A stretch of 64,000 bases of DNA from Arthrobacter sp. B3I4 (GTDB taxonomy: Bacteria; Actinomycetota; Actinomycetes; Actinomycetales; Micrococcaceae): contig NZ_JAUSYK010000001.1 in assembly GCF_030816855.1 (NCBI RefSeq), forward strand, positions 3,286,001-3,350,000. The letters run 5' to 3'. Under the pieces are notes generated by a model that was not told the origin of the DNA, made no database searches, and saw only the letters and a program-made list of their open reading frames with translations. A program made the translations under genes and the position numbers. Shown one piece after another: positions 1-64,000 of this stretch (its first letter is position 1; every line of letters begins with the position of its first letter).

Positions 1-517
1 GGGTGACGTTGAGTCCGGTGCCGAGGATGACCGGGGGCACCGCGCCGTCGCCCATGGGTCCGAGCTGCGCAAGGATGCCGGCGATTTTCCTGCCGCGGAC
101 CAGCACGTCGTTGGGCCACTTGAGCTCCGCGGGGATCCCGGCCGTCTCCAGCAGGGCTTCCCGCAGGGCCAGCGCGGCCAGCAGCGAGAGCCAGGAGTAA
201 CACTGGGTGGGCAGCGGGCGGCCCTCGGCGTTGACCGGACGAAGCACGACCGAGACCGAGACGGAGCTGCGGGCCGGGGCTTCCCACAGCCGGTCCAGCC
301 TGCCGCGCGCGGCGCTCTGGTACTCGGCGGCGAGCACGGACAGGTCAGGCCACGCCCGCGGATCGACGGTGACGCCGCGGAGCAGGTCCGCGTTGGTGGA
401 TCCGGTGGACTCCACCACGGTCAGCTGCGGAATGCCGTTGGCGGTCAGGAATGCGGCGTCGCTCAGCGCGCCTTGGTCCAGCGGCGGACGGTCCGGGATC
501 TCCTGCGCGGCTTCCAT
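1..517 (-). CDS. birA: Biotin-[acetyl-CoA-carboxylase] ligase, 3' part missing
   Basis: Attaches biotin to the carrier lysine of biotin-dependent carboxylases through biotinyl-AMP. The frame is open from ATG at 517 to the window edge (172 residues); the C-terminal part lies outside. Visible BirA motifs are STGSTNADL near residue 37, the biotin-loop remnant AARGRLDRLW, KWPNDVLVRGRKIAGIL and GTGLNV at the cut end. There is no N-terminal DNA-binding domain, so it is a monofunctional (group I) ligase. The start follows a TAGGAT box (524-529, minus strand) by six bases, so the mRNA is probably leaderless. Its substrate is probably the BCCP domain of the carboxylase alpha subunit at 13146-14981; accD lies close by. 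Certain apart from the missing end. Confidence 0.93.
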   Translation of the reverse strand, partial: MEAAQEIPDRPPLDQGALSDAAFLTANGIPQLTVVESTGSTNADLLRGVTVDPRAWPDLSVLAAEYQSAARGRLDRLWEAPARSSVSVSVVLRPVNAEGRPLPTQCYSWLSLLAALALREALLETAGIPAELKWPNDVLVRGRKIAGILAQLGPMGDGAVPPVILGTGLNVT

Positions 518-656
518 CCCTGAATCCTACCGAGTAACCGCCCCGCCGGCGTCGGGCCGGGGCGGCGCTGCAGTGCCCCCCGGCGGCTGAGGCGCCCGCC
601 GATCAGCCCTCGCAGCCCGGTGGGCGGCCGGTAGGTAGCCCCGGGCAGCTCGAAAC

Positions 657-1562
657 TCAGAGGAAAATGTCAGGAACCAGACGGTCCTCGGGTGCACCCA
701 TGCTGTACGGCGCGAAGTCCGTGACGCCGGCCGCCGCCAGTACTTGCTCGTCAGTGTAAAAGTTGCCGCTCCAGCTGCCGGATTCCGGGATGGCATTGGC
801 AGCGGTCAGCACGGCGTGCGCGGCGTCGGCCATGATTTGCGGCCCACGCGCCCCGCGGACGATCTGTTCGCCGCCGGGCATGTTGCGGATGGCAGCGGTG
901 TCGATCAGCGTGCAGGGCCACAGCGAGTTCACGCTGATGCCGTCCACCTTGAGCTCCTCAGCCAGGCCCAGGGTGGTCAGGCTCATGCCGTACTTCGCCA
1001 TCGTGTACGCCAGGTGCAGCCCGGCCCACTTGGGGTCCAGGTTTAGCGGCGGCGAGAGCGTAAGGATCTGCCCGGCGTCGGACTCTCGCAGCGCCGGCAA
1101 CGCGAGCTTGCTCAGCAGGAAGGTGCCGCGGACGTTGATGTCCTGCATCAGGTCGTAGCGTTTCATGTCCACCGCGTCGGTCTTGGACAGGTCGATCGCC
1201 GAGGCGTTGTTAATCACGATGTCGATCCCGCCGAAGCGTTCGACCGCTGAACTAACCGCGCCGGCGACGTCGGCGTCGTTGCGCACGTCGCCGACCAGTG
1301 GCAGCGCCTGTCCCCCGGCGGCTTCGATCTGCTCGGCGGCGGAATAGACAGTGCCTTCGAGTTTGGCGTGCGGCTGGCCGGTCTTGGCCAGCAGCGCGAC
1401 ATTGGCGCCATCCCGGGCCGCGCGGAGGGCAATGGCGAGGCCGATTCCACGGCTGCCGCCGGACATCAGGATGGTGCGGCCCCGGAGGGAACCCGAGGCC
1501 TGGTAGGGGCCCTGCTGCTGTTCGTGCGGGGCCGTGCCCGAAGCGTCGTTGCTTGAAGTCAT
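657..1562 (-). CDS. SDR family NAD(P)-dependent oxidoreductase (HSDL2-like)
   Basis: A 301-residue short-chain dehydrogenase. The cofactor motif GGSRGIG is at 35-41, NNAS near 118-121, catalytic Ser about 170, and the catalytic pair Tyr186/Lys190 in AYTMAK. The extra N-terminal 25 residues and the general layout resemble hydroxysteroid-dehydrogenase-like protein 2 and bacterial citronellol/citronellal-type dehydrogenases, so the substrate may be a branched or fatty acyl alcohol or aldehyde; the sequence alone does not settle this. ATG at 1562 is six bases after a TAAGGT -10 box, so the transcript is probably leaderless. A palindrome (1579-1598) touches the -10 box and suggests repression by a TetR-type regulator that is not encoded nearby. 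Confidence 0.88.
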   Translation of the reverse strand: MTSSNDASGTAPHEQQQGPYQASGSLRGRTILMSGGSRGIGLAIALRAARDGANVALLAKTGQPHAKLEGTVYSAAEQIEAAGGQALPLVGDVRNDADVAGAVSSAVERFGGIDIVINNASAIDLSKTDAVDMKRYDLMQDINVRGTFLLSKLALPALRESDAGQILTLSPPLNLDPKWAGLHLAYTMAKYGMSLTTLGLAEELKVDGISVNSLWPCTLIDTAAIRNMPGGEQIVRGARGPQIMADAAHAVLTAANAIPESGSWSGNFYTDEQVLAAAGVTDFAPYSMGAPEDRLVPDIFL

Positions 1563-1568
1563 GGGACC

Positions 1569-1598
1569 ACCTTAGCCGATGTTACCGGCCAGTAACAT
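1569..1598 (-). promoter_or_regulatory. Leaderless promoter with palindromic operator
   Basis: On the minus strand the -10 box TAAGGT (1569-1574) is followed by six bases and the ATG at 1562. Directly upstream is the near-perfect palindrome ATGTTACCGGCCAGTAACAT (1579-1598), which would fall in the -35/-10 spacer where a repressor blocks polymerase. A 14-base core differing at one position recurs at 29412-29425. The regulator is unknown. Confidence 0.55.
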
Positions 1599-1630
1599 AC
1601 CTTCGCGGCCGGGGGATTTTTCCGGCGGCT

Positions 1631-2057
1631 GCGACGTTCCTGCCCAGTTACTCCCCCGCGGGGCGGCCGCTCGGGCTGCCGATCCCCGGAAGCCCGCGGG
1701 CGGCCTGCACTGCTCCGCCGAGTAACTGGGCAGGAGCGCAGGCCGCCCGGCCGGCCGGGGCCGCAGTCCGCAGGGCCGGGCCTGCCCAGAGGGCAGGTTC
1801 CGCGGCGGCCCCATCAGTCGGCGGCGGCGGCGGGTATCTTCCGGGGGCGGGGTATCTTCCGGGACCGCGACGTTCCTGCCCAGTTACTCCCCCGCGGGGC
1901 GGCCGCTTAGGCTGCGGATCCCCGGAATCCTGCGGGCGGCCTGGACTGCTCCGCCGAGTAACTGGGCAGGAGCGCAGGCCACCCGGCCGGCCGGGGCTGC
2001 GGTCCTCAGGGTCGGGCGAGCCAAGGAGGCAGGTTCGGCGGCGGCCCCATCAGCCGA
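1631..2057. repeat. Tandem 236-bp duplication containing AGTAACTGGGCAGG inverted repeats
   Basis: Two similar units lie head to tail with a constant offset of 236 bases (unit 1 about 1631-1821, unit 2 about 1867-2057). Each holds an inverted pair, CCTGCCCAGTTACTC (1639-1653 and 1875-1889) and GAGTAACTGGGCAGG (1720-1734 and 1956-1970), bracketing a GC-rich centre of 66 bases. Another copy of the same pair brackets the terminator at 15825-15920, so this is an interspersed repeat family rather than a local accident. No coding potential is evident in the 680 bases between the SDR gene and accD. Confidence 0.8.
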
Positions 2058-2073
2058 GGGTCGGGGCGAAAAT

Positions 2074-2117
2074 TGTAGGTTTTCTACAGCGGCGGACGCG
2101 AATACCCTCACTAGACT
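2074..2117 (+). promoter_or_regulatory. Putative accD promoter with small dyad
   Basis: A TGTAG/CTACA dyad (2074-2078 and 2084-2088) precedes a TAGACT -10-like box at 2112-2117. Transcription starting near 2124 would leave a leader of about 120 bases before the accD ATG at 2245. No convincing -35 hexamer or leader peptide is seen. Confidence 0.35.
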
Positions 2118-2244
2118 TGCCAGCACGGCCAAGTTTTTGTGTGGAATCCACTTAAGCGCTCCCCACGGGCCGGCGACAGTGAACACAGCAGGACAACCAG
2201 CAGCACCGAACAGCCGTACCGAACGACAGAGCCGGAGACACTTG

Positions 2245-3828
2245 ATGAGCCACGATCTGACCACGACCGCGGGCAAGATTGCCGATTTCCGCGACCGCCA
2301 GGCCCGTGCCGAGCAGCCCTCCGGCCCGGAAGCGATCGAGAAGCAACACGCCCGCGGCAAGAACACGGCCCGCGAGCGCATCGACCTGCTCCTCGATGCC
2401 GGGTCCTTCGTGGAGTTCGACGCCCTCGCCGTGCACCGGTCCACCGCGTTCGGCATGGAGAAGAAGAAGCCGCTGGGCGACGGCCTGGTCTCCGGCTACG
2501 GCACCGTGGACGGCCGCCCCGTGGCGGTGTACAGCCAGGACTTCTCCGTCTACGGCGGCTCGCTGAGCCAGGTCAACGGCGAGAAAATCGTCAAGGTCCA
2601 GGAGTTCGCGCTGCGCAACGGCTGCCCCGTGGTCGGCATCCTCGACGGCGGCGGCGCCCGCATCCAGGAAGGTGTTGCCTCGCTGGCCATGTTCGCGGAC
2701 ATCTTCCGCAACAACGTGCACGCGTCAGGCGTCGTCCCGCAGATCTCGCTCATCATGGGCCCCTCCGCCGGCGGCGCGGCCTACTCCCCCGCCCTGACCG
2801 ATTACGTCGTCATGGTGGACAAGACCTCGCACATGTTCATCACCGGCCCGGACGTGATCAAGACCGTCACCGGCGAGGACGTGGACATGGAAACCCTCGG
2901 CGGGGCCCGCCAGCACAACGCAAACACCGGAACCTCCACCTACCTGGCCGCGGACGAGGCGGACGCCGTCGAGTTCGTCCGCGAACTGCTGGACTTCCTG
3001 CCCTCCAACAACCTCGCCGAGGCACCCGTGCTGGAGCACAGCCAGCAGCCGGACCTCGACGACGATGACCTGGCCCTCGACACGCTCATCCCGGATTCGG
3101 CCAACCAGCCCTATGACATGCGCAAGGTGATCGAGCAGATCGTCGACGACGCGCACTTCCTGGAGATGCAGTCGCTGTACGCGCCGAACGTGATCATCGG
3201 CTACGGCCGGGTCGAGGGCCACACCGTGGGCATTGTGGCCAACCAGCCGATGCAGTTCGCCGGCACCCTGGACATCGCCGCGTCGGAAAAGGCGGCCCGC
3301 TTCGTCCGGCACTGCGACTCTTTCAACATCCCGATCATCACGCTGGTGGACGTGCCGGGCTTCCTGCCGGGCAAGGACCAGGAGTTCCAGGGCATCATCC
3401 GCCGTGGAGCTAAGCTGCTGTACGCCTACGCGGAGGCCACCGTGCCGAAGCTGACCGTGATCACCCGCAAGGCCTACGGCGGCGCGTACATCGTGATGGG
3501 CTCGAAGAAGCTCGGCGCCGACCTCAACCTCGCCTGGCCCACGGCGCAGATCGGCGTGATGGGCGCGCAGGGCGCGGTCAACATCCTGTACCGCCGCGAG
3601 CTCGCCGCAGTCGCGGCGGAGGGCGGCGACGTCGAGGCCAAGCGCGCCGACGTGATCCGCCAGTACGAAGAAGAGCTGCTCAACCCGTACCAGGCGGCCC
3701 AGCTGGGCTACGTGGACGCGGTCATCGCCCCGTCGGAGACCCGGCTGCAGATCGTCAAGGGCCTGCGCGCGCTGCGGGACAAACGGGCCAGCCTGCCCGC
3801 CAAGAAGCACGGGAACATTCCGCTGTGA
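2245..3828 (+). CDS. accD: Acyl-CoA carboxylase carboxyltransferase (beta) subunit
   Basis: Transfers the carboxyl group from carboxybiotin to acetyl-, propionyl- or a related acyl-CoA, giving malonyl- or methylmalonyl-CoA for lipid synthesis or propionate use. At 527 residues it has full family length. Crotonase-fold landmarks are visible: GARIQEG, the N-domain oxyanion segment [15 protein letters not shown] and the C-domain counterpart [14 protein letters not shown], followed by [20 protein letters not shown] near the acyl-CoA pocket. The ATG at 2245 was chosen because it follows a GGAG-like site and the family N-terminus fits; the frame is open further upstream. It overlaps the epsilon subunit by four bases and works with the biotinylated alpha subunit at 13146. 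PccB- or AccD5-like; the exact acyl preference is not decided here. Confidence 0.95.
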
Positions 3829-4085
3829 CGGCGCCGAACGAGGCCGGAACGAGCGAGGCCGGAAACGGACCTGCTGCCGCGCCGGCGGAGCAGCCGCTGC
3901 TCGCCGTCGTCAAAGGCGGGCCGACGGCGGAGGAACTCGCCGCGCTGACCGCCGTCGTACTCTCCCTGGGTGCGGACACGGCCGCGGCACCGGTGAAGCC
4001 CGGCGCGAGGCACTGGATCCGGCGCCAGCAGCTGCAGTTGGCACCGAAGCCGGGCCCCGGCTCGTGGAAGCGCAGCCGCGGCTAG
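3825..4085 (+). CDS. accE: Acyl-CoA carboxylase epsilon subunit
   Basis: A small (86-residue) actinobacterial accessory subunit that stabilises or stimulates the alpha-beta carboxylase complex. The tail of the family is recognisable: [20 protein letters not shown] at about 24-43 and the terminal [11 protein letters not shown]. The first 22 residues are disordered, rich in Ala, Glu and Asn. It starts at GTG 3825, overlapping the accD stop codon in the sequence GTGA, so the two are translationally coupled. The family is found beside accD genes in Actinobacteria, which supports both the call and the taxonomic guess. Confidence 0.88.
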
Positions 4086-4125
4086 AAAAAGTTCAGTAAC
4101 CCTTTCATAACCGCCGCGGCCGGGC

Positions 4126-4131
4126 TAGTCT
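4126..4131 (+). promoter_or_regulatory. Leaderless -10 box TAGTCT
   Basis: TAGTCT is separated from the GTG start at 4139 by seven bases, so transcription should begin at or next to the start codon. There is no ribosome binding site upstream. Confidence 0.55.
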
Positions 4132-4138
4132 CGTTCGG

Positions 4139-5845
4139 GTGACTACCGAAACCACTGAAAACACCACGCCCAGCCCCGTTCCCGCGCGCCCGAAGACCGC
4201 CATCGACGCCGTCGCCGACGCCTACACGGAAACCCTCATCCGGCTTAACCCGAGCTTCGGCACGGAACTTGGCCTGCCCGGCCACGAAACCGAATACCGG
4301 GACTTCTCGCCCGCCGGACAGGAGGCCTTTGCCGCCGCGGCCCGCGAAACCCTCGCCGCCCTGGGCGGGCTGGAGCCGGCCGACGACGTCGACGCCGTCA
4401 CCCTGGACGCCATGCGCGAGCGCCTGGGCCTGCAGCTGGAGATTCATGACTCCGGCTGGGACCTTGCGGAGTTGAACAACATCGCCTCCGCTTCGCAGGA
4501 CATCCGCGCCATCTTTGACCTCATGCCCACGGACACCACGGAGCACTGGGAGCACATCGCGGGACGTGCGCACAACGTCCCGGAGGCCCTCGACGGCTAC
4601 ATCACCTCCCTGCGCGCAGCTAAGGAGGACGGCAAAGTCGCCGCCGCGCGCCAGGTGAAGATCGTGATCGAACAGGCCACCAAGCACGCCGCCGAGGACG
4701 GCTTCTTCGCCAAGCTCGCCGCCGACGCCAAGACAACCGAAGGCCCGCTGCCCGAGGACGTGCAGGCCAAGCTCGACGCCGGCGCTGCCGCCGCCCGGCG
4801 CGCCTACTCCCGGCTGGCCGGCTTCCTCGAAGCCGAGCTCCTCCCGGTCGCACCGGAGAAGGACGCCGTCGGCCGCGAGCGGTACGCCCTGGCCTCCCGC
4901 TCCTTCCTCGGCGCAGCCGTTGACCTGGAGGAAACCTACGCCTGGGGCGTGCAGGAACTGGACCGCCTGATCGCCGAGCAGGAGCGCGTGGCCGGGCAAA
5001 TCCGCCCGGGCGCGACCATCGAAGAGGCCAAGGAGATCCTGAACAACGACCCGTCCCGGCAGCTCAAGGGCACCGATGCCCTCCGCGCCTGGATGCAGCA
5101 GCTGTCCGACAAGGCCGTGGCCGACCTTGCCGGCGTTCACTTCGACATCCCGGATGTCATGAAGACCCTCGAGTGCAAGATCGCCCCCACCCAGGAAGGC
5201 GGCATCTACTACACCGGCCCCTCGGACGACTTCAGCCGCCCGGGCCGCATGTGGTGGTCCGTGCCGCCGGGTGAGGACACGTTCACCACCTGGGCCGAGA
5301 CCACCACGGTCTACCACGAGGGCGTCCCCGGCCACCACCTCCAGGTCGCCACGGCCACCTACCGCCGCGAACTGCTGAACAAGTGGCGCAGGAACGTCTG
5401 CTGGACCTCCGGGCACGGCGAAGGATGGGCGCTGTACGCGGAGAAGCTGATGCAGGAACTGGGCTACCTCAAGGACCCGGGCGACCACATGGGCATGCTC
5501 GACATGCAGCGGATGCGCGCGGCCCGCGTGGTGTTCGACATCGGCGTGCACCTCGAACTGGAAGTGCCCGAGCGTTGGGGGTCGGGCACCTGGACCCCGG
5601 AGACCGGCTACACCTTCCTGAGGAAGAACCTGCCGATCAGCGAGGGCCAGCTCAAGTTCGAGTTCACCCGCTACCTCGGGTGGCCGGGACAGGCGCCGTC
5701 GTACAAGGTGGGCCAGCGGCTCTGGGAGCAGATCCGTGCGGAGCTGGAAACCCGGCCGGACTTCGACCTGAAGGCCTTCCACACCAAGGCGCTCAATATG
5801 GGCTCGGTCGGCTTGGACACGCTGAAGCGCGCGCTGCTCAGCTAG
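4139..5845 (+). CDS. DUF885 family zinc-peptidase-like protein
   Basis: A 568-residue cytoplasmic protein of the DUF885 family, thought to be related to M32-type carboxypeptidases; no substrate is established. The probable metal site is HEGVPGHH at about 393-400, followed some 30 residues later by GHGEGWALYAEKL, whose Glu could be the third ligand. No signal peptide or membrane segment is present. The GTG start sits just after a TAGTCT -10 box, consistent with a leaderless message independent of the accD operon. Family assignment is firm; hydrolase activity is inferred from the motif. Confidence 0.88.
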   Translation: MTTETTENTTPSPVPARPKTAIDAVADAYTETLIRLNPSFGTELGLPGHETEYRDFSPAGQEAFAAAARETLAALGGLEPADDVDAVTLDAMRERLGLQLEIHDSGWDLAELNNIASASQDIRAIFDLMPTDTTEHWEHIAGRAHNVPEALDGYITSLRAAKEDGKVAAARQVKIVIEQATKHAAEDGFFAKLAADAKTTEGPLPEDVQAKLDAGAAAARRAYSRLAGFLEAELLPVAPEKDAVGRERYALASRSFLGAAVDLEETYAWGVQELDRLIAEQERVAGQIRPGATIEEAKEILNNDPSRQLKGTDALRAWMQQLSDKAVADLAGVHFDIPDVMKTLECKIAPTQEGGIYYTGPSDDFSRPGRMWWSVPPGEDTFTTWAETTTVYHEGVPGHHLQVATATYRRELLNKWRRNVCWTSGHGEGWALYAEKLMQELGYLKDPGDHMGMLDMQRMRAARVVFDIGVHLELEVPERWGSGTWTPETGYTFLRKNLPISEGQLKFEFTRYLGWPGQAPSYKVGQRLWEQIRAELETRPDFDLKAFHTKALNMGSVGLDTLKRALLS

Positions 5846-5876
5846 CGCGCCGCACTGTCCCCCGGTCGGGTGCCGA

Positions 5877-6236
5877 TCAGCTGAGGCAGAGGCAGAAGGG
5901 GTGGCCGGCCGGGTCGAGGAAGACGCGGAAGGTTGTCCCCGGCTGGTGCTCGTGCTTGGTCGCACCGAGTTCCAGCACTGCCGCCTCGGCCTCGTCGAGG
6001 TCGTCGACCGTGACGTCGAGGTGCATCTGCTGCGGTACTTCCTGGCCCGGCCATTGCGGGGGCGTGAAGGACTCGACTTTCTGGAAGCTCAACGAATCCC
6101 CGTAGTCAGCCCGGATGGAGCACCAGTCCTCGTCGTCCTGCTCGACCTTCCAGTCGAGCAGGGCGGCGTAGAACTCTGCCAGGATCTTGGGGTCGGGACA
6201 GTCGAGAACCACAACCGGTATGCGTGCGATAGCCAT
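5877..6236 (-). CDS. VOC (glyoxalase/bleomycin-resistance fold) family protein
   Basis: A 119-residue single-domain protein of the vicinal oxygen chelate superfamily. The N-terminal strand-helix VVLDCPDPKILAEFYAALLDW and the C-terminal FRVFLDPAGHPFCLCL are typical. Candidate metal ligands are His92-region residues of MHLDVTVDD and the acidic positions of the second half, but the full set is not certain. VOC proteins range from glyoxalases to antibiotic-binding proteins; the job here is unknown. ATG at 6236 is six bases after a TAGAGT -10 box (6243-6248, minus strand), so it is probably leaderless. It converges with the DUF885 gene. Confidence 0.85.
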   Translation of the reverse strand: MAIARIPVVVLDCPDPKILAEFYAALLDWKVEQDDEDWCSIRADYGDSLSFQKVESFTPPQWPGQEVPQQMHLDVTVDDLDEAEAAVLELGATKHEHQPGTTFRVFLDPAGHPFCLCLS

Positions 6237-6261
6237 GGCGCCACTCTAGGCTCCGGCACCG

Positions 6262-6324
6262 CGTCGAGGTAACAGTTCGCGGCAATGTTTTCGGGAAACA
6301 TTGCCGCGAACTGCCATCTCGACG
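6262..6324. repeat. REP-like palindromic element, copy 1
   Basis: A long hairpin: outer arms CGTCGAG/CTCGACG (6262-6268, 6318-6324), four mispaired bases each side, then perfect 18-base arms CAGTTCGCGGCAATGTTT/AAACATTGCCGCGAACTG (6273-6290, 6296-6313) around a 5-base loop. A degenerate relative lies at 27489-27549. It is in the non-coding gap between divergent genes. No T-run follows, so it is more likely a repetitive extragenic palindrome than a terminator. Confidence 0.8.
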
Positions 6325-6468
6325 GCGCGGCCCGCGGCGGCCAGGGGCGAGACAATCACCACACCCAAGGCTGGAATAACTTCACACAAGCGCAGTCCTT
6401 CGGCGCAATGGCGGGGTTTCGTTACCACCCTCGGCATTTGCCCCGCGTAACATTTCTCAACATTGGTT

Positions 6469-6497
6469 CGTCGTGATAATGACGACGGTCCTAGCGT
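6469..6497 (+). promoter_or_regulatory. Symporter promoter: dyad plus leaderless -10
   Basis: CGTCGT (6469-6474) and ACGACG (6482-6487) form a dyad with a 7-base spacer. The -10 box TAGCGT follows at 6492-6497, six bases before the GTG at 6504. The dyad sits between the expected -35 and -10 positions, where a repressor would act. Confidence 0.45.
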
Positions 6498-6503
6498 ATT
6501 CGG

Positions 6504-7964
6504 GTGAGCACTCAGACAAGCACCCCCGCCACCGCAGGAAAGCCCGGTTTCCAGCTGCCCAAATGGGCCGGCTCTTTTGGCTTCCAGATCATCGCCGCCC
6601 TCATCGTGGGCCTCGGCCTTGGCCTGCTGGCCAAGTACACGGGCAGCACGAAGACGAACCCCAACGCCCTCGGCGCCACGCTACAGACCATCGGCTCGAG
6701 CTACGTCTCGTTGCTGCAGACCGCCGTCGTGCCGCTGATCTTTACCGCCGTCGTCAGCTCCATCTCCAACCTTCGCGCCGTGGCCAACGCGGCCCGGCTG
6801 GCGTGGAACACCCTGCTCTGGTTTGCCATCACCTCGCTGATTGCCGTGCTGATCGGCATGGGCCTGGGCGTGCTGCTGCAGCCCGGCGCGGGCACCGGCA
6901 TCACCCAGCAGGCCAAGTACGCCGGTAAATCCGGTGACTGGTGGGCCTTCCTGACCGGCCTGTTCCCGAAGAACTTCCTGGGCCTTGGCGCAAGCACCAC
7001 CGTCACCGACGGCGTCGCCACCACCGCGGTGAGCTTCAATGTCCTGCAAATCCTGGTAATCGCGATCGCCGTCGGCATCGCCGCCCTCAAGGTAGGCAAG
7101 GCCGCAGAGCCGTTCCTGAACCTCAACGCGTCCGCCCTCGCCGTGATCCAGAAGGTCCTCTGGTGGATCATCCGGATCGCCCCGCTGGGCACCATCGGCC
7201 TGATCGGCAACGCCGTCGCCGTCTACGGCTGGGACACCATCGGCTCGCTCGGCAAGTTCACCTTCGCCATCTACGTCGGCCTGGCCCTGGTGCTGTTCGT
7301 GGTCTACCCCGTCCTGGTCCGCAGCCACGGCCTGTCCGTCAAGCAGTACTTCTCCGGTGTCTGGCCGGCCGTGCAGCTGGCCTTCGTGTCCCGTTCGTCG
7401 GTGGGAACGCTGCCGCTGACCCAGCGCGTGACCGAACGCTCCCTCGGCGTCCCCCGGGCCTACGCTTCCTTCGCCGTGCCGCTGGGCGCGACCACCAAGA
7501 TGGACGGCTGCGCCGCCATTTACCCGGCGGTCTCCGCCATCTTCGTGGCCCAGTTCTTCGGCATCCAGCTGGACTTCACCCAGTACCTGCTCATCGCCCT
7601 GGTCTCCGTCCTGGGTTCGGCCGCAACCGCCGGCACCACGGGCGCCGTCGTGATGCTGACCCTGACCCTCTCCACCCTGGGACTGCCGCTGGCCGGCGTC
7701 GGGCTGTTGCTCGCCATCGACCCGATCCTCGACATGGGCCGCACCGCGGTCAACGTCGCCGGACAGGCCCTGGTCCCCACGATCGTGGCCAAGCGCCAGG
7801 GCATCCTGGACGAGGCGCTCTACAACGCTCCGCGCAACGGTGATCCGTTCAGCGACGACACCGTCATCACCGCCGACGACGTCGACGCCTCCGCTGCCGC
7901 TGATACCCGCGGCGCTGGGTCCGATGCCTTCGAGGGCGGCAAGCTCGCCGGCACACGGGCCTAG
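6504..7964 (+). CDS. Dicarboxylate/amino acid:cation symporter (DAACS, SLC1 family)
   Basis: An integral membrane protein (486 residues) that takes up a dicarboxylate or acidic amino acid with H+ or Na+. SLC1 landmarks are in order: the HP1 hairpin SRSSVGTLPLT, the TM7 motif ATTKMDGCAAIYPAVSAIF (the family has N-M-D-G-T), and TM8 DPILDMGRTAVNVAG with the Arg-Thr-x-Val-Asn-Val signature that contacts substrate. The last 40 residues form an acidic cytoplasmic tail. The Cys after MDG, in place of the usual Thr, may alter selectivity. GTG was chosen because of the -10 box six bases upstream. It ends in a strong terminator at 8003. Glutamate, aspartate or C4-dicarboxylates are all possible. Confidence 0.92.
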   Translation: MSTQTSTPATAGKPGFQLPKWAGSFGFQIIAALIVGLGLGLLAKYTGSTKTNPNALGATLQTIGSSYVSLLQTAVVPLIFTAVVSSISNLRAVANAARLAWNTLLWFAITSLIAVLIGMGLGVLLQPGAGTGITQQAKYAGKSGDWWAFLTGLFPKNFLGLGASTTVTDGVATTAVSFNVLQILVIAIAVGIAALKVGKAAEPFLNLNASALAVIQKVLWWIIRIAPLGTIGLIGNAVAVYGWDTIGSLGKFTFAIYVGLALVLFVVYPVLVRSHGLSVKQYFSGVWPAVQLAFVSRSSVGTLPLTQRVTERSLGVPRAYASFAVPLGATTKMDGCAAIYPAVSAIFVAQFFGIQLDFTQYLLIALVSVLGSAATAGTTGAVVMLTLTLSTLGLPLAGVGLLLAIDPILDMGRTAVNVAGQALVPTIVAKRQGILDEALYNAPRNGDPFSDDTVITADDVDASAAADTRGAGSDAFEGGKLAGTRA

Positions 7965-8002
7965 AGTCCCCACCACGGCGGGTGCTCCGCGCTCCAGCCA
8001 AG

Positions 8003-8040
8003 AAAGTAGTCCCCGGGAGTCTCCCGGGGACTACTTTTTT
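8003..8040 (+). terminator. Rho-independent terminator of the symporter gene
   Basis: A perfect 16-bp stem, AAAGTAGTCCCCGGGA with TCCCGGGGACTACTTT (8003-8018 and 8022-8037), has a 3-base loop and runs into TTTTTTG. Confidence 0.93.
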
Positions 8041-8074
8041 GTTGCCTTAACGGCTGGTGCCCGCTCAGCAGTGG

Positions 8075-8659
8075 TTAGTGCCGGCCCCCGCCCAGGACGC
8101 CCTTCTCGACGGCTTTGGTGACTGCGTCGGCTTCGGCCTGGGTGAGCGTGCCGTCGCTGACGGCCTTGTCGAGTTTGGTCTTCAGTTCGGCGGCGCGGTC
8201 AGCCTGGGCCGCGGTCCGGAGCTCCTCAAGGGCGGCCGTGACCTTGGATTCCTCAATGCCCAGTGACGAGGCGAGGGATTTAGCCAGTTCCGCCTCCATC
8301 GCGGCATGGTCGGGCTTGGTGCCCTCGGCCGGAGGGGCGGCGGGCTTGTGTGCGTCCCGGAACGCCTTCAGGGCGTCGGTGACCTTCGCCTCGTCGACGC
8401 CGAGCTTGGCGGCAAGTTCAGAGGCCTTTGCGCCGCCGAAACCGCCGCCCTCCCCGTGTTCCCCGCCGTGGCCGTGGCCGCCGCGCGTGCCCATGCCGCC
8501 GCCGGGCGTAGTGCCGGCGTCCGCCGGTGCGCTGGAACTGGCGCTGGGGGCAGGCGTCGGCGTCGTGGTGGCGGACGCCATCCCGGCGACGCCGAGGCCG
8601 GCTCCCAGGGTAAGGGCTGTGGCCGAAAGACCGAGAGCGATTCTTTTCGTACGTGACAT
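8075..8659 (-). CDS. Exported protein with two helical repeats
   Basis: A 194-residue protein with a signal peptide (MSRTKRIALGLSATALTLG, cleavage probably after ASA near 33), then a Thr/Pro/Ser/Ala linker and a Gly/His-rich stretch. Two related helical repeats follow, ELAAKLGVDEAKVTDALKAF and LASSLGIEESKVTAALEELR, and a C-terminal third helix pair with DGTLTQAEADAVTKAVEKG. Such repeats occur in secreted actinobacterial proteins of unknown function. The His/Gly segment could bind metal, an inference. ATG at 8659 is preceded by AGGAGACAGC, a good ribosome binding site; longer in-frame starts upstream lack one. It is divergent from the TetR gene. Confidence 0.8.
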   Translation of the reverse strand: MSRTKRIALGLSATALTLGAGLGVAGMASATTTPTPAPSASSSAPADAGTTPGGGMGTRGGHGHGGEHGEGGGFGGAKASELAAKLGVDEAKVTDALKAFRDAHKPAAPPAEGTKPDHAAMEAELAKSLASSLGIEESKVTAALEELRTAAQADRAAELKTKLDKAVSDGTLTQAEADAVTKAVEKGVLGGGRH

Positions 8660-8766
8660 GTGCTGTCTCCTGGATCTGCCGTGCGGTGACGGGGTCGGTT
8701 CTGAGTGGTCCTGGCCCGGGCGGTTCGGGTCCGCTCTGCCCAGGACGTGGCTCCAGCATGTCCCGC

Positions 8767-8795
8767 AAGGTTCGGGAACTGCTGTTCCCAACCTT
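8767..8795. promoter_or_regulatory. Near-perfect dyad between divergent genes
   Basis: AAGGTT (8767-8772), one unpaired C, GGGAAC (8774-8779), TGCT, GTTCCC (8784-8789), AACCTT (8790-8795). It lies about 110 bases upstream of the exported-protein gene and 97 bases before the TetR gene. It could be an operator or a transcript-level hairpin; nothing in the sequence decides. Confidence 0.5.
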
Positions 8796-8855
8796 TCATC
8801 TTGCTGTGAAGGTTATCCGCGACGTTTGTTCCCTCAGACAACCGCGCCCAAAAAC

Positions 8856-8892
8856 TTGCCCTGAGTGCAAAGATGCACATAGTGTAAGTGCA
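8856..8892 (+). promoter_or_regulatory. TetR-MMPL promoter with three half-sites
   Basis: -35-like TTGCCC (8856-8861), 18 bases, -10 TAGTGT (8880-8885), six bases, ATG 8892. Three alternating half-sites lie across it: GTGCA (8865-8869), TGCAC (8874-8878) and GTGCA (8888-8892). This arrangement suits autorepression by the TetR protein encoded immediately downstream. Confidence 0.55.
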
Positions 8893-9599
8893 TGCCCACT
8901 CCTCCCCCTTCCGGCCCGGAAGCCGAAACTGCAGCCCCGTCGCGCCGCGAGCTGAACAAAGCGGCCACCCGCCAGGCCATCACCGAGGCAGCCCTGGGCC
9001 TGCTCCGCAGCAGCGGGCCGGGCAACTTCACGGTGGAAGATATCGCGGAGGAGGCCAGCATCTCCCGGCGGACCTTCTTCAACTACTTCAGCAGCACGGA
9101 GGCAGTGATCGCGTCGGTGACCCACGGGTTCCTGGACACGGCGCTCCAGCAGTTCCGCCTCCGCCCGGCCGACGAACCGATCCTGGAATCTGCCCGAGCT
9201 GCCCTGGTTGAACTCGCGGATCCGATGACCGTGGCCCCGCTGGCAGAGCTTTACAGCCTGGGCCAGTCGAACCCGCAGTTGAACCGGTCCGAACTGGAAG
9301 CCTGGGACCACTGCACCGCCGAGATCATCGACGCCGCCCGGGTCCGCTTCGCGCAGGCGGCTGGTATCGAGATCGACGAACTCTACCTCCGGGCCCTGGC
9401 CGGCTCGGTCATCTCCTGCGGCAAGGCCGCCATGGATGTGTGGTTCGCCCGCTGCGGCGGCGCCCTCACCCCCGATTCGCTTTCCACCCTCCGCCAGCTC
9501 CTGATCGACTCCATGAGCCTGCTCGGCTCCGGATTCGCTTCCCCGGCAGCCGCTCCGGCTGCCGACCCCACCGCCGCCCCTTCCCCAGATCGGTCCTGA
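8892..9599 (+). CDS. TetR/AcrR family transcriptional repressor
   Basis: A 235-residue regulator. The N-terminal HTH is at about 21-67: RRELNKAATRQAITEAALGL, then FTVEDIAEEASISRRTFFNYF, the classical TetR recognition helix. The C-terminal ligand-binding domain ends in a disordered Ala/Pro tail. It begins at ATG 8892 on a probably leaderless message; the start codon lies inside a candidate operator. One base separates its stop from the MMPL transporter, so the two are co-transcribed and probably translationally coupled. It most likely represses the transporter until a lipid-like or toxic ligand binds; the ligand is unknown. Confidence 0.9.
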   Translation: MPTPPPSGPEAETAAPSRRELNKAATRQAITEAALGLLRSSGPGNFTVEDIAEEASISRRTFFNYFSSTEAVIASVTHGFLDTALQQFRLRPADEPILESARAALVELADPMTVAPLAELYSLGQSNPQLNRSELEAWDHCTAEIIDAARVRFAQAAGIEIDELYLRALAGSVISCGKAAMDVWFARCGGALTPDSLSTLRQLLIDSMSLLGSGFASPAAAPAADPTAAPSPDRS

Positions 9600-9600
9600 C

Positions 9601-12186
9601 ATGGCACTACTGCTCTACCGCCTCGGCAAGTTCTCCTACCGGCACCGCTGGCTCGTCATCTCGCTGTGGCTGGCCGTCATGGTGGCGGTCGGCGGCGCCG
9701 CCGCCGCCTTCCACGGCACCTTGTCCAACAACTTCCAGATCCCCGGCACCGAAACCCAGCAGATGGCGGACAAGCTCAAGAAGGACCTCCCGGCGTCGTC
9801 CGGCGGCTCCGCGAGCGTTGTCTTCGAAGCCAATGACGCGCAGTTCAGCCAGGCCGGCAAGGAGGCCGTCTCCGCGGCCCTGGCCAAACTGAAGACGATC
9901 CCGGACGTGCAGGGAACCGTGGATCCCTTCGCCACCCAGGCGCAGCTGGATAAGGCCGGCACTGACCTGGCCGCCGGCGAACAGCAGGCCGCCGCGGGCA
10001 AGGCACAGTTGGACAAAGCTGCCGCCGATCTCGCCGCCGGCAAGGCCCAGCTGGAGGCCGCCGAGGCTCAGATGACCGCAGCCGGGCTGCCCGGCGCGGC
10101 GATCGAGGCTCAGCTCGGCCAGCAGAAAGCCGCCCTCGCGGCCGGGCAGGCCAAGCTCGACGCCGGCACCAAGGACCTCGAGGCCGGCAACGCCAAGCTC
10201 GCCCTCGGCAAGCGGCAGCTGGAAGCCTCGCAAGGCCTGCGGTTCGTTTCCGAGGACGGCAAAGCCGCCATCGCCCAGGTCCAGTTCAAGACCTCCATCA
10301 ACGGTTTGAAGCCTGAGGTACGGCAGGAAGTTCAGGAGATCGTCAAAGAGGTCTCCGCCGCCAACGTCACCGCCCTGCCCAGCAAAGAGATCAGCGAAGA
10401 CATCTCCGAGCTCTTCGGCGCCGCGGAAATCATCGGCATCGCCGTCGCCGCCCTCGTGCTGGTGCTCATGCTCGGCACCCTGGTCGCCGCCGGGCTTCCC
10501 CTGCTGATGGCCATCGTCGGCGTCGCCGTGGGCGTCGGCGGCACCTTCGCCCTTAGCGGCGCCGTGGACATGAGCTCCATCTCCCCGATGCTTGCCCTCA
10601 TGCTCGGCCTCGCGGTCGGAATCGATTACTCCCTGTTCATCGTCAACCGGCACCGCGGGCAGCTGCTTGCCGGAATGGACCCCGAGGAGTCCGTGGCGCT
10701 GGCTACCGGCACCTCCGGCAACGCCGTGCTCTTCGCCGGGCTGACGGTCATCATCGCCCTCGCCGCCCTCGTGGTGCCGGGGCTGCCGTTCCTGACCGTC
10801 ATGGGCCTCTCCGCCGCCGCCACGGTGGCCGTCGCCGTCGCGGTGGCCTTGACTCTCACGCCGGCCGTGCTGTCCCTGGTGGGCCGCAAGCTGATCTCCA
10901 AGCGGGCCTGGAAGAAGGCGGAGCAGCACAACGCCGCGCCCGGCCACACTAACGAGGACCTCGCCAGGGACGAATACCGCAGCAGCCACGGCTGGGGCGG
11001 GGTCGTCACCCGGCACCCGTGGCTGGCACTGCTGGCCGGCGTGGTGCTGCTCGGCGTGGTGGCACTGCCCGCCAGCCAGCTCCGGCTCGCCCTGCCGGAC
11101 GCCAGCTCCGAGCCGGTTGCCTCGCAGGCCTTCCAGGCCTACGACGTCACCAAGCGCAGCTTTGGCGAGGGCATGACCGGGCCGATCATCGTCGTCGGCG
11201 ACATGCCCGAGGGCCTCGACGCCGCCGAGGCACAGGCCAAGCAGTTCGACGTCGCGGACATCCTGCGCAAGACGGACAACGTTGCCGCCGCTGTCCCGCT
11301 GGCCCTCAGCGAGGACCGCCGCACCGCTGTCTTCCAGGTCCTGCCCAAGGAGGGTCCGGCCAGCGCCAGCACCGTTGGGGTGGTGTCGGACCTGCGCGCG
11401 GAGAAGTCGCAGATCAAGGACTCCACCGGCGTCAGCATCGGCCTCACCGGGCAGACCGCGGGCAACGTGGACGTCTCCAGCAAGCTCGGCGACGCCCTCC
11501 CGCCGTACCTGGCGATCGTCGTCGGGCTGTCGCTGATCCTGCTGCTGCTGGTGTTCCGCTCCATCGTGGTCCCGCTGCTGGCGACCGGCGGCTTCCTGCT
11601 CTCGCTCGCGGCCGCGTTCGGCGCCGTGGTGGCGGTGTACCAGTGGGGCTGGCTGGGCGCGGTCTTCGGCGTCGAGAACCCGGGCGCGGTGCTCAGCTTC
11701 CTGCCGATCATCCTGATCGGTGTGCTGTTCGGCCTGGCGATGGACTACCAGGTGTTCATCACCTCCGGCATGCGCGAGTCCTACATGCACGGCGAAACCG
11801 CCAGGCACGCGGTCCGGTCCGGCTTCAGCCACGCCGCCGCCGTCGTCACCGCAGCCGCGATCATCATGGTCAGCGTGTTCTCCGGCTTCATCTTCTCGCA
11901 CCTGAACATGGTCCGGCCGCTGGGCTTCGCGATGGCATTCGGGGTACTGGTGGACGCCTTCGTGGTGCGCATGACCATCGTTCCGGCCGTGATGTACCTG
12001 CTCGGCAGCAAGGCGTGGTGGCTGCCGCGCTGGCTGGACCGCCTCCTGCCGGACGTCGACGTCGAGGGCGTCAAGTTGCGCGAGCTGGACGGCGGCGCCG
12101 GGGTTGCCAGCACTGACGCGCGCGGACACGACGACGGCGACATTCACGCGGGCGACGCGAAGCGTGGTGCGACAGCCATCCGCTAA
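9601..12186 (+). CDS. MMPL family RND transporter
   Basis: A large inner-membrane exporter (861 residues) of the MMPL/YdfJ type, which moves lipids or hydrophobic compounds using the proton gradient. It has two six-helix RND halves. Each carries the Asp-Tyr proton-relay motif in its fourth helix: GLAVGIDYSLFIVNRHR and GLAMDYQVFITSGMRE. The first periplasmic loop (about residues 115-215) holds a regular series of short repeats based on QLxxAxxDLAAGxxQ, which should form a long coiled-coil-like hairpin. A second loop precedes the C-terminal half. The final 45 residues are cytoplasmic and polar. Its control by the adjacent TetR gene suggests inducible export; the cargo is not known. Confidence 0.92.
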   Translation: MALLLYRLGKFSYRHRWLVISLWLAVMVAVGGAAAAFHGTLSNNFQIPGTETQQMADKLKKDLPASSGGSASVVFEANDAQFSQAGKEAVSAALAKLKTIPDVQGTVDPFATQAQLDKAGTDLAAGEQQAAAGKAQLDKAAADLAAGKAQLEAAEAQMTAAGLPGAAIEAQLGQQKAALAAGQAKLDAGTKDLEAGNAKLALGKRQLEASQGLRFVSEDGKAAIAQVQFKTSINGLKPEVRQEVQEIVKEVSAANVTALPSKEISEDISELFGAAEIIGIAVAALVLVLMLGTLVAAGLPLLMAIVGVAVGVGGTFALSGAVDMSSISPMLALMLGLAVGIDYSLFIVNRHRGQLLAGMDPEESVALATGTSGNAVLFAGLTVIIALAALVVPGLPFLTVMGLSAAATVAVAVAVALTLTPAVLSLVGRKLISKRAWKKAEQHNAAPGHTNEDLARDEYRSSHGWGGVVTRHPWLALLAGVVLLGVVALPASQLRLALPDASSEPVASQAFQAYDVTKRSFGEGMTGPIIVVGDMPEGLDAAEAQAKQFDVADILRKTDNVAAAVPLALSEDRRTAVFQVLPKEGPASASTVGVVSDLRAEKSQIKDSTGVSIGLTGQTAGNVDVSSKLGDALPPYLAIVVGLSLILLLLVFRSIVVPLLATGGFLLSLAAAFGAVVAVYQWGWLGAVFGVENPGAVLSFLPIILIGVLFGLAMDYQVFITSGMRESYMHGETARHAVRSGFSHAAAVVTAAAIIMVSVFSGFIFSHLNMVRPLGFAMAFGVLVDAFVVRMTIVPAVMYLLGSKAWWLPRWLDRLLPDVDVEGVKLRELDGGAGVASTDARGHDDGDIHAGDAKRGATAIR

Positions 12187-12202
12187 CCGCGACCTTGCCG
12201 CC

Positions 12203-12243
12203 AACGCCGCCCGCTGATCCCCGTGATCGGCGGGCGGCGTTGT
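12203..12243 (+). terminator. Terminator after the MMPL gene
   Basis: Stem AACGCCGCCCGC/GCGGGCGGCGTT (12203-12214 and 12230-12241) followed by TGTTGTG. A strong hairpin, but the T-run is short. Confidence 0.65.
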
Positions 12244-12328
12244 TGTGCACCGGCGGCTGTTCCCGGCTGTTGCTGACTGTTCCTGACGGGCAGCAGAACA
12301 AAGCCCACCGGCGACGCGTGCGAGGAAC

Positions 12329-12334
12329 TACGCT
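12329..12334 (+). promoter_or_regulatory. Leaderless -10 box TACGCT
   Basis: TACGCT lies six bases before the GTG start of maf at 12341. No ribosome binding site is present. Confidence 0.55.
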
Positions 12335-12340
12335 GGAGCC

Positions 12341-13021
12341 GTGACCCGCCTGATTCTTGCCTCCCAGTCCCCCGCCCGCACCAAGCTGCTCAGCAACGCC
12401 GGCATCGCCCACGAAGTCCTCGTCTCCGACGTCGATGAAGATGCCGTACAGGCGCGTTACGGCGTGACCGACCCGCACGACACCGCCCTGCTGCTGGCGC
12501 GCGCCAAGGCCGAGGCGATCGCGTCGCTGCCGGAGGCCGAGGGCGCCTTGGTGATCGGCTGCGATTCGGTCTTTGAGTTCGACGGCGAGGCGCACGGCAA
12601 GCCCTACACGACCGACGTCGCCAAGGAACGGATGCTGCGGATGAGCGGCAGCATGGGGGTGTTGCACACCGGCCACTGGCTCGTCGATTGCCGCAACACC
12701 GAACCCCACGGCGCCGCCGGCAACGCTGCAGGCTCCGGCGCCACGCTAGGCTCAGTGAACTCTGCGGAAGTGCATTTTCAGGAGATGAGCGAAGACGAGA
12801 TCGACACCTACATCGCCACCGGCGAACCGCTTCAGTGCGCCGGCTCGTTCACCATCGACGGCTATGGCGGGGCCTTCATCCGCAAGGTCGACGGCGACCC
12901 GCACACCGTCGTCGGGCTCTCCATCTCCACCCTCCGCAGCCTCCTGGCCCAGGCCAAGGTCGGCATCACCGAGCTATGGACCGGCGGCGCCGCCGACCCG
13001 GCCGACATCCGCGCCGAGTGA
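12341..13021 (+). CDS. maf: Maf family nucleoside triphosphate pyrophosphatase
   Basis: Hydrolyses non-canonical or modified NTPs to NMP and PPi, a house-cleaning function, and has been linked to septum control in some bacteria. The Maf signature LASQSPARTKLLSNAG opens the protein; it reads SPAR where the family usually has SPRR. IGCDSVFEFDGEAHGKP carries the metal-binding Asp, and QCAGSFTIDGYGGAFI with VDGDPHTVVGLS closes it. An insert of about 25 residues rich in Gly, Ala and Asn (near 123-148) lengthens the protein to 226 residues. GTG at 12341 is the start because of the -10 box six bases upstream. Confidence 0.9.
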   Translation: MTRLILASQSPARTKLLSNAGIAHEVLVSDVDEDAVQARYGVTDPHDTALLLARAKAEAIASLPEAEGALVIGCDSVFEFDGEAHGKPYTTDVAKERMLRMSGSMGVLHTGHWLVDCRNTEPHGAAGNAAGSGATLGSVNSAEVHFQEMSEDEIDTYIATGEPLQCAGSFTIDGYGGAFIRKVDGDPHTVVGLSISTLRSLLAQAKVGITELWTGGAADPADIRAE

Positions 13022-13115
13022 GCCAATTCGCATCACCTTGTAGGAACCCTCTAAAGGATCGGCACTTTACGCGCGGGATCAGCAAGTAATCTCGGCGGAA
13101 GCCTCAAAAGCGCGC

Positions 13116-13121
13116 TAGGCT
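13116..13121 (+). promoter_or_regulatory. Probable -10 box TAGGCT of the carboxylase alpha gene
   Basis: TAGGCT is followed by a short leader holding the site GAAGGAG (13134-13140), six bases before the TTG start at 13146. Unlike many genes here, this one is led. Confidence 0.45.
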
Positions 13122-13145
13122 CCCTGAAGGAAAGAAGGAGACGCC

Positions 13146-14981
13146 TTGTCAGCAATTTCGGAGCAGTCCGCCCACCCCGTGCCCGCCACCACCCCGGGCA
13201 CCCGCCGCCTGAGCAAGGTGCTGATCGCCAACCGCGGCGAGATCGCGGTACGGATCATCCGCGCCGCACGTGACGAAGGCCTCGCCTCGGTGGCGGTCTA
13301 CGCCGATCCGGACCGGGACGCCCTGCACGTCAAGCTCGCCGACGAGGCCTACGCCCTGGGGGGAAACACCGCCGCCGAGTCCTACCTGGTGATGGACAAG
13401 CTGATCGAGGTGGCCGTCCGCGCCGGCGCCGACGCTGTCCACCCGGGCTACGGCTTCCTGGCCGAAAACGCCGAGTTCGCCGCCAAAGTGATCGCCGCCG
13501 GCATCACTTGGATCGGGCCCTCCCCCGAGGCAATCTCCGCCCTCGGCGACAAGGTCCAGGCCCGCCACATCGCCGAAAAGGTCGGCGCCCCGCAGGTCCC
13601 CGGTACCGCCGATCCGGTGAATTCCGCCGAGGAAATCCTGGAGTTCGTGGACAAGTTCGGCCTGCCGGTGGCCATCAAGGCAGCCTTCGGCGGCGGCGGG
13701 CGCGGCATCAAGGTCGCCCGCACCCGCGAGGAAATCCCGGAACTGTTCGAATCCGCGGTCCGCGAGGCCACGGCCGCATTCGGCCGCGGCGAATGTTTCA
13801 TCGAACGCTTTCTCGACGCGCCCCGCCACGTGGAGACCCAGTGCCTCGCCGACGCGCACGGCAACGTCGTGGTCGTATCGACCCGCGACTGCTCGCTGCA
13901 GCGCCGCAACCAGAAACTCGTCGAAGAAGCCCCGGCCCCGTTCCTGACCGAGGAGCAGAACCGGCGGCTTTACGAGTCCTCCAAGGCCATCCTCAAGGAA
14001 GCGGGCTACCTCGGAGCCGGCACCTGCGAGTTCCTCGTCGGCCAGGACGGCACCATTTCCTTCCTGGAAGTTAACACCCGGCTCCAGGTCGAGCACTGCG
14101 TTTCCGAGGAAGTCACCGGCATCGATCTGGTCCGCGAACAGTTCCGGCTGGCCCGCGGTGAGGAACTCGGCTACGGCGACCCTGAAATCCGCGGCCACTC
14201 GATCGAGTTCCGCATCACCGGCGAGGACCCGGGCCGCAACTTCATGCCCGCCCCCGGCACCATCACCGGCCTGAAGAACCCCACCGGCCCCGGCGTGCGG
14301 ATCGATTCCGGCGTGGAACAGGGCGACATCATCAGCGGCAACTTCGACTCGATGCTCTCCAAGCTGGTCGTCACCGGCGCCACCCGCGCCCAGGCCCTGC
14401 AGCGCTCCCGGCGGGCCCTCGAGGAGATGGTGGTGGAGGGCATTCCCACCGTCATCCCGTTCGACCTCGCCGTCGTCTCCAACCCCGACTTCGCCCCCGC
14501 CGAGGGCCCCTTCAAGGTCCACACCCGCTGGATCGAGACCGCCTTCGTCAACGACATTCCCGCCTGGACACCGACCGGCACCGCAACGGAAGCGTCCGAC
14601 GGCGGCGAACGCCAGCGCGTCGTCGTCGAGGTTGGCGGCAAGCGCCTGGAAGTCGTCCTGCCGGCGTCGCTTGGCACCGTCTCCGGCGGCGGGAAGCCGG
14701 CCAAGGCCAAGAAGCGCTCCCGCAGCGCCGGCACGGCCGCCCCGGCCGGCGGCAACGCCCTGACCTCGCCCATGCAGGGCACGATCGTCAAGGTCGCCGT
14801 CGCGGAAGGCGAGCGCGTGGCCGAGGGCGACCTCGTCGTCGTGCTCGAAGCGATGAAGATGGAACAGCCGCTCACGGCCCACCGCACCGGCATTGTGATC
14901 GGGCTCGCCGCTTCCGCCGGTGAGACGGTTGCCGCGGGCGCCGTGATTGCCATGATCGAGGACGGCGAGAGCGCCGAATAG
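13146..14981 (+). CDS. accA: Acetyl/propionyl-CoA carboxylase alpha subunit (biotin carboxylase-BCCP)
   Basis: Carboxylates its own biotin with ATP and bicarbonate and presents it to the beta subunit (2245-3828). At 611 residues it is a full fusion. The biotin carboxylase N domain starts at [15 protein letters not shown] (about 24-38). The ATP-grasp Gly-rich loop is [13 protein letters not shown], and the catalytic segment is [18 protein letters not shown] (most homologues have HPV). The C-terminal biotinyl domain carries EAMKMEQ with biotinylated Lys571. The start is TTG 13146, chosen for its AAGGAG site; no ATG or GTG of similar quality lies nearby. It probably serves more than one acyl-CoA carboxylase, as AccA-type subunits do in Actinobacteria. 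Confidence 0.95.
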
Positions 14982-15014
14982 CGGCCGCGGGTCGGCGGGG
15001 GCAGACTTAGGTAC

Positions 15015-15746
15015 GTGAAGCCCTTTCTGCTCCTCGCCTCCCGTGCCGAGGACGCCGCCGCCGACGACGAATACCTCGCCTACCTGCGCTACACCGGCCT
15101 GGCCGAGGCGCAGCTGCACCGCGTCCGGATGGAAGCTGCGCCGCTGCCCCGGCTGGAACTGGAGGAGTATTCCGGCGTGATCGTCGGCGGCAGCCCCTTC
15201 ACCTCCAGCGACCCGGCCGAGCACAAGAGCGAGGTCCAGCACCGGGTGGAGCGCGAACTGTTCGCCCTGCTGGACCGGATCGTCGCGGCGGACTTCCCCT
15301 TCCTCGGTGCCTGCTACGGCGTCGGAACCCTGGGTCTGCACCAGGGCGCCGTGATTGACCGGACCTACGGCGAAGGACTGGGCGGGGTCACCGTCAGCAT
15401 GACTCTTGCCGGCCAGCAGGATCCGCTGCTGCGCGGGCTGCCGGAACAGTTCACCGCGTTCGTGGGCCACAAGGAAGCCTGCACCGTGCTGCCCGGCGGA
15501 GCGGTGCTGCTGGCAAGCTCCGAGACCTGCCCGGTGCAGATGTTCCGGATCCGTTCCAACCTCTACGCCACCCAGTTCCACCCGGAGCTCGACGCCGATG
15601 GCCTCACCACGCGGATCGACATCTACCGCCATGCCGGCTACTTCCCGCCGGACTCGGCCGAGGAGCTGATGGCCCAGGCCCGGCGGCACGACGTCACCGA
15701 GCCGATGGCCATCCTGCGCAATTTCGTGGAGCGCTACGCCCGCTAG
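15015..15746 (+). CDS. Class I glutamine amidotransferase-like protein
   Basis: A 243-residue stand-alone GATase1 domain. The nucleophile elbow GACYGVGTLGLHQG holds the catalytic Cys (near 99), and the His-Glu pair is in TQFHPELDADG (about 190-195). FVGHKEACTVLPG aligns with the substrate region of GMP-synthase-like paralogues. Proteins of this size are often annotated as GMP synthase subunit A-like or gamma-glutamyl hydrolase-like; no synthetase partner is nearby. The start at GTG 15015 follows a weak CAGACT box by seven bases and has no ribosome site. It converges with the MHS transporter, the two sharing a terminator region. Confidence 0.88.
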   Translation: MKPFLLLASRAEDAAADDEYLAYLRYTGLAEAQLHRVRMEAAPLPRLELEEYSGVIVGGSPFTSSDPAEHKSEVQHRVERELFALLDRIVAADFPFLGACYGVGTLGLHQGAVIDRTYGEGLGGVTVSMTLAGQQDPLLRGLPEQFTAFVGHKEACTVLPGGAVLLASSETCPVQMFRIRSNLYATQFHPELDADGLTTRIDIYRHAGYFPPDSAEELMAQARRHDVTEPMAILRNFVERYAR

Positions 15747-15824
15747 CCCGCCGTCGCCCCTCGCCCGGCGCCCGTCCCCCGCCGTCGTCGTCCCGCCCCC
15801 GACGCCGTCCCCCGCCGTCGCGCT

Positions 15825-15920
15825 CCTGCCCAGTTACTCCTCCGCACACCGCCCGCGACACGGAAAAGCCCGGCGTGTCGACCTCACACGCCGGGCATTT
15901 CTGTCAGTAACTGGGCTGGA
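15825..15920. repeat. Interspersed inverted repeat enclosing a bidirectional terminator
   Basis: The pair CCTGCCCAGTTACTC (15825-15839) and AGTAACTGGGCTGGA (15906-15920) is the same family as the tandem units at 1631-2057. Nested inside is the hairpin GCCCGGCGTGT/ACACGCCGGGC (15868-15878, 15886-15896), flanked by AAAA and TTT, so it can terminate both convergent transcripts. Confidence 0.78.
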
Positions 15921-15923
15921 ACG

Positions 15924-17333
15924 TTAGGCTACGTTGTTCTCGTAGTCCAGGTCGCGGGTTTCCTTGCTCAGGAACAGCGCGATCAGCGTCAGCACGGACA
16001 TGGACGTGAGGTACACGCCGACCAGGACCGGGCTGCCCTTCGCCATTTCCCAGAGCCAGACGGCGATGAACGGTGCCACGGCCGCGCCCAGGATGGACGA
16101 GACGTTGTAGCTGATGGCCGAACCGGTGTACCGGACGTTGGTCGGGAACAGCTCAGGCAGCAGGGCGCCCATCGGCCCGAAGGTCAGGCCCATCAGCGAG
16201 AAGCCGATGACCAGCAGTGCCATGGTGCCGATGAAGCCGCCGCTGAACAGCGGGACGAACAGCAGGCCGAAAACGAAGATGCCGGCGGTGACAGCGATCA
16301 GCATCTTGCGGCGGCCGTACTTTTCCGCCAGCGGGCCGGAGACCAGGGTAAAGATGCCGAAGAACACGACGCCGGCGATCAGCATCCAGAGGAAATCGTT
16401 GCGGGTGTAGCCCAGGCCAGGGACGAACGCAGCGGCAGCCGCATCGCTCATGGGTTTACCCGCCTTCGCCGCAGCGGCCTGCGCACCGGCCAGCGTCGGC
16501 TTCGTGCCGTAGGTCAGCGTGAACGTGGTCATCAGGTAGAAGAGCACGTAGGTGGCCAGCATGATGAAGGTGCCCAGGATCAGCGGACGCCAGCTGGTCT
16601 TGAAGACGCGGCCCAGCGGCAGCTTGGCGACCTCGTTGGACTGCAGGACCTTAGTGAAGGCGGGGGTTTCGATCAGCTTGAGCCGGACGTACAGGCCGAT
16701 GATGACCATGACGGCGCTGACCAGGAACGGCACCCGCCAGCCCCAGTCGGCGAAGGCCTGCGGGGCCAGGGTGTAGCTGAAGACCAGGAACAGCACGTTG
16801 GCGATGATGAAGCCGATCGGCGCGCCCAGCTGCGGGAAGGTGCCGTAGATGGCGCGCTTGTTGGCGGGGGCGTTCTCGGTAGCCAGCAGGGCCGCGCCGC
16901 TCCATTCGCCGCCGAGGGCCAGGCCCTGGGCGAAGCGCATGACCACCAGCAGGGCCGGAGCCCAGAACTCCCAGCCCGGAACCAGTGCGGTGGGGAGGCA
17001 GCCGATCAGGAAGGTGGCGATGCCCATCGTCAGCAGCGATGCGACGAGGGTGCCCTTGCGGCCGAACTTGTCACCGAAGTGGCCGAACACAATGGATCCC
17101 AGCGGGCGGGCGACGAACGCAACGCCAAAGACAGCGAAGGAGCTCAGCAGCTGGGTGGTCTCGTTCTGGCCCGGGAAGAAGAGCTTCGGGAAGACCAGAA
17201 CGGCGGCCGTTGCATAGACGTAGAAGTCGTAGAACTCAACGGTGGTGCCGATCAAGCTGGCGACGATCACGCGGCCGCGCGAGTTCACCTGCTTGGCGGA
17301 CCCCGACTCCGTCGAGGTGGCAGTGGATGACAT
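15924..17333 (-). CDS. MHS family MFS transporter (metabolite:H+ symporter)
   Basis: A 12-helix major facilitator of 469 residues. The metabolite:H+ symporter signature is present: GTTVEFYDFYVYATA in helix 1, RPLGSIVFGHFGDKFGRKGTL across loop 2-3, and RFAQGLALGGEWSGAALLATE in helix 4. Relatives carry shikimate, alpha-ketoglutarate, proline/betaine or aromatic acids; the cargo cannot be named. Loop 7-8 has an Ala-rich insert (AGAQAAAAKAGKPMSDAAAAA). ATG at 17333 has only a poor ribosome site. The 240 bases upstream hold an AT-rich promoter area (17380-17410) and four phased half-sites, so expression is probably controlled by a regulator encoded elsewhere. Confidence 0.9.
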   Translation of the reverse strand: MSSTATSTESGSAKQVNSRGRVIVASLIGTTVEFYDFYVYATAAVLVFPKLFFPGQNETTQLLSSFAVFGVAFVARPLGSIVFGHFGDKFGRKGTLVASLLTMGIATFLIGCLPTALVPGWEFWAPALLVVMRFAQGLALGGEWSGAALLATENAPANKRAIYGTFPQLGAPIGFIIANVLFLVFSYTLAPQAFADWGWRVPFLVSAVMVIIGLYVRLKLIETPAFTKVLQSNEVAKLPLGRVFKTSWRPLILGTFIMLATYVLFYLMTTFTLTYGTKPTLAGAQAAAAKAGKPMSDAAAAAFVPGLGYTRNDFLWMLIAGVVFFGIFTLVSGPLAEKYGRRKMLIAVTAGIFVFGLLFVPLFSGGFIGTMALLVIGFSLMGLTFGPMGALLPELFPTNVRYTGSAISYNVSSILGAAVAPFIAVWLWEMAKGSPVLVGVYLTSMSVLTLIALFLSKETRDLDYENNVA

Positions 17334-17419
17334 ATAGGAACGCTTTCATCAAGACCGGGCCGTCCCACGACGGGACACCAGGCAATGGAATGGATATATC
17401 TGCAATATTAGCCACAGGC

Positions 17420-17455
17420 GTCCACCCAATGGACAAATGGTCCGCTATATGGACC
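17420..17455. promoter_or_regulatory. Four phased GTCC/GGAC half-sites upstream of the MHS transporter
   Basis: GTCCA (17420-17424), TGGAC (17430-17434), GGTCC (17439-17443) and GGACC (17451-17455) alternate in orientation at 9-12 base steps, close to one helical turn. This is a plausible multi-dimer operator for the transporter. The cognate regulator is not in the window. Confidence 0.5.
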
Positions 17456-17573
17456 TGTCGTGTCGTTCCACGGGCGCGTCCGCCCCGCAACATCGCCCGC
17501 GTGCGCCGCAGGCGCCCGCGACCGAAGGCGGGCGCCAGATCAGTACAACTCGACGTGAATACAGTCAGCCGTG

Positions 17574-17579
17574 TACTTT
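17574..17579 (+). promoter_or_regulatory. Leaderless -10 box TACTTT
   Basis: TACTTT precedes ATG 17586 by six bases. This decides the start of the ArsR-type gene against an in-frame GTG at 17571, which overlaps the box. Confidence 0.55.
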
Positions 17580-17585
17580 GGCTCC

Positions 17586-17912
17586 ATGGAAACCCTGACG
17601 CATGCCCCGGTGCTGGCCCGGTTCGGCTACGCGGTCTCCGACCCCACACGGGCGCGGATATTGCTGGCATTGGCGGATACGGCCGCGTACCCCTCGGAGC
17701 TCGCCGACTCCCTAGGGGTATCCCGGCAGAGCATGTCCAACCACCTGACCTGCCTTCGGGGCTGTGGCCTGGTGGTCGCCGCCGCCGACGGGCGGCGCGC
17801 ACGGTATGAGCTGGCCGACGCCAGGTTGGGCCACGCGATCAGGGACCTGCTCGGCGTGGTGCTGGCCGTTGACCCGGCCTGCTGCGCCCCCGACGGGACG
17901 TGCCTGGCATGA
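17586..17912 (+). CDS. cmtR: ArsR/SmtB family metal sensor, CmtR-like
   Basis: A 108-residue winged-helix repressor that would release DNA on binding Cd(II)/Pb(II) or a similar soft metal. It matches mycobacterial CmtR along its length, as recalled: SDPTRARILLALAD, then the HTH VSRQSMSNHLTCLRGCGLVV, then GRRARYELAD. The metal ligands of CmtR (Cys57, Cys61, Cys102) correspond to Cys56 and Cys60 in the recognition helix and to the Cys99-Cys100 pair in the tail; Cys106 is an extra one. It starts leaderless at 17586. Its stop overlaps the ATG of the efflux gene in ATGA, so sensor and pump are coupled. Confidence 0.85.
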   Translation: METLTHAPVLARFGYAVSDPTRARILLALADTAAYPSELADSLGVSRQSMSNHLTCLRGCGLVVAAADGRRARYELADARLGHAIRDLLGVVLAVDPACCAPDGTCLA

Positions 17913-18721
17913 CCACGACCGTTCGGTCCGCCCCAACCGCCGGCCGCAGAGCCCCGCTCAGCCGGCGCATTCGGCTGTTCGCGGCCGCGACCATCACGTA
18001 CAACATCATTGAGGCCGTCGTCGCGCTCTGGGCGGGAAACGCCGCGGACTCCTCCGCCCTCATCGGGTTTGGACTTGATTCGGTGATCGAGGTCGCCTCC
18101 GCGGTCGCCCTGTCCTGGCAGTTTTCCGCCAAAGACCCGGAACGTCGCGAGCACCTGACCCTGCGGATCATCGCAATTTCCTTCTTCGCCCTGGCAGCGT
18201 TCGTCTCCGCGGACTCCATCAGTTCGCTGGCCGGTGGCAGTGAGGCACAGCAGTCCACGCCGGGGATCGTCATCGCTGCCCTGAGCCTGGCCGTGATGCC
18301 CGTCCTGTCCTGGCTGCAGCGCCGGGCCGGCCGGGAACTCGGCTCCAAGACCGCGGTGGCAGATTCCAAGCAGACGCTGCTCTGCACGTACCTCTCCGCG
18401 GTCCTGCTGCTCGGCCTCGTCCTGAACAGCACGCTGGGATGGTGGTGGGCCGACGCCGGTGCGGCGCTGGTCATCGCCGCGATCGCCGTTCGCGAGGGCA
18501 TCAACGCATGGCAAGGAGACGCCTGCTGCGCCGTCCCCCACGCCGCCGACGCCGACGCATCAACCCGCGCCGACGCCGACGACGCCGGCGACGACGCACC
18601 TACCGACGCCGGCGCCAACGCACCTACCGACGTCGCCGCTACCGCTGCGTGCTGTCAGGGCTGCGGGTCCGGTCCCGAACTAAAAGTAGCCACCTTGTCC
18701 GTACCGCCACTGCACAGCTGA
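17909..18721 (+). CDS. Cation diffusion facilitator-like metal efflux protein with Cys-rich tail
   Basis: A 270-residue inner-membrane protein with about six helices. GFGLDSVIEVASAVALSW carries the CDF-type Asp of helix 2, and ADSKQTLLCTYLSAVLL with WWWADAGAALVIAA hold the second polar site of helix 5. The usual folded C-terminal domain is replaced by a low-complexity Asp/Ala/Thr segment (about 214-250) between two cysteine motifs, DACCAVPH and ACCQGCG. These look like a soft-metal-binding tail. The coding DNA of the tail is made of degenerate GACGCC repeats. It is coupled to the CmtR-like sensor, so Cd, Pb or Zn export is the likely role; the ion is inferred. Confidence 0.82.
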   Translation: MTTTVRSAPTAGRRAPLSRRIRLFAAATITYNIIEAVVALWAGNAADSSALIGFGLDSVIEVASAVALSWQFSAKDPERREHLTLRIIAISFFALAAFVSADSISSLAGGSEAQQSTPGIVIAALSLAVMPVLSWLQRRAGRELGSKTAVADSKQTLLCTYLSAVLLLGLVLNSTLGWWWADAGAALVIAAIAVREGINAWQGDACCAVPHAADADASTRADADDAGDDAPTDAGANAPTDVAATAACCQGCGSGPELKVATLSVPPLHS

Positions 18722-18764
18722 GCCCTAGACCCCGACCCCGACGAAGAGAACAGCGCCGCCACCG

Positions 18765-19463
18765 ATGACACAGACCCTGAATAAAACGCCGCCCAAGGAC
18801 CCGGAGGACCCGGCCAGGACTGCCCGTCTGCTGGTCTGGATCATGCTCGGAGTCATCGTGGCCGGCGGACTCGTCTGGTTTGCGGTCTTCACCGCCACCA
18901 AACCGACACCCGCGTCCCTACCTGCTGCCGCGGACGCACAGCTCGTCCGGGACGACAGCCACCGCGTTACGTTTCCCTCCACGGAGAAGGCGCAGTTGGT
19001 CGAATTCCTGGACTTCGAGTGCGAATCGTGCCGCGCCGCCGAGCCCCTCGTGCAGGAACTGAAGCAGGAGTACGGAGACCGGATCACGTTCATCCACCGT
19101 TACTTCCCGCTCCCCGGGCACCGGAACTCCGGAAACGCCGCTCTGGCCGTCGAGGCCGCAGCTGCACAGGGCAAGTACGAACAGATGACCGCCAAGCTGT
19201 TCGAAACCCAGCCTCAATGGGGCAACAAGCAGGATTCCCAAAGTGCCGCTTTCAGAACCTTCGCTCAGGAGCTCGGCCTGGACCTCAAGGCCTACGACGC
19301 CGCCGTGGCGGATGAGAAGACGAAGGCCCGCATCCGCCGGGACGTCACGGACGGCGCAGGCCTTGGCGTCACCGGGACGCCCACGTTTTTCCTCAATGGC
19401 AAGAAGCTAGTCCTCAACACCGAGGAAGAATTCCGCCAAGCACTCACCGACGCCGCCAAGTAG
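18765..19463 (+). CDS. Membrane-anchored DsbA/thioredoxin-fold oxidoreductase
   Basis: A 232-residue protein with one N-terminal membrane helix (about 22-43) and an outward-facing thioredoxin domain with a DsbA-type helical insert. The active site is DFECESCRA (Cys86 and Cys89), and the cis-Pro loop is GVTGTPTFF. It would oxidise or isomerise disulfides in exported proteins. It lies 43 bases after the efflux gene with no terminator, so it is probably the third gene of the metal operon; repair of metal-damaged thiols outside the membrane is an inference. It converges with the DUF488 gene. Confidence 0.88.
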   Translation: MTQTLNKTPPKDPEDPARTARLLVWIMLGVIVAGGLVWFAVFTATKPTPASLPAAADAQLVRDDSHRVTFPSTEKAQLVEFLDFECESCRAAEPLVQELKQEYGDRITFIHRYFPLPGHRNSGNAALAVEAAAAQGKYEQMTAKLFETQPQWGNKQDSQSAAFRTFAQELGLDLKAYDAAVADEKTKARIRRDVTDGAGLGVTGTPTFFLNGKKLVLNTEEEFRQALTDAAK

Positions 19464-19495
19464 GCCGGCGGCGGATAGGAAGAATAAGCGTGTCG

Positions 19496-19858
19496 CTACC
19501 GCCCGATCAGCTCGGCGAGGACCTGGGCCTCACTGATCTCGGCGGCTTTGGTTGCCGTCAGCAGTGTCACCCGTTGGCCCCTGGCGAGTTCGCGCAGATG
19601 GTCGAGCACCTGTGCCCTGGCCGGGTCCTTGAGTTCCGTCTTGTAGCGGGTGGCAAACTCGTCGAATTTGGCAGGATCATGGCCATACCATTTGCGCAGC
19701 TGCGTTGACGGGGCGACGTCCTTGCACCATTCGTCAAGCGCTGCCTTGGCCTTCGTCATCCCGCGGGGCCAAATGCGGTCTACCAGAACCCGTACGCCGT
19801 CGTCTTCCCTCGCGGCATCGTAGACCCGGCGCACCTGGGCGCCCGCTGCGGTGGCCAT
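19496..19858 (-). CDS. DUF488 family protein (YeaO-like)
   Basis: A 120-residue cytoplasmic protein of the DUF488/YeaO family. The family marks are RVLVDRIWPRGMTKAKAALDEW near the N-terminus and the middle segment LRKWYGHDPAKFDEFATRYKTEL. The biochemical function is unknown; some relatives are reported in haem or stress contexts, which I cannot confirm here. It follows the HTH regulator gene by three bases and so is the third gene of the haemoglobin operon. GAGGGTAGGGG before ATG 19858 is an adequate ribosome site. Confidence 0.85.
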   Translation of the reverse strand: MATAAGAQVRRVYDAAREDDGVRVLVDRIWPRGMTKAKAALDEWCKDVAPSTQLRKWYGHDPAKFDEFATRYKTELKDPARAQVLDHLRELARGQRVTLLTATKAAEISEAQVLAELIGR

Positions 19859-19861
19859 CCC

Positions 19862-20650
19862 CTACCCTCTTCGCTGATTTACGGCGTCGCGGGCAACCTC
19901 ATGCTCTTCCGGTCGCCAGGTGATGACGCAGAGATTGGGCTGGACGAAAGGGAGCAGCCGGACGTCCGGCGCCAGGTCCGGCGCCGCCTCCTGCGCCACG
20001 TCGCCCTCGTCCGGCGCCAGGTCGCCGTCGCCGTCGCCGTCGCCGTCGACTAACTGTTGGACGAGACCGAGGTGGACGGCGCAGACAACCTGAGGGTGCC
20101 GCCTTGCAGCCTCGCGAAACGGACACGCTCGCAGCTCGACGACGTCGCCGTCCCGGGACGGGTCGAAGCCCAGCCGATCAAGCACCTCCACGAGTCCGCT
20201 CCGTCGGTCAACGGAGCCGGGGCGTGGGGAAAGGAAGCCGCGCGCCCAGTTCCGGCCAGCGTTTACGGCGCTGCTCCGCCCGCGGTCCCCCTGGCTGTCT
20301 GCCAGGGCCCCGGCGAGCACCTCGATCAGCTGCTCCCTCGAACTTTCGTCGCGTTCGGCGTCGAGGACGGCCGTATACAGGACCCGCGGACGGCCGCGGC
20401 GCTTTTCCCCGCCGGATTCACGCTGGACCAGCCGCGCTTCCTCAAGCTGCTCCAAGTGGAAGCGGACCGTGGAAACGTGGAGCTCGAGCATGCCGGCAAC
20501 GGCCTGCGCACCCAGCGGAACGGACGAGCCGGCCAGGGCGTCGAGGACCCGCCGCCTCGTGCGCGAAGCCAACGCGGAATGATAGTTCTCGTTCCTCATG
20601 GCGCTTGCCGAACTGCCGCCGCGTTGCGCCGTTTCAGACCCTGCGGGCAT
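19862..20650 (-). CDS. HTH regulator with C-terminal cysteine cluster (SufR/ArsR-like)
   Basis: A 262-residue winged-helix regulator. The DNA-binding part (about 25-75) reads HSALASRTRRRVLDAL, then VPLGAQAVAGMLELHVSTVR, then a basic wing GGEKRRGRPRVLY. The C-terminal half holds LRACPFREAARRHPQVVCAV followed later by VQPNLCVITW. This spacing of cysteines resembles SufR-type regulators that bind an Fe-S cluster, so redox or NO sensing is plausible, given the haemoglobin gene next door. An acidic Gly-Asp repeat splits the domain. ATG 20650, overlapping the haemoglobin stop by 17 bases, has a GAGGGG site; ATG 20599 is the alternative start but has none. Confidence 0.82.
   Translation of the reverse strand: MPAGSETAQRGGSSASAMRNENYHSALASRTRRRVLDALAGSSVPLGAQAVAGMLELHVSTVRFHLEQLEEARLVQRESGGEKRRGRPRVLYTAVLDAERDESSREQLIEVLAGALADSQGDRGRSSAVNAGRNWARGFLSPRPGSVDRRSGLVEVLDRLGFDPSRDGDVVELRACPFREAARRHPQVVCAVHLGLVQQLVDGDGDGDGDLAPDEGDVAQEAAPDLAPDVRLLPFVQPNLCVITWRPEEHEVARDAVNQRRG
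20021..20048. repeat. GTCGCC microsatellite inside the HTH regulator gene
   Basis: Four and a half copies of GTCGCC encode the Gly-Asp run of the regulator. Unit changes of six bases would alter the linker length without breaking the frame. Confidence 0.75.
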
Positions 20651-21080
20651 CCGCCGGTTCCCCCTCGCGCTGCGACCGCGGCTTCAGGGTCTCAAAATCG
20701 CTGCCGGAGCGGCCTTCAAGCCGCCGGTGGATGGACCCGGCAATGCGGGCGGCCTGGATTTTTGCCAGTTCGGCCTTCTCACCGGCAAAGTGCTCGTCGA
20801 CGTTTTCGACCCATAAGGCCAGCCACCGCTCGAAGTGTTCCTGCCGCAACGGAAAGCGGGCGCTAAGGTCCAGGTGCGCCTGTAGAGCGTTTCGTCGGTA
20901 GAGACCTGCACGGAACAGGACGGTCTCCCAGAAGTCGCACATGATCGGCAAGTGACGGTCCAGATCCATCTTGGCGACGTCGGTGAAGATGGGGCCGATC
21001 AGCGGGTCGGCAAAGGCACGCCGGTAGAAGTCGTCGACCAGGCGGGCGACGTCGGAGCGGTCCTGCAGGTCTCCGTTCAT
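20634..21080 (-). CDS. Group III truncated haemoglobin
   Basis: A 148-residue 2-on-2 globin; group III proteins are tied to NO or redox chemistry rather than O2 storage. Family features are the B/C segment LVDDFYRRAFADPLIGPIF, IMCDFWETVLFR in helix E, and EHFERWLALW with the proximal His82. The C-terminal 20 residues are a charged extension. ATG at 21080 is six bases after a TACACT -10 box (21087-21092, minus strand), so it is probably leaderless. It heads a three-gene operon with a cysteine-bearing HTH regulator and a DUF488 protein. Confidence 0.88.
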   Translation of the reverse strand: MNGDLQDRSDVARLVDDFYRRAFADPLIGPIFTDVAKMDLDRHLPIMCDFWETVLFRAGLYRRNALQAHLDLSARFPLRQEHFERWLALWVENVDEHFAGEKAELAKIQAARIAGSIHRRLEGRSGSDFETLKPRSQREGEPADARRV

Positions 21081-21086
21081 GAAACT

Positions 21087-21117
21087 AGTGTAGACAATAA
21101 AAGGATGTTGTTAGTTT
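21087..21117. promoter_or_regulatory. Divergent leaderless promoters sharing a dyad
   Basis: Minus strand: TACACT (21087-21092), six bases, ATG 21080. Plus strand: TAGTTT (21112-21117), six bases, ATG 21124. Between them ACAATA and TGTTGT (21094-21099, 21106-21111) form a dyad with one mismatch and a 6-base spacer. A single bound regulator, perhaps the HTH protein of this operon, could control both directions. Confidence 0.5.
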
Positions 21118-21123
21118 TAAAGC

Positions 21124-21624
21124 ATGGTCGAGCTCGCGAAGGATGAATGTATGGCTCAGGGCCGCACAACCGGCACGGCGCGGGTTCCCGAACGGATCGC
21201 CTACGCGGCCGGTGTTGGATTTGTCGTGCTCGGTGGCCTTGTTGCCGCCGTCGCCGGTCCCTTACAGTTCGAGCGCGGCAGCTGGCTTGCGGCCTACCTG
21301 GTGCTGGTCTGCGGCGTGGCCCAGTGTGCCATCAGCAGCCAGCGCCGGGTCCTTCGGACGGCACCGCTCCGGCCGGCGACGCTGTGGATGCTGTTCGGCT
21401 GCTGGAATATTGGCAACGCCCTGGTCATTGCCGGCTCGCTCGCAACGATTCCGGTCATCACCGATGCCGGCGGCATCCTGCTGGTGGCCGGCCTGGTTCT
21501 CGCCGGCGCAGGGACACGGCAGGCCCAGCGGCCCGTCGCGGCCGTACTCCTTCGGATTTTCTACGTGGTGCTGGCCGTCAGCATCCCCGTTGGTCTGTAT
21601 CTGAGCTATCTGCGCGCCACGTAG
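21124..21624 (+). CDS. Hypothetical four-helix membrane protein
   Basis: A 166-residue integral membrane protein with four predicted helices (about 25-47, 52-70, 88-107, 112-130) and a last one near 139-160. I do not recognise the family. ATG 21124 fits a leaderless start after TAGTTT; ATG 21151 with a GAAGGA site is a fair alternative and would remove nine residues. It shares a control region with the divergent truncated haemoglobin operon, which suggests a linked stress or respiratory role. Confidence 0.7.
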   Translation: MVELAKDECMAQGRTTGTARVPERIAYAAGVGFVVLGGLVAAVAGPLQFERGSWLAAYLVLVCGVAQCAISSQRRVLRTAPLRPATLWMLFGCWNIGNALVIAGSLATIPVITDAGGILLVAGLVLAGAGTRQAQRPVAAVLLRIFYVVLAVSIPVGLYLSYLRAT

Positions 21625-21707
21625 ACCTGAAGGAACATCGACCGGGCCGGTGGCCCCCACGCCCAGGAACCCGTGACCTGGGACCGGACGGCTTTCCCGC
21701 ACGGCGA

Positions 21708-22247
21708 CTAGGCACGCGGGGCAGGCAGGCCCGCCAGGAAATCCTCAACAAAGCGCTTCACGCCGTCCCACTCCGTGTAGACGTAGTCGCGGGACGTATC
21801 CAGGTCACGGGACCCTTTGTCCTTGGCGATCTTCTTCATCATGTGCCGCTTGAGGAAGTTGTAGTGCGTGTATAGGAGCGCGCCCCCGAACATTCCGACC
21901 TGGGCAGGGCGCCAGCCGGTCTCCTCCTCGAACTTGGTGACATAGCTTTCCGCATTTTCCTCGTCCCCATGGGCGGCGAGGCTCACCGAGATCAGCGCGG
22001 ACGGCAGACGCTTCAGTTCACCGAGGTTCTTCCGGACAAAGTCGGCCACGTAGCCCTCGTGCTTGCCTACATGTACGGACGCCGCAACGATGACGCCGTC
22101 GTAGCCGCCCGCGAGGGTATCCCCTGAGTGCAACAGGTCCGCCGTTTCTGCCTGGTGCCCGCGCGCCCGAATGTGCTCTGCCATGTACTCCGCAATCTGG
22201 GCCGTCTGTCCTTCGACGCTCCCGTACGCGATGTAGATTTTCGCCAT
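21708..22247 (-). CDS. hemG: Flavodoxin-domain protein, HemG-like
   Basis: A 179-residue long-chain flavodoxin fold. The FMN phosphate loop is YGSVEGQTAQIAEYMAEHI at the N-terminus; DGVIVAASVHVGKHEGYVADF and LPSALISVSLAAHGDEENAE are the other flavin loops. The C-terminal part, GGALLYTHYNFLKRHMMKKI and DYVYTEWDGVKRF, aligns with E. coli HemG, menaquinone-dependent protoporphyrinogen oxidase. Actinobacteria usually make haem by another oxidase, so a general quinone-linked flavodoxin role is also possible. The start is ATG 22247; longer frames upstream are not supported by the family. No clear promoter is seen. Confidence 0.8.
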   Translation of the reverse strand: MAKIYIAYGSVEGQTAQIAEYMAEHIRARGHQAETADLLHSGDTLAGGYDGVIVAASVHVGKHEGYVADFVRKNLGELKRLPSALISVSLAAHGDEENAESYVTKFEEETGWRPAQVGMFGGALLYTHYNFLKRHMMKKIAKDKGSRDLDTSRDYVYTEWDGVKRFVEDFLAGLPAPRA

Positions 22248-22419
22248 GTTCCACTGTCCGGCCCGGATCAGCCAGGAGCTAGGGCCGAACGTCACCGGAG
22301 CAATCTCTCGCGGCCCGGGTCTTGACGGCGACGGCGGCACAGCATGTGATGGACGGAGCAGGCACCTTCGCCCGCATCGGCGAACGGACGGCCGCGTCCC
22401 CATCTAGAAAGGCCAGGAC

Positions 22420-23877
22420 ATGTCCTTGCTCGATTCCTCCCTCTGGGAAGGCAAGATTTTCCTCAATGGCTGGCGCGACGGCGGTGGCGGAAGCGCCCCG
22501 AGCGTCGAACCGGCCACCGGCGAGCAGCTGGGCAGCTACGGCGTCGCCTCCGTGGATGACGTCCGCGAAGCCGCGACGGCGGCCGCGAAAGCGCAGAAGG
22601 AATGGGCCACCCGCAACCCCGAGGACCGGGCAGCCGTGCTGCGCCGCGCGGGCCAGCTCTGGGAGGAACACGGGGCAGAAATTCAGGACTGGATCGTCCG
22701 TGAATCCGGCGGTATCCCGCCCAAGGCGGCCCTGGAGACCCACATCGCGGCCAACGAATGCTACGACGCATCGGCCCTGCCGTCGCTCCCGGCCGGGGAC
22801 GTGCTGACCTCAAACGAAAACCGCTGGTCCTTCGCCCGGCGTCGGCCCGTCGGCGTCGTCTCGGTCATCGCTCCGTTCAACTTTCCGCTGATTCTCTCGA
22901 TCCGCGCCGTCGCCCCCGCCCTGGCCCTTGGGAACGCCGTGCTGCTCAAGCCCGACCCCCGTACCGCGGTTTGCGGCGGCGTGACCCTCATGCGGATCTT
23001 CGAGGAAGCCGGACTCCCGCAGGGGCTGCTGTCACTGCTGCCCGGCGGCGCGGACATCGGTGCCGCCGTCGTCGAAGCCCCCGAGGTGCGGGTGATCGCC
23101 TTTACCGGCTCGACGGCGGCGGGCCGGAAGATCGGCGAAACAGCCGGCCGGCTGCTCAAGCGCGCGCACCTTGAGCTGGGCGGCAACAACGCGCTGATCG
23201 TGCTGCCGGGCGCGGATCTGGCCAAGGCGGCCTCCGCGGCCGCGTTCGGGTCCTTTATGCACCAGGGCCAGATCTGCATGGCAGCCGGCCGGCACATTGT
23301 GCACGAGGACATTCATGATGACTACGTGGCGGCGCTGGCCGAGAAGGCCGGGCACCTGCCGGTCGGAGACCCGAAGAGCGGCACCGTTGCACTGGGACCG
23401 GTGATTGACGAGCGGCAGCTGCTGCGGGTGGACGGGATCGTGCAGGAGGCTGTGCTCGCAGGCGCACGGCTGGCCGCCGGCGGCAGCCACGACGGCCGCT
23501 TCTACCAGCCCACTGTGCTGGTGGATCTGAATGAAGCCAGCCCGGCCTGGAAGGACGAAATTTTCGGCCCCGTGGCGCCGGTGATGAAGTTCTCCACCGT
23601 GGACGAGGCCGTGGCGCTGGCCAATGACAACGAATACGGCCTGTCCATCGGCATCCTGGGTGACGTCGGGATGGCTATGACAATCGCTGACCGGCTCGAC
23701 TCCGGCAAGGTGCACATCAACGAGCAAACGGTCTCCGACGAGGCGAACTCGCCGTTCGGCGGAATGAAGAACTCCGGCAACGGTTCACGCATCGGCGGCC
23801 ACCACGCCAACATGGAGTCCTTCACGGAGATCCAGTGGCTCACCGTGCGCCCGGACATCGCGCCGTACCCGTTCTAG
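22420..23877 (+). CDS. Aldehyde dehydrogenase, benzaldehyde dehydrogenase type
   Basis: A 485-residue NAD(P)+-dependent aldehyde dehydrogenase. Catalytic residues are Cys286 in HQGQICMAAGR, Glu252 in LELGGNNALIV, and Asn154 in APFNFPL; the cofactor motif is FTGSTAAGRKIGE. The sequence around GQICM and the final PFGGMKNSGNGSRIGG resemble XylC-like benzaldehyde dehydrogenases, so aromatic aldehyde oxidation to the acid is likely. ATG 22420 follows AAAGGCCAGGAC. Its TAG stop shares the palindrome CTAG with the stop of the convergent gene, a four-base overlap. No other aromatic pathway gene is adjacent. Confidence 0.9.
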   Translation: MSLLDSSLWEGKIFLNGWRDGGGGSAPSVEPATGEQLGSYGVASVDDVREAATAAAKAQKEWATRNPEDRAAVLRRAGQLWEEHGAEIQDWIVRESGGIPPKAALETHIAANECYDASALPSLPAGDVLTSNENRWSFARRRPVGVVSVIAPFNFPLILSIRAVAPALALGNAVLLKPDPRTAVCGGVTLMRIFEEAGLPQGLLSLLPGGADIGAAVVEAPEVRVIAFTGSTAAGRKIGETAGRLLKRAHLELGGNNALIVLPGADLAKAASAAAFGSFMHQGQICMAAGRHIVHEDIHDDYVAALAEKAGHLPVGDPKSGTVALGPVIDERQLLRVDGIVQEAVLAGARLAAGGSHDGRFYQPTVLVDLNEASPAWKDEIFGPVAPVMKFSTVDEAVALANDNEYGLSIGILGDVGMAMTIADRLDSGKVHINEQTVSDEANSPFGGMKNSGNGSRIGGHHANMESFTEIQWLTVRPDIAPYPF

Positions 23878-24581
23878 GCCGGGCGGGCGACTGGCTCGAA
23901 CACGGACGAGCCGATCATGAAGATGCCGCGCTGCGGGATCCAAAAGTCCCCCAGCCGGTCCTGGACCGGCAGCGAGGCAACCTGCCCGAGGTCCTTTCCC
24001 CGCAGGTGCGCCTTGCTCCCCTGCACAAACCACATCTGCCGGGGCCGGGCGCCGAAGGCCTGGCCGTTGGGCACCCTGCCGGTCAGTCCGATGTGTCCGG
24101 CGCCCAGCGCAGGGCCGGCGACGGCGCCCATCGCCCGCAGGAACGTCGGGCTGCGCCACAGCCCCTCCGGCACCGACCCGGCCACGGCCGACATGAGCCG
24201 GGTGACCGGCGTGGCATGCAGCGTCACGTCCCAGCTGAGGTCGAGCCCGTCTCCGCCCTCCACGGTGAAGGAATAGTCATTACGCCAGCGGACGGTGATC
24301 CCCGACGTCGACGCAGACGCGAGGACGCTGCCGAAGTAGCGCGGACAGGAGAACGCCGGGGCGGTCGTGCTGTGCATCGTCCAGGCGCCGGCCGGATCGC
24401 GGATCCACACAGAGGTGTAGCCCGGGCCCACCGAGGAGGCGGCAAAATGCCGCAAAGCCAGGACGTAACCGGAGCTAAACGGAACGCCCATCACGCCGTA
24501 GCCGGCGAACCGCTCATCCGGACCGGAAGGCAGCACCGGGTTGCGTTCCGCGGACTCGGCAAGGGTGCGAGGGCTCTGCAT
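23874..24581 (-). CDS. Hypothetical beta-rich protein downstream of lpdA
   Basis: A 235-residue protein that I cannot assign. It has no signal peptide or membrane helix. The pattern is mostly beta: GYGVMGVPFSSGYVLALRHF, YTSVWIRDPAGAWTMHSTT, DYSFTVEGGDGLDLSWDVTL and a conserved-looking end FWIPQRGIFMIGSSVFEPV. This could be a lipocalin- or beta-sandwich-like binding protein. It starts 20 bases after the lpdA stop with a strong GGAGG site, so the two form an operon and may act together on a quinone or lipid, an inference. Confidence 0.7.
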   Translation of the reverse strand: MQSPRTLAESAERNPVLPSGPDERFAGYGVMGVPFSSGYVLALRHFAASSVGPGYTSVWIRDPAGAWTMHSTTAPAFSCPRYFGSVLASASTSGITVRWRNDYSFTVEGGDGLDLSWDVTLHATPVTRLMSAVAGSVPEGLWRSPTFLRAMGAVAGPALGAGHIGLTGRVPNGQAFGARPRQMWFVQGSKAHLRGKDLGQVASLPVQDRLGDFWIPQRGIFMIGSSVFEPVARPA

Positions 24582-24600
24582 GGCTAGGCCTCCGTAAAGG

Positions 24601-26022
24601 TTACATATGGACGTGAAGCCGCCGTGCTGCTTCGGAGATGGAGCCGCTCAGCGAGGGGTACACCGTAAAGGTGCTGGCGACGTCGTCGACATGCATTTTT
24701 TGCGTGACGGCGAGGGAAATCGGGAAAATCAGCTCGGATGCGTTCGGGCCCACAACGACCCCGCCTATGACCGTGCCGGAACCCTTGCGGGCGAAGATCT
24801 TAATGAAGCCGTCCCTGTGGTTGCGCATCTTGGCGCGGGCGTTGCTGCGCAGCGACAGCTTGATTACGTCGCCCTGGTACTTGCCGGAGTCAATTTCTGC
24901 CTCCGAGACGCCCACGTTCGCGATTTCGGGCGAGGTGAAGATGTTCGAGGCCACCTGGTGCAGCTTGAGTGGAGTAACACTGTCGCCCAGGAAGTGGGCG
25001 ATCGCGATGCGGCCCTGCATGGCAGCGACGGATGCCAGGGCCAGCACGCCGGTGCAGTCGCCGGCGGCGTAGATGTTCGGCGCGGTGGTGCGGGAGACGC
25101 CGTCGACCTTGATGTGGCCGCTCTCGGTCAGCGCGACGCCGGCCTCCTCAAGGCCGATCCCCGCGGTGTTCGGGATGGAGCCCACGGCCACCAGGCAGTG
25201 GCTGCCGTTCACCTTAGACCCGTCGGCGAGGGTGACGACGACGCCGTCATCCGTGCGCTCCACGGTTTCGGCCCGTGCCCGGGACAGCACCTTGACGCCA
25301 CGGCGCTCGAAGACGGCTTCCAGGACCTCCGCCGCGTCGGCGTCCGAGCCGGGCAGCACCCGGTCCCGGCTGGAGATCAGCGTGACCTTGGAACCCAGGC
25401 CGTTGTACGCGGAGGCGAATTCGGCGCCGGTGACGCCGGAACCCACGACGATCAGTTCCTCGGGAAGCTCGTCCAGGTTGTAGATCTGCGCCCAGTTCAG
25501 GATCCGCACCCCGTCGGGCCGGGCGGTGGGCAGCTCACGCGGGTGCGCGCCGACGGCGAGCAGCACGGCGTCTGCTTCGATGGTCTCGGTACCCTCTGCC
25601 GTGAGGACTTCGATGGTGTGGCTGTCCAGCATCTTGCCGGAGCCGATCAGGATGCGGACACCCTGGTTCTCAAGGCCCTTGCGGATGTCGGTGGACTGCT
25701 GCCGGGCCAGGCCCAGCAGCCGGTCGTTGATGTGCTTGAGGTCCGCGCGCATCGTTGGGCTGCAGTCGCCGCCGTCGAGGTCGAACTTCACGCCCAGTTC
25801 GCCGGCCTCGCCCACGCGGGTCATCAGGTCCGCCGTCGCGATCAGGGTCTTGGACGGTACGACGTCGGTCAGCACCGCGGATCCGCCGAGCCCCGCACGC
25901 TCAACAATGGTGACCTGCGCCCCCAGCGACGCGGCGACCATGGCGGCTTCGTAGCCACCGGGCCCTCCGCCGAGAATTGCGATCCGGGGTGCGCTGAAAT
26001 CGGGATGCGTAGTCACAATCAT
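24601..26022 (-). CDS. lpdA: NAD(P)H-quinone dehydrogenase of the LpdA type
   Basis: A 473-residue two-dinucleotide-binding flavoprotein with the lipoamide dehydrogenase fold. FAD binds at ILGGGPGGYEAA, and NAD(P) at VVGSGVTGAEFASAYNGLG. The CxxxxC redox pair is absent: the segment reads GGSAVLTDVVPSKTLIATAD. This is the mark of the mycobacterial LpdA (Rv3303c) group, which reduces quinones rather than lipoamide. The C-terminal dimer interface ends in SEAARRLHVHM. ATG 26022 was chosen because the family starts a few residues before the FAD motif; GTG 26016 is possible, and the frame runs open further upstream. It is divergent from the purine phosphorylase gene. Confidence 0.9.
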   Translation of the reverse strand: MIVTTHPDFSAPRIAILGGGPGGYEAAMVAASLGAQVTIVERAGLGGSAVLTDVVPSKTLIATADLMTRVGEAGELGVKFDLDGGDCSPTMRADLKHINDRLLGLARQQSTDIRKGLENQGVRILIGSGKMLDSHTIEVLTAEGTETIEADAVLLAVGAHPRELPTARPDGVRILNWAQIYNLDELPEELIVVGSGVTGAEFASAYNGLGSKVTLISSRDRVLPGSDADAAEVLEAVFERRGVKVLSRARAETVERTDDGVVVTLADGSKVNGSHCLVAVGSIPNTAGIGLEEAGVALTESGHIKVDGVSRTTAPNIYAAGDCTGVLALASVAAMQGRIAIAHFLGDSVTPLKLHQVASNIFTSPEIANVGVSEAEIDSGKYQGDVIKLSLRSNARAKMRNHRDGFIKIFARKGSGTVIGGVVVGPNASELIFPISLAVTQKMHVDDVASTFTVYPSLSGSISEAARRLHVHM

Positions 26023-26086
26023 CCATTGTCCATCATCCGGACCGGCGCCACCAATAAGGATGCTGGGCAGTGTGCTACGGGCACGG

Positions 26087-26092
26087 TAGCTT
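26087..26092 (+). promoter_or_regulatory. Leaderless -10 box TAGCTT
   Basis: TAGCTT precedes the GTG start at 26099 by six bases, with no ribosome binding site. Confidence 0.55.
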
Positions 26093-26098
26093 GTACCA

Positions 26099-26917
26099 GT
26101 GAGTAATACAGAATTCCTGAACACGGACCCCTTCGACGCCGCCCGCGCCGCCGCCGACTACATTGCCGAGGAGACCGGCGTGGACAGCCACGACGTGGCG
26201 CTGGTGCTCGGTTCGGGCTGGGCCGACGCCGCCGAGCTGATCGGCGAGACCACCGCCACGCTCTCCGCCGAGGAGGTCCCCGGCTTCTCCTCCCCCGCCG
26301 TCGTCGGCCACGTCGGCACCATCCGCTCCGTCCTGACCCGGGAGGGCAAACGCGCCCTGGTGCTGGGCGCCCGCACGCACTACTACGAGGGCAAAGGCGT
26401 CCGCGCGGTCGTGCACGGCGTGCGCACCGCCGCCGCAGCCGGCTGCAAGACGCTGGTGCTGACGAACGGCTGCGGCGGACTGAACGAGGCCTGGGCGCCG
26501 GGCACACCTGTGCTCATCAGCGACCACATCAACCTCACTGCCACTTCACCGCTTGAAGGCGCCACCTTCGTGGACCTCACCGACCTGTACTCGTCCCGGA
26601 TCCGCGGCCTGGCCCGCGAGGTGGACCCGAGCCTGGATGAAGGCGTCTACGCCCAGTTCACCGGCCCGCACTACGAAACCCCGGCGGAGGTGCAGTACGC
26701 CAAGCGCATCGGCGCCGACCTGGTGGGCATGTCCACTGCACTCGAGGCCATCGCCGGCCGCCATGCCGGCATGGAGGTCTTCGGCATCTCGCTTGTGACG
26801 AACCTCGCCGCGGGCATCAGCCCGGTACCGCTGAGCCACGCGGAGGTCCTCGAAGCCGGCCAGGAGGCGGGGCCGCGGATCTCCAAACTGCTCGCGGAGA
26901 TCATCGCCAAACTCTAG
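26099..26917 (+). CDS. punA: Purine nucleoside phosphorylase (trimeric, class NP-I)
   Basis: Phosphorolyses (deoxy)inosine or guanosine to the base and (deoxy)ribose 1-phosphate in salvage. At 272 residues it has the size of trimeric PNPs. The phosphate-binding Ser is in LVLGSGWADAA, His in ARTHYYEG, the purine-pocket Glu in TGPHYETPAEV, and the base-selecting Asn in ISLVTNLAAGIS; VGMSTALE is the phosphate loop end. GTG 26099 is the leaderless start. The phosphosugar mutase and deoC within 5 kb could process the pentose phosphates. The gene overlaps the convergent Rrf2 gene by the palindromic stop CTAG. Confidence 0.92.
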   Translation: MSNTEFLNTDPFDAARAAADYIAEETGVDSHDVALVLGSGWADAAELIGETTATLSAEEVPGFSSPAVVGHVGTIRSVLTREGKRALVLGARTHYYEGKGVRAVVHGVRTAAAAGCKTLVLTNGCGGLNEAWAPGTPVLISDHINLTATSPLEGATFVDLTDLYSSRIRGLAREVDPSLDEGVYAQFTGPHYETPAEVQYAKRIGADLVGMSTALEAIAGRHAGMEVFGISLVTNLAAGISPVPLSHAEVLEAGQEAGPRISKLLAEIIAKL

Positions 26918-27399
26918 GGCGGCCCGGCGGCCAGGTGCCGGACGGTTTTGTCCCGGTCCCCGGGAAACCGGCGCTCCATGGAGCCGGCGACACCGGCGAT
27001 CGTCTGCCGCGCCAGCGCCTGCCGCCAGGCCAGTTCAGCCTGCCGCATGGTCTGGGAGATCAGGCAGGTCCGGACAAAGTTCTCTTCCCGGTCCGCGTCG
27101 GGAACTACGCCGAGGATGCCTTCGCAGCGGAAGGCCGGCTCCGGTCCTTCCACGGCCAGGACGACGTCGAGCACCGTGATGCTTTCCGGCCGGCGCGCCA
27201 GGCGGAAGCCGCCGCGCGGGCCGGAGACCGAGGTGAGGATGCCGGCCCGGACCAGGGCCTGGAGTTGTTTGTTCAGGTAGGCAGCGGGCAGCTTGTAGAG
27301 CTCCGCCAGCCGGGCGCTGTTCACGGCCTCCCCCGGCGGCGTCCAGGACATGTTGACGCACGAGTGCACGGCCCATTCCACTCCCCGCCCCATCTTCAT
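26914..27399 (-). CDS. Rrf2 family transcriptional regulator
   Basis: A 161-residue winged-helix regulator of the Rrf2 family (IscR, NsrR, CymR relatives). The HTH is at about 27-70: NSARLAELYKLPAAYLNKQL, LVRAGILTSVSGPRGGFRLA. Only two cysteines lie in the region where IscR/NsrR hold a cluster (AFRCEGI and RTCLIS), plus one near the N-terminus, so cluster binding is uncertain. ATG 27399 is seven bases after a TAACGT -10 box (27407-27412, minus strand), consistent with a leaderless message. A REP-like repeat lies about 90 bases upstream. Confidence 0.87.
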   Translation of the reverse strand: MKMGRGVEWAVHSCVNMSWTPPGEAVNSARLAELYKLPAAYLNKQLQALVRAGILTSVSGPRGGFRLARRPESITVLDVVLAVEGPEPAFRCEGILGVVPDADREENFVRTCLISQTMRQAELAWRQALARQTIAGVAGSMERRFPGDRDKTVRHLAAGPP

Positions 27400-27488
27400 A
27401 TTCGAGACGTTACGTGTCCGGAAAATCGGGTGTCAACGACTCACGGCACCGTCGCCGGGGTCTTGAGCGGATCCTGCGGAAGCCCTGC

Positions 27489-27549
27489 GCCGAGTCGGCA
27501 CTTCGCGGCAGTGCCCGCCGGAAACATTGCCGCGAAGGGCGAACTCGGC
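27489..27549. repeat. REP-like palindromic element, copy 2 (degenerate)
   Basis: Outer arms GCCGAGT/ACTCGGC (27489-27495, 27543-27549) and inner arms CTTCGCGGCA/TGCCGCGAAG (27501-27510, 27528-27537). The right half, GGAAACATTGCCGCGAA, is identical in core to copy 1 at 6262-6324, while the left half has decayed. Confidence 0.72.
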
Positions 27550-27642
27550 GGCACCGCGAAGGGCCGGATGGAACGGAACCGTAACCCGGGCCTGCGCCTG
27601 TCGGGGCGCGCCGGGCTTGCCGTTGACGCTAGTTTGGTACCC

Positions 27643-29406
27643 ATGACGTCTTCCGATGCCGCACTGGACCACCTGTTAACCGACGCCCGCACCTGGGCGG
27701 CGCAGGACCCGGATCCCGCCACCGCCGCCGCCCTCACCGAGCTGATCCGCCTCTCCGAGGACGGCTCGGCGGCTGCAGGGCAGGAACTCGCCGACAGCTT
27801 CAGCGGCACGCTCCAGTTCGGCACCGCGGGGCTGCGGGCAGCACTCGGCCCGGGGCCGAACCGGATGAACCGGGTGGTGGTGCGCCGCGCGGCCGCCGGC
27901 CTCGCCGCGTTCCTCACCGGGACCGTCGCGCAGGCCGCGCCGGGGACGCGGCCGCGCGCCGTCGTCGGCTACGACGCCCGCTACAACTCGGACATCTTCG
28001 CGGAAGAAACCGCCGCGATCTTCACCGCCGCCGGCATCGAGACCTACCTGATGCCCTCCGCGCTGCCCACCCCGCTGCTCGCCTACGCGGTCCGTGCCCT
28101 GGAGTGCGACGGCGGAGTCATGGTGACGGCGAGCCACAATCCGCCGCAGGACAACGGCTACAAGGTCTACCTGGGCCGCCACGCCGTGGAGGAAAACGGA
28201 CGGGGCGCCCAGATCGTGGCCCCGTACGACGCGCTGATCGCCGCCGAGATCGAAGCCGTCGGCGCTCTGGACTCGATCGCTTTGGCCGATGCCGGCTGGA
28301 CCGTGCTGGAGCCCTCGATCGCCACCGACTATGAGACCGCCGTCGCCGCGCTTGCCCTGCCGGAGCACTTCCCGGCCCGGGACCTCAAGATTGTCCTGAC
28401 CCCGATGCACGGCGTGGGCGGTCAGACAGCGGTCGCCGTGCTCAAGGCCGCCGGTTTCGACGACGTCGCCCTGGTGACCGAGCAGGCCGAACCGGACCCC
28501 GACTTCCCCACCGTGAACTTCCCCAACCCGGAGGAACCCGGTGCCCTGAACCTCGCGCTGGAAACCGCCGCCCGGCTGGACGCCGACATCGTGATCGCCA
28601 ACGACCCCGACGCCGACCGCGCGGCGGTTGCCGCCAAGGACCCCGACACCGGCGCCTGGCGGATGCTGCGCGGCGATGAGGTCGGCGCACTGCTGGGCGC
28701 GCACGTCGTGGCCCGGCTCGCGGCGGCCGGCGTCTTCGACGGCCCGGTCGGGGCGGGCGTCTCCCCGGGCGTCTTCGCCAACTCGATCGTCTCCTCCCGG
28801 CTGCTGTCCCGGATCGCCACGGCCGCGGGCTACGGCCACGAGGAGACCCTGACCGGGTTCAAGTGGATCGCCAGGGTCCCGGGCCTGCTGTACGGGTACG
28901 AGGAAGCCCTGGGCTACTGCGTCGCGCCGTCGCTGGTGCGCGACAAGGACGGCATCTCCGCCGCCGTACTGATCGCCGAACTCGCCGCGGCAGCGAAGGC
29001 CGCCGGCAAGACGGTCTTCGACACCTTGGACGAGCTCTACCTGATGCACGGTCTGCACGCCAGCGACCAGCTCAGCATCCGCGTCGCGGACCTCGGGCTG
29101 CTGGACGCCATGATGAACCGGCTGCGGGTCAACCCGCCGGAGTCCTTCGGTGGCTCCGCCGTCGAAACCGCCGCAGACCTCGCCGAGGGCAGCGAGCAGC
29201 TCCCGCCCACCGACGGCCTGCTCTACCTGACCAGGGACCGCAGCCGCGTCATCATCCGCCCCAGCGGCACCGAACCGAAACTCAAGTGCTACCTCGAGGT
29301 GATTCGCGACGTGGAATCCGCCGCCGAACTGCCTCAGGCCCGGCTTGAGGCGCGGACGGCCCTGGACGCCGTGTTGGCCGACGTGCGCGAGGCGCTGGGG
29401 CTCTAA
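27643..29406 (+). CDS. Phosphoglucomutase/phosphomannomutase (phospho-sugar mutase)
   Basis: A 587-residue alpha-D-phosphohexomutase. The phosphoserine is Ser164 in MVTASHNPPQDNGYKVYLG, the Mg loop is IANDPDADRAAVA, the sugar loop is LRGDEVGALLG, and the phosphate-binding loop is IRPSGTEPKLKCYLE near the C-terminus. Family members of this size (PgmA/PMM-type, phosphopentomutase-like) convert glucose, mannose or ribose phosphates; ribose or deoxyribose 1-phosphate from the neighbouring phosphorylase is a possible substrate. ATG 27643 was chosen: a TAGTTT box (27630-27635) is seven bases upstream, and the family N-terminus fits. The frame stays open further upstream but passes through the REP repeat. 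Confidence 0.9.
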   Translation: MTSSDAALDHLLTDARTWAAQDPDPATAAALTELIRLSEDGSAAAGQELADSFSGTLQFGTAGLRAALGPGPNRMNRVVVRRAAAGLAAFLTGTVAQAAPGTRPRAVVGYDARYNSDIFAEETAAIFTAAGIETYLMPSALPTPLLAYAVRALECDGGVMVTASHNPPQDNGYKVYLGRHAVEENGRGAQIVAPYDALIAAEIEAVGALDSIALADAGWTVLEPSIATDYETAVAALALPEHFPARDLKIVLTPMHGVGGQTAVAVLKAAGFDDVALVTEQAEPDPDFPTVNFPNPEEPGALNLALETAARLDADIVIANDPDADRAAVAAKDPDTGAWRMLRGDEVGALLGAHVVARLAAAGVFDGPVGAGVSPGVFANSIVSSRLLSRIATAAGYGHEETLTGFKWIARVPGLLYGYEEALGYCVAPSLVRDKDGISAAVLIAELAAAAKAAGKTVFDTLDELYLMHGLHASDQLSIRVADLGLLDAMMNRLRVNPPESFGGSAVETAADLAEGSEQLPPTDGLLYLTRDRSRVIIRPSGTEPKLKCYLEVIRDVESAAELPQARLEARTALDAVLADVREALGL

Positions 29407-29411
29407 GACTG

Positions 29412-29425
29412 TTACCGGCCGGTAA
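29412..29425. promoter_or_regulatory. Perfect palindrome TTACCGGCCGGTAA
   Basis: It sits six bases after the mutase stop codon and 128 bases upstream of the flavoprotein ATG. Thirteen of 14 bases match the operator-like core at 1582-1595 before the SDR gene. It is short for a terminator and has only AAAA after it; an operator is more likely. Confidence 0.5.
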
Positions 29426-29552
29426 AAACTGGCGAACAGCGCGGAAAAATACTGCAACACCCCGGAAACCTGCGCGAAAAAACGTCCTCCTACGCTGGGG
29501 AGCATCAGCAACAGGGCCACATCCACCGGCCCACCAGCGAAAGGGCCACGAC

Positions 29553-30413
29553 ATGTCCCAGACCGAAACGTCCGCAGCCACGAACCACTCCCGGCCGCGG
29601 ATCGTCATTGCCGGTGCCGGACCGGCCGCACAGGCACTGGTCCGCCAGCTCACCCGCACGCCGTTTGCCGGCGTCGTCACGCTGCTCAGCAACCGTGACG
29701 ACGCCCCGGCGGAACTCCTGGACCTCGCCGCGCTGGCCGGGGTCTCGGTCCGCTTCGGGCAGCCCGCCAGCTTCATCGATGCCGCCGAACGCCGGGTCAC
29801 CACAGCCGACGGGCTTGAGTTCAGCTTCGACCAGTTGGTGATCGCCACGGGGTCGGCACCGGCCCTGCCACCGATCGAGGGCGCGGGCCGCTGCCTGAGC
29901 TACGCCACGGTCGACGACGCCGCGCGGCTTGGCGACGCTGTCAGGGACGCCACCCGGGTCCTTGGCCGCAGGCCGCTGGGCATTCTGGTGGGCACCGGCA
30001 CAGCCGCGGGGCAGGCGGAGGCCGTGCTCCGGGCCCGTGGCCTGCGTCCGGTCCGCACCACGCTGAGACCCTCCGCCGTCGTCCCCGCCCTGGCCGGCTC
30101 CGCGTTACCGGCGGCCGGCGTCGTCTTCGAGGACGGTTCGAGGATGAACGGCGATCTTGTGATCCTTGCCGAGGAGCGGATTTCGCGTGACACCCTCGCC
30201 CGCACCGCCGGGCTGCCCACCGCGCTGCACGGCGGCATCCTGGTGGGGCCGGGCTACCGCACTCCGGTGCCCGGCATCTGGGCCATCGGTGACGCCGCCG
30301 CGCTCGACGGCGTCCGGCTGGGACTGCTGGTGGCGGCCGGTTCCGCCGCCGAGGTCTGCGCCGGGCAGCTGCTGCAGGCCTCGCTGTCCGCACCCCTCGG
30401 ACAGGCGGCGTAG
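29553..30413 (+). CDS. Small FAD/NAD(P)-binding oxidoreductase-like protein
   Basis: A 286-residue member of the pyridine nucleotide-disulfide oxidoreductase superfamily, close in layout to the N-terminal half of NirB or ferredoxin reductases. FAD motifs are RIVIAGAGPAAQALVRQL, LVIATGSAPALP and GIWAIGDAAAL. The second Rossmann segment, PLGILVGTGTAAGQAEAVLR, is present but lacks the usual third Gly and acidic switch. The C-terminal dimerisation domain is missing; complete relatives are about 400 residues. It may need a partner or be a flavin sensor rather than an enzyme. ATG 29553 follows GAAAGGGCCACGAC. The palindrome at 29412 may control it. Confidence 0.78.
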   Translation: MSQTETSAATNHSRPRIVIAGAGPAAQALVRQLTRTPFAGVVTLLSNRDDAPAELLDLAALAGVSVRFGQPASFIDAAERRVTTADGLEFSFDQLVIATGSAPALPPIEGAGRCLSYATVDDAARLGDAVRDATRVLGRRPLGILVGTGTAAGQAEAVLRARGLRPVRTTLRPSAVVPALAGSALPAAGVVFEDGSRMNGDLVILAEERISRDTLARTAGLPTALHGGILVGPGYRTPVPGIWAIGDAAALDGVRLGLLVAAGSAAEVCAGQLLQASLSAPLGQAA

Positions 30414-30527
30414 CTCCCCGAGCCGCTGGGCCTGTTGTGGCAAGATGGTGCACTGACGAATCACGGCGCACGTCGTGTCAGCAGGCCGGGCCGGCCGAAA
30501 ACCTGGCCCGCTAGGAAAGGGACCACC

Positions 30528-31262
30528 ATGAGCAACGACGCCTCCACGGCTGGCACGGCCACCGGCTCCGCCAGCCCGGACCAGGGCGGCGCGGGCAGCA
30601 TGGCCGCGTTCATCGACCACACCCTGCTCAAGCCGGAGGCCAGCGAGGCGGACATCCTAAAGGTGTGCGCCGAGGCGGTCGAGTACCAGTTCAAGTCCGT
30701 CTGCGTGAACCCTGTCTGGGTCAAGACCGTGAAGACCGCCCTCCGGGGTTCAGGAGTGCTGACCTGTTCGGTGATCGGTTTCCCGCTGGGCGCCACCCCC
30801 ACTGACGTGAAGGTGTTCGAGGCCCGCGGGGCGGTGCTGGATGGTGCGGACGAGATCGACATGGTCATCAACATCGCCGCGGCCCGCGCCCAGGACAAGG
30901 GCGCCCTGATCGATGACATCAGTGCCGTGGCGGAGACCGTCCACGCCGGCGAGGCCATCCTGAAGGTCATCATCGAGACCGCGCTGCTCGACGACGCGCA
31001 GAAAGTCCTGGCCTGCGAAGCCGCCGTCGAGGCCGGAGCCGACTACGTGAAGACCTCCACCGGCTTCAACGGCGGCGGCGCCACGGTCGAGGACGTCACC
31101 CTGATGCGACGCACGGTGGGCCCCCGGCTCGGCGTCAAGGCCTCCGGCGGCGTGCGTTCCCTCGCCGACGCGCAGGCTATGATTGCTGCAGGTGCAACAC
31201 GTATTGGCGCCAGCTCCGGAATTGCGATCGTCAAAGGCGAACAGGGTTCGTCCGCGTACTGA
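30528..31262 (+). CDS. deoC: Deoxyribose-phosphate aldolase
   Basis: Cleaves 2-deoxyribose 5-phosphate to acetaldehyde and glyceraldehyde 3-phosphate. At 244 residues it has the family size plus a disordered N-terminus of about 22 residues. Motifs are [30 protein letters not shown], the Schiff-base Lys175 in [15 protein letters not shown], and [13 protein letters not shown] with the second essential Lys. ATG 30528 has the site AGGAAAGGG. It completes a nucleoside catabolic set with the phosphorylase at 26099 and perhaps the mutase at 27643. A small membrane protein follows 66 bases later in the same direction. Confidence 0.95.
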
Positions 31263-31328
31263 TCCCGGTTCCGGCCACAGCCGCTGCCGCCACAGTTTTT
31301 ACAGCCCCGCGGGGCCGAGGAGGAACGA

Positions 31329-31562
31329 ATGTCCAGCAACATCACCAAGACCGCCAGGACCCCGAGGTCCGAAAACCATCTGGGATCCAGCGTCGTGCTG
31401 TTTGTCCTGATGATGGCCCTGTTCTTCGGCTCCCTGTACTCGCTGTCGTTCCTCACCCTGGGCAACCCCTGGCCGATGGCCGTCTGCCTGATCCTGTTCG
31501 CCCTGGCGTTCTGGATTCCGCAGACCATCACCGGCCGCTCGGATTCCGCCGGCGAAAGCTAA
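31329..31562 (+). CDS. Small hypothetical two-helix membrane protein
   Basis: A 77-residue protein with two membrane helices (about 21-40 and 48-66). The turn between them, TLGNPWP, is Gly/Pro rich, and the C-terminus is polar. The start is secure: GAGGAGG lies five bases before ATG 31329. It is probably co-transcribed with deoC and ends at a strong terminator. The family is common in Arthrobacter-like genomes as far as I recall, without a known function. Confidence 0.78.
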   Translation: MSSNITKTARTPRSENHLGSSVVLFVLMMALFFGSLYSLSFLTLGNPWPMAVCLILFALAFWIPQTITGRSDSAGES

Positions 31563-31572
31563 AGCACCCCAC

Positions 31573-31606
31573 CTGAAGCCCCGGTTTTCCGGGGCTTCAG
31601 TCGTTT
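31573..31606 (+). terminator. Rho-independent terminator of the deoC unit
   Basis: A perfect 12-bp stem CTGAAGCCCCGG/CCGGGGCTTCAG (31573-31584, 31589-31600), TTTT loop, followed by TCGTTT. Confidence 0.88.
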
Positions 31607-31627
31607 AACCGGCCCTAGCCTCCGGAG

Positions 31628-32455
31628 CTAGACGCCGACGCCGAGCAGGCGCCTGGCCAGCGCGGTCCCGAACGCGACGGCGGCCGGGAAGTGCCCCTTG
31701 GCCACACCGAGAGCGGCGGAAAACATGCCGACCATGGCGTAGGCGCTGACCGGAATCAGCACCAGCCATTCCCGCCGCGAACCGGCCCGGCCCAGCAGCG
31801 GGATCGAAAACGCCCCGTTCGCTTTCCAGATGTCCCTAATCAGCGGCAGCTTCCGCAGGAACTTCGGCGGCTTCGCCACGAGCGGCCACAGCAGCGGCAC
31901 TCCCCCGGTGGTGATCATGTCGCCGACGATATGCACCAGGACGCCGGTGAGCATGGACACCGGCAGCCAGGACCACTGGTGCGGCGCGAACCAGGTCACG
32001 AGCCCGGCCATGGCCAGGGCGAAGATCCAGTTGCTGATCCAGCCGTACTTGGGAAACAGCTTCAGCGCCTTGGCGGCAATGTTGATCATGAACATACACA
32101 GCAACCCGGCGCCCACCGACAGCAGGCCCCAGTCTGTCTGCAGCTGGATGCGGCCGGCCAGTGCTGCGAGCAGCACGAAGAACGCCGCGCCGAGCACCGA
32201 ATGGGTGCCCTGGCGGTGGCCGCCGGAGGCATTTTCAATCCCCACGGCGATCAGGTTCGACAGCGGCGGCAGGGCGTGCGCCACGGTGGACGAACGGTGG
32301 TCCCAGTCGCAGACCAGCGCCGTGCCCGCGGTTGCCATCCCGCCGATCACGATTCCGGTGGCATCCAGCGGGTACCAGCCCAAGGTGTAGGGCCCGGTCG
32401 AGGCAACAGCCACCCACGCCGCGGCCCCGGACGCGGCGTGGTGTCCTCCCATCAC
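31628..32455 (-). CDS. Metal-dependent membrane hydrolase, YdjM/DUF457 family
   Basis: A 275-residue integral membrane protein with about six helices. Family landmarks are the opening GGHHAASGAAAWVA, the loop CDWDHRSSTVAHALPP, GHRQGTHSVLGAA and HIVGDMITTGGVPLLWP; the His and Asp residues would bind metal near the membrane face. Relatives (E. coli YdjM) are LexA-regulated inner-membrane hydrolases of unknown substrate. The start lies two bases after the mfd stop (GTG 32455, or ATG 32452), so translation is coupled to mfd. The link to a DNA repair gene fits the SOS connection of the family. Confidence 0.85.
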   Translation of the reverse strand: MMGGHHAASGAAAWVAVASTGPYTLGWYPLDATGIVIGGMATAGTALVCDWDHRSSTVAHALPPLSNLIAVGIENASGGHRQGTHSVLGAAFFVLLAALAGRIQLQTDWGLLSVGAGLLCMFMINIAAKALKLFPKYGWISNWIFALAMAGLVTWFAPHQWSWLPVSMLTGVLVHIVGDMITTGGVPLLWPLVAKPPKFLRKLPLIRDIWKANGAFSIPLLGRAGSRREWLVLIPVSAYAMVGMFSAALGVAKGHFPAAVAFGTALARRLLGVGV

Positions 32456-32457
32456 GG

Positions 32458-35400
32458 CTAGCCCACCGAGAGCGGGACGTCGGAGAAGATCGCCTCGATC
32501 ACGGTGTTGGCCCAGGCCAGGATCTCGGCGTCCTGCAGGTCGCGGCCGCCGATCCGTGCCGTCTTCGGCTTCGGGATCAGCACCGCGTCCAGCGCCGGCT
32601 TCGCCTGCGAGCCGGGGTACATCCGGGCCAGCCGCATCAGCTTGGACTCGGGCAGCTGCGCCGGCGAGAACTTGATGAAGTTGCCCTGCAGGGCGACGTC
32701 GGTCAGGCCCGCCTCGCGCGCGCCCACCCGGAAACGGGCCACGGCCACCAGGTTCTTGGCCGGCAGCGGCAGCTCCCCGTAGCGGTCCACGAGCTCGGCC
32801 TCGACCTCCTCGATCGCCTCGTTGGTCAGCGCTGCGGCGAGCTTCCGGTAGGCCTCCAGACGCAACCGCTCGCCGGGCACGTAGTCGTGCGGCAGGTGCG
32901 CGTTGACCGGCAGTTCGATCTTCATCTCGGCGGCTTTCTCCTCGGCCTCACCGCGGTAGTCCGCCACCGCCTCGCCGACCAGCCGGATGTAGAGGTCGAA
33001 GCCGACGCCCTGAATGTGGCCGGACTGTTCCCCGCCCAGCAGGTTGCCAGCACCGCGGATTTCGAGGTCCTTCATGGCCAGCTGCATACCTGCGCCGAGT
33101 TCGTTGTGCGTCGCGACCGCCTTGAGCCGTTCCAGCGCCACCTCGCCCAGCGGCTTTTCCGAGGGGTAGAGAAAGTAGGCGTAGGCGCGTTCCCGGCCGC
33201 GGCCCACCCGGCCGCGGAGCTGGTGCAGCTGGGAGAGCCCGTACTTGTCCGCGCCGTCCACGATCAGGGTGTTGGCGTTGGAGATGTCCAGCCCGGTTTC
33301 GATGATGGTGGTGCAGACCAGCACGTCGAAGCGCTTCTCCCAGAAGTCGACGATGATCTGTTCCAGCCGGCCCTCGGACATCTTGCCGTGCGCGACCTCG
33401 ACACGGGCCTCCGGAACCAGTTCGCGGATTTTCGCCGCGGTCCGTTCGATGGTGGAGACCCGGTTGTGCACGAAGAACACCTGCCCCTCGCGCATCAGCT
33501 CGCGGCGGACCGCGGCGGAGGTCTGCTTGTCCGTGTACGGGCCGACGTAGGTCAGCACCGGGTGGCGCTCCTCCGGCGGGGTGGCCAGCGTGGACGTTTC
33601 CCGGATGCCGGTCAGGGACATTTCCAGGGTGCGCGGGATCGGCGTGGCGCTCATGGCCAGGACGTCCACATTGGTGCGCATCTTCTTCAGCGCTTCCTTG
33701 TGTTCGACGCCGAAGCGCTGCTCCTCGTCCACGATCACCAGGCCCAGGTCCTTGAACGCGAAGTCCTTGGACAGCAGCCGGTGTGTGCCGATGACGACGT
33801 CGACGGCGCCGCTCTTGACGCCCTCGACTGTCTCCTTGGTCTCCTTCGCGCCCTGGAAGCGGGACAGCGGCTTGACCCGCAGCGGGAAGCCGGAGAACCG
33901 TTCCGTGAAGGTCTCGTAGTGCTGCTGCGCGAGCAGCGTGGTGGGCACCAGCACGGCAACCTGCTTGCCGTCCTGCACCGCCTTGAACGCCGCGCGGACC
34001 GCGATTTCGGTCTTGCCGTAGCCGACGTCGCCGGAGACCAGGCGGTCCATCGGGATTTCCCGCTCCATGTCCGCCTTGACCTCGTTGATGGTGGTCAGCT
34101 GGTCGGGCGTCTCCACGTAAGGGAAGGCTTCCTCGAGTTCGCGCTGCCAGGGGGTGTCCGGGCCGAAGGCGTGGCCGCGGGAGGCCATCCGGGCCGAGTA
34201 GAGCCGGATCAGTTCCCCGGCGATCTCCTTGACGGCCCTGCGGGCCTTGGATTTGGTGCTGGCCCAGTCCGAGCCGCCCATCTTGCTCAGCACCGGGGTG
34301 TCGCCGCCGACGTATCGGGTGACCTGGTCCAGCTGGTCGGTGGGGACGAAGAGCCGGTCCCCCGGGGCGCCGCGCTTGGACGGCGCGTATTCGAGCACGA
34401 GATATTCGCGCACACCGTCGCCTCCACCCGCGACCTTGCGCTGGATGAGTTCCACGAACCGGCCGATGCCGTGCTGTTCGTGCACCACGAAGTCGCCGGC
34501 CAGCAGCTGCAGCGGGTCGACGGCGTTGCGCCGCTTGGACGGCATCTTCCGCATGTCCTTGGTGGAGCCGGCGGAGGTCCGGCCCAGCAGGTCCGCCTCG
34601 GTCAGCAGGGCCAGCTTCAGCCCGTCCAGAACGAAGCCGCGGCCGACGCGGGCGGTGGTCACCTCGATCAGGCCCGGCTGCGGCTCCGCTTCCAGCGTTT
34701 CGACCCGGGCGCACGGGATGTCGTTGTCGTGGAAGAGTTCGGCGAGGCGCTGCGCCGGGCCGGGGCCTTCGGTGGCGACGACGATCCGCCACTGCTCGCG
34801 CACGTGCGAGCCGATGAAGTCCATCATCTCGGCCACGTCGCCCTGGTAGCCGCGCGGTTCGCGGGCGCGCAGGTTCAGCACGTCGATGTCCGGCAGCAGT
34901 TCCTCGTCGCTGGCCAGCGAGCTGATGGACCACCAGGACACCCCGTGCGCCAGCGCGGTGGAACGGGTCTCCGCCAGGGAGCGGAAGCTGGCCGAATGCA
35001 GCGCCTCGGAGGCCGCCGCGCTCAAATCCAGCGGTGCCGTGCCGCCGTCGGAAGCCGTGGACCAGGCTGCCTCAAGGAATTCCTCGTTGGTTGCAGCTAG
35101 GTCGTGCGCGCGGGTGCGCACCTTCTCGGGCTCGATGACGACGGCTATGGAGCCTTCGGGGAACTGGTCCAGGAACGGCACCATGGAATCGACCAGCACC
35201 GGCGCCAGGGACTCCATGCCTTCGACCGTAATGCCGCCGGCGATCTTTTCCAGCATGTCCGCCGCGGCCGGCAGCTGGGACTTCAGCGTCGCGGCCCGGG
35301 ACATGACCGACGGAGTGATCAGTATTTCGCGGCACGGCGGGGCGTGCAGTTCGGTGGGGTGATGGACGCCGGGAGCACTCAGCGAGCGCTGGTCGGCGAC

Positions 35401-36120
35401 GGCGAACCAGCGCATCTGCTCGACCTCGTCGCCGAAGAACTCCACCCGGATCGGGTGGTCCTCGGTGGGCGGGAAGACGTCCAGCATCCCGCCGCGGACC
35501 GCGAACTCGCCGCGCCGGGTGACCATGTCCACCCGGGCGTAGGCGGCGGCCGCGAGGCTCTTCACCACGTCACCAAACGGCGCCTCCTGGCCGACCGTGA
35601 GGGTCACCGGCACCAGTTCCCCCAGTCCGGCGACGATCGGCTGCACGACGGCGCGGACCGGAGCGACGACGATGCGCAGGGGCTCGGCGGTGCTCTCGGG
35701 GTGGGCGAGCCGGCGCAGCACGGACAGCCTGCGGCCAACGGTGTCCGAGCGTGGCGAAAGGCGTTCGTGCGGCAGGGTTTCCCAGCTGGGGAACTCGGCG
35801 ACGGTGTGGGCCGGCAGGAAGGCGCCGAGCGCCGCAGCCAGGTCTTCAGCTTCGCGGCCGGTGGCGGTGACGGCGAGCACCACCGGCGTGCGACCGTCCG
35901 AGGTGCCGGCGTCGGCTGATGCCGGTCGGCCGGCCCCCGCGGCCAGACCCTCGGCGGTCTCCGCGAGCAGGGCGGCTCGCAGCCCGGCCGGCGCACTGAG
36001 CTGGTAGCCCTCGCTGCGGGTCGTGAACGGGCGTGCCGCTTCTGCCTGCACCCGGGCGAAGGTTTTGTCCTCGGCGAGGACACGCCGCAGGCCGGTGAGT
36101 GAGGGGCCGTTGAGGCTCAT
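32458..36120 (-). CDS. mfd: Transcription-repair coupling factor
   Basis: An ATP-driven translocase that removes RNA polymerase stalled at lesions and recruits UvrA. At 1220 residues it is full length. The UvrB-homology module spans the first third (FPSWETLPHERLSPRSDTVG; RRGEFAVRGGMLDVFPP). The RNA polymerase interaction domain is followed by the RecG-like motor: Walker A GDVGYGKTEIAVRAAF, LVPTTLLAQQHY, DEEQRFGVEHKE, SATPIPRTLEMSL, and the TRG region with QLHQLRGRVGRGRERAYAYF. The C-terminal UvrA-binding domain closes it. ATG 36120 is preceded by CAGGAGTTTCAGCC; longer frames run into the divergent promoter area. Confidence 0.97.
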   Translation of the reverse strand: MSLNGPSLTGLRRVLAEDKTFARVQAEAARPFTTRSEGYQLSAPAGLRAALLAETAEGLAAGAGRPASADAGTSDGRTPVVLAVTATGREAEDLAAALGAFLPAHTVAEFPSWETLPHERLSPRSDTVGRRLSVLRRLAHPESTAEPLRIVVAPVRAVVQPIVAGLGELVPVTLTVGQEAPFGDVVKSLAAAAYARVDMVTRRGEFAVRGGMLDVFPPTEDHPIRVEFFGDEVEQMRWFAVADQRSLSAPGVHHPTELHAPPCREILITPSVMSRAATLKSQLPAAADMLEKIAGGITVEGMESLAPVLVDSMVPFLDQFPEGSIAVVIEPEKVRTRAHDLAATNEEFLEAAWSTASDGGTAPLDLSAAASEALHSASFRSLAETRSTALAHGVSWWSISSLASDEELLPDIDVLNLRAREPRGYQGDVAEMMDFIGSHVREQWRIVVATEGPGPAQRLAELFHDNDIPCARVETLEAEPQPGLIEVTTARVGRGFVLDGLKLALLTEADLLGRTSAGSTKDMRKMPSKRRNAVDPLQLLAGDFVVHEQHGIGRFVELIQRKVAGGGDGVREYLVLEYAPSKRGAPGDRLFVPTDQLDQVTRYVGGDTPVLSKMGGSDWASTKSKARRAVKEIAGELIRLYSARMASRGHAFGPDTPWQRELEEAFPYVETPDQLTTINEVKADMEREIPMDRLVSGDVGYGKTEIAVRAAFKAVQDGKQVAVLVPTTLLAQQHYETFTERFSGFPLRVKPLSRFQGAKETKETVEGVKSGAVDVVIGTHRLLSKDFAFKDLGLVIVDEEQRFGVEHKEALKKMRTNVDVLAMSATPIPRTLEMSLTGIRETSTLATPPEERHPVLTYVGPYTDKQTSAAVRRELMREGQVFFVHNRVSTIERTAAKIRELVPEARVEVAHGKMSEGRLEQIIVDFWEKRFDVLVCTTIIETGLDISNANTLIVDGADKYGLSQLHQLRGRVGRGRERAYAYFLYPSEKPLGEVALERLKAVATHNELGAGMQLAMKDLEIRGAGNLLGGEQSGHIQGVGFDLYIRLVGEAVADYRGEAEEKAAEMKIELPVNAHLPHDYVPGERLRLEAYRKLAAALTNEAIEEVEAELVDRYGELPLPAKNLVAVARFRVGAREAGLTDVALQGNFIKFSPAQLPESKLMRLARMYPGSQAKPALDAVLIPKPKTARIGGRDLQDAEILAWANTVIEAIFSDVPLSVG

Positions 36121-36346
36121 GGCTGAAACTCCTGGGATGATCGCGGGCATGCAGGCAACACGAATACCCGAAATTCGCAAGAATCCCGGGTACTTCCAGC
36201 CTACCGCTCCCCGGCGGCGGGGTGGCACCCGGGGCTAAGCTTGCGGGACGAATTCCGACAGCACCCGGCCGCCCCGGGGACTGGCAACAGTCCGGCACAT
36301 CCGGCGCTCCGAATGGCTTATATCCGCATCGATGAAGGAGCCACCC

Positions 36347-37858
36347 ATGAACGGCACCCCCCAGGCCACAGCCCCGAAGACCGTGCTGGTGACCGGCGCT
36401 ACCGGCTACATCGGCGGCCGGCTGGTCCCCCGGCTGCTGGAAGCCGGGCACCGGGTGAAGGTCCTGGTCCGCACCCCGGCCAAGATCGCCGGCGTGCCGT
36501 GGCTGGAACAGGTGGAAGTGGTGCAGAGCAGCCTCGACGACGACACGGCGCTGCAGGCGGCGCTGGACGGCGTCGATGTCTTCTACTATCTGGTCCATTC
36601 GATGGCCAGCGGTACCGGGTTTGAGGCGAAAGAGAAGGCGATGGCCGAAACGGCGGCGAAGGCAGCCGCAGCCGCCGGCGTCGACCGGATCGTCTATCTG
36701 GGCGGGCTGCACCCGTCCGGGGCGGAACTCTCCACGCACATGCGCTCCCGCGAGGCCGTTGGCAAGGTCTTCCTGGACGGGCCCGTGGACGCGATCGTGT
36801 TCCAGGCCGGCGTCGTGATCGGCTCCGGCTCGGCGTCCTTCGAGATGATCCGGCACCTGTCCGACACACTGCCTGTGATGCCCGCGCCCAGCTGGGTGCG
36901 GAACAAGATCGAGGCGATCGCCGTGCGTGACGTGCTGCACTACCTCGTCGGGGCCGCGTCGCTGGAGGGACGGATCAACCGCACCTTCGACATCGGCTCC
37001 CGGGAGATCCTCAGCTACGCGGGCATGATGCAGGAATACGCCGCCGAAGCGGGGCTGCCGCACCGCGTGGTACTGGCGCTGCCGGTTCCCGCGCCCAAGC
37101 TGGCCGGCATGTGGGTTGCGCTGACGACGCCGATCCCGCTGTCCATGTCGCTGCCGCTGGTGGAGTCGCTGCAGCACGACGCCGTCGCCCACGAACATGA
37201 CATCGACTCCTACATCCCGCTGCCCGACGGCGGCCTGACAACGTACCGCCGTGCGGTGGCGCTGGCGCTGGGGAAGGAACGGGACGGCCAGGTGGAGACC
37301 ACTTGGGCCAGCGCCGGGGCCGACGCGGACCCGCTGCCCAGCGACCCGGACTGGGCCGGGCACCGCGTCTACATGGACGAGCGCTCCTACTCCAGCGCGG
37401 TGGACCCCAAGCACGTCTGGACCATCATCGAGGGCATCGGCGGCCGCAACGGCTGGTACTCCCTTCCGCTGGCGTGGAGCGTACGCGGCTGGCTGGATAA
37501 ACTCACCGGCGGCGCGGGGCTGGCACGCGGCCGGCGGCACCCGCACCTGCTGGCCGAGGGTGAAGTGGTGGACTGGTGGCGGGTCGAGCGGATCGACCGC
37601 GGCCGGCTGCTCCGGCTCAGGGCCGAGATGCGCGCCCCGGGCCGGGCCTGGCTGGAGCTGTCGGTTGAACCGGAAGGCAGCGGCAGCCGCTACCGGCAGC
37701 GCGCGATCTTCTTCCCGAAGGGACTCAGCGGCAAGCTGTACTGGCTGGCGGTCCTGCCGTTCCACAGCCTGATCTTTCCCGCCATGTCGCGCAACATCGC
37801 AGCGGCCGCGCAGCAGTTGGAGCTGGCCGAATCGGAACCGGCAGGACCCACCGCGTAG
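36347..37858 (+). CDS. SDR family epimerase-like protein with DUF2867 domain
   Basis: A 503-residue two-domain protein. The N-terminal atypical/extended SDR domain has VLVTGATGYIGGRLVPRLLE and YLVHSMASGTGFEAKEKAMA (no clear Tyr-x-x-x-Lys). The C-terminal DUF2867 domain (about 325-490) has RSYSSAVDPKHVWTIIEGIG, NGWYSLPLAWSVRGWLD, and VDWWRVERIDRGRLLRLRAE. Such fusions are frequent in Actinobacteria and Proteobacteria; the substrate is unknown, perhaps a lipid or quinone. ATG 36347 has GAAGGAG six bases upstream. It is divergent from mfd and probably leads a unit with the two genes that follow. Confidence 0.87.
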   Translation: MNGTPQATAPKTVLVTGATGYIGGRLVPRLLEAGHRVKVLVRTPAKIAGVPWLEQVEVVQSSLDDDTALQAALDGVDVFYYLVHSMASGTGFEAKEKAMAETAAKAAAAAGVDRIVYLGGLHPSGAELSTHMRSREAVGKVFLDGPVDAIVFQAGVVIGSGSASFEMIRHLSDTLPVMPAPSWVRNKIEAIAVRDVLHYLVGAASLEGRINRTFDIGSREILSYAGMMQEYAAEAGLPHRVVLALPVPAPKLAGMWVALTTPIPLSMSLPLVESLQHDAVAHEHDIDSYIPLPDGGLTTYRRAVALALGKERDGQVETTWASAGADADPLPSDPDWAGHRVYMDERSYSSAVDPKHVWTIIEGIGGRNGWYSLPLAWSVRGWLDKLTGGAGLARGRRHPHLLAEGEVVDWWRVERIDRGRLLRLRAEMRAPGRAWLELSVEPEGSGSRYRQRAIFFPKGLSGKLYWLAVLPFHSLIFPAMSRNIAAAAQQLELAESEPAGPTA

Positions 37859-37905
37859 GATGTTGGGAGCCCGAATCGTCCACTTACATCCATGGAGGAC
37901 CCCCA

Positions 37906-38403
37906 ATGGCCCTGAGTGCATCCACCAGCCTTCCGCACAGCGTTGAGAGCGTCACGGCAGTTTTCGCCAATGAGGACTTCCTGCGCCACACCAGCGAACT
38001 GGTCGGCGGAACCCTGGAATCGTTCACCGTCGACGGCGACCCGGCCGGTGCGTTCAACACCACGACCGTCCGCACTATCCCAACCACTCGGATGCCGGAA
38101 GTGGCCCGCAAATTCGTCGGCGAAAGCCTGAAGGTGACGCAGCTCGACAGCTGGGGCGCGCCGGAGGCTGACGGTTCACGGCAGAGCAACATTTCTTTGA
38201 AGGTCGCAGGCGCCCCGCTGGACGTCAACGCCGTGCAGCGCCTCGTCGCCGACGGCGGCAACACCCGGATCGAGCTTGAGGGCACGGTCACCTCGTCGGT
38301 GCCGTTCCTGGGCGGGAAGATTGCCGACGCCGCGGAGCCGATGGTAGGCAAGGCACTCAACATCCAGTCGACCCAGGCCCAGGCCTGGCTCGAAAGCCAC
38401 TAG
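37906..38403 (+). CDS. DUF2505 family protein (SRPBCC-like fold)
   Basis: A 165-residue protein of the actinobacterial DUF2505 family, likely a START/SRPBCC-type ligand-binding fold. Typical parts are SLPHSVESVTAVFANEDFL at the start and GTVTSSVPFLGGKIADAAEP before the long final helix that would cover the cavity. The ligand is unknown. ATG 37906 is seven bases after GGAGGACC. It lies 47 bases after the SDR-DUF2867 gene and three bases before the next gene, suggesting one transcript. Confidence 0.87.
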   Translation: MALSASTSLPHSVESVTAVFANEDFLRHTSELVGGTLESFTVDGDPAGAFNTTTVRTIPTTRMPEVARKFVGESLKVTQLDSWGAPEADGSRQSNISLKVAGAPLDVNAVQRLVADGGNTRIELEGTVTSSVPFLGGKIADAAEPMVGKALNIQSTQAQAWLESH

Positions 38404-38406
38404 CCG

Positions 38407-38625
38407 GTGGAGTTGCCCGCTTTCCTGGCTGTCGTCCTGATCATCGCCGGCGTATGGTCCCTGGCTGTCTGGCCGCAGTTCCTGAAACGGGTACGCAACG
38501 ACCCCCGCGCCCGGGACGCCGCTGGCAAGGCCACCCGGTTCCTCACTGTCCACGTGGTCCTGGTGAGCATCTCCATGCTCTTGGGCGCGGCGACGGCGGC
38601 TATCGGAATTGCGGCCCTGCTGTAG
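38407..38625 (+). CDS. SCO4848 family small membrane protein
   Basis: A 72-residue protein with two membrane helices (about 4-23 and 46-70) separated by the basic segment PQFLKRVRNDPRARDAAGKATRF. This matches the Streptomyces SCO4848 family of unknown function. It starts at GTG 38407, three bases after the DUF2505 stop, with the ribosome site presumably inside the preceding gene. Confidence 0.82.
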   Translation: MELPAFLAVVLIIAGVWSLAVWPQFLKRVRNDPRARDAAGKATRFLTVHVVLVSISMLLGAATAAIGIAALL

Positions 38626-38754
38626 CGGCACCAGGGAACTGCCGGCCCGGCAACAAGTAGGTAACAGGACCGGGTAGGGGCCGGAGCCGGCGGCCGATTA
38701 ATGGAGTAAAAATCACGCTGTCTGCCCCGGCTGCGCCCGCCGTTGAATTGTTCT

Positions 38755-38886
38755 ATGGACATGGATGGAATGGAACGGGTGTGGCATGGCAGCCACCGGA
38801 AGTCCGGCGGCCCAAACTGGTCGCTGTATTCCGCGGCGGCAATGCTCATGATGGTTTTCGGCATTATTATCACTTATCCGCATTAG
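38755..38886 (+). CDS. Possible 43-residue membrane peptide
   Basis: An open frame below usual size limits, in a 300-base gap. It has a Met-rich start MDMDGMERVWHGSHRKSGG, then one hydrophobic helix (SLYSAAAMLMMVFGIIITY). ATG 38755 follows a TTGAAT box by six bases, the same spacing as the leaderless genes here, though the box is not a perfect TAnnnT. GC content is lower than in the neighbours. The rest of 38626-38926 shows nothing else. Plausible but unproven. Confidence 0.4.
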   Translation: MDMDGMERVWHGSHRKSGGPNWSLYSAAAMLMMVFGIIITYPH

Positions 38887-38926
38887 TCGGGTCTGCATTC
38901 CGCTGGCAGAAACACGCGCTCCAACA

Positions 38927-39877
38927 GTGAACAAGTTCAGCTCGGTCGCCCTGGCAGTGCTGGTCCTCCTCCTCGGTGCACCGGGTGGCGGTTACGCGGC
39001 CGGTCTCCGCGCCTCGCCGGCCCTGGCTCACACGGCCGCCGTGGTCGAGTCCGCATCAACACGGCTTCCGGCCCTGGCAGCGGTACCCGCCGCCGGCGTT
39101 TACCCGGTTCACACCAACATCGTCAGCACGACGTTCTGGGTTGGAGAGGTCTTCAACGCCAGTGCGGCCGATGGGTCGCAGGTCTGCTCCACCTACAACC
39201 GCCAGTGGGCCTTCCGGCACACCGGGGTCAACCTCGGCGCCGTACCGCCCTCCGCGTCCGCGTGCGCCGGCAGCATTTACGGCGGCTGCGACGGAGTCAG
39301 CAGCGGCACGGCAGGCAGCTTCACCTGCTCGACCGAAGCCCGGACCGCCGCCGACGGGTACTTTCCCCAGCACCAGCCCCCGCCGAAGGAAAACCCGTTC
39401 TACCTGGACCTTCCCTTCGACGACGTACACGACCCGATCGCCTTCCAGCAGCGCTGCCAGGTGATTCCGTGGGCTGCCGCCGACAACGCGGCCACCGGCA
39501 TCAACCACTGCGCCGACCCGGGGTACAGCTATATGAAGAACCGCTGGGTCAAGCTGACCGGACCCGGGGGCAGGGTTTGCTACGGCCAGAACGAGGACGC
39601 CGGTCCTTCAAGCGGCACTGCCTACCACGACGCCGCGTACGTTTTCGGCGCCAACGACGCCCGTCCGGCCAATCCGAACTACTCCGCCGACGTCGGCCAG
39701 GGCGCCGGCCTGGACGTCTCCCCCGCGTTGAACGGCTGCCTGGGCTTCGCTGAGTTGAACGGACCCACGACCGCGTCAGCTGGGCCTTTGCGGACCGCGC
39801 AAGTGTGCCGGCGGGACCGTGGCTCGCCGTGCAGACGACCTCCGGCGTCGGTTAGGCCCGCCAGCCGTTACCCGTGA
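38927..39877 (+). CDS. Secreted protein of unknown family, frameshifted at the C-terminus
   Basis: A 316-residue frame with a signal peptide (MNKFSSVALAVLVLLLG, cleavage near 24). Its body is paralogous to the lipoprotein at 44277-45041: both have TTFWVGEVF, GYFP, ENPFYLDLP, MKNRWVK, CYGQ-EDAGP and DVSPALNGCLGF. After ELNG the similarity stops in this frame, but it resumes one frame over from 39766 (HDRVSWAFADRASVPAGPWL) and ends at TAG 39853-39855, exactly matching the paralogue length. One C is therefore missing in the CCC run at 39764-39766. It may be a pseudogene, a recent mutation or a sequence error. The function is unknown. Confidence 0.75.
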   Translation: MNKFSSVALAVLVLLLGAPGGGYAAGLRASPALAHTAAVVESASTRLPALAAVPAAGVYPVHTNIVSTTFWVGEVFNASAADGSQVCSTYNRQWAFRHTGVNLGAVPPSASACAGSIYGGCDGVSSGTAGSFTCSTEARTAADGYFPQHQPPPKENPFYLDLPFDDVHDPIAFQQRCQVIPWAAADNAATGINHCADPGYSYMKNRWVKLTGPGGRVCYGQNEDAGPSSGTAYHDAAYVFGANDARPANPNYSADVGQGAGLDVSPALNGCLGFAELNGPTTASAGPLRTAQVCRRDRGSPCRRPPASVRPASRYP

Positions 39878-41193
39878 GCCGTGCCGGGCGAACTCGGGAG
39901 CGCGCCGGCGCTGGGCGGGTGATGTTCTATCCGGCGGGGCGGGCTGGTCCAGACCCCGGTGGAATGTGAAAACAATCCCCGGGGCAGGACCGTCAGACAG
40001 ATGGCTGAGTCGACAATCCTCATCAGCGGAAACAATGGGGCCATCAACAAGATGGCGGGCCGCCGCAGGGAGACCGCGGCCATGACTGTCAGCAGCAGGT
40101 CCGGCACGAATACGCCGAGCAGGACGTCCTGCGGGCGTACCAAGCCCGCCACCGCCACGATTTCCGGAGAGGTGCTGCCGTCCTGCAGCTGGACCGCGGC
40201 CACCAGAGAAACCAGAAACAACGGGATGAGCAGAACGAAGAACAGGCAGCTGACCATGAGTTCGAGGACATAGACGATGAGGGCGAGCCAGAACTTGCCC
40301 ATCTGGATTTTATGGCGGCGGACGGTCTGCCAGAATCCGAGGACCCAGCGCCGCATCTGGCTGACGTAGTCCCGGAACGTGTCCGGATCCTGTGTGTACG
40401 CGGTCGCGGCTGACGGGTGAAAAGCGATCCTGCCCAACTTTTTGGCGTGCAGCTCGAAGGTCATATTGAAGTCCTCGATGACGAGCCCGGGAGCCCGCAC
40501 GTCCACCTTTTCAAGCGCCTTGATCCGGTACATGCTGGCGAAACCCGGCACAATCGACACAACGTTGGCGCCTTTCGCGGCCTGCCCGTATTTCAGGAGC
40601 AACTGCACCGCGATGTACAGGCGTTCCCGGTAGAGGACCAGGAAGCGGCCGAGTGCGGTCGGGGGCATTGGCGTCATTACTGATCTGGCACGGCCCGCCA
40701 CGGCCGCCACGGTGGGGTCAGCGAACAGCGGCAGGCCCGTTTCCAGATAGTCGGGGGCAGGGCGGGTGTCCGCGTCCAGGAGCATCACCACGTCGAAATA
40801 CCTGCACAATTCGAAGTGGGTGATTCCGGCGGCGAGAGCCCCTGCCTTGCCCTGGTTGCGGTCGAGTTCGAGCACCTTCGCTCCGGCTCTGCGGGCGATC
40901 TGCGCCGTTTCGTCGGAGGACATGTCCGAGATGACGTGGATGTTCCCCAACGGAACAAGCGTGGCGGCAGCTCGTATGGTGTCGCCGATCACGAGTTCCT
41001 CGTTGTGAGCTGCAATGAGGACCGCCACACCGGACGGCACAACCCCCGCCGGCTCGGTCCCGAGCTGACGGGGGCGGTGGGTACTCGCCGCAAGGTGCTG
41101 TTCGACTTCTTCCGTCACGGCCCTTCCCAAGCCGACCAGTGCCCAGAAGATCGTGCTGACCCCCAGGACCAGAACCATGTAGACAATGGTCAC
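39868..41193 (-). CDS. Processive family 2 glycosyltransferase (PgaC/HAS/NodC-like)
   Basis: A 441-residue membrane synthase that would polymerise a sugar from a UDP-donor and extrude the chain. It has an N-terminal helix (3-22), the GT2 catalytic domain with D-D at 140/142 (LLDADTRP), Glu-Asp at 240-241 (VIEDFNMTFELH) as base, and the processivity motif QMRRW at 279-283. Three or more C-terminal helices follow. Closest types are poly-N-acetylglucosamine, chitin-oligosaccharide and hyaluronan synthases. It begins at GTG 41193, overlapping the deacetylase stop in GTGA, so both work on the same product. A partly deacetylated GlcNAc polymer is the best guess. Confidence 0.9.
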   Translation of the reverse strand: MTIVYMVLVLGVSTIFWALVGLGRAVTEEVEQHLAASTHRPRQLGTEPAGVVPSGVAVLIAAHNEELVIGDTIRAAATLVPLGNIHVISDMSSDETAQIARRAGAKVLELDRNQGKAGALAAGITHFELCRYFDVVMLLDADTRPAPDYLETGLPLFADPTVAAVAGRARSVMTPMPPTALGRFLVLYRERLYIAVQLLLKYGQAAKGANVVSIVPGFASMYRIKALEKVDVRAPGLVIEDFNMTFELHAKKLGRIAFHPSAATAYTQDPDTFRDYVSQMRRWVLGFWQTVRRHKIQMGKFWLALIVYVLELMVSCLFFVLLIPLFLVSLVAAVQLQDGSTSPEIVAVAGLVRPQDVLLGVFVPDLLLTVMAAVSLRRPAILLMAPLFPLMRIVDSAICLTVLPRGLFSHSTGVWTSPPRRIEHHPPSAGALPSSPGTAHG

Positions 41194-42587
41194 GGCGCTG
41201 GCGCTCCCGCGGTGTCATACATGGCATAGTCGTCGGTGATCAGGGTTCCGTTCGCAAACAGGTTCAATCCGAAGCTGATGCCGCTCGCACCGGCCGGGAG
41301 GGGCGGCGTCGTCCAGCTCGCCTTCTGGAAGGCGGTCGCGGGGGCGAACCAGGGGCTGGAGGTCCAGTAGGCCCACGACCCGATGCCGGTCCGGTAGTAG
41401 AGGGCGAACTGCGTCACGGCCGTTGACTTATACCAGGCGGAAATGGTGTAGGTATGCCCGGCTGTCGCACCGGGCGAGCACCCGCCAAGGTCGAGCGCAG
41501 GCAGGAACTTCGCATCCCCGCTGGCGTAACCCGTCACGACCAGGCGCTCGGCAACCGCGCCCGCGTGTCCCGGCGCCACGACGTTGAAGGCGGCCGTGTT
41601 CGTCCCGTAACCACCCTGCTGCCAGCACTGCGGGACCCCGCTGACGAGAGTCTCCAGATCCGGGTTCTTTACCAGGTTTCCGTTGGTGGCCGGGGGCGGT
41701 ACCGCGGGCCCGGCGACCACGGGCTTGACCGTGCCGCCAATAACCTGGTTCACCGTTTTCACCGAGGTCGTTGAGGGCCTGGCCTTAAGCCACGTCGCGA
41801 ACTGCGACAGCAGGGTAGGCGTGATGTTCAGTGGGTCGGCGCTGGACGCCGCGACATGGTGGAACGTCAGCTGCACCCATCCGCCTCCCCCGGTCTCGGC
41901 CTGGGTAACGGATTTCTGCAGGTCAGCAAGGGTCCAGGACGAGTCCTCTTCGTCCGGCGCGGCCGTGTTGAACGCGTTTCCCGGCGGGATGCTCTCTGCC
42001 AGCGGACAGTCCGCACAGCTGAACCGGGTCTTGATATCACCAAGACCCCTGGCACTGTTGTACCCGCAATTCTTGGCGATGGCCTCAACGGCGGCATTCT
42101 CGGCCGCGAAAGGATACGCGAAGTTGGTGACCCGGAAGCCCCACTTCGTCAGGTTCACCCGGTCGTTGCAGATCTGCCGGGTGGCTTCATCCGTTGTCAG
42201 CGTCGTGAGGTCCGGGTGGGTAACAGTGTGGCCGGCGATTTCGTGGCCAGCGGCGGCCAGGCCTTGGAGGTTGGCAACGGTCATGTAATTCGGTGTTCCA
42301 ACCACACCGGAGGGGACGAAGAACGTCCCTTTTAGCCCTTTAGCGTTCAGGACCTGCGCCGCGTTCAGCTGGTCGGCGTTGGCGTCATCGAACGTGAGGG
42401 TCACAACGGTGGGTGAAGCAGCCACTGCCGGCGCGGTGCCGGCTGCCAGCCCTGCCACGGTCAGGGCGAAGACCGCAACAGCCGTGGTGGCCTTGGACCA
42501 AAAAGTGCCGCCGGCCCAATGGCTGGCGGCCGTCCGCCAGCGCTGATCGGTCCGCCCGGCTGGAATCGTTCGCTCGGTCGCGTTCAT
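41190..42587 (-). CDS. Secreted polysaccharide deacetylase (NodB domain) with C-terminal binding module
   Basis: A 465-residue exported enzyme expected to remove N-acetyl groups from a GlcNAc-containing polymer. The signal segment is at about 33-57 (ending APAVAA). The NodB domain follows: TLTFDDANAD (Asp67-68, base and metal), HEIAGHTVTHPDL (metal His120 and His124) and the later LTFHHVA. From about 310 a beta-sandwich like CBM4/9 starts (NLVKNPDLETLVSGVPQCWQ) and should bind carbohydrate. It lies upstream of, and is coupled to, the GT2 synthase. The transcript probably begins near 42886 at a conserved activator-type promoter, giving a 300-base leader. Confidence 0.9.
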   Translation of the reverse strand: MNATERTIPAGRTDQRWRTAASHWAGGTFWSKATTAVAVFALTVAGLAAGTAPAVAASPTVVTLTFDDANADQLNAAQVLNAKGLKGTFFVPSGVVGTPNYMTVANLQGLAAAGHEIAGHTVTHPDLTTLTTDEATRQICNDRVNLTKWGFRVTNFAYPFAAENAAVEAIAKNCGYNSARGLGDIKTRFSCADCPLAESIPPGNAFNTAAPDEEDSSWTLADLQKSVTQAETGGGGWVQLTFHHVAASSADPLNITPTLLSQFATWLKARPSTTSVKTVNQVIGGTVKPVVAGPAVPPPATNGNLVKNPDLETLVSGVPQCWQQGGYGTNTAAFNVVAPGHAGAVAERLVVTGYASGDAKFLPALDLGGCSPGATAGHTYTISAWYKSTAVTQFALYYRTGIGSWAYWTSSPWFAPATAFQKASWTTPPLPAGASGISFGLNLFANGTLITDDYAMYDTAGAPAP

Positions 42588-42847
42588 CAGTACTGCTCCA
42601 TTCCTTCGGCTGCGGCGAGCAGCTGGCTGGGCTTCATTCCGGCTGGCGCGAACCAGGCGTTGCCGGTTTTCAATATCTCGCGATGGGCCGCGGGCGCAGG
42701 CGTCTGAACCTTGGCGGGCACTCCCCCGTACGGACTTGAATCAGCAGGCGCGATCTGCCCACAAGAGGCTGTTCGACTACAGCTCGAAAGTTTTGCCGCC
42801 GGAGCTTCTCGCAGGACGCGTCTCCGGTCGTGGGTCGCTGTGCCCAT
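42587..42847 (-). CDS. Possible small leader gene coupled to the deacetylase
   Basis: An 86-residue frame within the deacetylase leader, ending in TGATG where its stop overlaps the deacetylase ATG by one base. That is a classic coupling arrangement. The last 45 residues (ILKTGNAWFAPAGMKPSQLL) use GC-rich third positions, but the first half does not look coding. The ribosome site before ATG 42847 is weak. I do not recognise the sequence; it may be a remnant of a longer gene or simply leader RNA. Confidence 0.3.
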   Translation of the reverse strand: MGTATHDRRRVLREAPAAKLSSCSRTASCGQIAPADSSPYGGVPAKVQTPAPAAHREILKTGNAWFAPAGMKPSQLLAAAEGMEQY

Positions 42848-42892
42848 CTTGAGACCTGCTTCTTCCCCAAAATGCTTGGAACCGATACCAAA

Positions 42893-42937
42893 AGCGTAGG
42901 GACCGGCCATTTAGGCGGCACGAGTGACCTCTACTCG
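42893..42937 (-). promoter_or_regulatory. Activator-type promoter A (deacetylase-synthase operon)
   Basis: Read on the minus strand: dyad box CGAGTA-N6-ACTCGTG (42919-42937), 20 bases, -10 TACGCT (42893-42898), with the conserved bases CGGTCC just before the -10. The -35 position holds GTGCCG, a poor match. The box centre is about 42 bases before the predicted start (near 42886), a class II activator position. The same layout recurs at 47796-47841 and 55843-55887. Confidence 0.65.
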
Positions 42938-43120
42938 TTTTTAGCGTGCCCAGATTCCGGGTAGTGAACGCGCCAGTACTCAGTAGCCGTTCGACCATGG
43001 CGCAAGCGTTCACAGGTGGTTCGGAGGGGGCGAAAACGGGCAGCACAAACCGTTCCGTGGCCCCCCGCGGCATGGTGAAATGGTGTTTTATGACGGGACT
43101 TCAGGGGATGGAAGGGCCCA

Positions 43121-44269
43121 ATGACAGCGGACAGCGGGGCGGACCGGGTCGTGGAAACCACCGCTTCCGCCCGTCGAGGGGACCGGCATCGCCGTCGCCT
43201 TCGGCCGGGCCGGAAGCACACCCTGGGGCGGCGCGGTGTCATCCTCGCTTCAGTCGGACTGATCGCATTGGGGGCATTCGTCTTGGTGGCTAGTCTCGGC
43301 GGAGAACGTGAGGCCGGCAGCCCGACGTGGTTCGCCGGCTATGTCGATGTGACTTTAGACCCTGGATACTCCTTCGAAACCGGTCCGGAGAAGGACGTTA
43401 TTCTTGCGTTCGTCGTCGCCTCACCCGCAGACTATTGTTTGCCCAGTTGGGGAAGCCGCTACAGCTTCGATGGCGCTGCGCAGGCGGTGGACTTGGATAA
43501 CCGGTTGGCGGAGCACCGCGCCCGTGGCGGCCGTGTGGCCGTTTCCTTCGGCGGTTCGCTGAACCTGGAACTCGCGAATGCGTGCCTGGATGAGGGCGCC
43601 GTGGCTTTGGCGTACCGGCAGGTCCTAGACAGCTACAACCCGGTCGCCCTGGACTTCGATATCGAAGGTGACAACCTGCTGGATGCCGCGGCCGGCGTAC
43701 GGAGGGCCAACGTCGTCAGCAGGCTCCAGCGCGAGGAAACGGCGCTGGGCCGGAAGCTTGAGGTCTGGGTGACGCTTCCGGCGTCCCCGAAGGGACTGAC
43801 GGACGCTGGCGTCAACGCGGTCGAACAGATGCTCGCGGCCGGGGTCGAGCTGGCGGGCGTTAACGTCATGACCATGAACTATGGAGCGAGCCGTCCTGCT
43901 GCCGAGGACATGTTGGAGTCCTCCATCTCCGCGGCGAACGCCGCTCATGACCAGCTCAGCGCCCTCTACGAGCGCCAAGGACTTGGCCTTAGCAGCGACG
44001 AGGTCTGGCAGAAGCTGGGCCTCACACCAATGATCGGCCAGAACGATCTTCCCGGCGAGGTTTTTGCGCTGGCTGCCGCCCAGAAGCTCCGTGCCTTTGC
44101 TCTCGACAAGGGCGTCCAGCGTCTTTCGATGTGGTCTTTGAACCGCGACGTTTCGTGCCCCGAAGGGTCTCTTCCTGCCACAGCCAGCCACGTATGCAGC
44201 GGCGTCAGCCAGCGGCCCGGGCAGTTCGCCGAGATCCTGGGGAACGGCCTCAACGGGCGGATGGGATAG
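43121..44269 (+). CDS. Membrane-anchored GH18 (chitinase-like) glycoside hydrolase
   Basis: A 382-residue protein with a basic cytoplasmic start (RRGDRHRRRLRPGRKH), one membrane helix (39-59) and an outside GH18 barrel. Catalytic landmarks are intact: VAVSFGG on strand 3, LDFDIEG with Glu182 as acid on strand 4, VMTMNYG on strand 6, and LSMWSLNRD near the end. It has no carbohydrate-binding module. GH18 enzymes cut beta-1,4-GlcNAc chains, so this could trim or release the polymer made by the adjacent minus-strand genes. ATG 43121 follows GAAGGG closely. It has its own upstream region and converges with the lipoprotein gene. Confidence 0.84.
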   Translation: MTADSGADRVVETTASARRGDRHRRRLRPGRKHTLGRRGVILASVGLIALGAFVLVASLGGEREAGSPTWFAGYVDVTLDPGYSFETGPEKDVILAFVVASPADYCLPSWGSRYSFDGAAQAVDLDNRLAEHRARGGRVAVSFGGSLNLELANACLDEGAVALAYRQVLDSYNPVALDFDIEGDNLLDAAAGVRRANVVSRLQREETALGRKLEVWVTLPASPKGLTDAGVNAVEQMLAAGVELAGVNVMTMNYGASRPAAEDMLESSISAANAAHDQLSALYERQGLGLSSDEVWQKLGLTPMIGQNDLPGEVFALAAAQKLRAFALDKGVQRLSMWSLNRDVSCPEGSLPATASHVCSGVSQRPGQFAEILGNGLNGRMG

Positions 44270-44276
44270 GGCAGGG

Positions 44277-45041
44277 TTACTGAACGGGCGTCCGCGTCTC
44301 CAGCTTCAGCCACGGTCCGTCCGGCACGTCCTTTCTGTCCACAAACTGCCAGTCAACCTTGTCGTCCTGCCCGTTCAGTTCCTGGAAGCCGAGGCAACCG
44401 TTGAGGGCAGGAGAAACATCCATGCCTGCACCGTTGAAGTCCTTGTTCTTGGGCCGGGCGTCATCCTTGCCAAAGACGTACTCCTTGTCCTGGTACTGGC
44501 CCGGACCGGCATCCTCAATCTGCCCGTAGCACTCCCGCCCGTTTTTGCGGATCTTGACCCAGCGGTTCTTCATGAAGCTGACCCCCGGAGCGTTGGACTG
44601 GCGCGCGAGGCCTGGCTCCTTCGCCCAGGGAATGACGGAAGCACGCTCAGCGAACGCGGCGGCGTTATTGACGTCGTCGTATGGCAGATCAAGGTAGAAG
44701 GGGTTTTCGCGGGGTGTCATGCTGCTCGGGAAATAACCGTTGGCGCTGCTTCTGGGTTCGGTCTGGCAGCCGTCCCTGCCCACCACCCCGTCGCAACCGC
44801 CATAGCTCTGCATCCACTGGCTGTCGTAGGTGGACATCACCTGGCTTCCGTCCTCCGCCTTGGGATCGAACACTTCCCCGACCCAGAACGTGGTCGCCAC
44901 GATGCCGGTGTGCCACGGATATTCCTGTTGCGTTGGCGGCCCGGGGGCAGGCTTGGGCCCGGAACACGAGGTCGCCAGCACCGCCACCAGGCCGGTCGCC
45001 GCACACCGCTTGAGGACAGATTTACTGGGCCGTCGTGCCAT
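44277..45041 (-). CDS. Lipoprotein of unknown family (paralogue of 38927-39855)
   Basis: A 254-residue predicted lipoprotein: signal segment with lipobox LATSC, acylated Cys near 26, then a Pro-rich spacer. The body holds TTFWVGEVFDPKAEDGSQV, YGGCDGV, ENPFYLDLPYDDV, MKNRWVKI, CYGQIEDAGP and GMDVSPALNGCLGFQELNG. The clustered Gly/Asp/Cys positions near the end suggest a double-psi beta-barrel or similar wall-active fold, but this is only a guess. It is the last gene of the dehydrogenase-epimerase unit and intact, unlike its paralogue. A cell-wall or polymer-binding role would fit the context. Confidence 0.75.
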   Translation of the reverse strand: MARRPSKSVLKRCAATGLVAVLATSCSGPKPAPGPPTQQEYPWHTGIVATTFWVGEVFDPKAEDGSQVMSTYDSQWMQSYGGCDGVVGRDGCQTEPRSSANGYFPSSMTPRENPFYLDLPYDDVNNAAAFAERASVIPWAKEPGLARQSNAPGVSFMKNRWVKIRKNGRECYGQIEDAGPGQYQDKEYVFGKDDARPKNKDFNGAGMDVSPALNGCLGFQELNGQDDKVDWQFVDRKDVPDGPWLKLETRTPVQ

Positions 45042-45079
45042 CTACTCCACTCTCTCGTGATGCGGCGCCGCTTTCCGGC

Positions 45080-46087
45080 CTAGTTGGCCACCATCGTGCC
45101 CTTCCACTGGACCGGGTCCGGTTTCCCGTTCGGACGGTAATCTGCGGCGACGCTCCGGATGATCTGGTCCAGTGTCGTCTGCGGATCGAATCCGACGAGC
45201 TCGCGGGCTTTGCTGTTGTCAGGGACGCGCCGGCGCATATCCTCGTAGCCATCGGCGTAGGCCTCCTGGTAGGGGACAAACCTGATGTCGCTGTCGCTGC
45301 CGAGAAGCTCCACAATGCGCTCCGCAAGCGCGAGGATGGAGACCTCATGACTTCCCCCGAGGTTGTAGGCGTTGCCGTATGCCGAAGTTTTCTCTGAAAT
45401 GCCGGTGATCGCGGGCACGATGTCCCCCACGTACGAAAAACACCGCGTCTGCTTGCCGTCACCGTAGACCGTGAGCGGCTCTCCCGCAATGGCCTGTTTC
45501 ACCAGTCGCGGCACAACCATCCCGTAGCGTCCGGTCTGCCGTGGTCCCACGGTGTTGAACAGCCTCACGATCGCGACCCGAAGCCCGAATTCGCGCCAGT
45601 AGGCATGCGCGAACGCCTCGTCGATCCCTTTAGCGGCGGCATAGGTCCACCGCGACTTGAGCGTGGATCCGAGGATCCGGTCTGCTTCCTCGCTCAGCCT
45701 GTCCGAGGTGTTCTTCCCGTAGATCTCACTGGTCGAGGCCAGGAGAAGTGACGCGCCGTTCGCCAGGACGGAATCCAAGACAACCTCCGTGCCGTGAATG
45801 TTCGTGCGCAGACTCTCCAGGGGGTGCTCGACGATGAGGTTGACCCCGACGGCGGCTGCGAGGTGGAACACGCGGGTTGCCCCGACGGCCACTTTGTCCA
45901 CGGCGGACCTGTCGAGGATGTCCCCTTCGACGAAATGGAACCTGGGGTGTCCAATCACGTCCCGCAGGTTCTCAAGCCTGCCGGTGGAAAGGTTGTCCAG
46001 GGCGGTGACCTCGTCACCGGCAGCCAGCAGATACTGGACGAGATGACTTCCAATGAAGCCGGCGCCCCCCGTAATTGCGGTCTTCAT
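45080..46087 (-). CDS. NAD-dependent sugar nucleotide epimerase/dehydratase
   Basis: A 335-residue extended SDR acting on an NDP-sugar. NAD binds at TGGAGFIGSHLVQ (6-18), the catalytic Tyr149/Lys153 are in WTYAAAKGIDE, Ser118-120 in LASTSEIYG, and the substrate-side motif is RLFNTVGPRQTGRYGMVVPR. These fit UDP-glucose/GlcNAc 4-epimerases or UDP-glucuronate decarboxylases; the STSEIYG and GPRQ motifs lean to the decarboxylase/4-epimerase branch. It lies 39 bases after the dehydrogenase gene, so the two probably supply an acidic or modified sugar donor for the synthase. Confidence 0.88.
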   Translation of the reverse strand: MKTAITGGAGFIGSHLVQYLLAAGDEVTALDNLSTGRLENLRDVIGHPRFHFVEGDILDRSAVDKVAVGATRVFHLAAAVGVNLIVEHPLESLRTNIHGTEVVLDSVLANGASLLLASTSEIYGKNTSDRLSEEADRILGSTLKSRWTYAAAKGIDEAFAHAYWREFGLRVAIVRLFNTVGPRQTGRYGMVVPRLVKQAIAGEPLTVYGDGKQTRCFSYVGDIVPAITGISEKTSAYGNAYNLGGSHEVSILALAERIVELLGSDSDIRFVPYQEAYADGYEDMRRRVPDNSKARELVGFDPQTTLDQIIRSVAADYRPNGKPDPVQWKGTMVAN

Positions 46088-46126
46088 TGCTCCGACGATC
46101 CTTTCTGGTGTCTATGGAGCATCGGC

Positions 46127-47548
46127 TCACAGCCGCGTCACGTTGGAGCGGCGGGGAAGTCGATAGGTGGTATCGAGCACGGCAGGGGCTTCCGCCAGCC
46201 AGCCGGCATCCATGGCTGTGTGCTTGGTATGCAGGATCACCAGATCCGTCTGCCAAAGCTTCGGATCCTCCAGTGACTGAAGTTGTCCGCCGTGCCCGTC
46301 GGGTGCAGTGGGGCACCAGGGATCGTGGTAGGCCACCTCGGCGCCGTCGGCGAGCAGCTCAGCGATGATTTGCAGCGCCGGGGATTCCCTCAGATCTTCG
46401 ACGTCGGGCTTGTAGGCCACGCCGAGCACGAGAATCCGGGCGCCGGTGAGGCCGTGGCTGCGCTCGGAGAGAATCGTCCTGGCCTTCGCAACAACCTGGT
46501 GCGGCCGGCCGGCGATGTCCTCCATGGCATGTTCGATGACCGGGGCGGTGATGCGTGCCTTACGCAGCTGCCAGAGCAGATAGTGCGGGTCGCACGGGAT
46601 GCAGTGGCCACCAACCCCGGGGCCGGGGGTGAACGCCATAAAGCCGTACGGCTTTGTCGACGCCGCATTGATGACATCCATGACATCCATATCCAGCGTC
46701 TGGCAGATGTCGGCAAATTCATTGGCCAAGGCGATGTTCACGGCACGGAAGATGTTTTCCGCCAGTTTTGTCATCTCCGCAACGTCAGCCGAGGGGACTT
46801 TGTGCACCAGTTTCGTGCTCAGTTTCAACAGAGCTTCGGCAGCATCGCCGCAGCTCTGGGTCACCCCGCCGACGACCCTCGGGACGTCTTCGTGGGCGAA
46901 GGCGTCAACCCCCGGGTTGATCCGCTCGGGCGAGAAGGCCACAAAGATGTCCCTGCCCGGAATCAGTCCTCTGGCGGCCAAGGGCACTGCCAGCAGGTCC
47001 CGGGTGCAGCCGACGTAACTTGTTGAGGTCAGCATCAGCAGCTGGCCGGGGACGGCAAACTCGACCACGGACGCGCACGCCGCGCGAAGAATCCGAAGGT
47101 CAGGGACGAGGTAGGCGTCCACGGGGGTCGGGACGCAGACGATCACCGCTGCGGCCCGGGCGAGCAGCGAGAGGTCGGTGCTGATCAGGAACGAAGGATC
47201 GTGGAGAGCCACATCCAGCCTGGCTTTATCCGAGTCCAGAAGATCAGCCTCCTGGGAGCGGATGACGGCCAGCCGGGCCTCGGAGGCATCGAGCCCAAGA
47301 ACCCGCCTCCCGGAGGCGTTGATGGCCAGCGCGGTGGGAAGCCCCACGTAGCCCAGGCCCACGATGGCCACATCGAAGCTAAAGGCCTGCTCCGTCTCGG
47401 CGCTTTCCCGGGCCGGCGCCGCCGTCGCGGTCTGAACCGGCGGCCCGTCTCCGGAGAGCTGCTCCGGCCACTGGTGCGCCGCCTCCGTCCCTGGCTGAAC
47501 TGCCGCGGCCGTGTTCCGGCGGTTCTTGATCTTGGTGTTGGGCGTCAT
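46127..47548 (-). CDS. Nucleotide-sugar 6-dehydrogenase (UDP-ManNAc/GlcNAc dehydrogenase type)
   Basis: Oxidises the 6-OH of a UDP-sugar to the uronic acid with 2 NAD+. A 50-residue disordered N-terminus precedes the Rossmann motif IVGLGYVGLPTALA (62-75). Catalytic Cys316 is in GPGVGGHCIPCDPHYL, and the C-terminal domain has GVAYKPDVEDLRESPA. The HCIPxDP form is typical of WecC/TviB-type enzymes. ATG 47548 was chosen for GGGAGG upstream; an in-frame start nine codons earlier is weaker. The predicted start of transcription is near 47789, leaving a leader of about 240 bases. It heads the unit with the epimerase and lipoprotein. Confidence 0.9.
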   Translation of the reverse strand: MTPNTKIKNRRNTAAAVQPGTEAAHQWPEQLSGDGPPVQTATAAPARESAETEQAFSFDVAIVGLGYVGLPTALAINASGRRVLGLDASEARLAVIRSQEADLLDSDKARLDVALHDPSFLISTDLSLLARAAAVIVCVPTPVDAYLVPDLRILRAACASVVEFAVPGQLLMLTSTSYVGCTRDLLAVPLAARGLIPGRDIFVAFSPERINPGVDAFAHEDVPRVVGGVTQSCGDAAEALLKLSTKLVHKVPSADVAEMTKLAENIFRAVNIALANEFADICQTLDMDVMDVINAASTKPYGFMAFTPGPGVGGHCIPCDPHYLLWQLRKARITAPVIEHAMEDIAGRPHQVVAKARTILSERSHGLTGARILVLGVAYKPDVEDLRESPALQIIAELLADGAEVAYHDPWCPTAPDGHGGQLQSLEDPKLWQTDLVILHTKHTAMDAGWLAEAPAVLDTTYRLPRRSNVTRL

Positions 47549-47795
47549 GGTTCTGAGACCTCCCGGTATCCCCACGGTCCTGCTGGTAGTTATATGCCGC
47601 CGGGCCCTGATTTTTGTATGCCGCTGAAGGGTCGACGGCGAAGGAGTCCGGGTACAGAAGCTCCCCGCTCGACAAAAGCGCAGGAGCGTTCTCAGCTCCC
47701 GGTCGAATCGGTGCCGAGGGCACCGGGTGCAAGGGGCTTTGCTTGACGGCCCCTGTGGCCGGGAATCCGCAGCGCAGTTCCCGGGACCTGATTTC

Positions 47796-47841
47796 AGCGT
47801 AGGAACCGAGTCCTACTGCCAGCACGAGTGTGCTCTACGCG
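47796..47841 (-). promoter_or_regulatory. Activator-type promoter B (dehydrogenase-epimerase operon)
   Basis: Minus strand: box CGCGTA-N6-ACTCGTG (47823-47841), 21 bases, -10 TACGCT (47796-47801), with CGGTTCC before the -10. On the plus strand the box and its flank match promoter A at 24 of 29 positions. The dyad GTAGGA/TCCTAC (47799-47804, 47811-47816) overlaps the -10 and spacer. The -35 position holds TGCTGG, a poor match. The box centre is about 43 bases before the predicted start. Confidence 0.65.
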
Positions 47842-47979
47842 TCTTTACCGCCCTGAGGGCACACCGGCCGCGAGGAAATACCCATTAAGCCTCAGCCGCA
47901 CCACTCGCTCGGTACTCTAGGACACGGCATTCCGGGGCCGAGAGCGGGGCCCCGTTTCGCCGGAATGGTGCCGTTGCGG

Positions 47980-48447
47980 CTACTGCCCCGACTGCTGGGC
48001 GAGCGCCTGGCCGAGGGCATCCTCGGCGGCAACCCAGGAGAGCATGGCGCACTTCACCCGCGCGGCGTAACGCGATACACCTTCGAAAGCGGCCGCGTCG
48101 CCCAGGAGCTCCGGATCGGCCGGCACTTTCCCGCGGGAGCGCAGCACTTCCCGGAAGCTGTCAATGACCCGGCGCAATTCGTCGGGGTCCAGGCCCTCGG
48201 CGAGGTCGGTGAGCACCGAGGCGGCGGCCATCGAGATGGAGCATCCTTCTCCGTCCCACCGCAGCTCGCTAACCTTGCCTCCGGCCACTGCGACCCGCAT
48301 AGTGATTTCGTCGCCGCAGACGGGGTTCAGCTGGTGCGACTGGCCGACGGTGGCGCCCTCCGGCTCGCCGGCGGCGGCGAGGCCGCTGCCGTGCCGTGCT
48401 TTGGAGTGCTCCAGGATGATTTGTTGATACAGCTGGTCAAGGCTCAT
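47980..48447 (-). CDS. sufU: SufU-type Fe-S cluster assembly protein
   Basis: A 155-residue zinc-binding sulfur acceptor that takes persulfide sulfur from SufS. The three ligand cysteines are in NPVCGDEI, GEGCSISMAAAS and RVKCAMLSWVA, and the Asp beside the first is present. The SufU-specific insert between the second and third cysteines (about 18 extra residues, LTDLAEGLDPDELRRVIDSF) distinguishes it from IscU. The C-terminus is Ala/Gln rich. It starts 12 bases after the SufS stop, so it is the second gene of a sufSU operon. The rest of the suf cluster is not in this window. Confidence 0.93.
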   Translation of the reverse strand: MSLDQLYQQIILEHSKARHGSGLAAAGEPEGATVGQSHQLNPVCGDEITMRVAVAGGKVSELRWDGEGCSISMAAASVLTDLAEGLDPDELRRVIDSFREVLRSRGKVPADPELLGDAAAFEGVSRYAARVKCAMLSWVAAEDALGQALAQQSGQ

Positions 48448-48459
48448 GCAGTGCCGTCC

Positions 48460-50360
<1,901 letters not shown>

Positions 50361-53009
50361 CTAGGACGGTGGCGGATCATCCTCAAGGCCAATGTCGACC
50401 AGCTCCGACCGGCGGCTGACGCCGAGTTTCCCGAAGATCCGGTACAGGTGCCCCTCAACGGTCCGGGTGGATAACGTCAACGCCGTTGCGATCTCCATGT
50501 TGCTCGCGCCGCGGGCCACCAGCTTCAGAATCTCGGCTTCCCGCGCGGTCAGGTCCGCTTGTTGGCCGCCGTGCACGATGTTGATGCTTTCCGACATTCC
50601 GGCCGCGACCATCCGGTGATGGACCTTGCGCTGGACCACCGTCAGCCTCCACTTATGCGGGTCGTTTTCCAGGCAGCGCGCAGCCTGCTGGGCCGCCTCC
50701 AGGGCTAACAACAGATAGCCGGCGTTCATCGCCTCGTCGCTGACTGCCGTCAGCGCGGCGGTGTCCGAAGCCGCGACGCCGCGGGCGTAGATCCTGAGCA
50801 GCTGCCCCTCGTGCCCTTCCACTGCTGAAGTGCTGCCTTCCAGCGCTTGGGCTGCGGTGGTGTCACCGTTGCGCAGGGCAAGCCGCAGGATCTCTGTCTC
50901 CACACCCCTCAACCCCTCCCCCCGAGCCAGCTCGGCCAACTGTTCCAGCCGTTCCGAAGTGTCCTCCACACTGTGAAAGGACAACTCGGCGGCCGTGCAG
51001 TAGGCATCGGCGAGTAGCCGCAGGGTTTCTGGATCCCGCAAGGGTGCGCTGCGGAACGCCCGGGCGTTCTCCTCGGCCTCGTCTTGGCGTCCGACCGTGG
51101 CGGCGGCGTACGCGGCCAGGGCGTGCGCGAAGGGGCCCATGTTCCAAGGATCCGCGATGGCCAGTTCCTCGACCGCTAGCAGCAGTTCCGCCAGGCTCTC
51201 GGGAAAGCGGCCCTGCCTCACCCTGGAGTAGCCCCGCATCAGGTGCAGCAGGCCGCCCCCGTACAACAGCCGGGACGGCAGGCCAGCGGCGTAATCATCC
51301 ACGGTCGACGCGAGTTCGTCCCACTCCCCGGCCCTGATCAGATTCAGGCAGTGGTTCGCCAGCACGTCTTCGTAGACCAGCGGCAGCCATCGGGTCGCGT
51401 CGGGGGCATCCGGCCACGCGTGGCGGTCGGCCTCCAGCGCGGCCACGACCCTCCCTTGGGCGGACTGCAGCTCGGCAAGCCGGGAGATCGCGGGCACCTG
51501 GATCTCGGCGATGCCCGTGGCCTCATCCACAAGTTCGTGCAGGCGCTCGGAAAAGTCCGGCCCCGCCCCCTCGTCGCGGGCCGCCAGCAGCGACAAGGCC
51601 AGGCCCGGAGCGGCCGATTCCGTCCAAAGCCGGCATGCGGGATCGGCGTTCGCATCCCGTGGTGAGGCTGCTCCTGCCGGCGGTCCGACCGCCGGTGCGG
51701 CTACCCGGAGCCTGGCTGCGAGGAGCGCCGCGAGTATGGCGGGACGCCCGTACTCCAGCGACCTGGCCGAGCTGAGGTGGCTGGCTGCTGTCTCCCGCCG
51801 TCCGAGGAGGTAGTCCGAATAAGCGAGCTGGACCCTCGCTTCCGGTAGCAACGGCCCGTCCGGAACGGCGCTGCCGGCCCTGCGCGCCGTCGCCGTATCC
51901 AAGGCGGCGTTGGCCGCCGTCGCAGCTTGCAGCAGCTCCGCAGGGGAAAGCAGGGCCCCGCAGTCCAATGCCCAGCGAAACCGGTTCAGGAAAGCCTCCG
52001 GATGGGCGGTGCCGGCCCCGGGAAGAGCCAGCAGGCTGGCCCGCAGGCTGGCGCTGCGACCGGCGGGGACACGGTCCCGGAGGATTTCTCCGACGAGCGG
52101 GCTTGCCGGCCGGACTGTGCGGTCCTGGTCCCGGGAGACGGTGATAATCCCTGCCATCTCCAAAGCGTCGACGGTCTTGGGGTTGCTGAATTGCAGGACT
52201 TGTCCCAGCGAAAGCGGCCCTGCCAGGGAAACGATCGCTGCCACGCTTTGTTCCTCGGCCGGCATCGATCGCACCCGGTGGTCGACCAGGTCCGCCGCCG
52301 GGACCTTGCTCAGGACCGGAGGGCTGATCAAGTACCAGGTGCCCTTGCGCGGCGCGATGACACCGGTCTTTCGCGCATACTCGACCAGGGACTTCAGCAT
52401 GTACGGATTTCCCGCGGTCACTTTGCCGAACAGCTCGCTCACCCACGGCGACGCTTCAGCCCGCAACGCCTGTTCACAGAACTGATGGATTTCAGAGCGG
52501 GTCAGAGGAGGGAGGTCGTACTTGGCAATAAGACCGTCATCCCACAGCGCCAAGAACTCTTCCGGCATTGACGGTCCGGGACTGCACGCCGCGAGCAGTC
52601 TCGCCGCCCCGGTGGCCACGGCCTGGGCGACCAGCTGGACGGTCCCCCGGTCCAGGGAGTGGGCATCGTCGACCACGAAAAGCGGCGGTATCGGCTCTGC
52701 CTTCAGTCTCGCGGTGACGGCCCGCGAGATGGCTGCGGCTGAGTCCAGGTCATGGGCCGGGAGACTGTCCAGGTAGGGTGCCAGAACACCGAAAGGCACG
52801 GCGGACAGCATCGGGGTCGGGGCAAGCCGGATGACGGCGCCGCGGGGCTGCACCTCGCGCAGCACTTCCCTGATGACGGCGGTCTTGCCTGACCCGACGC
52901 CGCCCACGACGATAGCGCCGGAACGGCTTTCGTCCCTCAGGCAGGCCGCCGCATCCCTAACGACGCCGGACCGGCCGATAAGCGCCATCCCGTCCGTTAG
53001 GCTCTCCAC
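50361..53009 (-). CDS. LuxR-family STAND ATPase regulator (LAL type), array member 1
   Basis: An 882-residue regulator: N-terminal AAA-like/STAND ATPase, long helical repeat region (about 350-790), C-terminal LuxR HTH. Walker A is GGVGSGKT at 36-43, and Walker B is LFVVDDAHSLD at 110-120. The HTH (about 815-870) reads LTAREAEILKLVARGASNME, then TLSTRTVEGHLYRIF. In this family ATP and a small ligand or protein drive the active oligomer that switches on transcription. GTG 53009 follows AAAGGATCTGA. It lies 58 bases behind the second array gene, probably on the same transcript from promoter D. Its targets are unknown; see the shared box. Confidence 0.9.
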   Translation of the reverse strand: MESLTDGMALIGRSGVVRDAAACLRDESRSGAIVVGGVGSGKTAVIREVLREVQPRGAVIRLAPTPMLSAVPFGVLAPYLDSLPAHDLDSAAAISRAVTARLKAEPIPPLFVVDDAHSLDRGTVQLVAQAVATGAARLLAACSPGPSMPEEFLALWDDGLIAKYDLPPLTRSEIHQFCEQALRAEASPWVSELFGKVTAGNPYMLKSLVEYARKTGVIAPRKGTWYLISPPVLSKVPAADLVDHRVRSMPAEEQSVAAIVSLAGPLSLGQVLQFSNPKTVDALEMAGIITVSRDQDRTVRPASPLVGEILRDRVPAGRSASLRASLLALPGAGTAHPEAFLNRFRWALDCGALLSPAELLQAATAANAALDTATARRAGSAVPDGPLLPEARVQLAYSDYLLGRRETAASHLSSARSLEYGRPAILAALLAARLRVAAPAVGPPAGAASPRDANADPACRLWTESAAPGLALSLLAARDEGAGPDFSERLHELVDEATGIAEIQVPAISRLAELQSAQGRVVAALEADRHAWPDAPDATRWLPLVYEDVLANHCLNLIRAGEWDELASTVDDYAAGLPSRLLYGGGLLHLMRGYSRVRQGRFPESLAELLLAVEELAIADPWNMGPFAHALAAYAAATVGRQDEAEENARAFRSAPLRDPETLRLLADAYCTAAELSFHSVEDTSERLEQLAELARGEGLRGVETEILRLALRNGDTTAAQALEGSTSAVEGHEGQLLRIYARGVAASDTAALTAVSDEAMNAGYLLLALEAAQQAARCLENDPHKWRLTVVQRKVHHRMVAAGMSESINIVHGGQQADLTAREAEILKLVARGASNMEIATALTLSTRTVEGHLYRIFGKLGVSRRSELVDIGLEDDPPPS

Positions 53010-53067
53010 TCAGATCCTTTCCCCGGCGGCCGCTGGCCCCGTGGTCGCGACGGCCGGCTCCCCTTGA

Positions 53068-55800
53068 TCACCCGATGCGTGCGTTGCCGGTTGGACCGGC
53101 GATAGCCTCTTTGAGCTCCGACCGGCTTGCCAGGTGCAGTTTCGCGTACACCTGGTACAGGTGGCCTTCCACGGTGCGTACGGAAACCTGCATCTGCTCC
53201 GCGATTTTGCGGTTGGAGGTCCCGGCCGCAGCCCGAACGGCCACCTCGCACTCCCTGGCGGTGAGAATGGACGACGTCAACGCCTGCAACCCGTTCTTGG
53301 GGCCGCCGAACCGGTCATCCAGGGTGTGTTCCGTCCGCTGCGCGACCCTGAGCGCGATCCGGTTGCCGGCTTCGTTCGCGCAGGTAACGGCTTTCCTTGC
53401 CACATCCCTGGCGAAGACCGCGTCCCCGGCCGCGTCGGCGTCCTTTGCGACCGTCAGAAGTGCCTCGCTTGCAGCCTCCCTCACGCCGGTGGCCAGCCGC
53501 TGGCACAGCATCGCGAACTGCCCCGTCACCTGCTCGGCGAGGCTTCCGAGCTTCTGGCTCATCTGCCGGTCACCCAACCTGGCGGCGGCGGACTGGAACA
53601 ACAGCCCAACAGTGGTTGAACCGCGCTCCACATCCTTTTCCGCTTCGGCCGCAAGCGCGCGGATGGCTGCTGCACGCTGGCCAAGTTCAGCCTCGGCACC
53701 CAGCTGGAAATACCGGGTCATCCTGCCGACCAGCCAGGACCCGGGCAACTCCTGCCCGCCAAGTTCAGCGAGCAGCAGCCCGGCTTCCTCCGTGTCCCCG
53801 TGCAGTCCCGCCGCGTAGGCGGCGGCAGCCACTGCCAAGGGTGCCAGGGAGTCCCTGTCATGGGTCCGCAGTTGCCAAAGGCCGGCGTCCAGTCCGGACA
53901 GGGCCTCGTCCAACCGTCCGGCGTGCAGATCGATCAGGCCCTGTCCGATTTCGAACATTCCGCCCAGACGCGACTGGGAATCGGAGGTCTCGGAAGTCAG
54001 TGCAAGGAACTCCGCGGCCTCCCGGAACCTTGACGTCAGCAGCATCAGGAGCAGGAAGCGGCCCCGAAGTTCCCGCATGGACTGGTCCGGCAGCTGGACT
54101 GCAGCGGCAGACGACAAAACCTGCTTGCCCAGCGCGATGGCTCCCAGGACGTTGCCGGTGACAGTCATCGCCTCACACAGCAGGCCTCCGGCCACGATGC
54201 CGGCTTCCGTGTTCAGGTCAGCGACGTCGAGTTCGCCCCGCATGGCGAGTACATCCGCGTAGCGTCCTTCGTGGACGGCGAACCGGGCTTCGGCAAGGAG
54301 CAGCTGCGTGCGCGCCGATACTGCGGCGGCGCTGTCCACTTCGGCCCGGGCCTCGAGCCGCTGGCTGAGTTCCTGCAGCCGCGACGCGACGGCAGGGACG
54401 GCGCCGCGCTGGTCGATGTCTGCCAGGAGAAGGTTGACGGTGACCCACTCAGCGACCGGCAGCGTGTCGTCAGCCGTCTCGACCAGCTTCTGCAGGATCC
54501 GGCGTGCGGCCTCCTCATTGCCGAGGCTGAGGTGGGCGCGGGCAGCCTCGATGGCGCCGGCAGGAACCGCCTCAAACCCGCCGACTGCCTGCAGGAACCG
54601 CAGCGCGGCCGCCGAATCCGAGGCGTTATTAGCACGCTGCGCTGCGGCGAGGGCCAGAACCGGGCTGATCCGTTCCCCGCAGTCCAGTGCCCATGCGACG
54701 CCGGTGGGGCCGCCCGGCTCCAGTTCCTCGTCGCCGCCCAGTACTGCGGTAAGCCGGCGTCGCAGCTCGGCACTGCGGCCCGGTGGCACGACGCTTGCCA
54801 CGATGGCGGCTGTTACCGTGTTCGCGACACAGACGGTCGGCGTGTGATCGTGGCTGACCTGGATAAGTCCCCGTTCCTGCAGGGTGTCCATGTCGTGCGG
54901 GTTGAAGATGCTCATCAGCGTCTGCAGGGGCAAGGCGCCGGCCAGCGCCAGCATCTCGAAGACATCGCGTTGTCCCGCACTGAGCCGGTTCATCCTGGCC
55001 TTGACGACATCACGGACTTCCCCGGTCAGGGAGATCGGGCGGCTGCCGAGCACCCAGGCCCCGTCCTGACGCGTGATCGCGCCCAGTTTGATCTGCTCCC
55101 TGGCCAGGGAGTGCAGGAAGAGAGCGTTACCGCCGCTGGCGGTCCACAGGGCCCGGACCGCGGTGTGGGAGAAATGGCCGCCATACTCCTGGTTCAGCGT
55201 CGCGGCCGTCTCGGCAAAGTCAAACGGCTCCAGGTCCACCCGGCGCAGCAGGTCGTCCTTCCAGAGACCCATGATGTCGCCGCCGACATGGGGAAGGTCA
55301 ACGCAAGCGGCGAGCAACGTCACGTGGCCCCCGGCGCTGAGCTGGGCAACCATCATGCAGGACAGGTCATCCAGGTCGTGGGCGTTGTCCACGAACAGAA
55401 CGATGCCGCGTCCCTGGGCCTTCGCGTGGAGCAGATGGATAAGTCCCCGCAGCACCATGAGAGGGTGTTCCAGGTGCGAGGAATCAAGGTCGTTGAGCAG
55501 CACGCTCAACGCTCCGTACGGAAGTTTCGAGGAAATCGAGCTGCCACGGACCTGGACGACCAGGTACTCCCCGCCGAGTTGTTCCAGGGCACGCTGCGCC
55601 ACGAAAGACTTTCCGGCACCGTGCTCCCCAACCAAAACGACGCCGCAGCCGGACTCTGAGGTCAGGGTTTCCACGACGTCGTCAATGATGTGTTGCCGAG
55701 TTAGTTGTTTGTCATACCGCCTCTGGGCTGGGCGCTGCGCTGGTGAAATCACATCGGTTTTACCGCTGCCAGCGGGCACGCCGGCTTCTTGCTGAAACAT
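53068..55800 (-). CDS. LuxR-family STAND ATPase regulator (LAL type), array member 2
   Basis: A 910-residue paralogue of its neighbours. Walker A is GEHGAGKS at 58-65, and Walker B is VLFVDNAHDLDDL, with Asn in place of the second Asp. The HTH near the end reads LTARECEVAVRAAAGTSNRK, then VSVRTVEGHLYQVYAKL. The middle 500 residues form TPR-like helical pairs. ATG 55800 was preferred over TTG 55821 because GAAGG lies eight bases before it. Promoter D ends about 43 bases upstream, so this gene is the best candidate for autoactivation by the array. No partner enzyme is linked to it directly. Confidence 0.9.
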   Translation of the reverse strand: MFQQEAGVPAGSGKTDVISPAQRPAQRRYDKQLTRQHIIDDVVETLTSESGCGVVLVGEHGAGKSFVAQRALEQLGGEYLVVQVRGSSISSKLPYGALSVLLNDLDSSHLEHPLMVLRGLIHLLHAKAQGRGIVLFVDNAHDLDDLSCMMVAQLSAGGHVTLLAACVDLPHVGGDIMGLWKDDLLRRVDLEPFDFAETAATLNQEYGGHFSHTAVRALWTASGGNALFLHSLAREQIKLGAITRQDGAWVLGSRPISLTGEVRDVVKARMNRLSAGQRDVFEMLALAGALPLQTLMSIFNPHDMDTLQERGLIQVSHDHTPTVCVANTVTAAIVASVVPPGRSAELRRRLTAVLGGDEELEPGGPTGVAWALDCGERISPVLALAAAQRANNASDSAAALRFLQAVGGFEAVPAGAIEAARAHLSLGNEEAARRILQKLVETADDTLPVAEWVTVNLLLADIDQRGAVPAVASRLQELSQRLEARAEVDSAAAVSARTQLLLAEARFAVHEGRYADVLAMRGELDVADLNTEAGIVAGGLLCEAMTVTGNVLGAIALGKQVLSSAAAVQLPDQSMRELRGRFLLLMLLTSRFREAAEFLALTSETSDSQSRLGGMFEIGQGLIDLHAGRLDEALSGLDAGLWQLRTHDRDSLAPLAVAAAAYAAGLHGDTEEAGLLLAELGGQELPGSWLVGRMTRYFQLGAEAELGQRAAAIRALAAEAEKDVERGSTTVGLLFQSAAARLGDRQMSQKLGSLAEQVTGQFAMLCQRLATGVREAASEALLTVAKDADAAGDAVFARDVARKAVTCANEAGNRIALRVAQRTEHTLDDRFGGPKNGLQALTSSILTARECEVAVRAAAGTSNRKIAEQMQVSVRTVEGHLYQVYAKLHLASRSELKEAIAGPTGNARIG

Positions 55801-55842
55801 GAGAGAGACCTTCGCAATCAATGGTTAGCCAGTGATAGCTCC

Positions 55843-55887
55843 ACCGTATGGACCGGTCTTCGGAAAGGCACCCGTAAGTGGTACTCG
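55843..55887 (-). promoter_or_regulatory. Activator-type promoter D (LAL genes 2 and 1)
   Basis: Minus strand: box CGAGTA-N6-ACGGGTG (55869-55887), 20 bases, -10 TACGGT (55843-55848), with CGGTCCA before the -10. The layout equals promoters A and B. The predicted start near 55836 lies 36 bases before the ATG at 55800, and the box centre is at -42. Confidence 0.62.
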
Positions 55888-56023
55888 ATTGCGGGCGGGT
55901 AGAAAACGCCCTGCCTACGCGGCTGTACTCATACCCACCGGTGAGGGCCGTGTTCGGAACCAAGTAGTTTCCCGGCTCCCCCGGGTGTTCCAGCTCTAGG
56001 GCCTCAGATTCAAGCAGGAGTAC

Positions 56024-58732
56024 TCAGTCCGCGGCAATCCGGCGAAGGTCTTCGCGGCCCTTGATGTTCAGCTTGGCGTAGCTGCGGTAAAGGTGCCCTT
56101 CCACCGTGCGGACCGATACGTGCAGTTCGGCCGCTATCTGCCGGTCACTCAGGCCCCGGACGGCCAGCGCCACGATATCACGCTCCCGGCGGGTGAGCAG
56201 ATCGAGCGCACCGTGCTGACCGTCCGGCTCCTCGCCGGCCGCGCTTTCAGCCACGTCGCGGCAGCGCTGCTGCTGGGCCTTGGCCATGCGCTCACGCAAC
56301 GTGTCGCCCGCCTCACGGTAAGCAGCGGCCGCGGCTCCGTATGCCTGGGCGGCGAAACCCCACAGTTCGGACTCCTCGCAGACTTTCGCCGCTTCGAGCA
56401 GCTCGCCCGCCTGTTCCCGCTCGAGTGCCACGGCGTAACCGCAGACCGCCGCAGCCCGGCGTCCTTCCAGCTCCGGCTGCAGTTCCCGCAGCCGCGCCGC
56501 AGCGGCCCTATCACCAAGGGCGAGCCGGAACGTCAAGGCGTTGAACTCGAGTCCCGCCGCGGCTTTGCCGCCGGGCGTTCCGAGCCTTTGCAGTTCCTCC
56601 ACCGCGCCGCGATGGCCGTCCAGGCGCGCCTTGCCGTACACCACGGCCATGGCCGCCAGGGCGCGCAGGTAGCGCGACGCCGGTGGCCGGGATGACTCGT
56701 AGTCGGCCAGCAGCTGGGCGGCCTTCGCTTTCGCGCCAATCTCCGCGGCAGCGGAAAATGCCATCGCCGCCGTAAGGGAAAACAGTTGCTGGGGGTCCGC
56801 CAGCCGCAGTGCTTCCAGGGCCGCCCGCAGCGTCTTTTTGGCTTCCACCGCCCGGCCCTGGTAGAGCATCATGATGCCGGCAGCCGTGTGAACCGCGCCC
56901 CCTAGGGAGATCAGGCTTGGCCCGAACGACGCGGCAAATTCTCCCAGCAGCGTCTCCACGGCACTCCAGTTCCCGCCATGGATCACTGCCGTGACGGCGC
57001 GGACCATCAGGTAGTCCGATAGGAAGTGCAGCTCCTCGTCCTCAGTTCTGGCCGCCTGCAGTGCTGCTCCCGCCACCTTGTAGGCACTGTCCGGCTTCCC
57101 CTGAATGAGAAGTCTTTCCGCTTCCAACACCAGCCTGAACGCCTGTTCCAGGCCGCTGGCCCGCTGCCCGTCGAAGACCTCGCCGGTCGGGTTCCCGGCC
57201 GCTTCCTCGTCGCCGGCCAGGGCCAGGACCATGCTGTGGATAGTGCGCACCCGGTCCCTGGTCGCGGTCAGGATGGCGTCTGCGTCCTCCGGGTTGTCCC
57301 GGGCCAGCCGGTCCCCGGCCAGCAGCAGCGCTTGGGAGCGGTGCACAATTTCCGCCGGAGGATGCCCCAGCGCGGACAGGACCGCCGCCCACAGCAGGGA
57401 GCCGCTCAGCAGGCTCGAAACCGTGCGGCCCTTGCCGAAATCGCCGTCAAGGATGTCGAGGGCCGCCGCATGGTTGGAGGTGTTGTAGTAAGTCTGGGCA
57501 GTCACACACCGCGCCGAGATTTGCAGTTCCGGGTCCTTGACCTGGGAAGCGGCCTTGCGAGCCAGCTCGTCTTCGGACAGTCTGGCCGCCAGCCCAGCGG
57601 CCCTCAGCAGTTGCCGGTCATCGACCTCCAGCCCGCACTCCAACGACCAGCTCACCTGGCGCAGCAGCGCTTCGGCGGACGCCGGTTCGCGGTCCATCAG
57701 CCGCAGCAGGTCCTGGCGCAGTTGCAGGCTGCGCGCCGGCGAAACCAGGTTGCGCAGGGCATCCCCGTAAACGGCATGCCAGAGCCGCAGTTCGGGCTCC
57801 GCGCCACCGGTGACGCGGAGGAGTTCCTGTTCGATCAACCCCGCTACGGCGGTTCCGCCGACCATGGCTTCGATCAGCGCCCTGGGCACGGGTTCAGACA
57901 ATGCCACGAGATTCAGAGCCGTGCGCTCCTCCGCCGAGCGCCGAAGCAACTGGCGCCGGACAACGTCGGTCAACCGTTCGCCGTGGCTGTTCAGCGGCCG
58001 GGTCAGCAGCCACACGCCGTTGCGCTGGATCAGCGTTCCGTCGCCCTTGGCGTCATCGAGCAGGCAGCTGAGCAGCAGCGGGTTGCCGGCCGAGGCGGCC
58101 CACAGCACCTCGGCGACGCTGGGCAGGACCTGGGAACCCAGTTTCTGGGCCAGGAGCTCGGCAGTTTGCTCGCGGGTGAGCGGGCGCAGGTCGTGCCGCT
58201 CCGCGATGCCCTCGAACCATAGCTCGAGGAGCGGCTCCGGCAAACCGGGACGAGCCGCGGAACTGACCAGCAGCTTGGTCCAGCCGGCTGCGGCGAGTTC
58301 CACCAGGATCCCGGCTGTTGCCTCATCCAGGTCGTGGGCGTCGTCGACGATCAGCAGGAGCGGCTTGCGGGTCGCGCGCCGCTGCTCTTCCAGGTAGCTC
58401 CAGAAGGTCCTTAAGACCGCCAGCTGCGACGTGGCATCCTCCACGGGAAGGTCCACGATGAACGGCGCCAGGACTCCGTAGGGCACCTGGCTCAAGGCCT
58501 GGCTGCCGTGCAGCCGTACCGGGGTGACGTCGTTCTGCAGTTCGGCGGCAACGGCCGCCATCAGCGTGGACTTGCCGATCCCGTGGTCCCCCACCAGAAG
58601 CACAGCGGCATGCATGCCGCTCTTGAGCGTTTCCGCCGCTGACCGCAGGTCCTCCGTTCGACCGGTCAGGACCAGCGGCTCCTCCTCGGGCGGGGCGGCC
58701 GGGCGCGCCTTAGATGAGGCCAAGCAGATCAC
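56024..58732 (-). CDS. LuxR-family STAND ATPase regulator (LAL type), array member 3
   Basis: A 902-residue regulator. Walker A is GDHGIGKS at 48-55, and Walker B is LLLIVDDAHDLDEA, both canonical. The HTH at the C-terminus reads LTRRERDIVALAVRGLSDRQ, then VSVRTVEGHLYRSYAKL. It starts at GTG 58732, inside the last 23 bases of array member 4, so it is translated from the same message. The 220 bases downstream of its stop hold promoter D for the next pair. The array is thus two overlapping or closely spaced pairs, 4-3 and 2-1. Confidence 0.9.
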   Translation of the reverse strand: MICLASSKARPAAPPEEEPLVLTGRTEDLRSAAETLKSGMHAAVLLVGDHGIGKSTLMAAVAAELQNDVTPVRLHGSQALSQVPYGVLAPFIVDLPVEDATSQLAVLRTFWSYLEEQRRATRKPLLLIVDDAHDLDEATAGILVELAAAGWTKLLVSSAARPGLPEPLLELWFEGIAERHDLRPLTREQTAELLAQKLGSQVLPSVAEVLWAASAGNPLLLSCLLDDAKGDGTLIQRNGVWLLTRPLNSHGERLTDVVRRQLLRRSAEERTALNLVALSEPVPRALIEAMVGGTAVAGLIEQELLRVTGGAEPELRLWHAVYGDALRNLVSPARSLQLRQDLLRLMDREPASAEALLRQVSWSLECGLEVDDRQLLRAAGLAARLSEDELARKAASQVKDPELQISARCVTAQTYYNTSNHAAALDILDGDFGKGRTVSSLLSGSLLWAAVLSALGHPPAEIVHRSQALLLAGDRLARDNPEDADAILTATRDRVRTIHSMVLALAGDEEAAGNPTGEVFDGQRASGLEQAFRLVLEAERLLIQGKPDSAYKVAGAALQAARTEDEELHFLSDYLMVRAVTAVIHGGNWSAVETLLGEFAASFGPSLISLGGAVHTAAGIMMLYQGRAVEAKKTLRAALEALRLADPQQLFSLTAAMAFSAAAEIGAKAKAAQLLADYESSRPPASRYLRALAAMAVVYGKARLDGHRGAVEELQRLGTPGGKAAAGLEFNALTFRLALGDRAAAARLRELQPELEGRRAAAVCGYAVALEREQAGELLEAAKVCEESELWGFAAQAYGAAAAAYREAGDTLRERMAKAQQQRCRDVAESAAGEEPDGQHGALDLLTRRERDIVALAVRGLSDRQIAAELHVSVRTVEGHLYRSYAKLNIKGREDLRRIAAD

Positions 58733-61454
58733 TTCGCGAGGACACTCCGAGCTTGGTGAATACCTGGTACAGGTGCCCCTCCACTGTCCGAACCGAGATG
58801 CCCACTTCTAGAGCGATGTCCTTGTTGGAGACTCCGTTGCCGGCGAGCGTCGCAATCTGCCGCTCGCGATCGGTGAGCAGCGGCCCCTTGCTGCGGGGCA
58901 CGACAGGAAGCGCCGGCACGGAGGCGGACAGCGACTCCAGCATGCTGTGCGCGGCTGTGGCGATACCGGTCATCCCGGCGCTCTTGGCGAAGTCGAAAGC
59001 AAGCGCGGCACACCTGGCCCGGACGGCATCGAGCTCCAACGCGGCCGCGAGTTCGGCCGCCTCGAGCATGGTTCCGGCGTCCTTCTTCCGGCTGCCGGCC
59101 GCGATCACGCGGGACAACTCCGCGAGCGGACCCTGCCGCAACCCGGCGATTTCTTCCATGAACTCAAAATCCCGCACCGTGCCGTTGACGGTCGCCCCGA
59201 GCATGCAGATGCCGGCCAGCGTGTAGAGACCGCGTTGGAAGTGCCTTTCCGCGGCCCGGACCAGCCGGTCCTTTGCATCCGGGTCTCCCAGCCAGCGGGA
59301 GGCCATGTCCATGCAGAACTCCGTCGAGCTGCTGATCACGAACCGCGCCGGACCGTCAGCGGAACGCGCACGGTCGAGGTAGACGGTCGACTGGACGGAG
59401 TTGCCCATCTGCGCATAGGCAAAAGCTGTGGCGGCGTAAGCCTGCCGGAGTGAGTGAAGGCTCGGCCGGACTTCGAGCTGGGCGATTGAGGCCAGAAGCG
59501 GATCCAGCGCCAGGTGGCCGCGGCCCGCATAGACATAGGCGAGGCCGACGGCGAGGTCTGTGGCGGCGCTGCCGGAGTGCAGTCCGTGACCGGCGCGTCC
59601 GCTCGCGTCTTTGAGCATGTCAATGCTCTGGCGCCATCGGCCGGAGAGGAGCAGGACGTTAAAGGAGCGCCAGGCATAATTTTCCCGGACCCGGGGCACG
59701 CTGGACCACTCGCCGAGTTTCCCGCCAATTTCCCGCATCAGCTGACGGGCTTCGAGTTCCCGGCCCGTCAGGCCCAGGGCTTCCATCAGGATAATGGACA
59801 CCCGAAGCCGGTGCACCGGGTCAACCGCACCGGTTGCGCCGTCCGCGGCCGCGTCCCGCAGCCGGTCCATCATCGGCTCAAACTCGCCGACGAAGGACAG
59901 GTAGTTAAACTCGCACAGGTCTAGGCATCGGCGGGCCCGGGCAAGGGCGGCGCCGGCTGCCGGGGCGTCAGCAGGGAACTCCAGCAGCCGCAGCCGGGCC
60001 CGGCGGATGAGTTCAGGAACCATCGCGCTGCGGTCTTCCAGCCACGCCATGCAGTCGGCCTTGGCTGCCATGAAGTCAGCAAAAGCCTCCGGCGGAAGCC
60101 GGTCGGCCTGCGCCTCGGAGACGTCGTCGAGTGCAGACACCGCCTGGAGCGGAAGCCCCAGCTGCAGGTACGCCGCGGCTTTCTGCATCTGCCCCTCCGG
60201 CCATTCCGGGTGGTTTGGGCTGAGGTCTGCGGCACACTTCAGCGCGAATTTGGGGTCGAACAGGCGCACGGCGGCCTGCGCGGCCGCCAGGGCGTGGGAC
60301 GGTAGCAGCCGGCCGTCGCAATCATGCGTCCACGCGGCGTATGCCAGCAGATCCTCCACGGTTAGCTCGCCCAGCTCGTGCTCCTGGTGGCCCGGCACCT
60401 TGTCGCGCAGTTCCAGCCGTCGCTCCACGCTAAGCCAGTTCCGGACGATGTCGCCCAGATACCGGTCCCCGAGGGTGACGAAATGCTGGTCCGTGCGGTC
60501 GACGATGATCTGACCGGCCTCCTCCATATCCGCAATCAGCGCAGGCCCGTACATCCTCGCCAGCCGGGACAAGGACATGCTGCGGGCGCAGGACAGCACC
60601 TCGATGACTTCCCGCGCCTCGGCAGATTCCCGGGCGTAGCGCGCCCGGACGATGTCCTCCAGCGCCGTCTTGCCGTCCAGGACCACCTCGTCGACGAGGG
60701 TCCAGATCGAGCCGGCGAGCACGAGGTTGCCTCGCTCAATCTGCTCCGTCACCACTGCCTGCAGGAGCGTGGGGCTTCCGCCGACAAGTTCCTGCAGCTG
60801 GGTCGCCAGCGCCGTCGAGACGCGGTGCCCCAGCGCAGCCTGGAGCACCTTCTGGGTTTCCACCTCGGTCATGTTGTCGAGCCGGACTTCAGCGAGCTGT
60901 CCGGAGGTGATGAGCCAGTAAAAGTCCGGCGGCAGGTCGGTGGTGCGCTGCGCGATGGCAACAAGCCGGGCGGTGCCGGTGTGCAGCAGGTTCAGCAGTA
61001 CGCCGGTGCTCTGCTCATCCAGGCAACCCGCGTTGTCGAGCAGGATGACGCATTGTCGTCCCGCCGCGTCGTCGCGGATTAGGGAGGTGATGCCGTGCAG
61101 GATTGCGGTGGGCGAGCCGAGGGAACTCTGCGGGAGCCGGGCAAGGGTGAACGCGAGGCAGCCGTAGGGGGTCGTGGAACCGGCTCCGGAGCTGCGCAAC
61201 TGCAGAGTGTAAACGTCCGGGCCCAAACCGGCCACAGCGCTACGGCCCACAAGGGATTTTCCGACGCCCCGGTCCCCGGTGATGACTACGCCCATGCCGT
61301 CGGGCGCGTTGAGGGCGCTCCGGACGCGCTCGGCGTCCGCGCCGCGGGCCAGGCCTGACCACCCGTGCTTACTGACAGGCCCTGCAGCGTGCTGATCTTC
61401 GGCTGGCGCCAATGTCACGGAAACATTCACCCAGCCCAGCGAATCCCTCGACAT
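58710..61454 (-). CDS. LuxR-family STAND ATPase regulator (LAL type), array member 4
   Basis: A 914-residue regulator and the first gene of the array in the direction of transcription. Walker A is GDRGVGKS at 60-67. The Walker B strand reads CVILLDNAGCLDEQ, so the usual DDAH is replaced by DNAG and ATP hydrolysis may be impaired. The HTH at the C-terminus reads LTDRERQIATLAGNGVSNKD, then ISVRTVEGHLYQVFTKL. ATG 61454 follows AAAGGAAACTAG. A conventional-looking promoter is 55-85 bases upstream, without the A/B/D box, so this gene may be the constitutive entry point of the cascade. Confidence 0.9.
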   Translation of the reverse strand: MSRDSLGWVNVSVTLAPAEDQHAAGPVSKHGWSGLARGADAERVRSALNAPDGMGVVITGDRGVGKSLVGRSAVAGLGPDVYTLQLRSSGAGSTTPYGCLAFTLARLPQSSLGSPTAILHGITSLIRDDAAGRQCVILLDNAGCLDEQSTGVLLNLLHTGTARLVAIAQRTTDLPPDFYWLITSGQLAEVRLDNMTEVETQKVLQAALGHRVSTALATQLQELVGGSPTLLQAVVTEQIERGNLVLAGSIWTLVDEVVLDGKTALEDIVRARYARESAEAREVIEVLSCARSMSLSRLARMYGPALIADMEEAGQIIVDRTDQHFVTLGDRYLGDIVRNWLSVERRLELRDKVPGHQEHELGELTVEDLLAYAAWTHDCDGRLLPSHALAAAQAAVRLFDPKFALKCAADLSPNHPEWPEGQMQKAAAYLQLGLPLQAVSALDDVSEAQADRLPPEAFADFMAAKADCMAWLEDRSAMVPELIRRARLRLLEFPADAPAAGAALARARRCLDLCEFNYLSFVGEFEPMMDRLRDAAADGATGAVDPVHRLRVSIILMEALGLTGRELEARQLMREIGGKLGEWSSVPRVRENYAWRSFNVLLLSGRWRQSIDMLKDASGRAGHGLHSGSAATDLAVGLAYVYAGRGHLALDPLLASIAQLEVRPSLHSLRQAYAATAFAYAQMGNSVQSTVYLDRARSADGPARFVISSSTEFCMDMASRWLGDPDAKDRLVRAAERHFQRGLYTLAGICMLGATVNGTVRDFEFMEEIAGLRQGPLAELSRVIAAGSRKKDAGTMLEAAELAAALELDAVRARCAALAFDFAKSAGMTGIATAAHSMLESLSASVPALPVVPRSKGPLLTDRERQIATLAGNGVSNKDIALEVGISVRTVEGHLYQVFTKLGVSSRSDLLGLI

Positions 61455-61509
61455 CTAGTTTCCTTTGCACCGCTTTGCGGACGGCCTACCACACCGTGTG
61501 CCTAGCAGT

Positions 61510-61536
61510 AGCGTAGCCCTATCCCCCGACAAGCAA
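61510..61536 (-). promoter_or_regulatory. Promoter of LAL genes 4 and 3
   Basis: Minus strand: -35-like TTGCTT (61531-61536), 15 bases, -10 TACGCT (61510-61515). No dyad box of the A/B/D type lies upstream, in contrast to the promoter of array genes 2 and 1. Confidence 0.4.
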
Positions 61537-61605
61537 GTAGAGCGATCATAACGGCACGGCGGAGCGGCGGAAAAGGAGATTAAGACCCTAGTTCGGGGCG
61601 GGCGG

Positions 61606-62193
61606 TTACTGCGCCTTGGCAGGGTGGAACTTTTGCTGCGCCTGCTGGAGGCCTTCCCGCACCAGGCACTCGACCGCGTCGGCTGCCGTATCCAGCAGGA
61701 ACGGCAGTTCCTTTCGTTCCGCGGCAGCGAAGTCGCGCAGGACGAAATCAGCGGTGTCCATCCGGCCCGGCGGCCTGCCGACACCTACCCGAACCCGCAG
61801 GTAGTCCTTGGTGGCCAGCGCCTTGGAGATGTCGCGGAGGCCGTTGTGCCCGCCCTCGCCGCCGCCGAGTTTGAGTTTGACAGTATTAAAAGGAATATCG
61901 ATCTCGTCGTGGACGGCGATGACGGAGCCGGGCGCGATGTCGTAGAACCGGGACAACGAGGACACCGGGCCGCCGGAGACGTTCATGTAGCTCGAGGGCT
62001 TGGCCAGCACCACCCGCGGACCGCCGATGCCCAGCCTGCCTTCGAGGACCTGCGCCCGTGACTTGTGCGCTTTGAAACCGCCGCCTACCCGCGCGGCCAG
62101 TTCGTCGAGCACCATCTGGCCGACGTTGTGCCGGTTGTGGGCATACTCGGCCCCGGGGTTGCCAAGGCCTACGATGAGCCAGGTGTCAGTCAT
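61606..62193 (-). CDS. pth: Peptidyl-tRNA hydrolase
   Basis: Releases peptides from peptidyl-tRNA that has dropped off the ribosome. At 195 residues it has the usual length. Motifs are [20 protein letters not shown] with the catalytic His, [29 protein letters not shown] with the catalytic Asp, and [13 protein letters not shown]. The C-terminus is a short Gln/Lys tail. It follows rplY by 120 bases in the same direction, a pairing common in Actinobacteria. The 150 bases to the LAL array show no clear terminator. Confidence 0.96.
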
Positions 62194-62313
62194 GGGTGCA
62201 TCCTTCCGGGAACGTCCGGCGGGGTCGGAGTCAGGGTCAGGCCAGGGCGGCGGAGCGGAGACGACGGCGGCCGGGCCCCGTCGGGACCCGGCCGCCTGCC
62301 ACTCTGCGGGAAG

Positions 62314-62958
62314 TTACTCGGCAGCGGCTTCGGAGGACTCCTCGGCGGCTGCTCCTTCTTCGGTTGCTGCTTCTTCGGCGGCCGGGGCGGCCTCTTCGCC
62401 GGTCTCTTCTTCGAGGGCGATTTCGACGGCCTCGGAGACGTTGACGACCAGCGCCTCAGCGTCGGTCAGCAGGACGGTGCCCTTGGGCAGCACGAGGTCG
62501 GAGGCGTGGACGTGCTCGCCGGCTGTGCGGCCTTCGACGCTGACCTCGACGGCGGTCGGGACGTGGGTGGCCTCGGCTTCGAGCGAGACGGTGGTCATCT
62601 CCAGGTTGGAGACGTTGCCCGGTGCGACCTCGCCGGTGGCGTGGACGGGGACGTCGACGGTGACCTTTTCGCCCTGGCGGACGGTCAGCAGGTCGAGGTG
62701 CTCGATGATCTGCTTGATCGGGTTGCGCTGGATGTCCTTGACCAGGGCGAGGTGGTTTTCGCCGTTGATGTCCAGGGACAGCAGGGCGTTGGGGGTGCGG
62801 ACAGCCAGGGTGGTGGCCTTGGCTGGCAGGGTGACGTGGATCGGCTCGGCGCCGTGGCCGTAGATGACGGCCGGGATCAGGTTGGCCATGCGGGCGCGCC
62901 GGGCGAAGCCCTTGCCGAATTCGGTGCGTACTTCTGCTGCGAGCTTCTGCTCAGACAT
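62314..62958 (-). CDS. rplY: 50S ribosomal protein L25/general stress protein Ctc
   Basis: Binds 5S rRNA. At 214 residues it is the long CTC form: an L25 domain (about 6-95, from KLAAEVRTEFGKGFARRARM through NALLSLDINGENHLALVKDI), then the TL5-like beta domain (to about 185). It ends in an acidic Ala/Glu tail, EEETGEEAAPAAEEAATEEG. ATG 62958 has the strong site GAGGAGACACCC. It lies downstream of prs on the same strand, with a hairpin between. Confidence 0.95.
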   Translation of the reverse strand: MSEQKLAAEVRTEFGKGFARRARMANLIPAVIYGHGAEPIHVTLPAKATTLAVRTPNALLSLDINGENHLALVKDIQRNPIKQIIEHLDLLTVRQGEKVTVDVPVHATGEVAPGNVSNLEMTTVSLEAEATHVPTAVEVSVEGRTAGEHVHASDLVLPKGTVLLTDAEALVVNVSEAVEIALEEETGEEAAPAAEEAATEEGAAAEESSEAAAE

Positions 62959-63154
62959 GGGTGTCTCCTCTGGAAAGAACGGTTGTTCAGCAAGGGCGGA
63001 GGTCTGTCAGCGACCTTCAACGCCGGGCCGGTGGCCCACCTCAGAAGGAGATTCAGACCCAGTCGATAACGGAGACCAGCTGGCGGTTACCGCGCACACG
63101 GTGTGTGCGGACGGCACCGGCGCTCTCCCTCGCCAAGGTATCGCAATGAGTTTA

Positions 63155-63196
63155 GCAAGGCCGGGCCCCGTTTTCCTAAACGGGGCCCGGTCTTGC
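63155..63196 (-). terminator. Terminator hairpin after prs
   Basis: A perfect 13-bp stem, CCGGGCCCCGTTT with AAACGGGGCCCGG (63161-63173, 63178-63190), has a 4-base loop and is extended by the GCAAGG/TCTTGC flanks. There is no strong T-run on the minus strand, so termination may be partial, letting prs read into rplY. Confidence 0.65.
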
Positions 63197-63213
63197 CGGG
63201 CAGGGCACCTGGA

Positions 63214-64000
63214 CTACGCGTTGCCGTCGAAGAGGCTGGTGACCGAACCGTCGTCGAACACTTCGCGGATCGCGCGGGCGATCAGCGGCGCGATGGACAG
63301 CACGGTGAGCTGCGGGAAATGCTTGTTCGCGGCGATCGGGAGCGTGTTGGTGACGACGACCTCGCGGGCTCCGGACTCCGAGAGCCGCTGGGAGGCGGGG
63401 TCGGAGAACACGGCGTGGGTCGCGGCGATGATGACATCCTTGGCGCCGGCGTTCTTGAGCACCTGGACGGCGCCGGAAATGGTTCCGCCGGTGTCGATCA
63501 TGTCGTCGATGAGCACGCAGGTGCGGCCTTCGATCTGGCCCACAACGGTCTTGGAGACCGCTTGGTTGGGTACCGTGAGGTCCCGGCTCTTGTGGACGAA
63601 CGCCAGGGGGGCGCCGCCAAGGCGTTCGGCCCACTGCTCGGCGACGCGGACGCGGCCGGTGTCCGGCGAGACGACGGTGATGTTGTCCGATCCGACGCGG
63701 GTGCGGATGTAGTCGGCCAGCAGCGGGATCGCCATCAGGTGGTCGACTGGACCGTCGAAGAAACCCTGGATCTGCGAGGTGTGCAGGTCAACGCTCATGA
63801 TGCGGTCGGCGCCGGCGGTCTTGTACAGGTCCGCGACGAGGCGGGCCGAGATCGGCTCGCGGCCTCGGCCCTTCTTGTCCTGGCGGGCGTACGGGTAGAA
63901 CGGCGACACCACGGTGATGCGCTTGGCGGAGGCACGCTTGAGCGAATCGATCATGATCAGCTGCTCCATGAGCCAGTTGTTCAGCGGGGCCGGATGCGCC
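63214..64000 (-). CDS. prs: Ribose-phosphate pyrophosphokinase, 5' part missing
   Basis: Makes PRPP from ribose 5-phosphate and ATP. About 261 C-terminal residues are in the window; the frame continues past the edge (HPAPLNNWLMEQLIMIDSLK at the cut). Visible motifs are the catalytic flexible loop RQDKKGRGREPISARLVAD, the divalent-metal site VDLHTSQIQGFF and the PRPP loop CVLIDDMIDTGGTISGA. The C-terminus, VFDDGSVTSLFDGNA, is typical. glmU usually precedes prs in Actinobacteria but lies outside this window. Confidence 0.96.
   Translation of the reverse strand, partial: AHPAPLNNWLMEQLIMIDSLKRASAKRITVVSPFYPYARQDKKGRGREPISARLVADLYKTAGADRIMSVDLHTSQIQGFFDGPVDHLMAIPLLADYIRTRVGSDNITVVSPDTGRVRVAEQWAERLGGAPLAFVHKSRDLTVPNQAVSKTVVGQIEGRTCVLIDDMIDTGGTISGAVQVLKNAGAKDVIIAATHAVFSDPASQRLSESGAREVVVTNTLPIAANKHFPQLTVLSIAPLIARAIREVFDDGSVTSLFDGNA

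Follow-up and report, generated by a model that had tools for sequence, protein, structure and literature searches.

LuxR and TraR are the familiar cases of class II activation by LuxR-family proteins, which takes place at the lux box. LAL regulators are common in actinobacteria, and to our knowledge few of them have a known operator or regulon; MalT boxes and the heptamer repeats of SARP proteins are operators different from the box described here. At the RNA level, in the LuxO/HapR Qrr system a single regulator drives a set of small RNAs that resemble one another within the genome, and the 6C RNA carries its C runs in two hairpin loops. Among the papers screened by title and start of abstract, a body with few subscription journals, none was found that treats the operator, regulon or RNA presented below. 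The LAL proteins used here for comparison are MalT, SCO0877/SCO7173, RevU and the SARP-LAL PimR, as described in parts of PMC3282765, PMC5930380 and PMC9659744.

Here we analyzed a 64-kb window (the whole stretch of DNA studied, 64,000 nucleotides) of the Arthrobacter sp. B3I4 genome, in which an array of four LAL genes sits between pth and sufS. With a probability that we put at roughly 0.72, the locus belongs to a family-specific regulon in which LAL proteins, by a presumed binding to one box, would activate surface-polymer operons, the LAL2-LAL1 unit and a multicopy RNA of presumed regulatory function. A preliminary description of this DNA had proposed a regulon of LAL genes and surface polysaccharide synthesis. 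The orthologous boxes, the surface-polymer genes and LAL arrays behind boxes, and the co-occurrence data support that proposal, which was nevertheless incomplete and in places off: the partner that stays with the LAL array most constantly is a structured RNA, which it had not seen, and not a polysaccharide operon. From sequence one can read off the operator, the regulon and the best candidates for the activator, and the regulon would include an RNA of 204 out of 204 genus genomes that is unmatched by the Rfam 15 models. The locus could thus offer a testable entry to surface-polymer switching in Arthrobacter-type bacteria, and a well-controlled case in which a transcription-factor family, a box and an RNA family have a common phylogenetic range.

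Four boxes share a promoter layout

All features given here lie on the minus strand, in window coordinates. The three similar promoters of the preliminary description were found in place by direct reading: box 1, CGAGTAGAGGTCACTCGTG (42919..42937), with the −10 TACGCT (42893..42898), upstream of the deacetylase-synthase operon; box 2, CGCGTAGAGCACACTCGTG (47823..47841), with TACGCT (47796..47801), upstream of the ugd-epimerase-lipoprotein operon; and box 3, CGAGTACCACTTACGGGTG (55869..55887), with TACGGT (55843..55848), in the LAL3-LAL2 gap. Their spacers are 20, 21 and 20 bases, respectively. The claimed identity of sites 1 and 2 at 24 of 29 positions was confirmed for a stretch that starts 9 bases before the box, and the box center does fall 42-43 bases before the predicted start, when this is placed 7 bases 3′ of the −10. 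A fourth box, CGGGTAAGTCCTACTCGTG (50214..50232), lies downstream of LAL1, and the −10-like TTGACT of the putative RNA promoter (50188..50193) follows it with a spacer of 20; in most orthologues the −10 of this promoter is TTTACT, TTAACT or TTGACT. An A-tract stands immediately 5′ of box 1. Site 4, the A-tract before the box, and a distant box before a Pls/PosA-type synthetase gene had been missed earlier.

The consensus of the box is A-tract-N2-CGAGTA-N5-TACTCG-TG. In the training sites from other genomes, the A-tract 3-6 bases 5′ of the box carries 0.32-1.61 bits, and the T and C of the right half-site are also informative, although both features were outside the search pattern. The CGGTYC reported before the −10 is present in all three window sites, but no sign of its conservation was found, with 0.03-0.18 bits at those six positions in the 50 training sites, as computed from a −10 matrix whose effective number is only 5.3 after down-weighting of look-alikes. 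Similarly, TACGST is the −10 of the three window sites but is not required, since the RNA promoter has TTGACT or TTTACT, and as a rule for the LAL2-type genes of relatives it failed: 6 of 7 boxes there are without TACGST at spacer 20 or 21.

The arrangement of a dyad near −42 at a fixed distance from the −10 is the class II layout, with a start point that is predicted. As with LuxR and TraR, a dyad of ~20 bp overlaps the place of the −35, and the proposed activator has a GerE-type HTH; unlike them, the box has another half-site and the proposed activators are ATP-binding LALs of ~900 residues in a tandem array.

The boxes are a signal above chance

By count, the window shows no enrichment of the plain box when at most one mismatch is allowed (4 found, all exact, versus 2.83 expected), and 32 of 100 shuffled window sequences reached 4 under the same rule. 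The case for a signal above chance is made by the wider scans (genome, genus and matrix), not by this count. Eight exact boxes were found in the whole genome, versus 2 for the reversed pattern, and half of them (4/8) fall inside 13 kb of the window. The combined box and −10 pattern occurred 3 times in the Arthrobacter sp. B3I4 genome (0 reversed) and at 89 sites in 206 genus genomes (9 reversed). This genus-wide search covered spacers of 18-21, and within this range 59 sites had a spacer of 20, 28 had 21, one had 19 and one had 18; hence 87/89 sites had 20 or 21, as did 49/50 training sites.

A weight matrix was then derived from 50 distinct site strings of fetched loci of other genomes, leaving out the own-genome sites (L006-L008), the deacetylase-type loci L005, L013, L021, L022 and L031, and also L009-L012, L059 and L061. 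The four window boxes were the top four positions of the window, with scores of 31.5 (box 1), 24.3 (box 2), 23.7 (box 4) and 15.7 (box 3). The next-best positions scored 14.0 and 8.4, and the peak in 40 random 64-kb sequences averaged 9.7, with a maximum of 19.3. Sites 1, 2 and 4 stand clear of this background. Site 3 (55887), taken alone, is weak by the matrix and owes its standing to conservation: layout and −10 are alike in the orthologous site of G201. The fetched box sites were outside called genes in 31/40 cases (194/1000 random positions), inside them in 9/40, and had a same-strand gene within 500 bases in 26/40 (276/1000 random positions). That the promoters look alike by chance or recent duplication, with no regulon behind them, would agree with the lack of count enrichment of the one-mismatch box in the window and with the weakness of site 3, but it is contradicted by the matrix from other genomes, by the 89 versus 9 sites in the genus, by orthologous conservation and by the boxes enriched upstream of independently found RNA copies (see below), and we consider it highly improbable.

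Surface-polymer genes lie behind conserved boxes

Downstream of box 1 are the genes of a polysaccharide deacetylase (41190..42587; Polysacc_deac_1, 3.8e-19) and of a GT2 polysaccharide synthase-like protein (39868..41193; Glyco_trans_2_3, 1.2e-20; the PgaC_IcaA score of 79 bits is far under the cut-off of 422). Box 2 is followed by the nucleotide sugar dehydrogenase gene ugd (46127..47548; NDP-sugDHase TIGR03026, 345.8 bits, above cut-off), a sugar-nucleotide epimerase/dehydratase gene (45080..46087; GDP_Man_Dehyd, 1.8e-55) and a gene for a putative lipoprotein (44277..45041; assigned by eye, without a Pfam family). The ATG at 47548, which comes after GGGAGG, is the likelier start of ugd than the GTG at 47575. 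A related-locus search in named genomes gave four relatives of ugd.

The box is found before the orthologous deacetylase gene in G012, G059, G084 and G190, and before ugd in G190. The ugd of Arthrobacter sp. 9AX (L009) is also preceded by a box, without TACNNT at that spacing, and ugd boxes scoring 11/14 are present in G012, G019, G021, G059 and G084. Within the array, the LAL3-LAL2 gap carries a box in G014, G030, G012, G019, G021 and G201, and a LAL2-like gene on contig 3 of G023 has one upstream. A box follows LAL1 in G031, G023, G018, G010, G190 and G201; the end or late part of the array has a box of 12-14/14 in 20/20 relative loci, and in 12/12 array loci (L042-L051, L053, L054) it is in the array or at its end. 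The distant box of the B3I4 genome precedes the Pls/PosA-type synthetase gene, and polymer or surface genes preceded by a box elsewhere encode GT2 proteins (L055, L072, L084), a sugar transferase (L161), a deacetylase (L170), an acyltransferase (L086) and a LysM protein (L081). Some box-preceded genes, such as those for a trypsin-like protease, Hpt and enolase-like proteins, are not polymer genes.

Box, RNA and LAL genes co-occur

The array comprises LAL1 (50361..53009; GerE 6e-16), LAL2 (53068..55821; GerE 9.3e-14, AAA_16), LAL3 (56024..58732; GerE 5.8e-13, AAA_16) and LAL4 (58710..61454; GerE 1.5e-13). The proteins, of 882-917 aa, have the ~900 residues, the N-terminal NTPase domain and the C-terminal GerE/LuxR HTH of a LAL: AAA_16 and AAA_22 match the N-terminus of all four (AAA_16 below the Pfam cut-off for LAL1 and LAL4), GerE is above the cut-off in all four, and comparison of the C-termini revealed the recognition-helix sequence RTVEGHLY in every HTH. 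They share the N-terminal ATPase and C-terminal LuxR HTH with MalT and other LALs, for which parts of the sources cited above give ~900 residues (MalT, RevU), and differ from them in having surface polymers and an RNA family as proposed targets and in the presence of several LALs per array. Six genomes have a close LAL2 orthologue, and in these identity is 75-83% for LAL4, 51-60% for LAL1, 62-70% for LAL2 and 65-72% for LAL3. It is genes of the LAL3 and LAL4 types, not LAL2, that occur in 20/20 relatives, which had been chosen by a LAL match, and these types are therefore likelier than LAL2 to be the activators of the LAL2-LAL1 unit.

Across the order, strong RNA matches and LAL4 homologues occur in the same 15 of 297 genomes. 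A marginal RNA match in G445 (E 0.0016), without a LAL4 partner, and a lone LAL4 match in G053 (E 3.4e-22), without an RNA partner, were set aside as off-family noise. In 25 genomes (the G445 match aside) RNA and LAL4 homologues are paired without exception. The strict box pattern gave 25 sites in the 12 LAL-bearing genomes (7 reversed) and 0 in the 13 LAL-less ones (11 reversed), so that it was found in 10/12 genomes with RNA and LAL4 and in 0/13 without them, 9 of these 13 belonging to the same family. The strict pattern found no site in two genomes with the RNA (G343, G469), and in two others (G301, G479) the matching box comes after the RNA, not before. Seven genomes outside the genus carry the RNA, and in them it is located 170 bases to ~1.6 kb downstream of a LAL gene match. 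The box, the RNA family and the LAL array thus share one phylogenetic range; the co-occurrence is within a single family, which we read as the Micrococcaceae, so its data points are not independent.

The box could also be the operator of an unlinked regulator, e.g., a NarL-type response regulator, with the LAL array merely one of its targets. Its half-site TACTCG resembles NarL-type heptamers, and the genes preceded by a box include some for Hpt-domain proteins (L064, L077); REC-LuxR proteins are also listed for other Arthrobacter in a part of PMC3466318. The invariable pairing of RNA and LAL4, the box in 10/12 versus 0/13 genomes, and its position within the array or at the array end (12/12 and 20/20 loci) all speak against such a regulator, which we regard as unlikely.

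A structured RNA is the most conserved partner of the array

A small RNA transcript is predicted at 49917..50181, a putative extent whose 3′ limit is a GC-rich hairpin followed by a weak T tail; the fold z-score of 49920-50186 is −5.54. Its conserved core (49964..50044; 81 nt, fold z −4.98) has a 13-bp outer stem and an inner hairpin of 7 bp (8 if a U-G pair is counted) whose loop is CUGAGACC, and carries CCCCCCAG on its 3′ side. Of the 29 collected cores, 24 went into model R1. Compensatory (double) changes affect 7/20 pairs of the core, and 99.4% of the alignment cells are paired, compared with 31-59% when the alignment is slid. R1 matched in all 204 genus genomes, with per-genome counts that include opposite-strand echoes, e.g., the second match of B3I4. 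A coding sequence was discarded, as the open frames over the core vary in length and start among 16 orthologues.

No Rfam 15 covariance model matched over the element. For 49700-50450 the sole non-tRNA row was mir-1286 (E 0.19, on the other strand), and for the divergent copies it was BjrC68 (E 0.041), both sub-threshold and outside the core. Like 6C (RF01066), the RNA is structured, comes from actinobacteria and has a C run; it differs from 6C in that this run occupies an internal loop on the 3′ side of a single hairpin. RF01066 gave no match at E<=1 on 49700-50450 and none at E<=0.1 on 20 divergent-copy loci. A genome search of low power with RF01066 matched 0/8 genomes, and 14 control genomes gave 1 match, 0 over the cut-off. 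ANTAR-target RNAs are likewise actinobacterial structured RNAs with several copies per genome, and ANTAR genes are found in the proposed regulon; their hallmark, according to part of PMC8164766, is two hairpins with hexanucleotide loops with A1 and G4, and by eye the RNA has one hairpin with the CUGAGACC loop inside the outer stem and no such pair. We conclude that this is a previously uncatalogued RNA family, of which each genome has one or several copies.

The RNA copies were found without reference to the box. Those with covered loci, taken from 16 chosen genomes, the order scan and G012-type loci, numbered 81 (82 rows minus one opposite-strand echo). A box scoring >=6 was upstream of 55/81 copies, versus 2/81 downstream stretches and 12/81 reverse complements; at a cut-off of 10, the numbers were 49, 1 and 1. 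The 26/81 copies without a box at the chosen cut-off include several of one sequence type (L201-L204, L210).

Possible trans and cis action of the RNA

In the proposed mechanism, the array flanked by pth and sufS would have the box as its operator. At this dyad near −42, at least one LAL protein, most likely of the LAL3/LAL4 types, would bind and activate a promoter that lacks an evident −35. Targets in the window would be LAL2-LAL1, the uronate-sugar and deacetylase-synthase operons and the RNA at the array end, and a further one would be the distant Pls/PosA-type synthetase operon. The RNA may form the post-transcriptional arm, its unpaired C-rich tract beside the conserved CUGAGACC loop pairing in trans with G-rich translation starts; where it is a leader (deacetylase and ugd of related species), it may act in cis. 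Such a self-contained and family-specific two-layer, Qrr-like surface switch, running from the tandem LAL array beside pth through one dyad box to polymer operons and trans-acting multicopy C-rich RNAs, also captured as polymer-gene leaders, is a tentative picture whose odds we hold to be just short of even. The likeness to Qrr is that of one regulator with several similar RNAs per genome; the RNA is unrelated, the host is Gram-positive, and a LAL takes the place of the sigma-54 activator.

Alternatively, the RNA could work in cis, as a leader or attenuator that GAF-ANTAR proteins may read, instead of being a trans-acting small RNA, and to this we give a real chance, if less than an even one. 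In relatives the RNA is located 19-25 bases upstream of the deacetylase gene (G012, G059, G084), 38-39 bases upstream of ugd (G012, G021, G059, G084; G019 by a weaker match), 31-32 bases upstream of a sugar transferase gene (G469), and at ANTAR-type genes, where it either precedes the called 5′ end or overlaps it (L190, Pfam-confirmed; L191, L193 and L167, by look). The ugd copies also have a T-rich tail after the outer stem. According to part of PMC8164766, some genera including Arthrobacter have up to 36 ANTAR-target RNAs per genome; the hallmark hexaloops are not found in this RNA, and GAF-ANTAR proteins as its general readers are only a lead. In the B3I4 genome, model R2 with filters off detected no RNA in the ugd and deacetylase leaders, and a CTGAGA hairpin near 47690 in the ugd leader, where R2 found nothing, was taken as a chance resemblance. 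Over 74 box loci, R1 gave 21 rows at E<=0.5, of which only L053, L054 and L005 were convincing; over 32 box loci, R2 gave 10 rows at E<=0.1, with L053 and L049 convincing and the others at 0.00086-0.047.

After removal of near-duplicates from the 81 copies, only 33/67 have a same-strand gene within 300 bases, and a general cis role is therefore unlikely. Furthermore, the gene next to the array copy varies from genome to genome (sufS, LAL2 or a shortened LAL-like gene follows it), and downstream of the RNA sufS comes with a −10-like sequence of its own.

Three promoters of one type precede the LAL genes and two polysaccharide operons

The preliminary description proposed that three alike activator-type promoters form a LAL-driven polysaccharide regulon. 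Direct reading of the minus strand confirmed the three promoters at their positions. Box 1 (42919-42937, before the deacetylase-synthase operon) is followed by a spacer of 20 bases and TACGCT, box 2 (47823-47841, before the ugd-epimerase-lipoprotein operon) by 21 bases and TACGCT, and box 3 (55869-55887, before LAL2-LAL1) by 20 bases and TACGGT. On recounting, sites 1 and 2 were indeed identical at 24 of 29 positions, and the gene content was as described, i.e., a GT2 synthase with a polysaccharide deacetylase, a nucleotide-sugar dehydrogenase with an epimerase and a lipoprotein-like protein, and four LAL genes, in each of which domain searches placed an ATPase at the N-terminus and a GerE domain at the C-terminus. 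The ugd start is probably the ATG at 47548, behind GGGAGG; the GTG at 47575 of the mechanical ORF is less likely. The 316-aa ORF at 38927-39877 (plus strand) and the 254-aa lipoprotein-like ORF at 44277-45041 (minus strand) appear to be paralogues that flank the polysaccharide operons, because both match the same stretches of two loci from other genomes (L010 and L011). A divergent 382-aa protein without a Pfam match (43121-44269, plus strand) lies before the deacetylase gene, as it also does in the compared genomes G012, G059, G084 and G190 (50-69% identity).

The loose box (up to one mismatch) was found 4 times in the window, with 2.83 expected, a count that proves nothing. Genome-wide there are 8 exact boxes vs 2 for the reversed-pattern control, and 4 of these 8 fall inside 13 kb of the window. 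The box joined to the -10 was found 3 times in this genome (reversed, 0) and, with spacers of 18-21 permitted, at 89 sites spread over 78 of the 206 congeneric genomes, vs 9 reversed-pattern sites; the spacer was 20 in 59 of the 89 and 21 in 28. A weight matrix was trained on 50 distinct sites, all of them outside this genome. It showed features that had not been requested, namely an A-tract 3-6 bases 5′ of the box and T and C in the right half-site, but no conservation of the CGGTYC that had been proposed as a shared element before the -10. This matrix ranked the four boxes of the window, the three promoters among them, first to fourth (31.5, 24.3, 23.7 and 15.7), and the next-best scores were 14.0 and 8.4. 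In 40 random sequences of window size the peak averaged 9.7 and reached 19.3, so that site 3, with its score of 15.7, is weak when taken alone. A weaker fifth dyad (56015-56033, minus strand, score 14.0) lies at the extreme end of LAL3 and has no recognisable -10.

A fourth box lies before a structured RNA

Box 4, CGGGTAAGTCCTACTCGTG (50214-50232, minus strand), lies 128 bases beyond LAL1, is followed by TTGACT after a spacer of 20, and is the most widely conserved box. In 20 of 20 relatives chosen for their LAL loci, the LAL array has a box (score 12-14 of 14) at its end or late in it. A box also follows LAL1 in G031, G023, G018, G010, G190 and G201; in G014 and G030 it sits instead in the LAL3-LAL2 gap, accompanied by the structured RNA.

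Downstream of box 4 lies an RNA core of 81 nt (49964-50044, minus strand). Its 13-bp outer stem encloses a hairpin whose loop is CUGAGACC, and CCCCCCAG separates hairpin and stem on the 3′ side. Across 24 orthologues both sides had changed in 7 of 20 pairs, and 99.4% of cells were paired vs 31-59% in slid versions; the fold z relative to shuffled sequence was -5.54 for the predicted transcript and -4.98 for the core. A coding explanation was rejected, as the open frames over the element are unconserved. A covariance model (E<=0.01) found the RNA in 204 of 204 genomes of the genus, with 1-9 matches each, numbers that include opposite-strand echoes, also in this genome. Across the order, 16 of the 297 genomes carried it: 8 belong to the genus and 7 to other genera within the family, and the remaining match, outside the family, is marginal (E 0.0016). 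That the RNA is a real family is close to certain. It is new to Rfam: no Rfam 15 model matched the element in permissive searches (49700-50450 and 20 loci with divergent copies) or at gathering thresholds (the window and four loci).

The RNA model was built without knowledge of the box, and training of the matrix avoided RNA-linked sites as far as these could be excluded. A box scoring at least 6 was present within 330 bases upstream of 55 of 81 RNA copies (absent from 26). Among 81 control stretches downstream 2 had such a box, and among 81 reverse complements 12, the latter being a generous control since the box is a dyad. Raising the cut-off to 10 left 49, 1 and 1. Common distances from box start to RNA-model start were 35-37, 108-121, about 150, 184 and 255-264 bases. 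RNA and box belong together. One RNA subtype (L201, L202, L203, L204, L210 and L173) lacks the box and is likely under different control; in L201, L202, L210 and L173 the next gene encodes a similar 85-aa protein, for which the one tested (L202) had no Pfam match.

RNA, box and LAL genes occur together

A comparison of 25 genomes found a LAL4 homologue (E<=1e-20) in all 12 that had a strong RNA match and in none of the 13 that lacked one (Fisher 1.9e-7, and 8.7e-5 inside the family but outside the genus, both ignoring kinship). Order-wide (297 genomes), all 15 strong-RNA genomes had a LAL4 match, and a single further genome has one near the threshold. The strict box pattern matched at 25 sites (reversed control, 7) among the 12 genomes with LAL genes, 10 of which had at least one; the 13 LAL-less genomes had none (reversed control, 11). 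In the seven RNA-bearing genomes from other genera, between 170 bases and about 1.6 kb separate a LAL match from the RNA downstream of it; in G301 and G479 the pattern-matching box comes after the RNA. RNA, box and LAL belong together, and we put the probability that the regulon as such exists above 0.9. Both LAL regulators and class II promoters have been described before, but the operator, the box regulon and the RNA family did not come up in the literature searched.

Proposed order of events

A dyad at about -42, the class II geometry, is established for LuxR-type activators. The promoters described here likewise place the dyad about 42 bases before the predicted start, have a spacer of 20-21 bases and no evident -35, and a LAL protein probably binds the box. 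All four LALs of the window carry RTVEGHLY in the recognition-helix region of their C-termini, and therefore may recognise a common operator. Each of the 20 array loci has LAL3- and LAL4-type genes, with LAL2 and LAL1 as extras in some. In the simplest order of events, LAL3/LAL4 would activate the LAL2-LAL1 unit, the RNA and the polymer operons. Unpaired C-rich tracts commonly serve as seeds that pair with ribosome-binding sites, and that of the RNA might pair with such sites in trans. We give action in trans an even chance, and where the element serves as a leader, action in cis is equally likely.

Candidate targets

Genomes of the G012 type have ugd, epimerase and deacetylase genes behind the LAL array (L048, L049, L059 and L061). 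There, downstream of a box, the RNA element lies 19-25 bases before the deacetylase in G012, G059 and G084, and 38-39 bases before ugd in G012, G021, G059 and G084 (more weakly in G019); none is present in the deacetylase and ugd leaders of this genome. Pfam annotation covered 29 downstream proteins outside the window, a part of all targets. Genes preceded by box or RNA encode GT2 glycosyltransferases, a bacterial sugar transferase, a deacetylase, an acyltransferase, a LysM protein and F5/8-type proteins, and also a trypsin-like protease, an enolase-like protein, Hpt proteins and ANTAR proteins. With exceptions, the theme they share is extracellular polymers and the cell surface. Far from the window, this genome has another strong box (genome positions 1024714-1024739, matrix score 34.8, locus L097 at 1020326-1024739), which precedes a non-ribosomal peptide synthetase of the Pls/PosA family (TIGR02353, 614 bits, cut-off 423) and then a gene of the dihydrodipicolinate synthase (DHDPS) family, a gene content that suggests a surface poly-amino-acid under the same control.

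ANTAR-domain genes recur beside RNA copies (L190, L191, L193 and L167) and boxes (L068, L082 and L057), an assignment confirmed by Pfam for L190, L068 and L082 and made by look for the other four. In L001, L002, L003 and L063 a box with TACGCT precedes a gene weakly resembling HprK-related kinases (below cut-off), with, by eye, a glycosyltransferase-like gene next and a GH16-like gene upstream.
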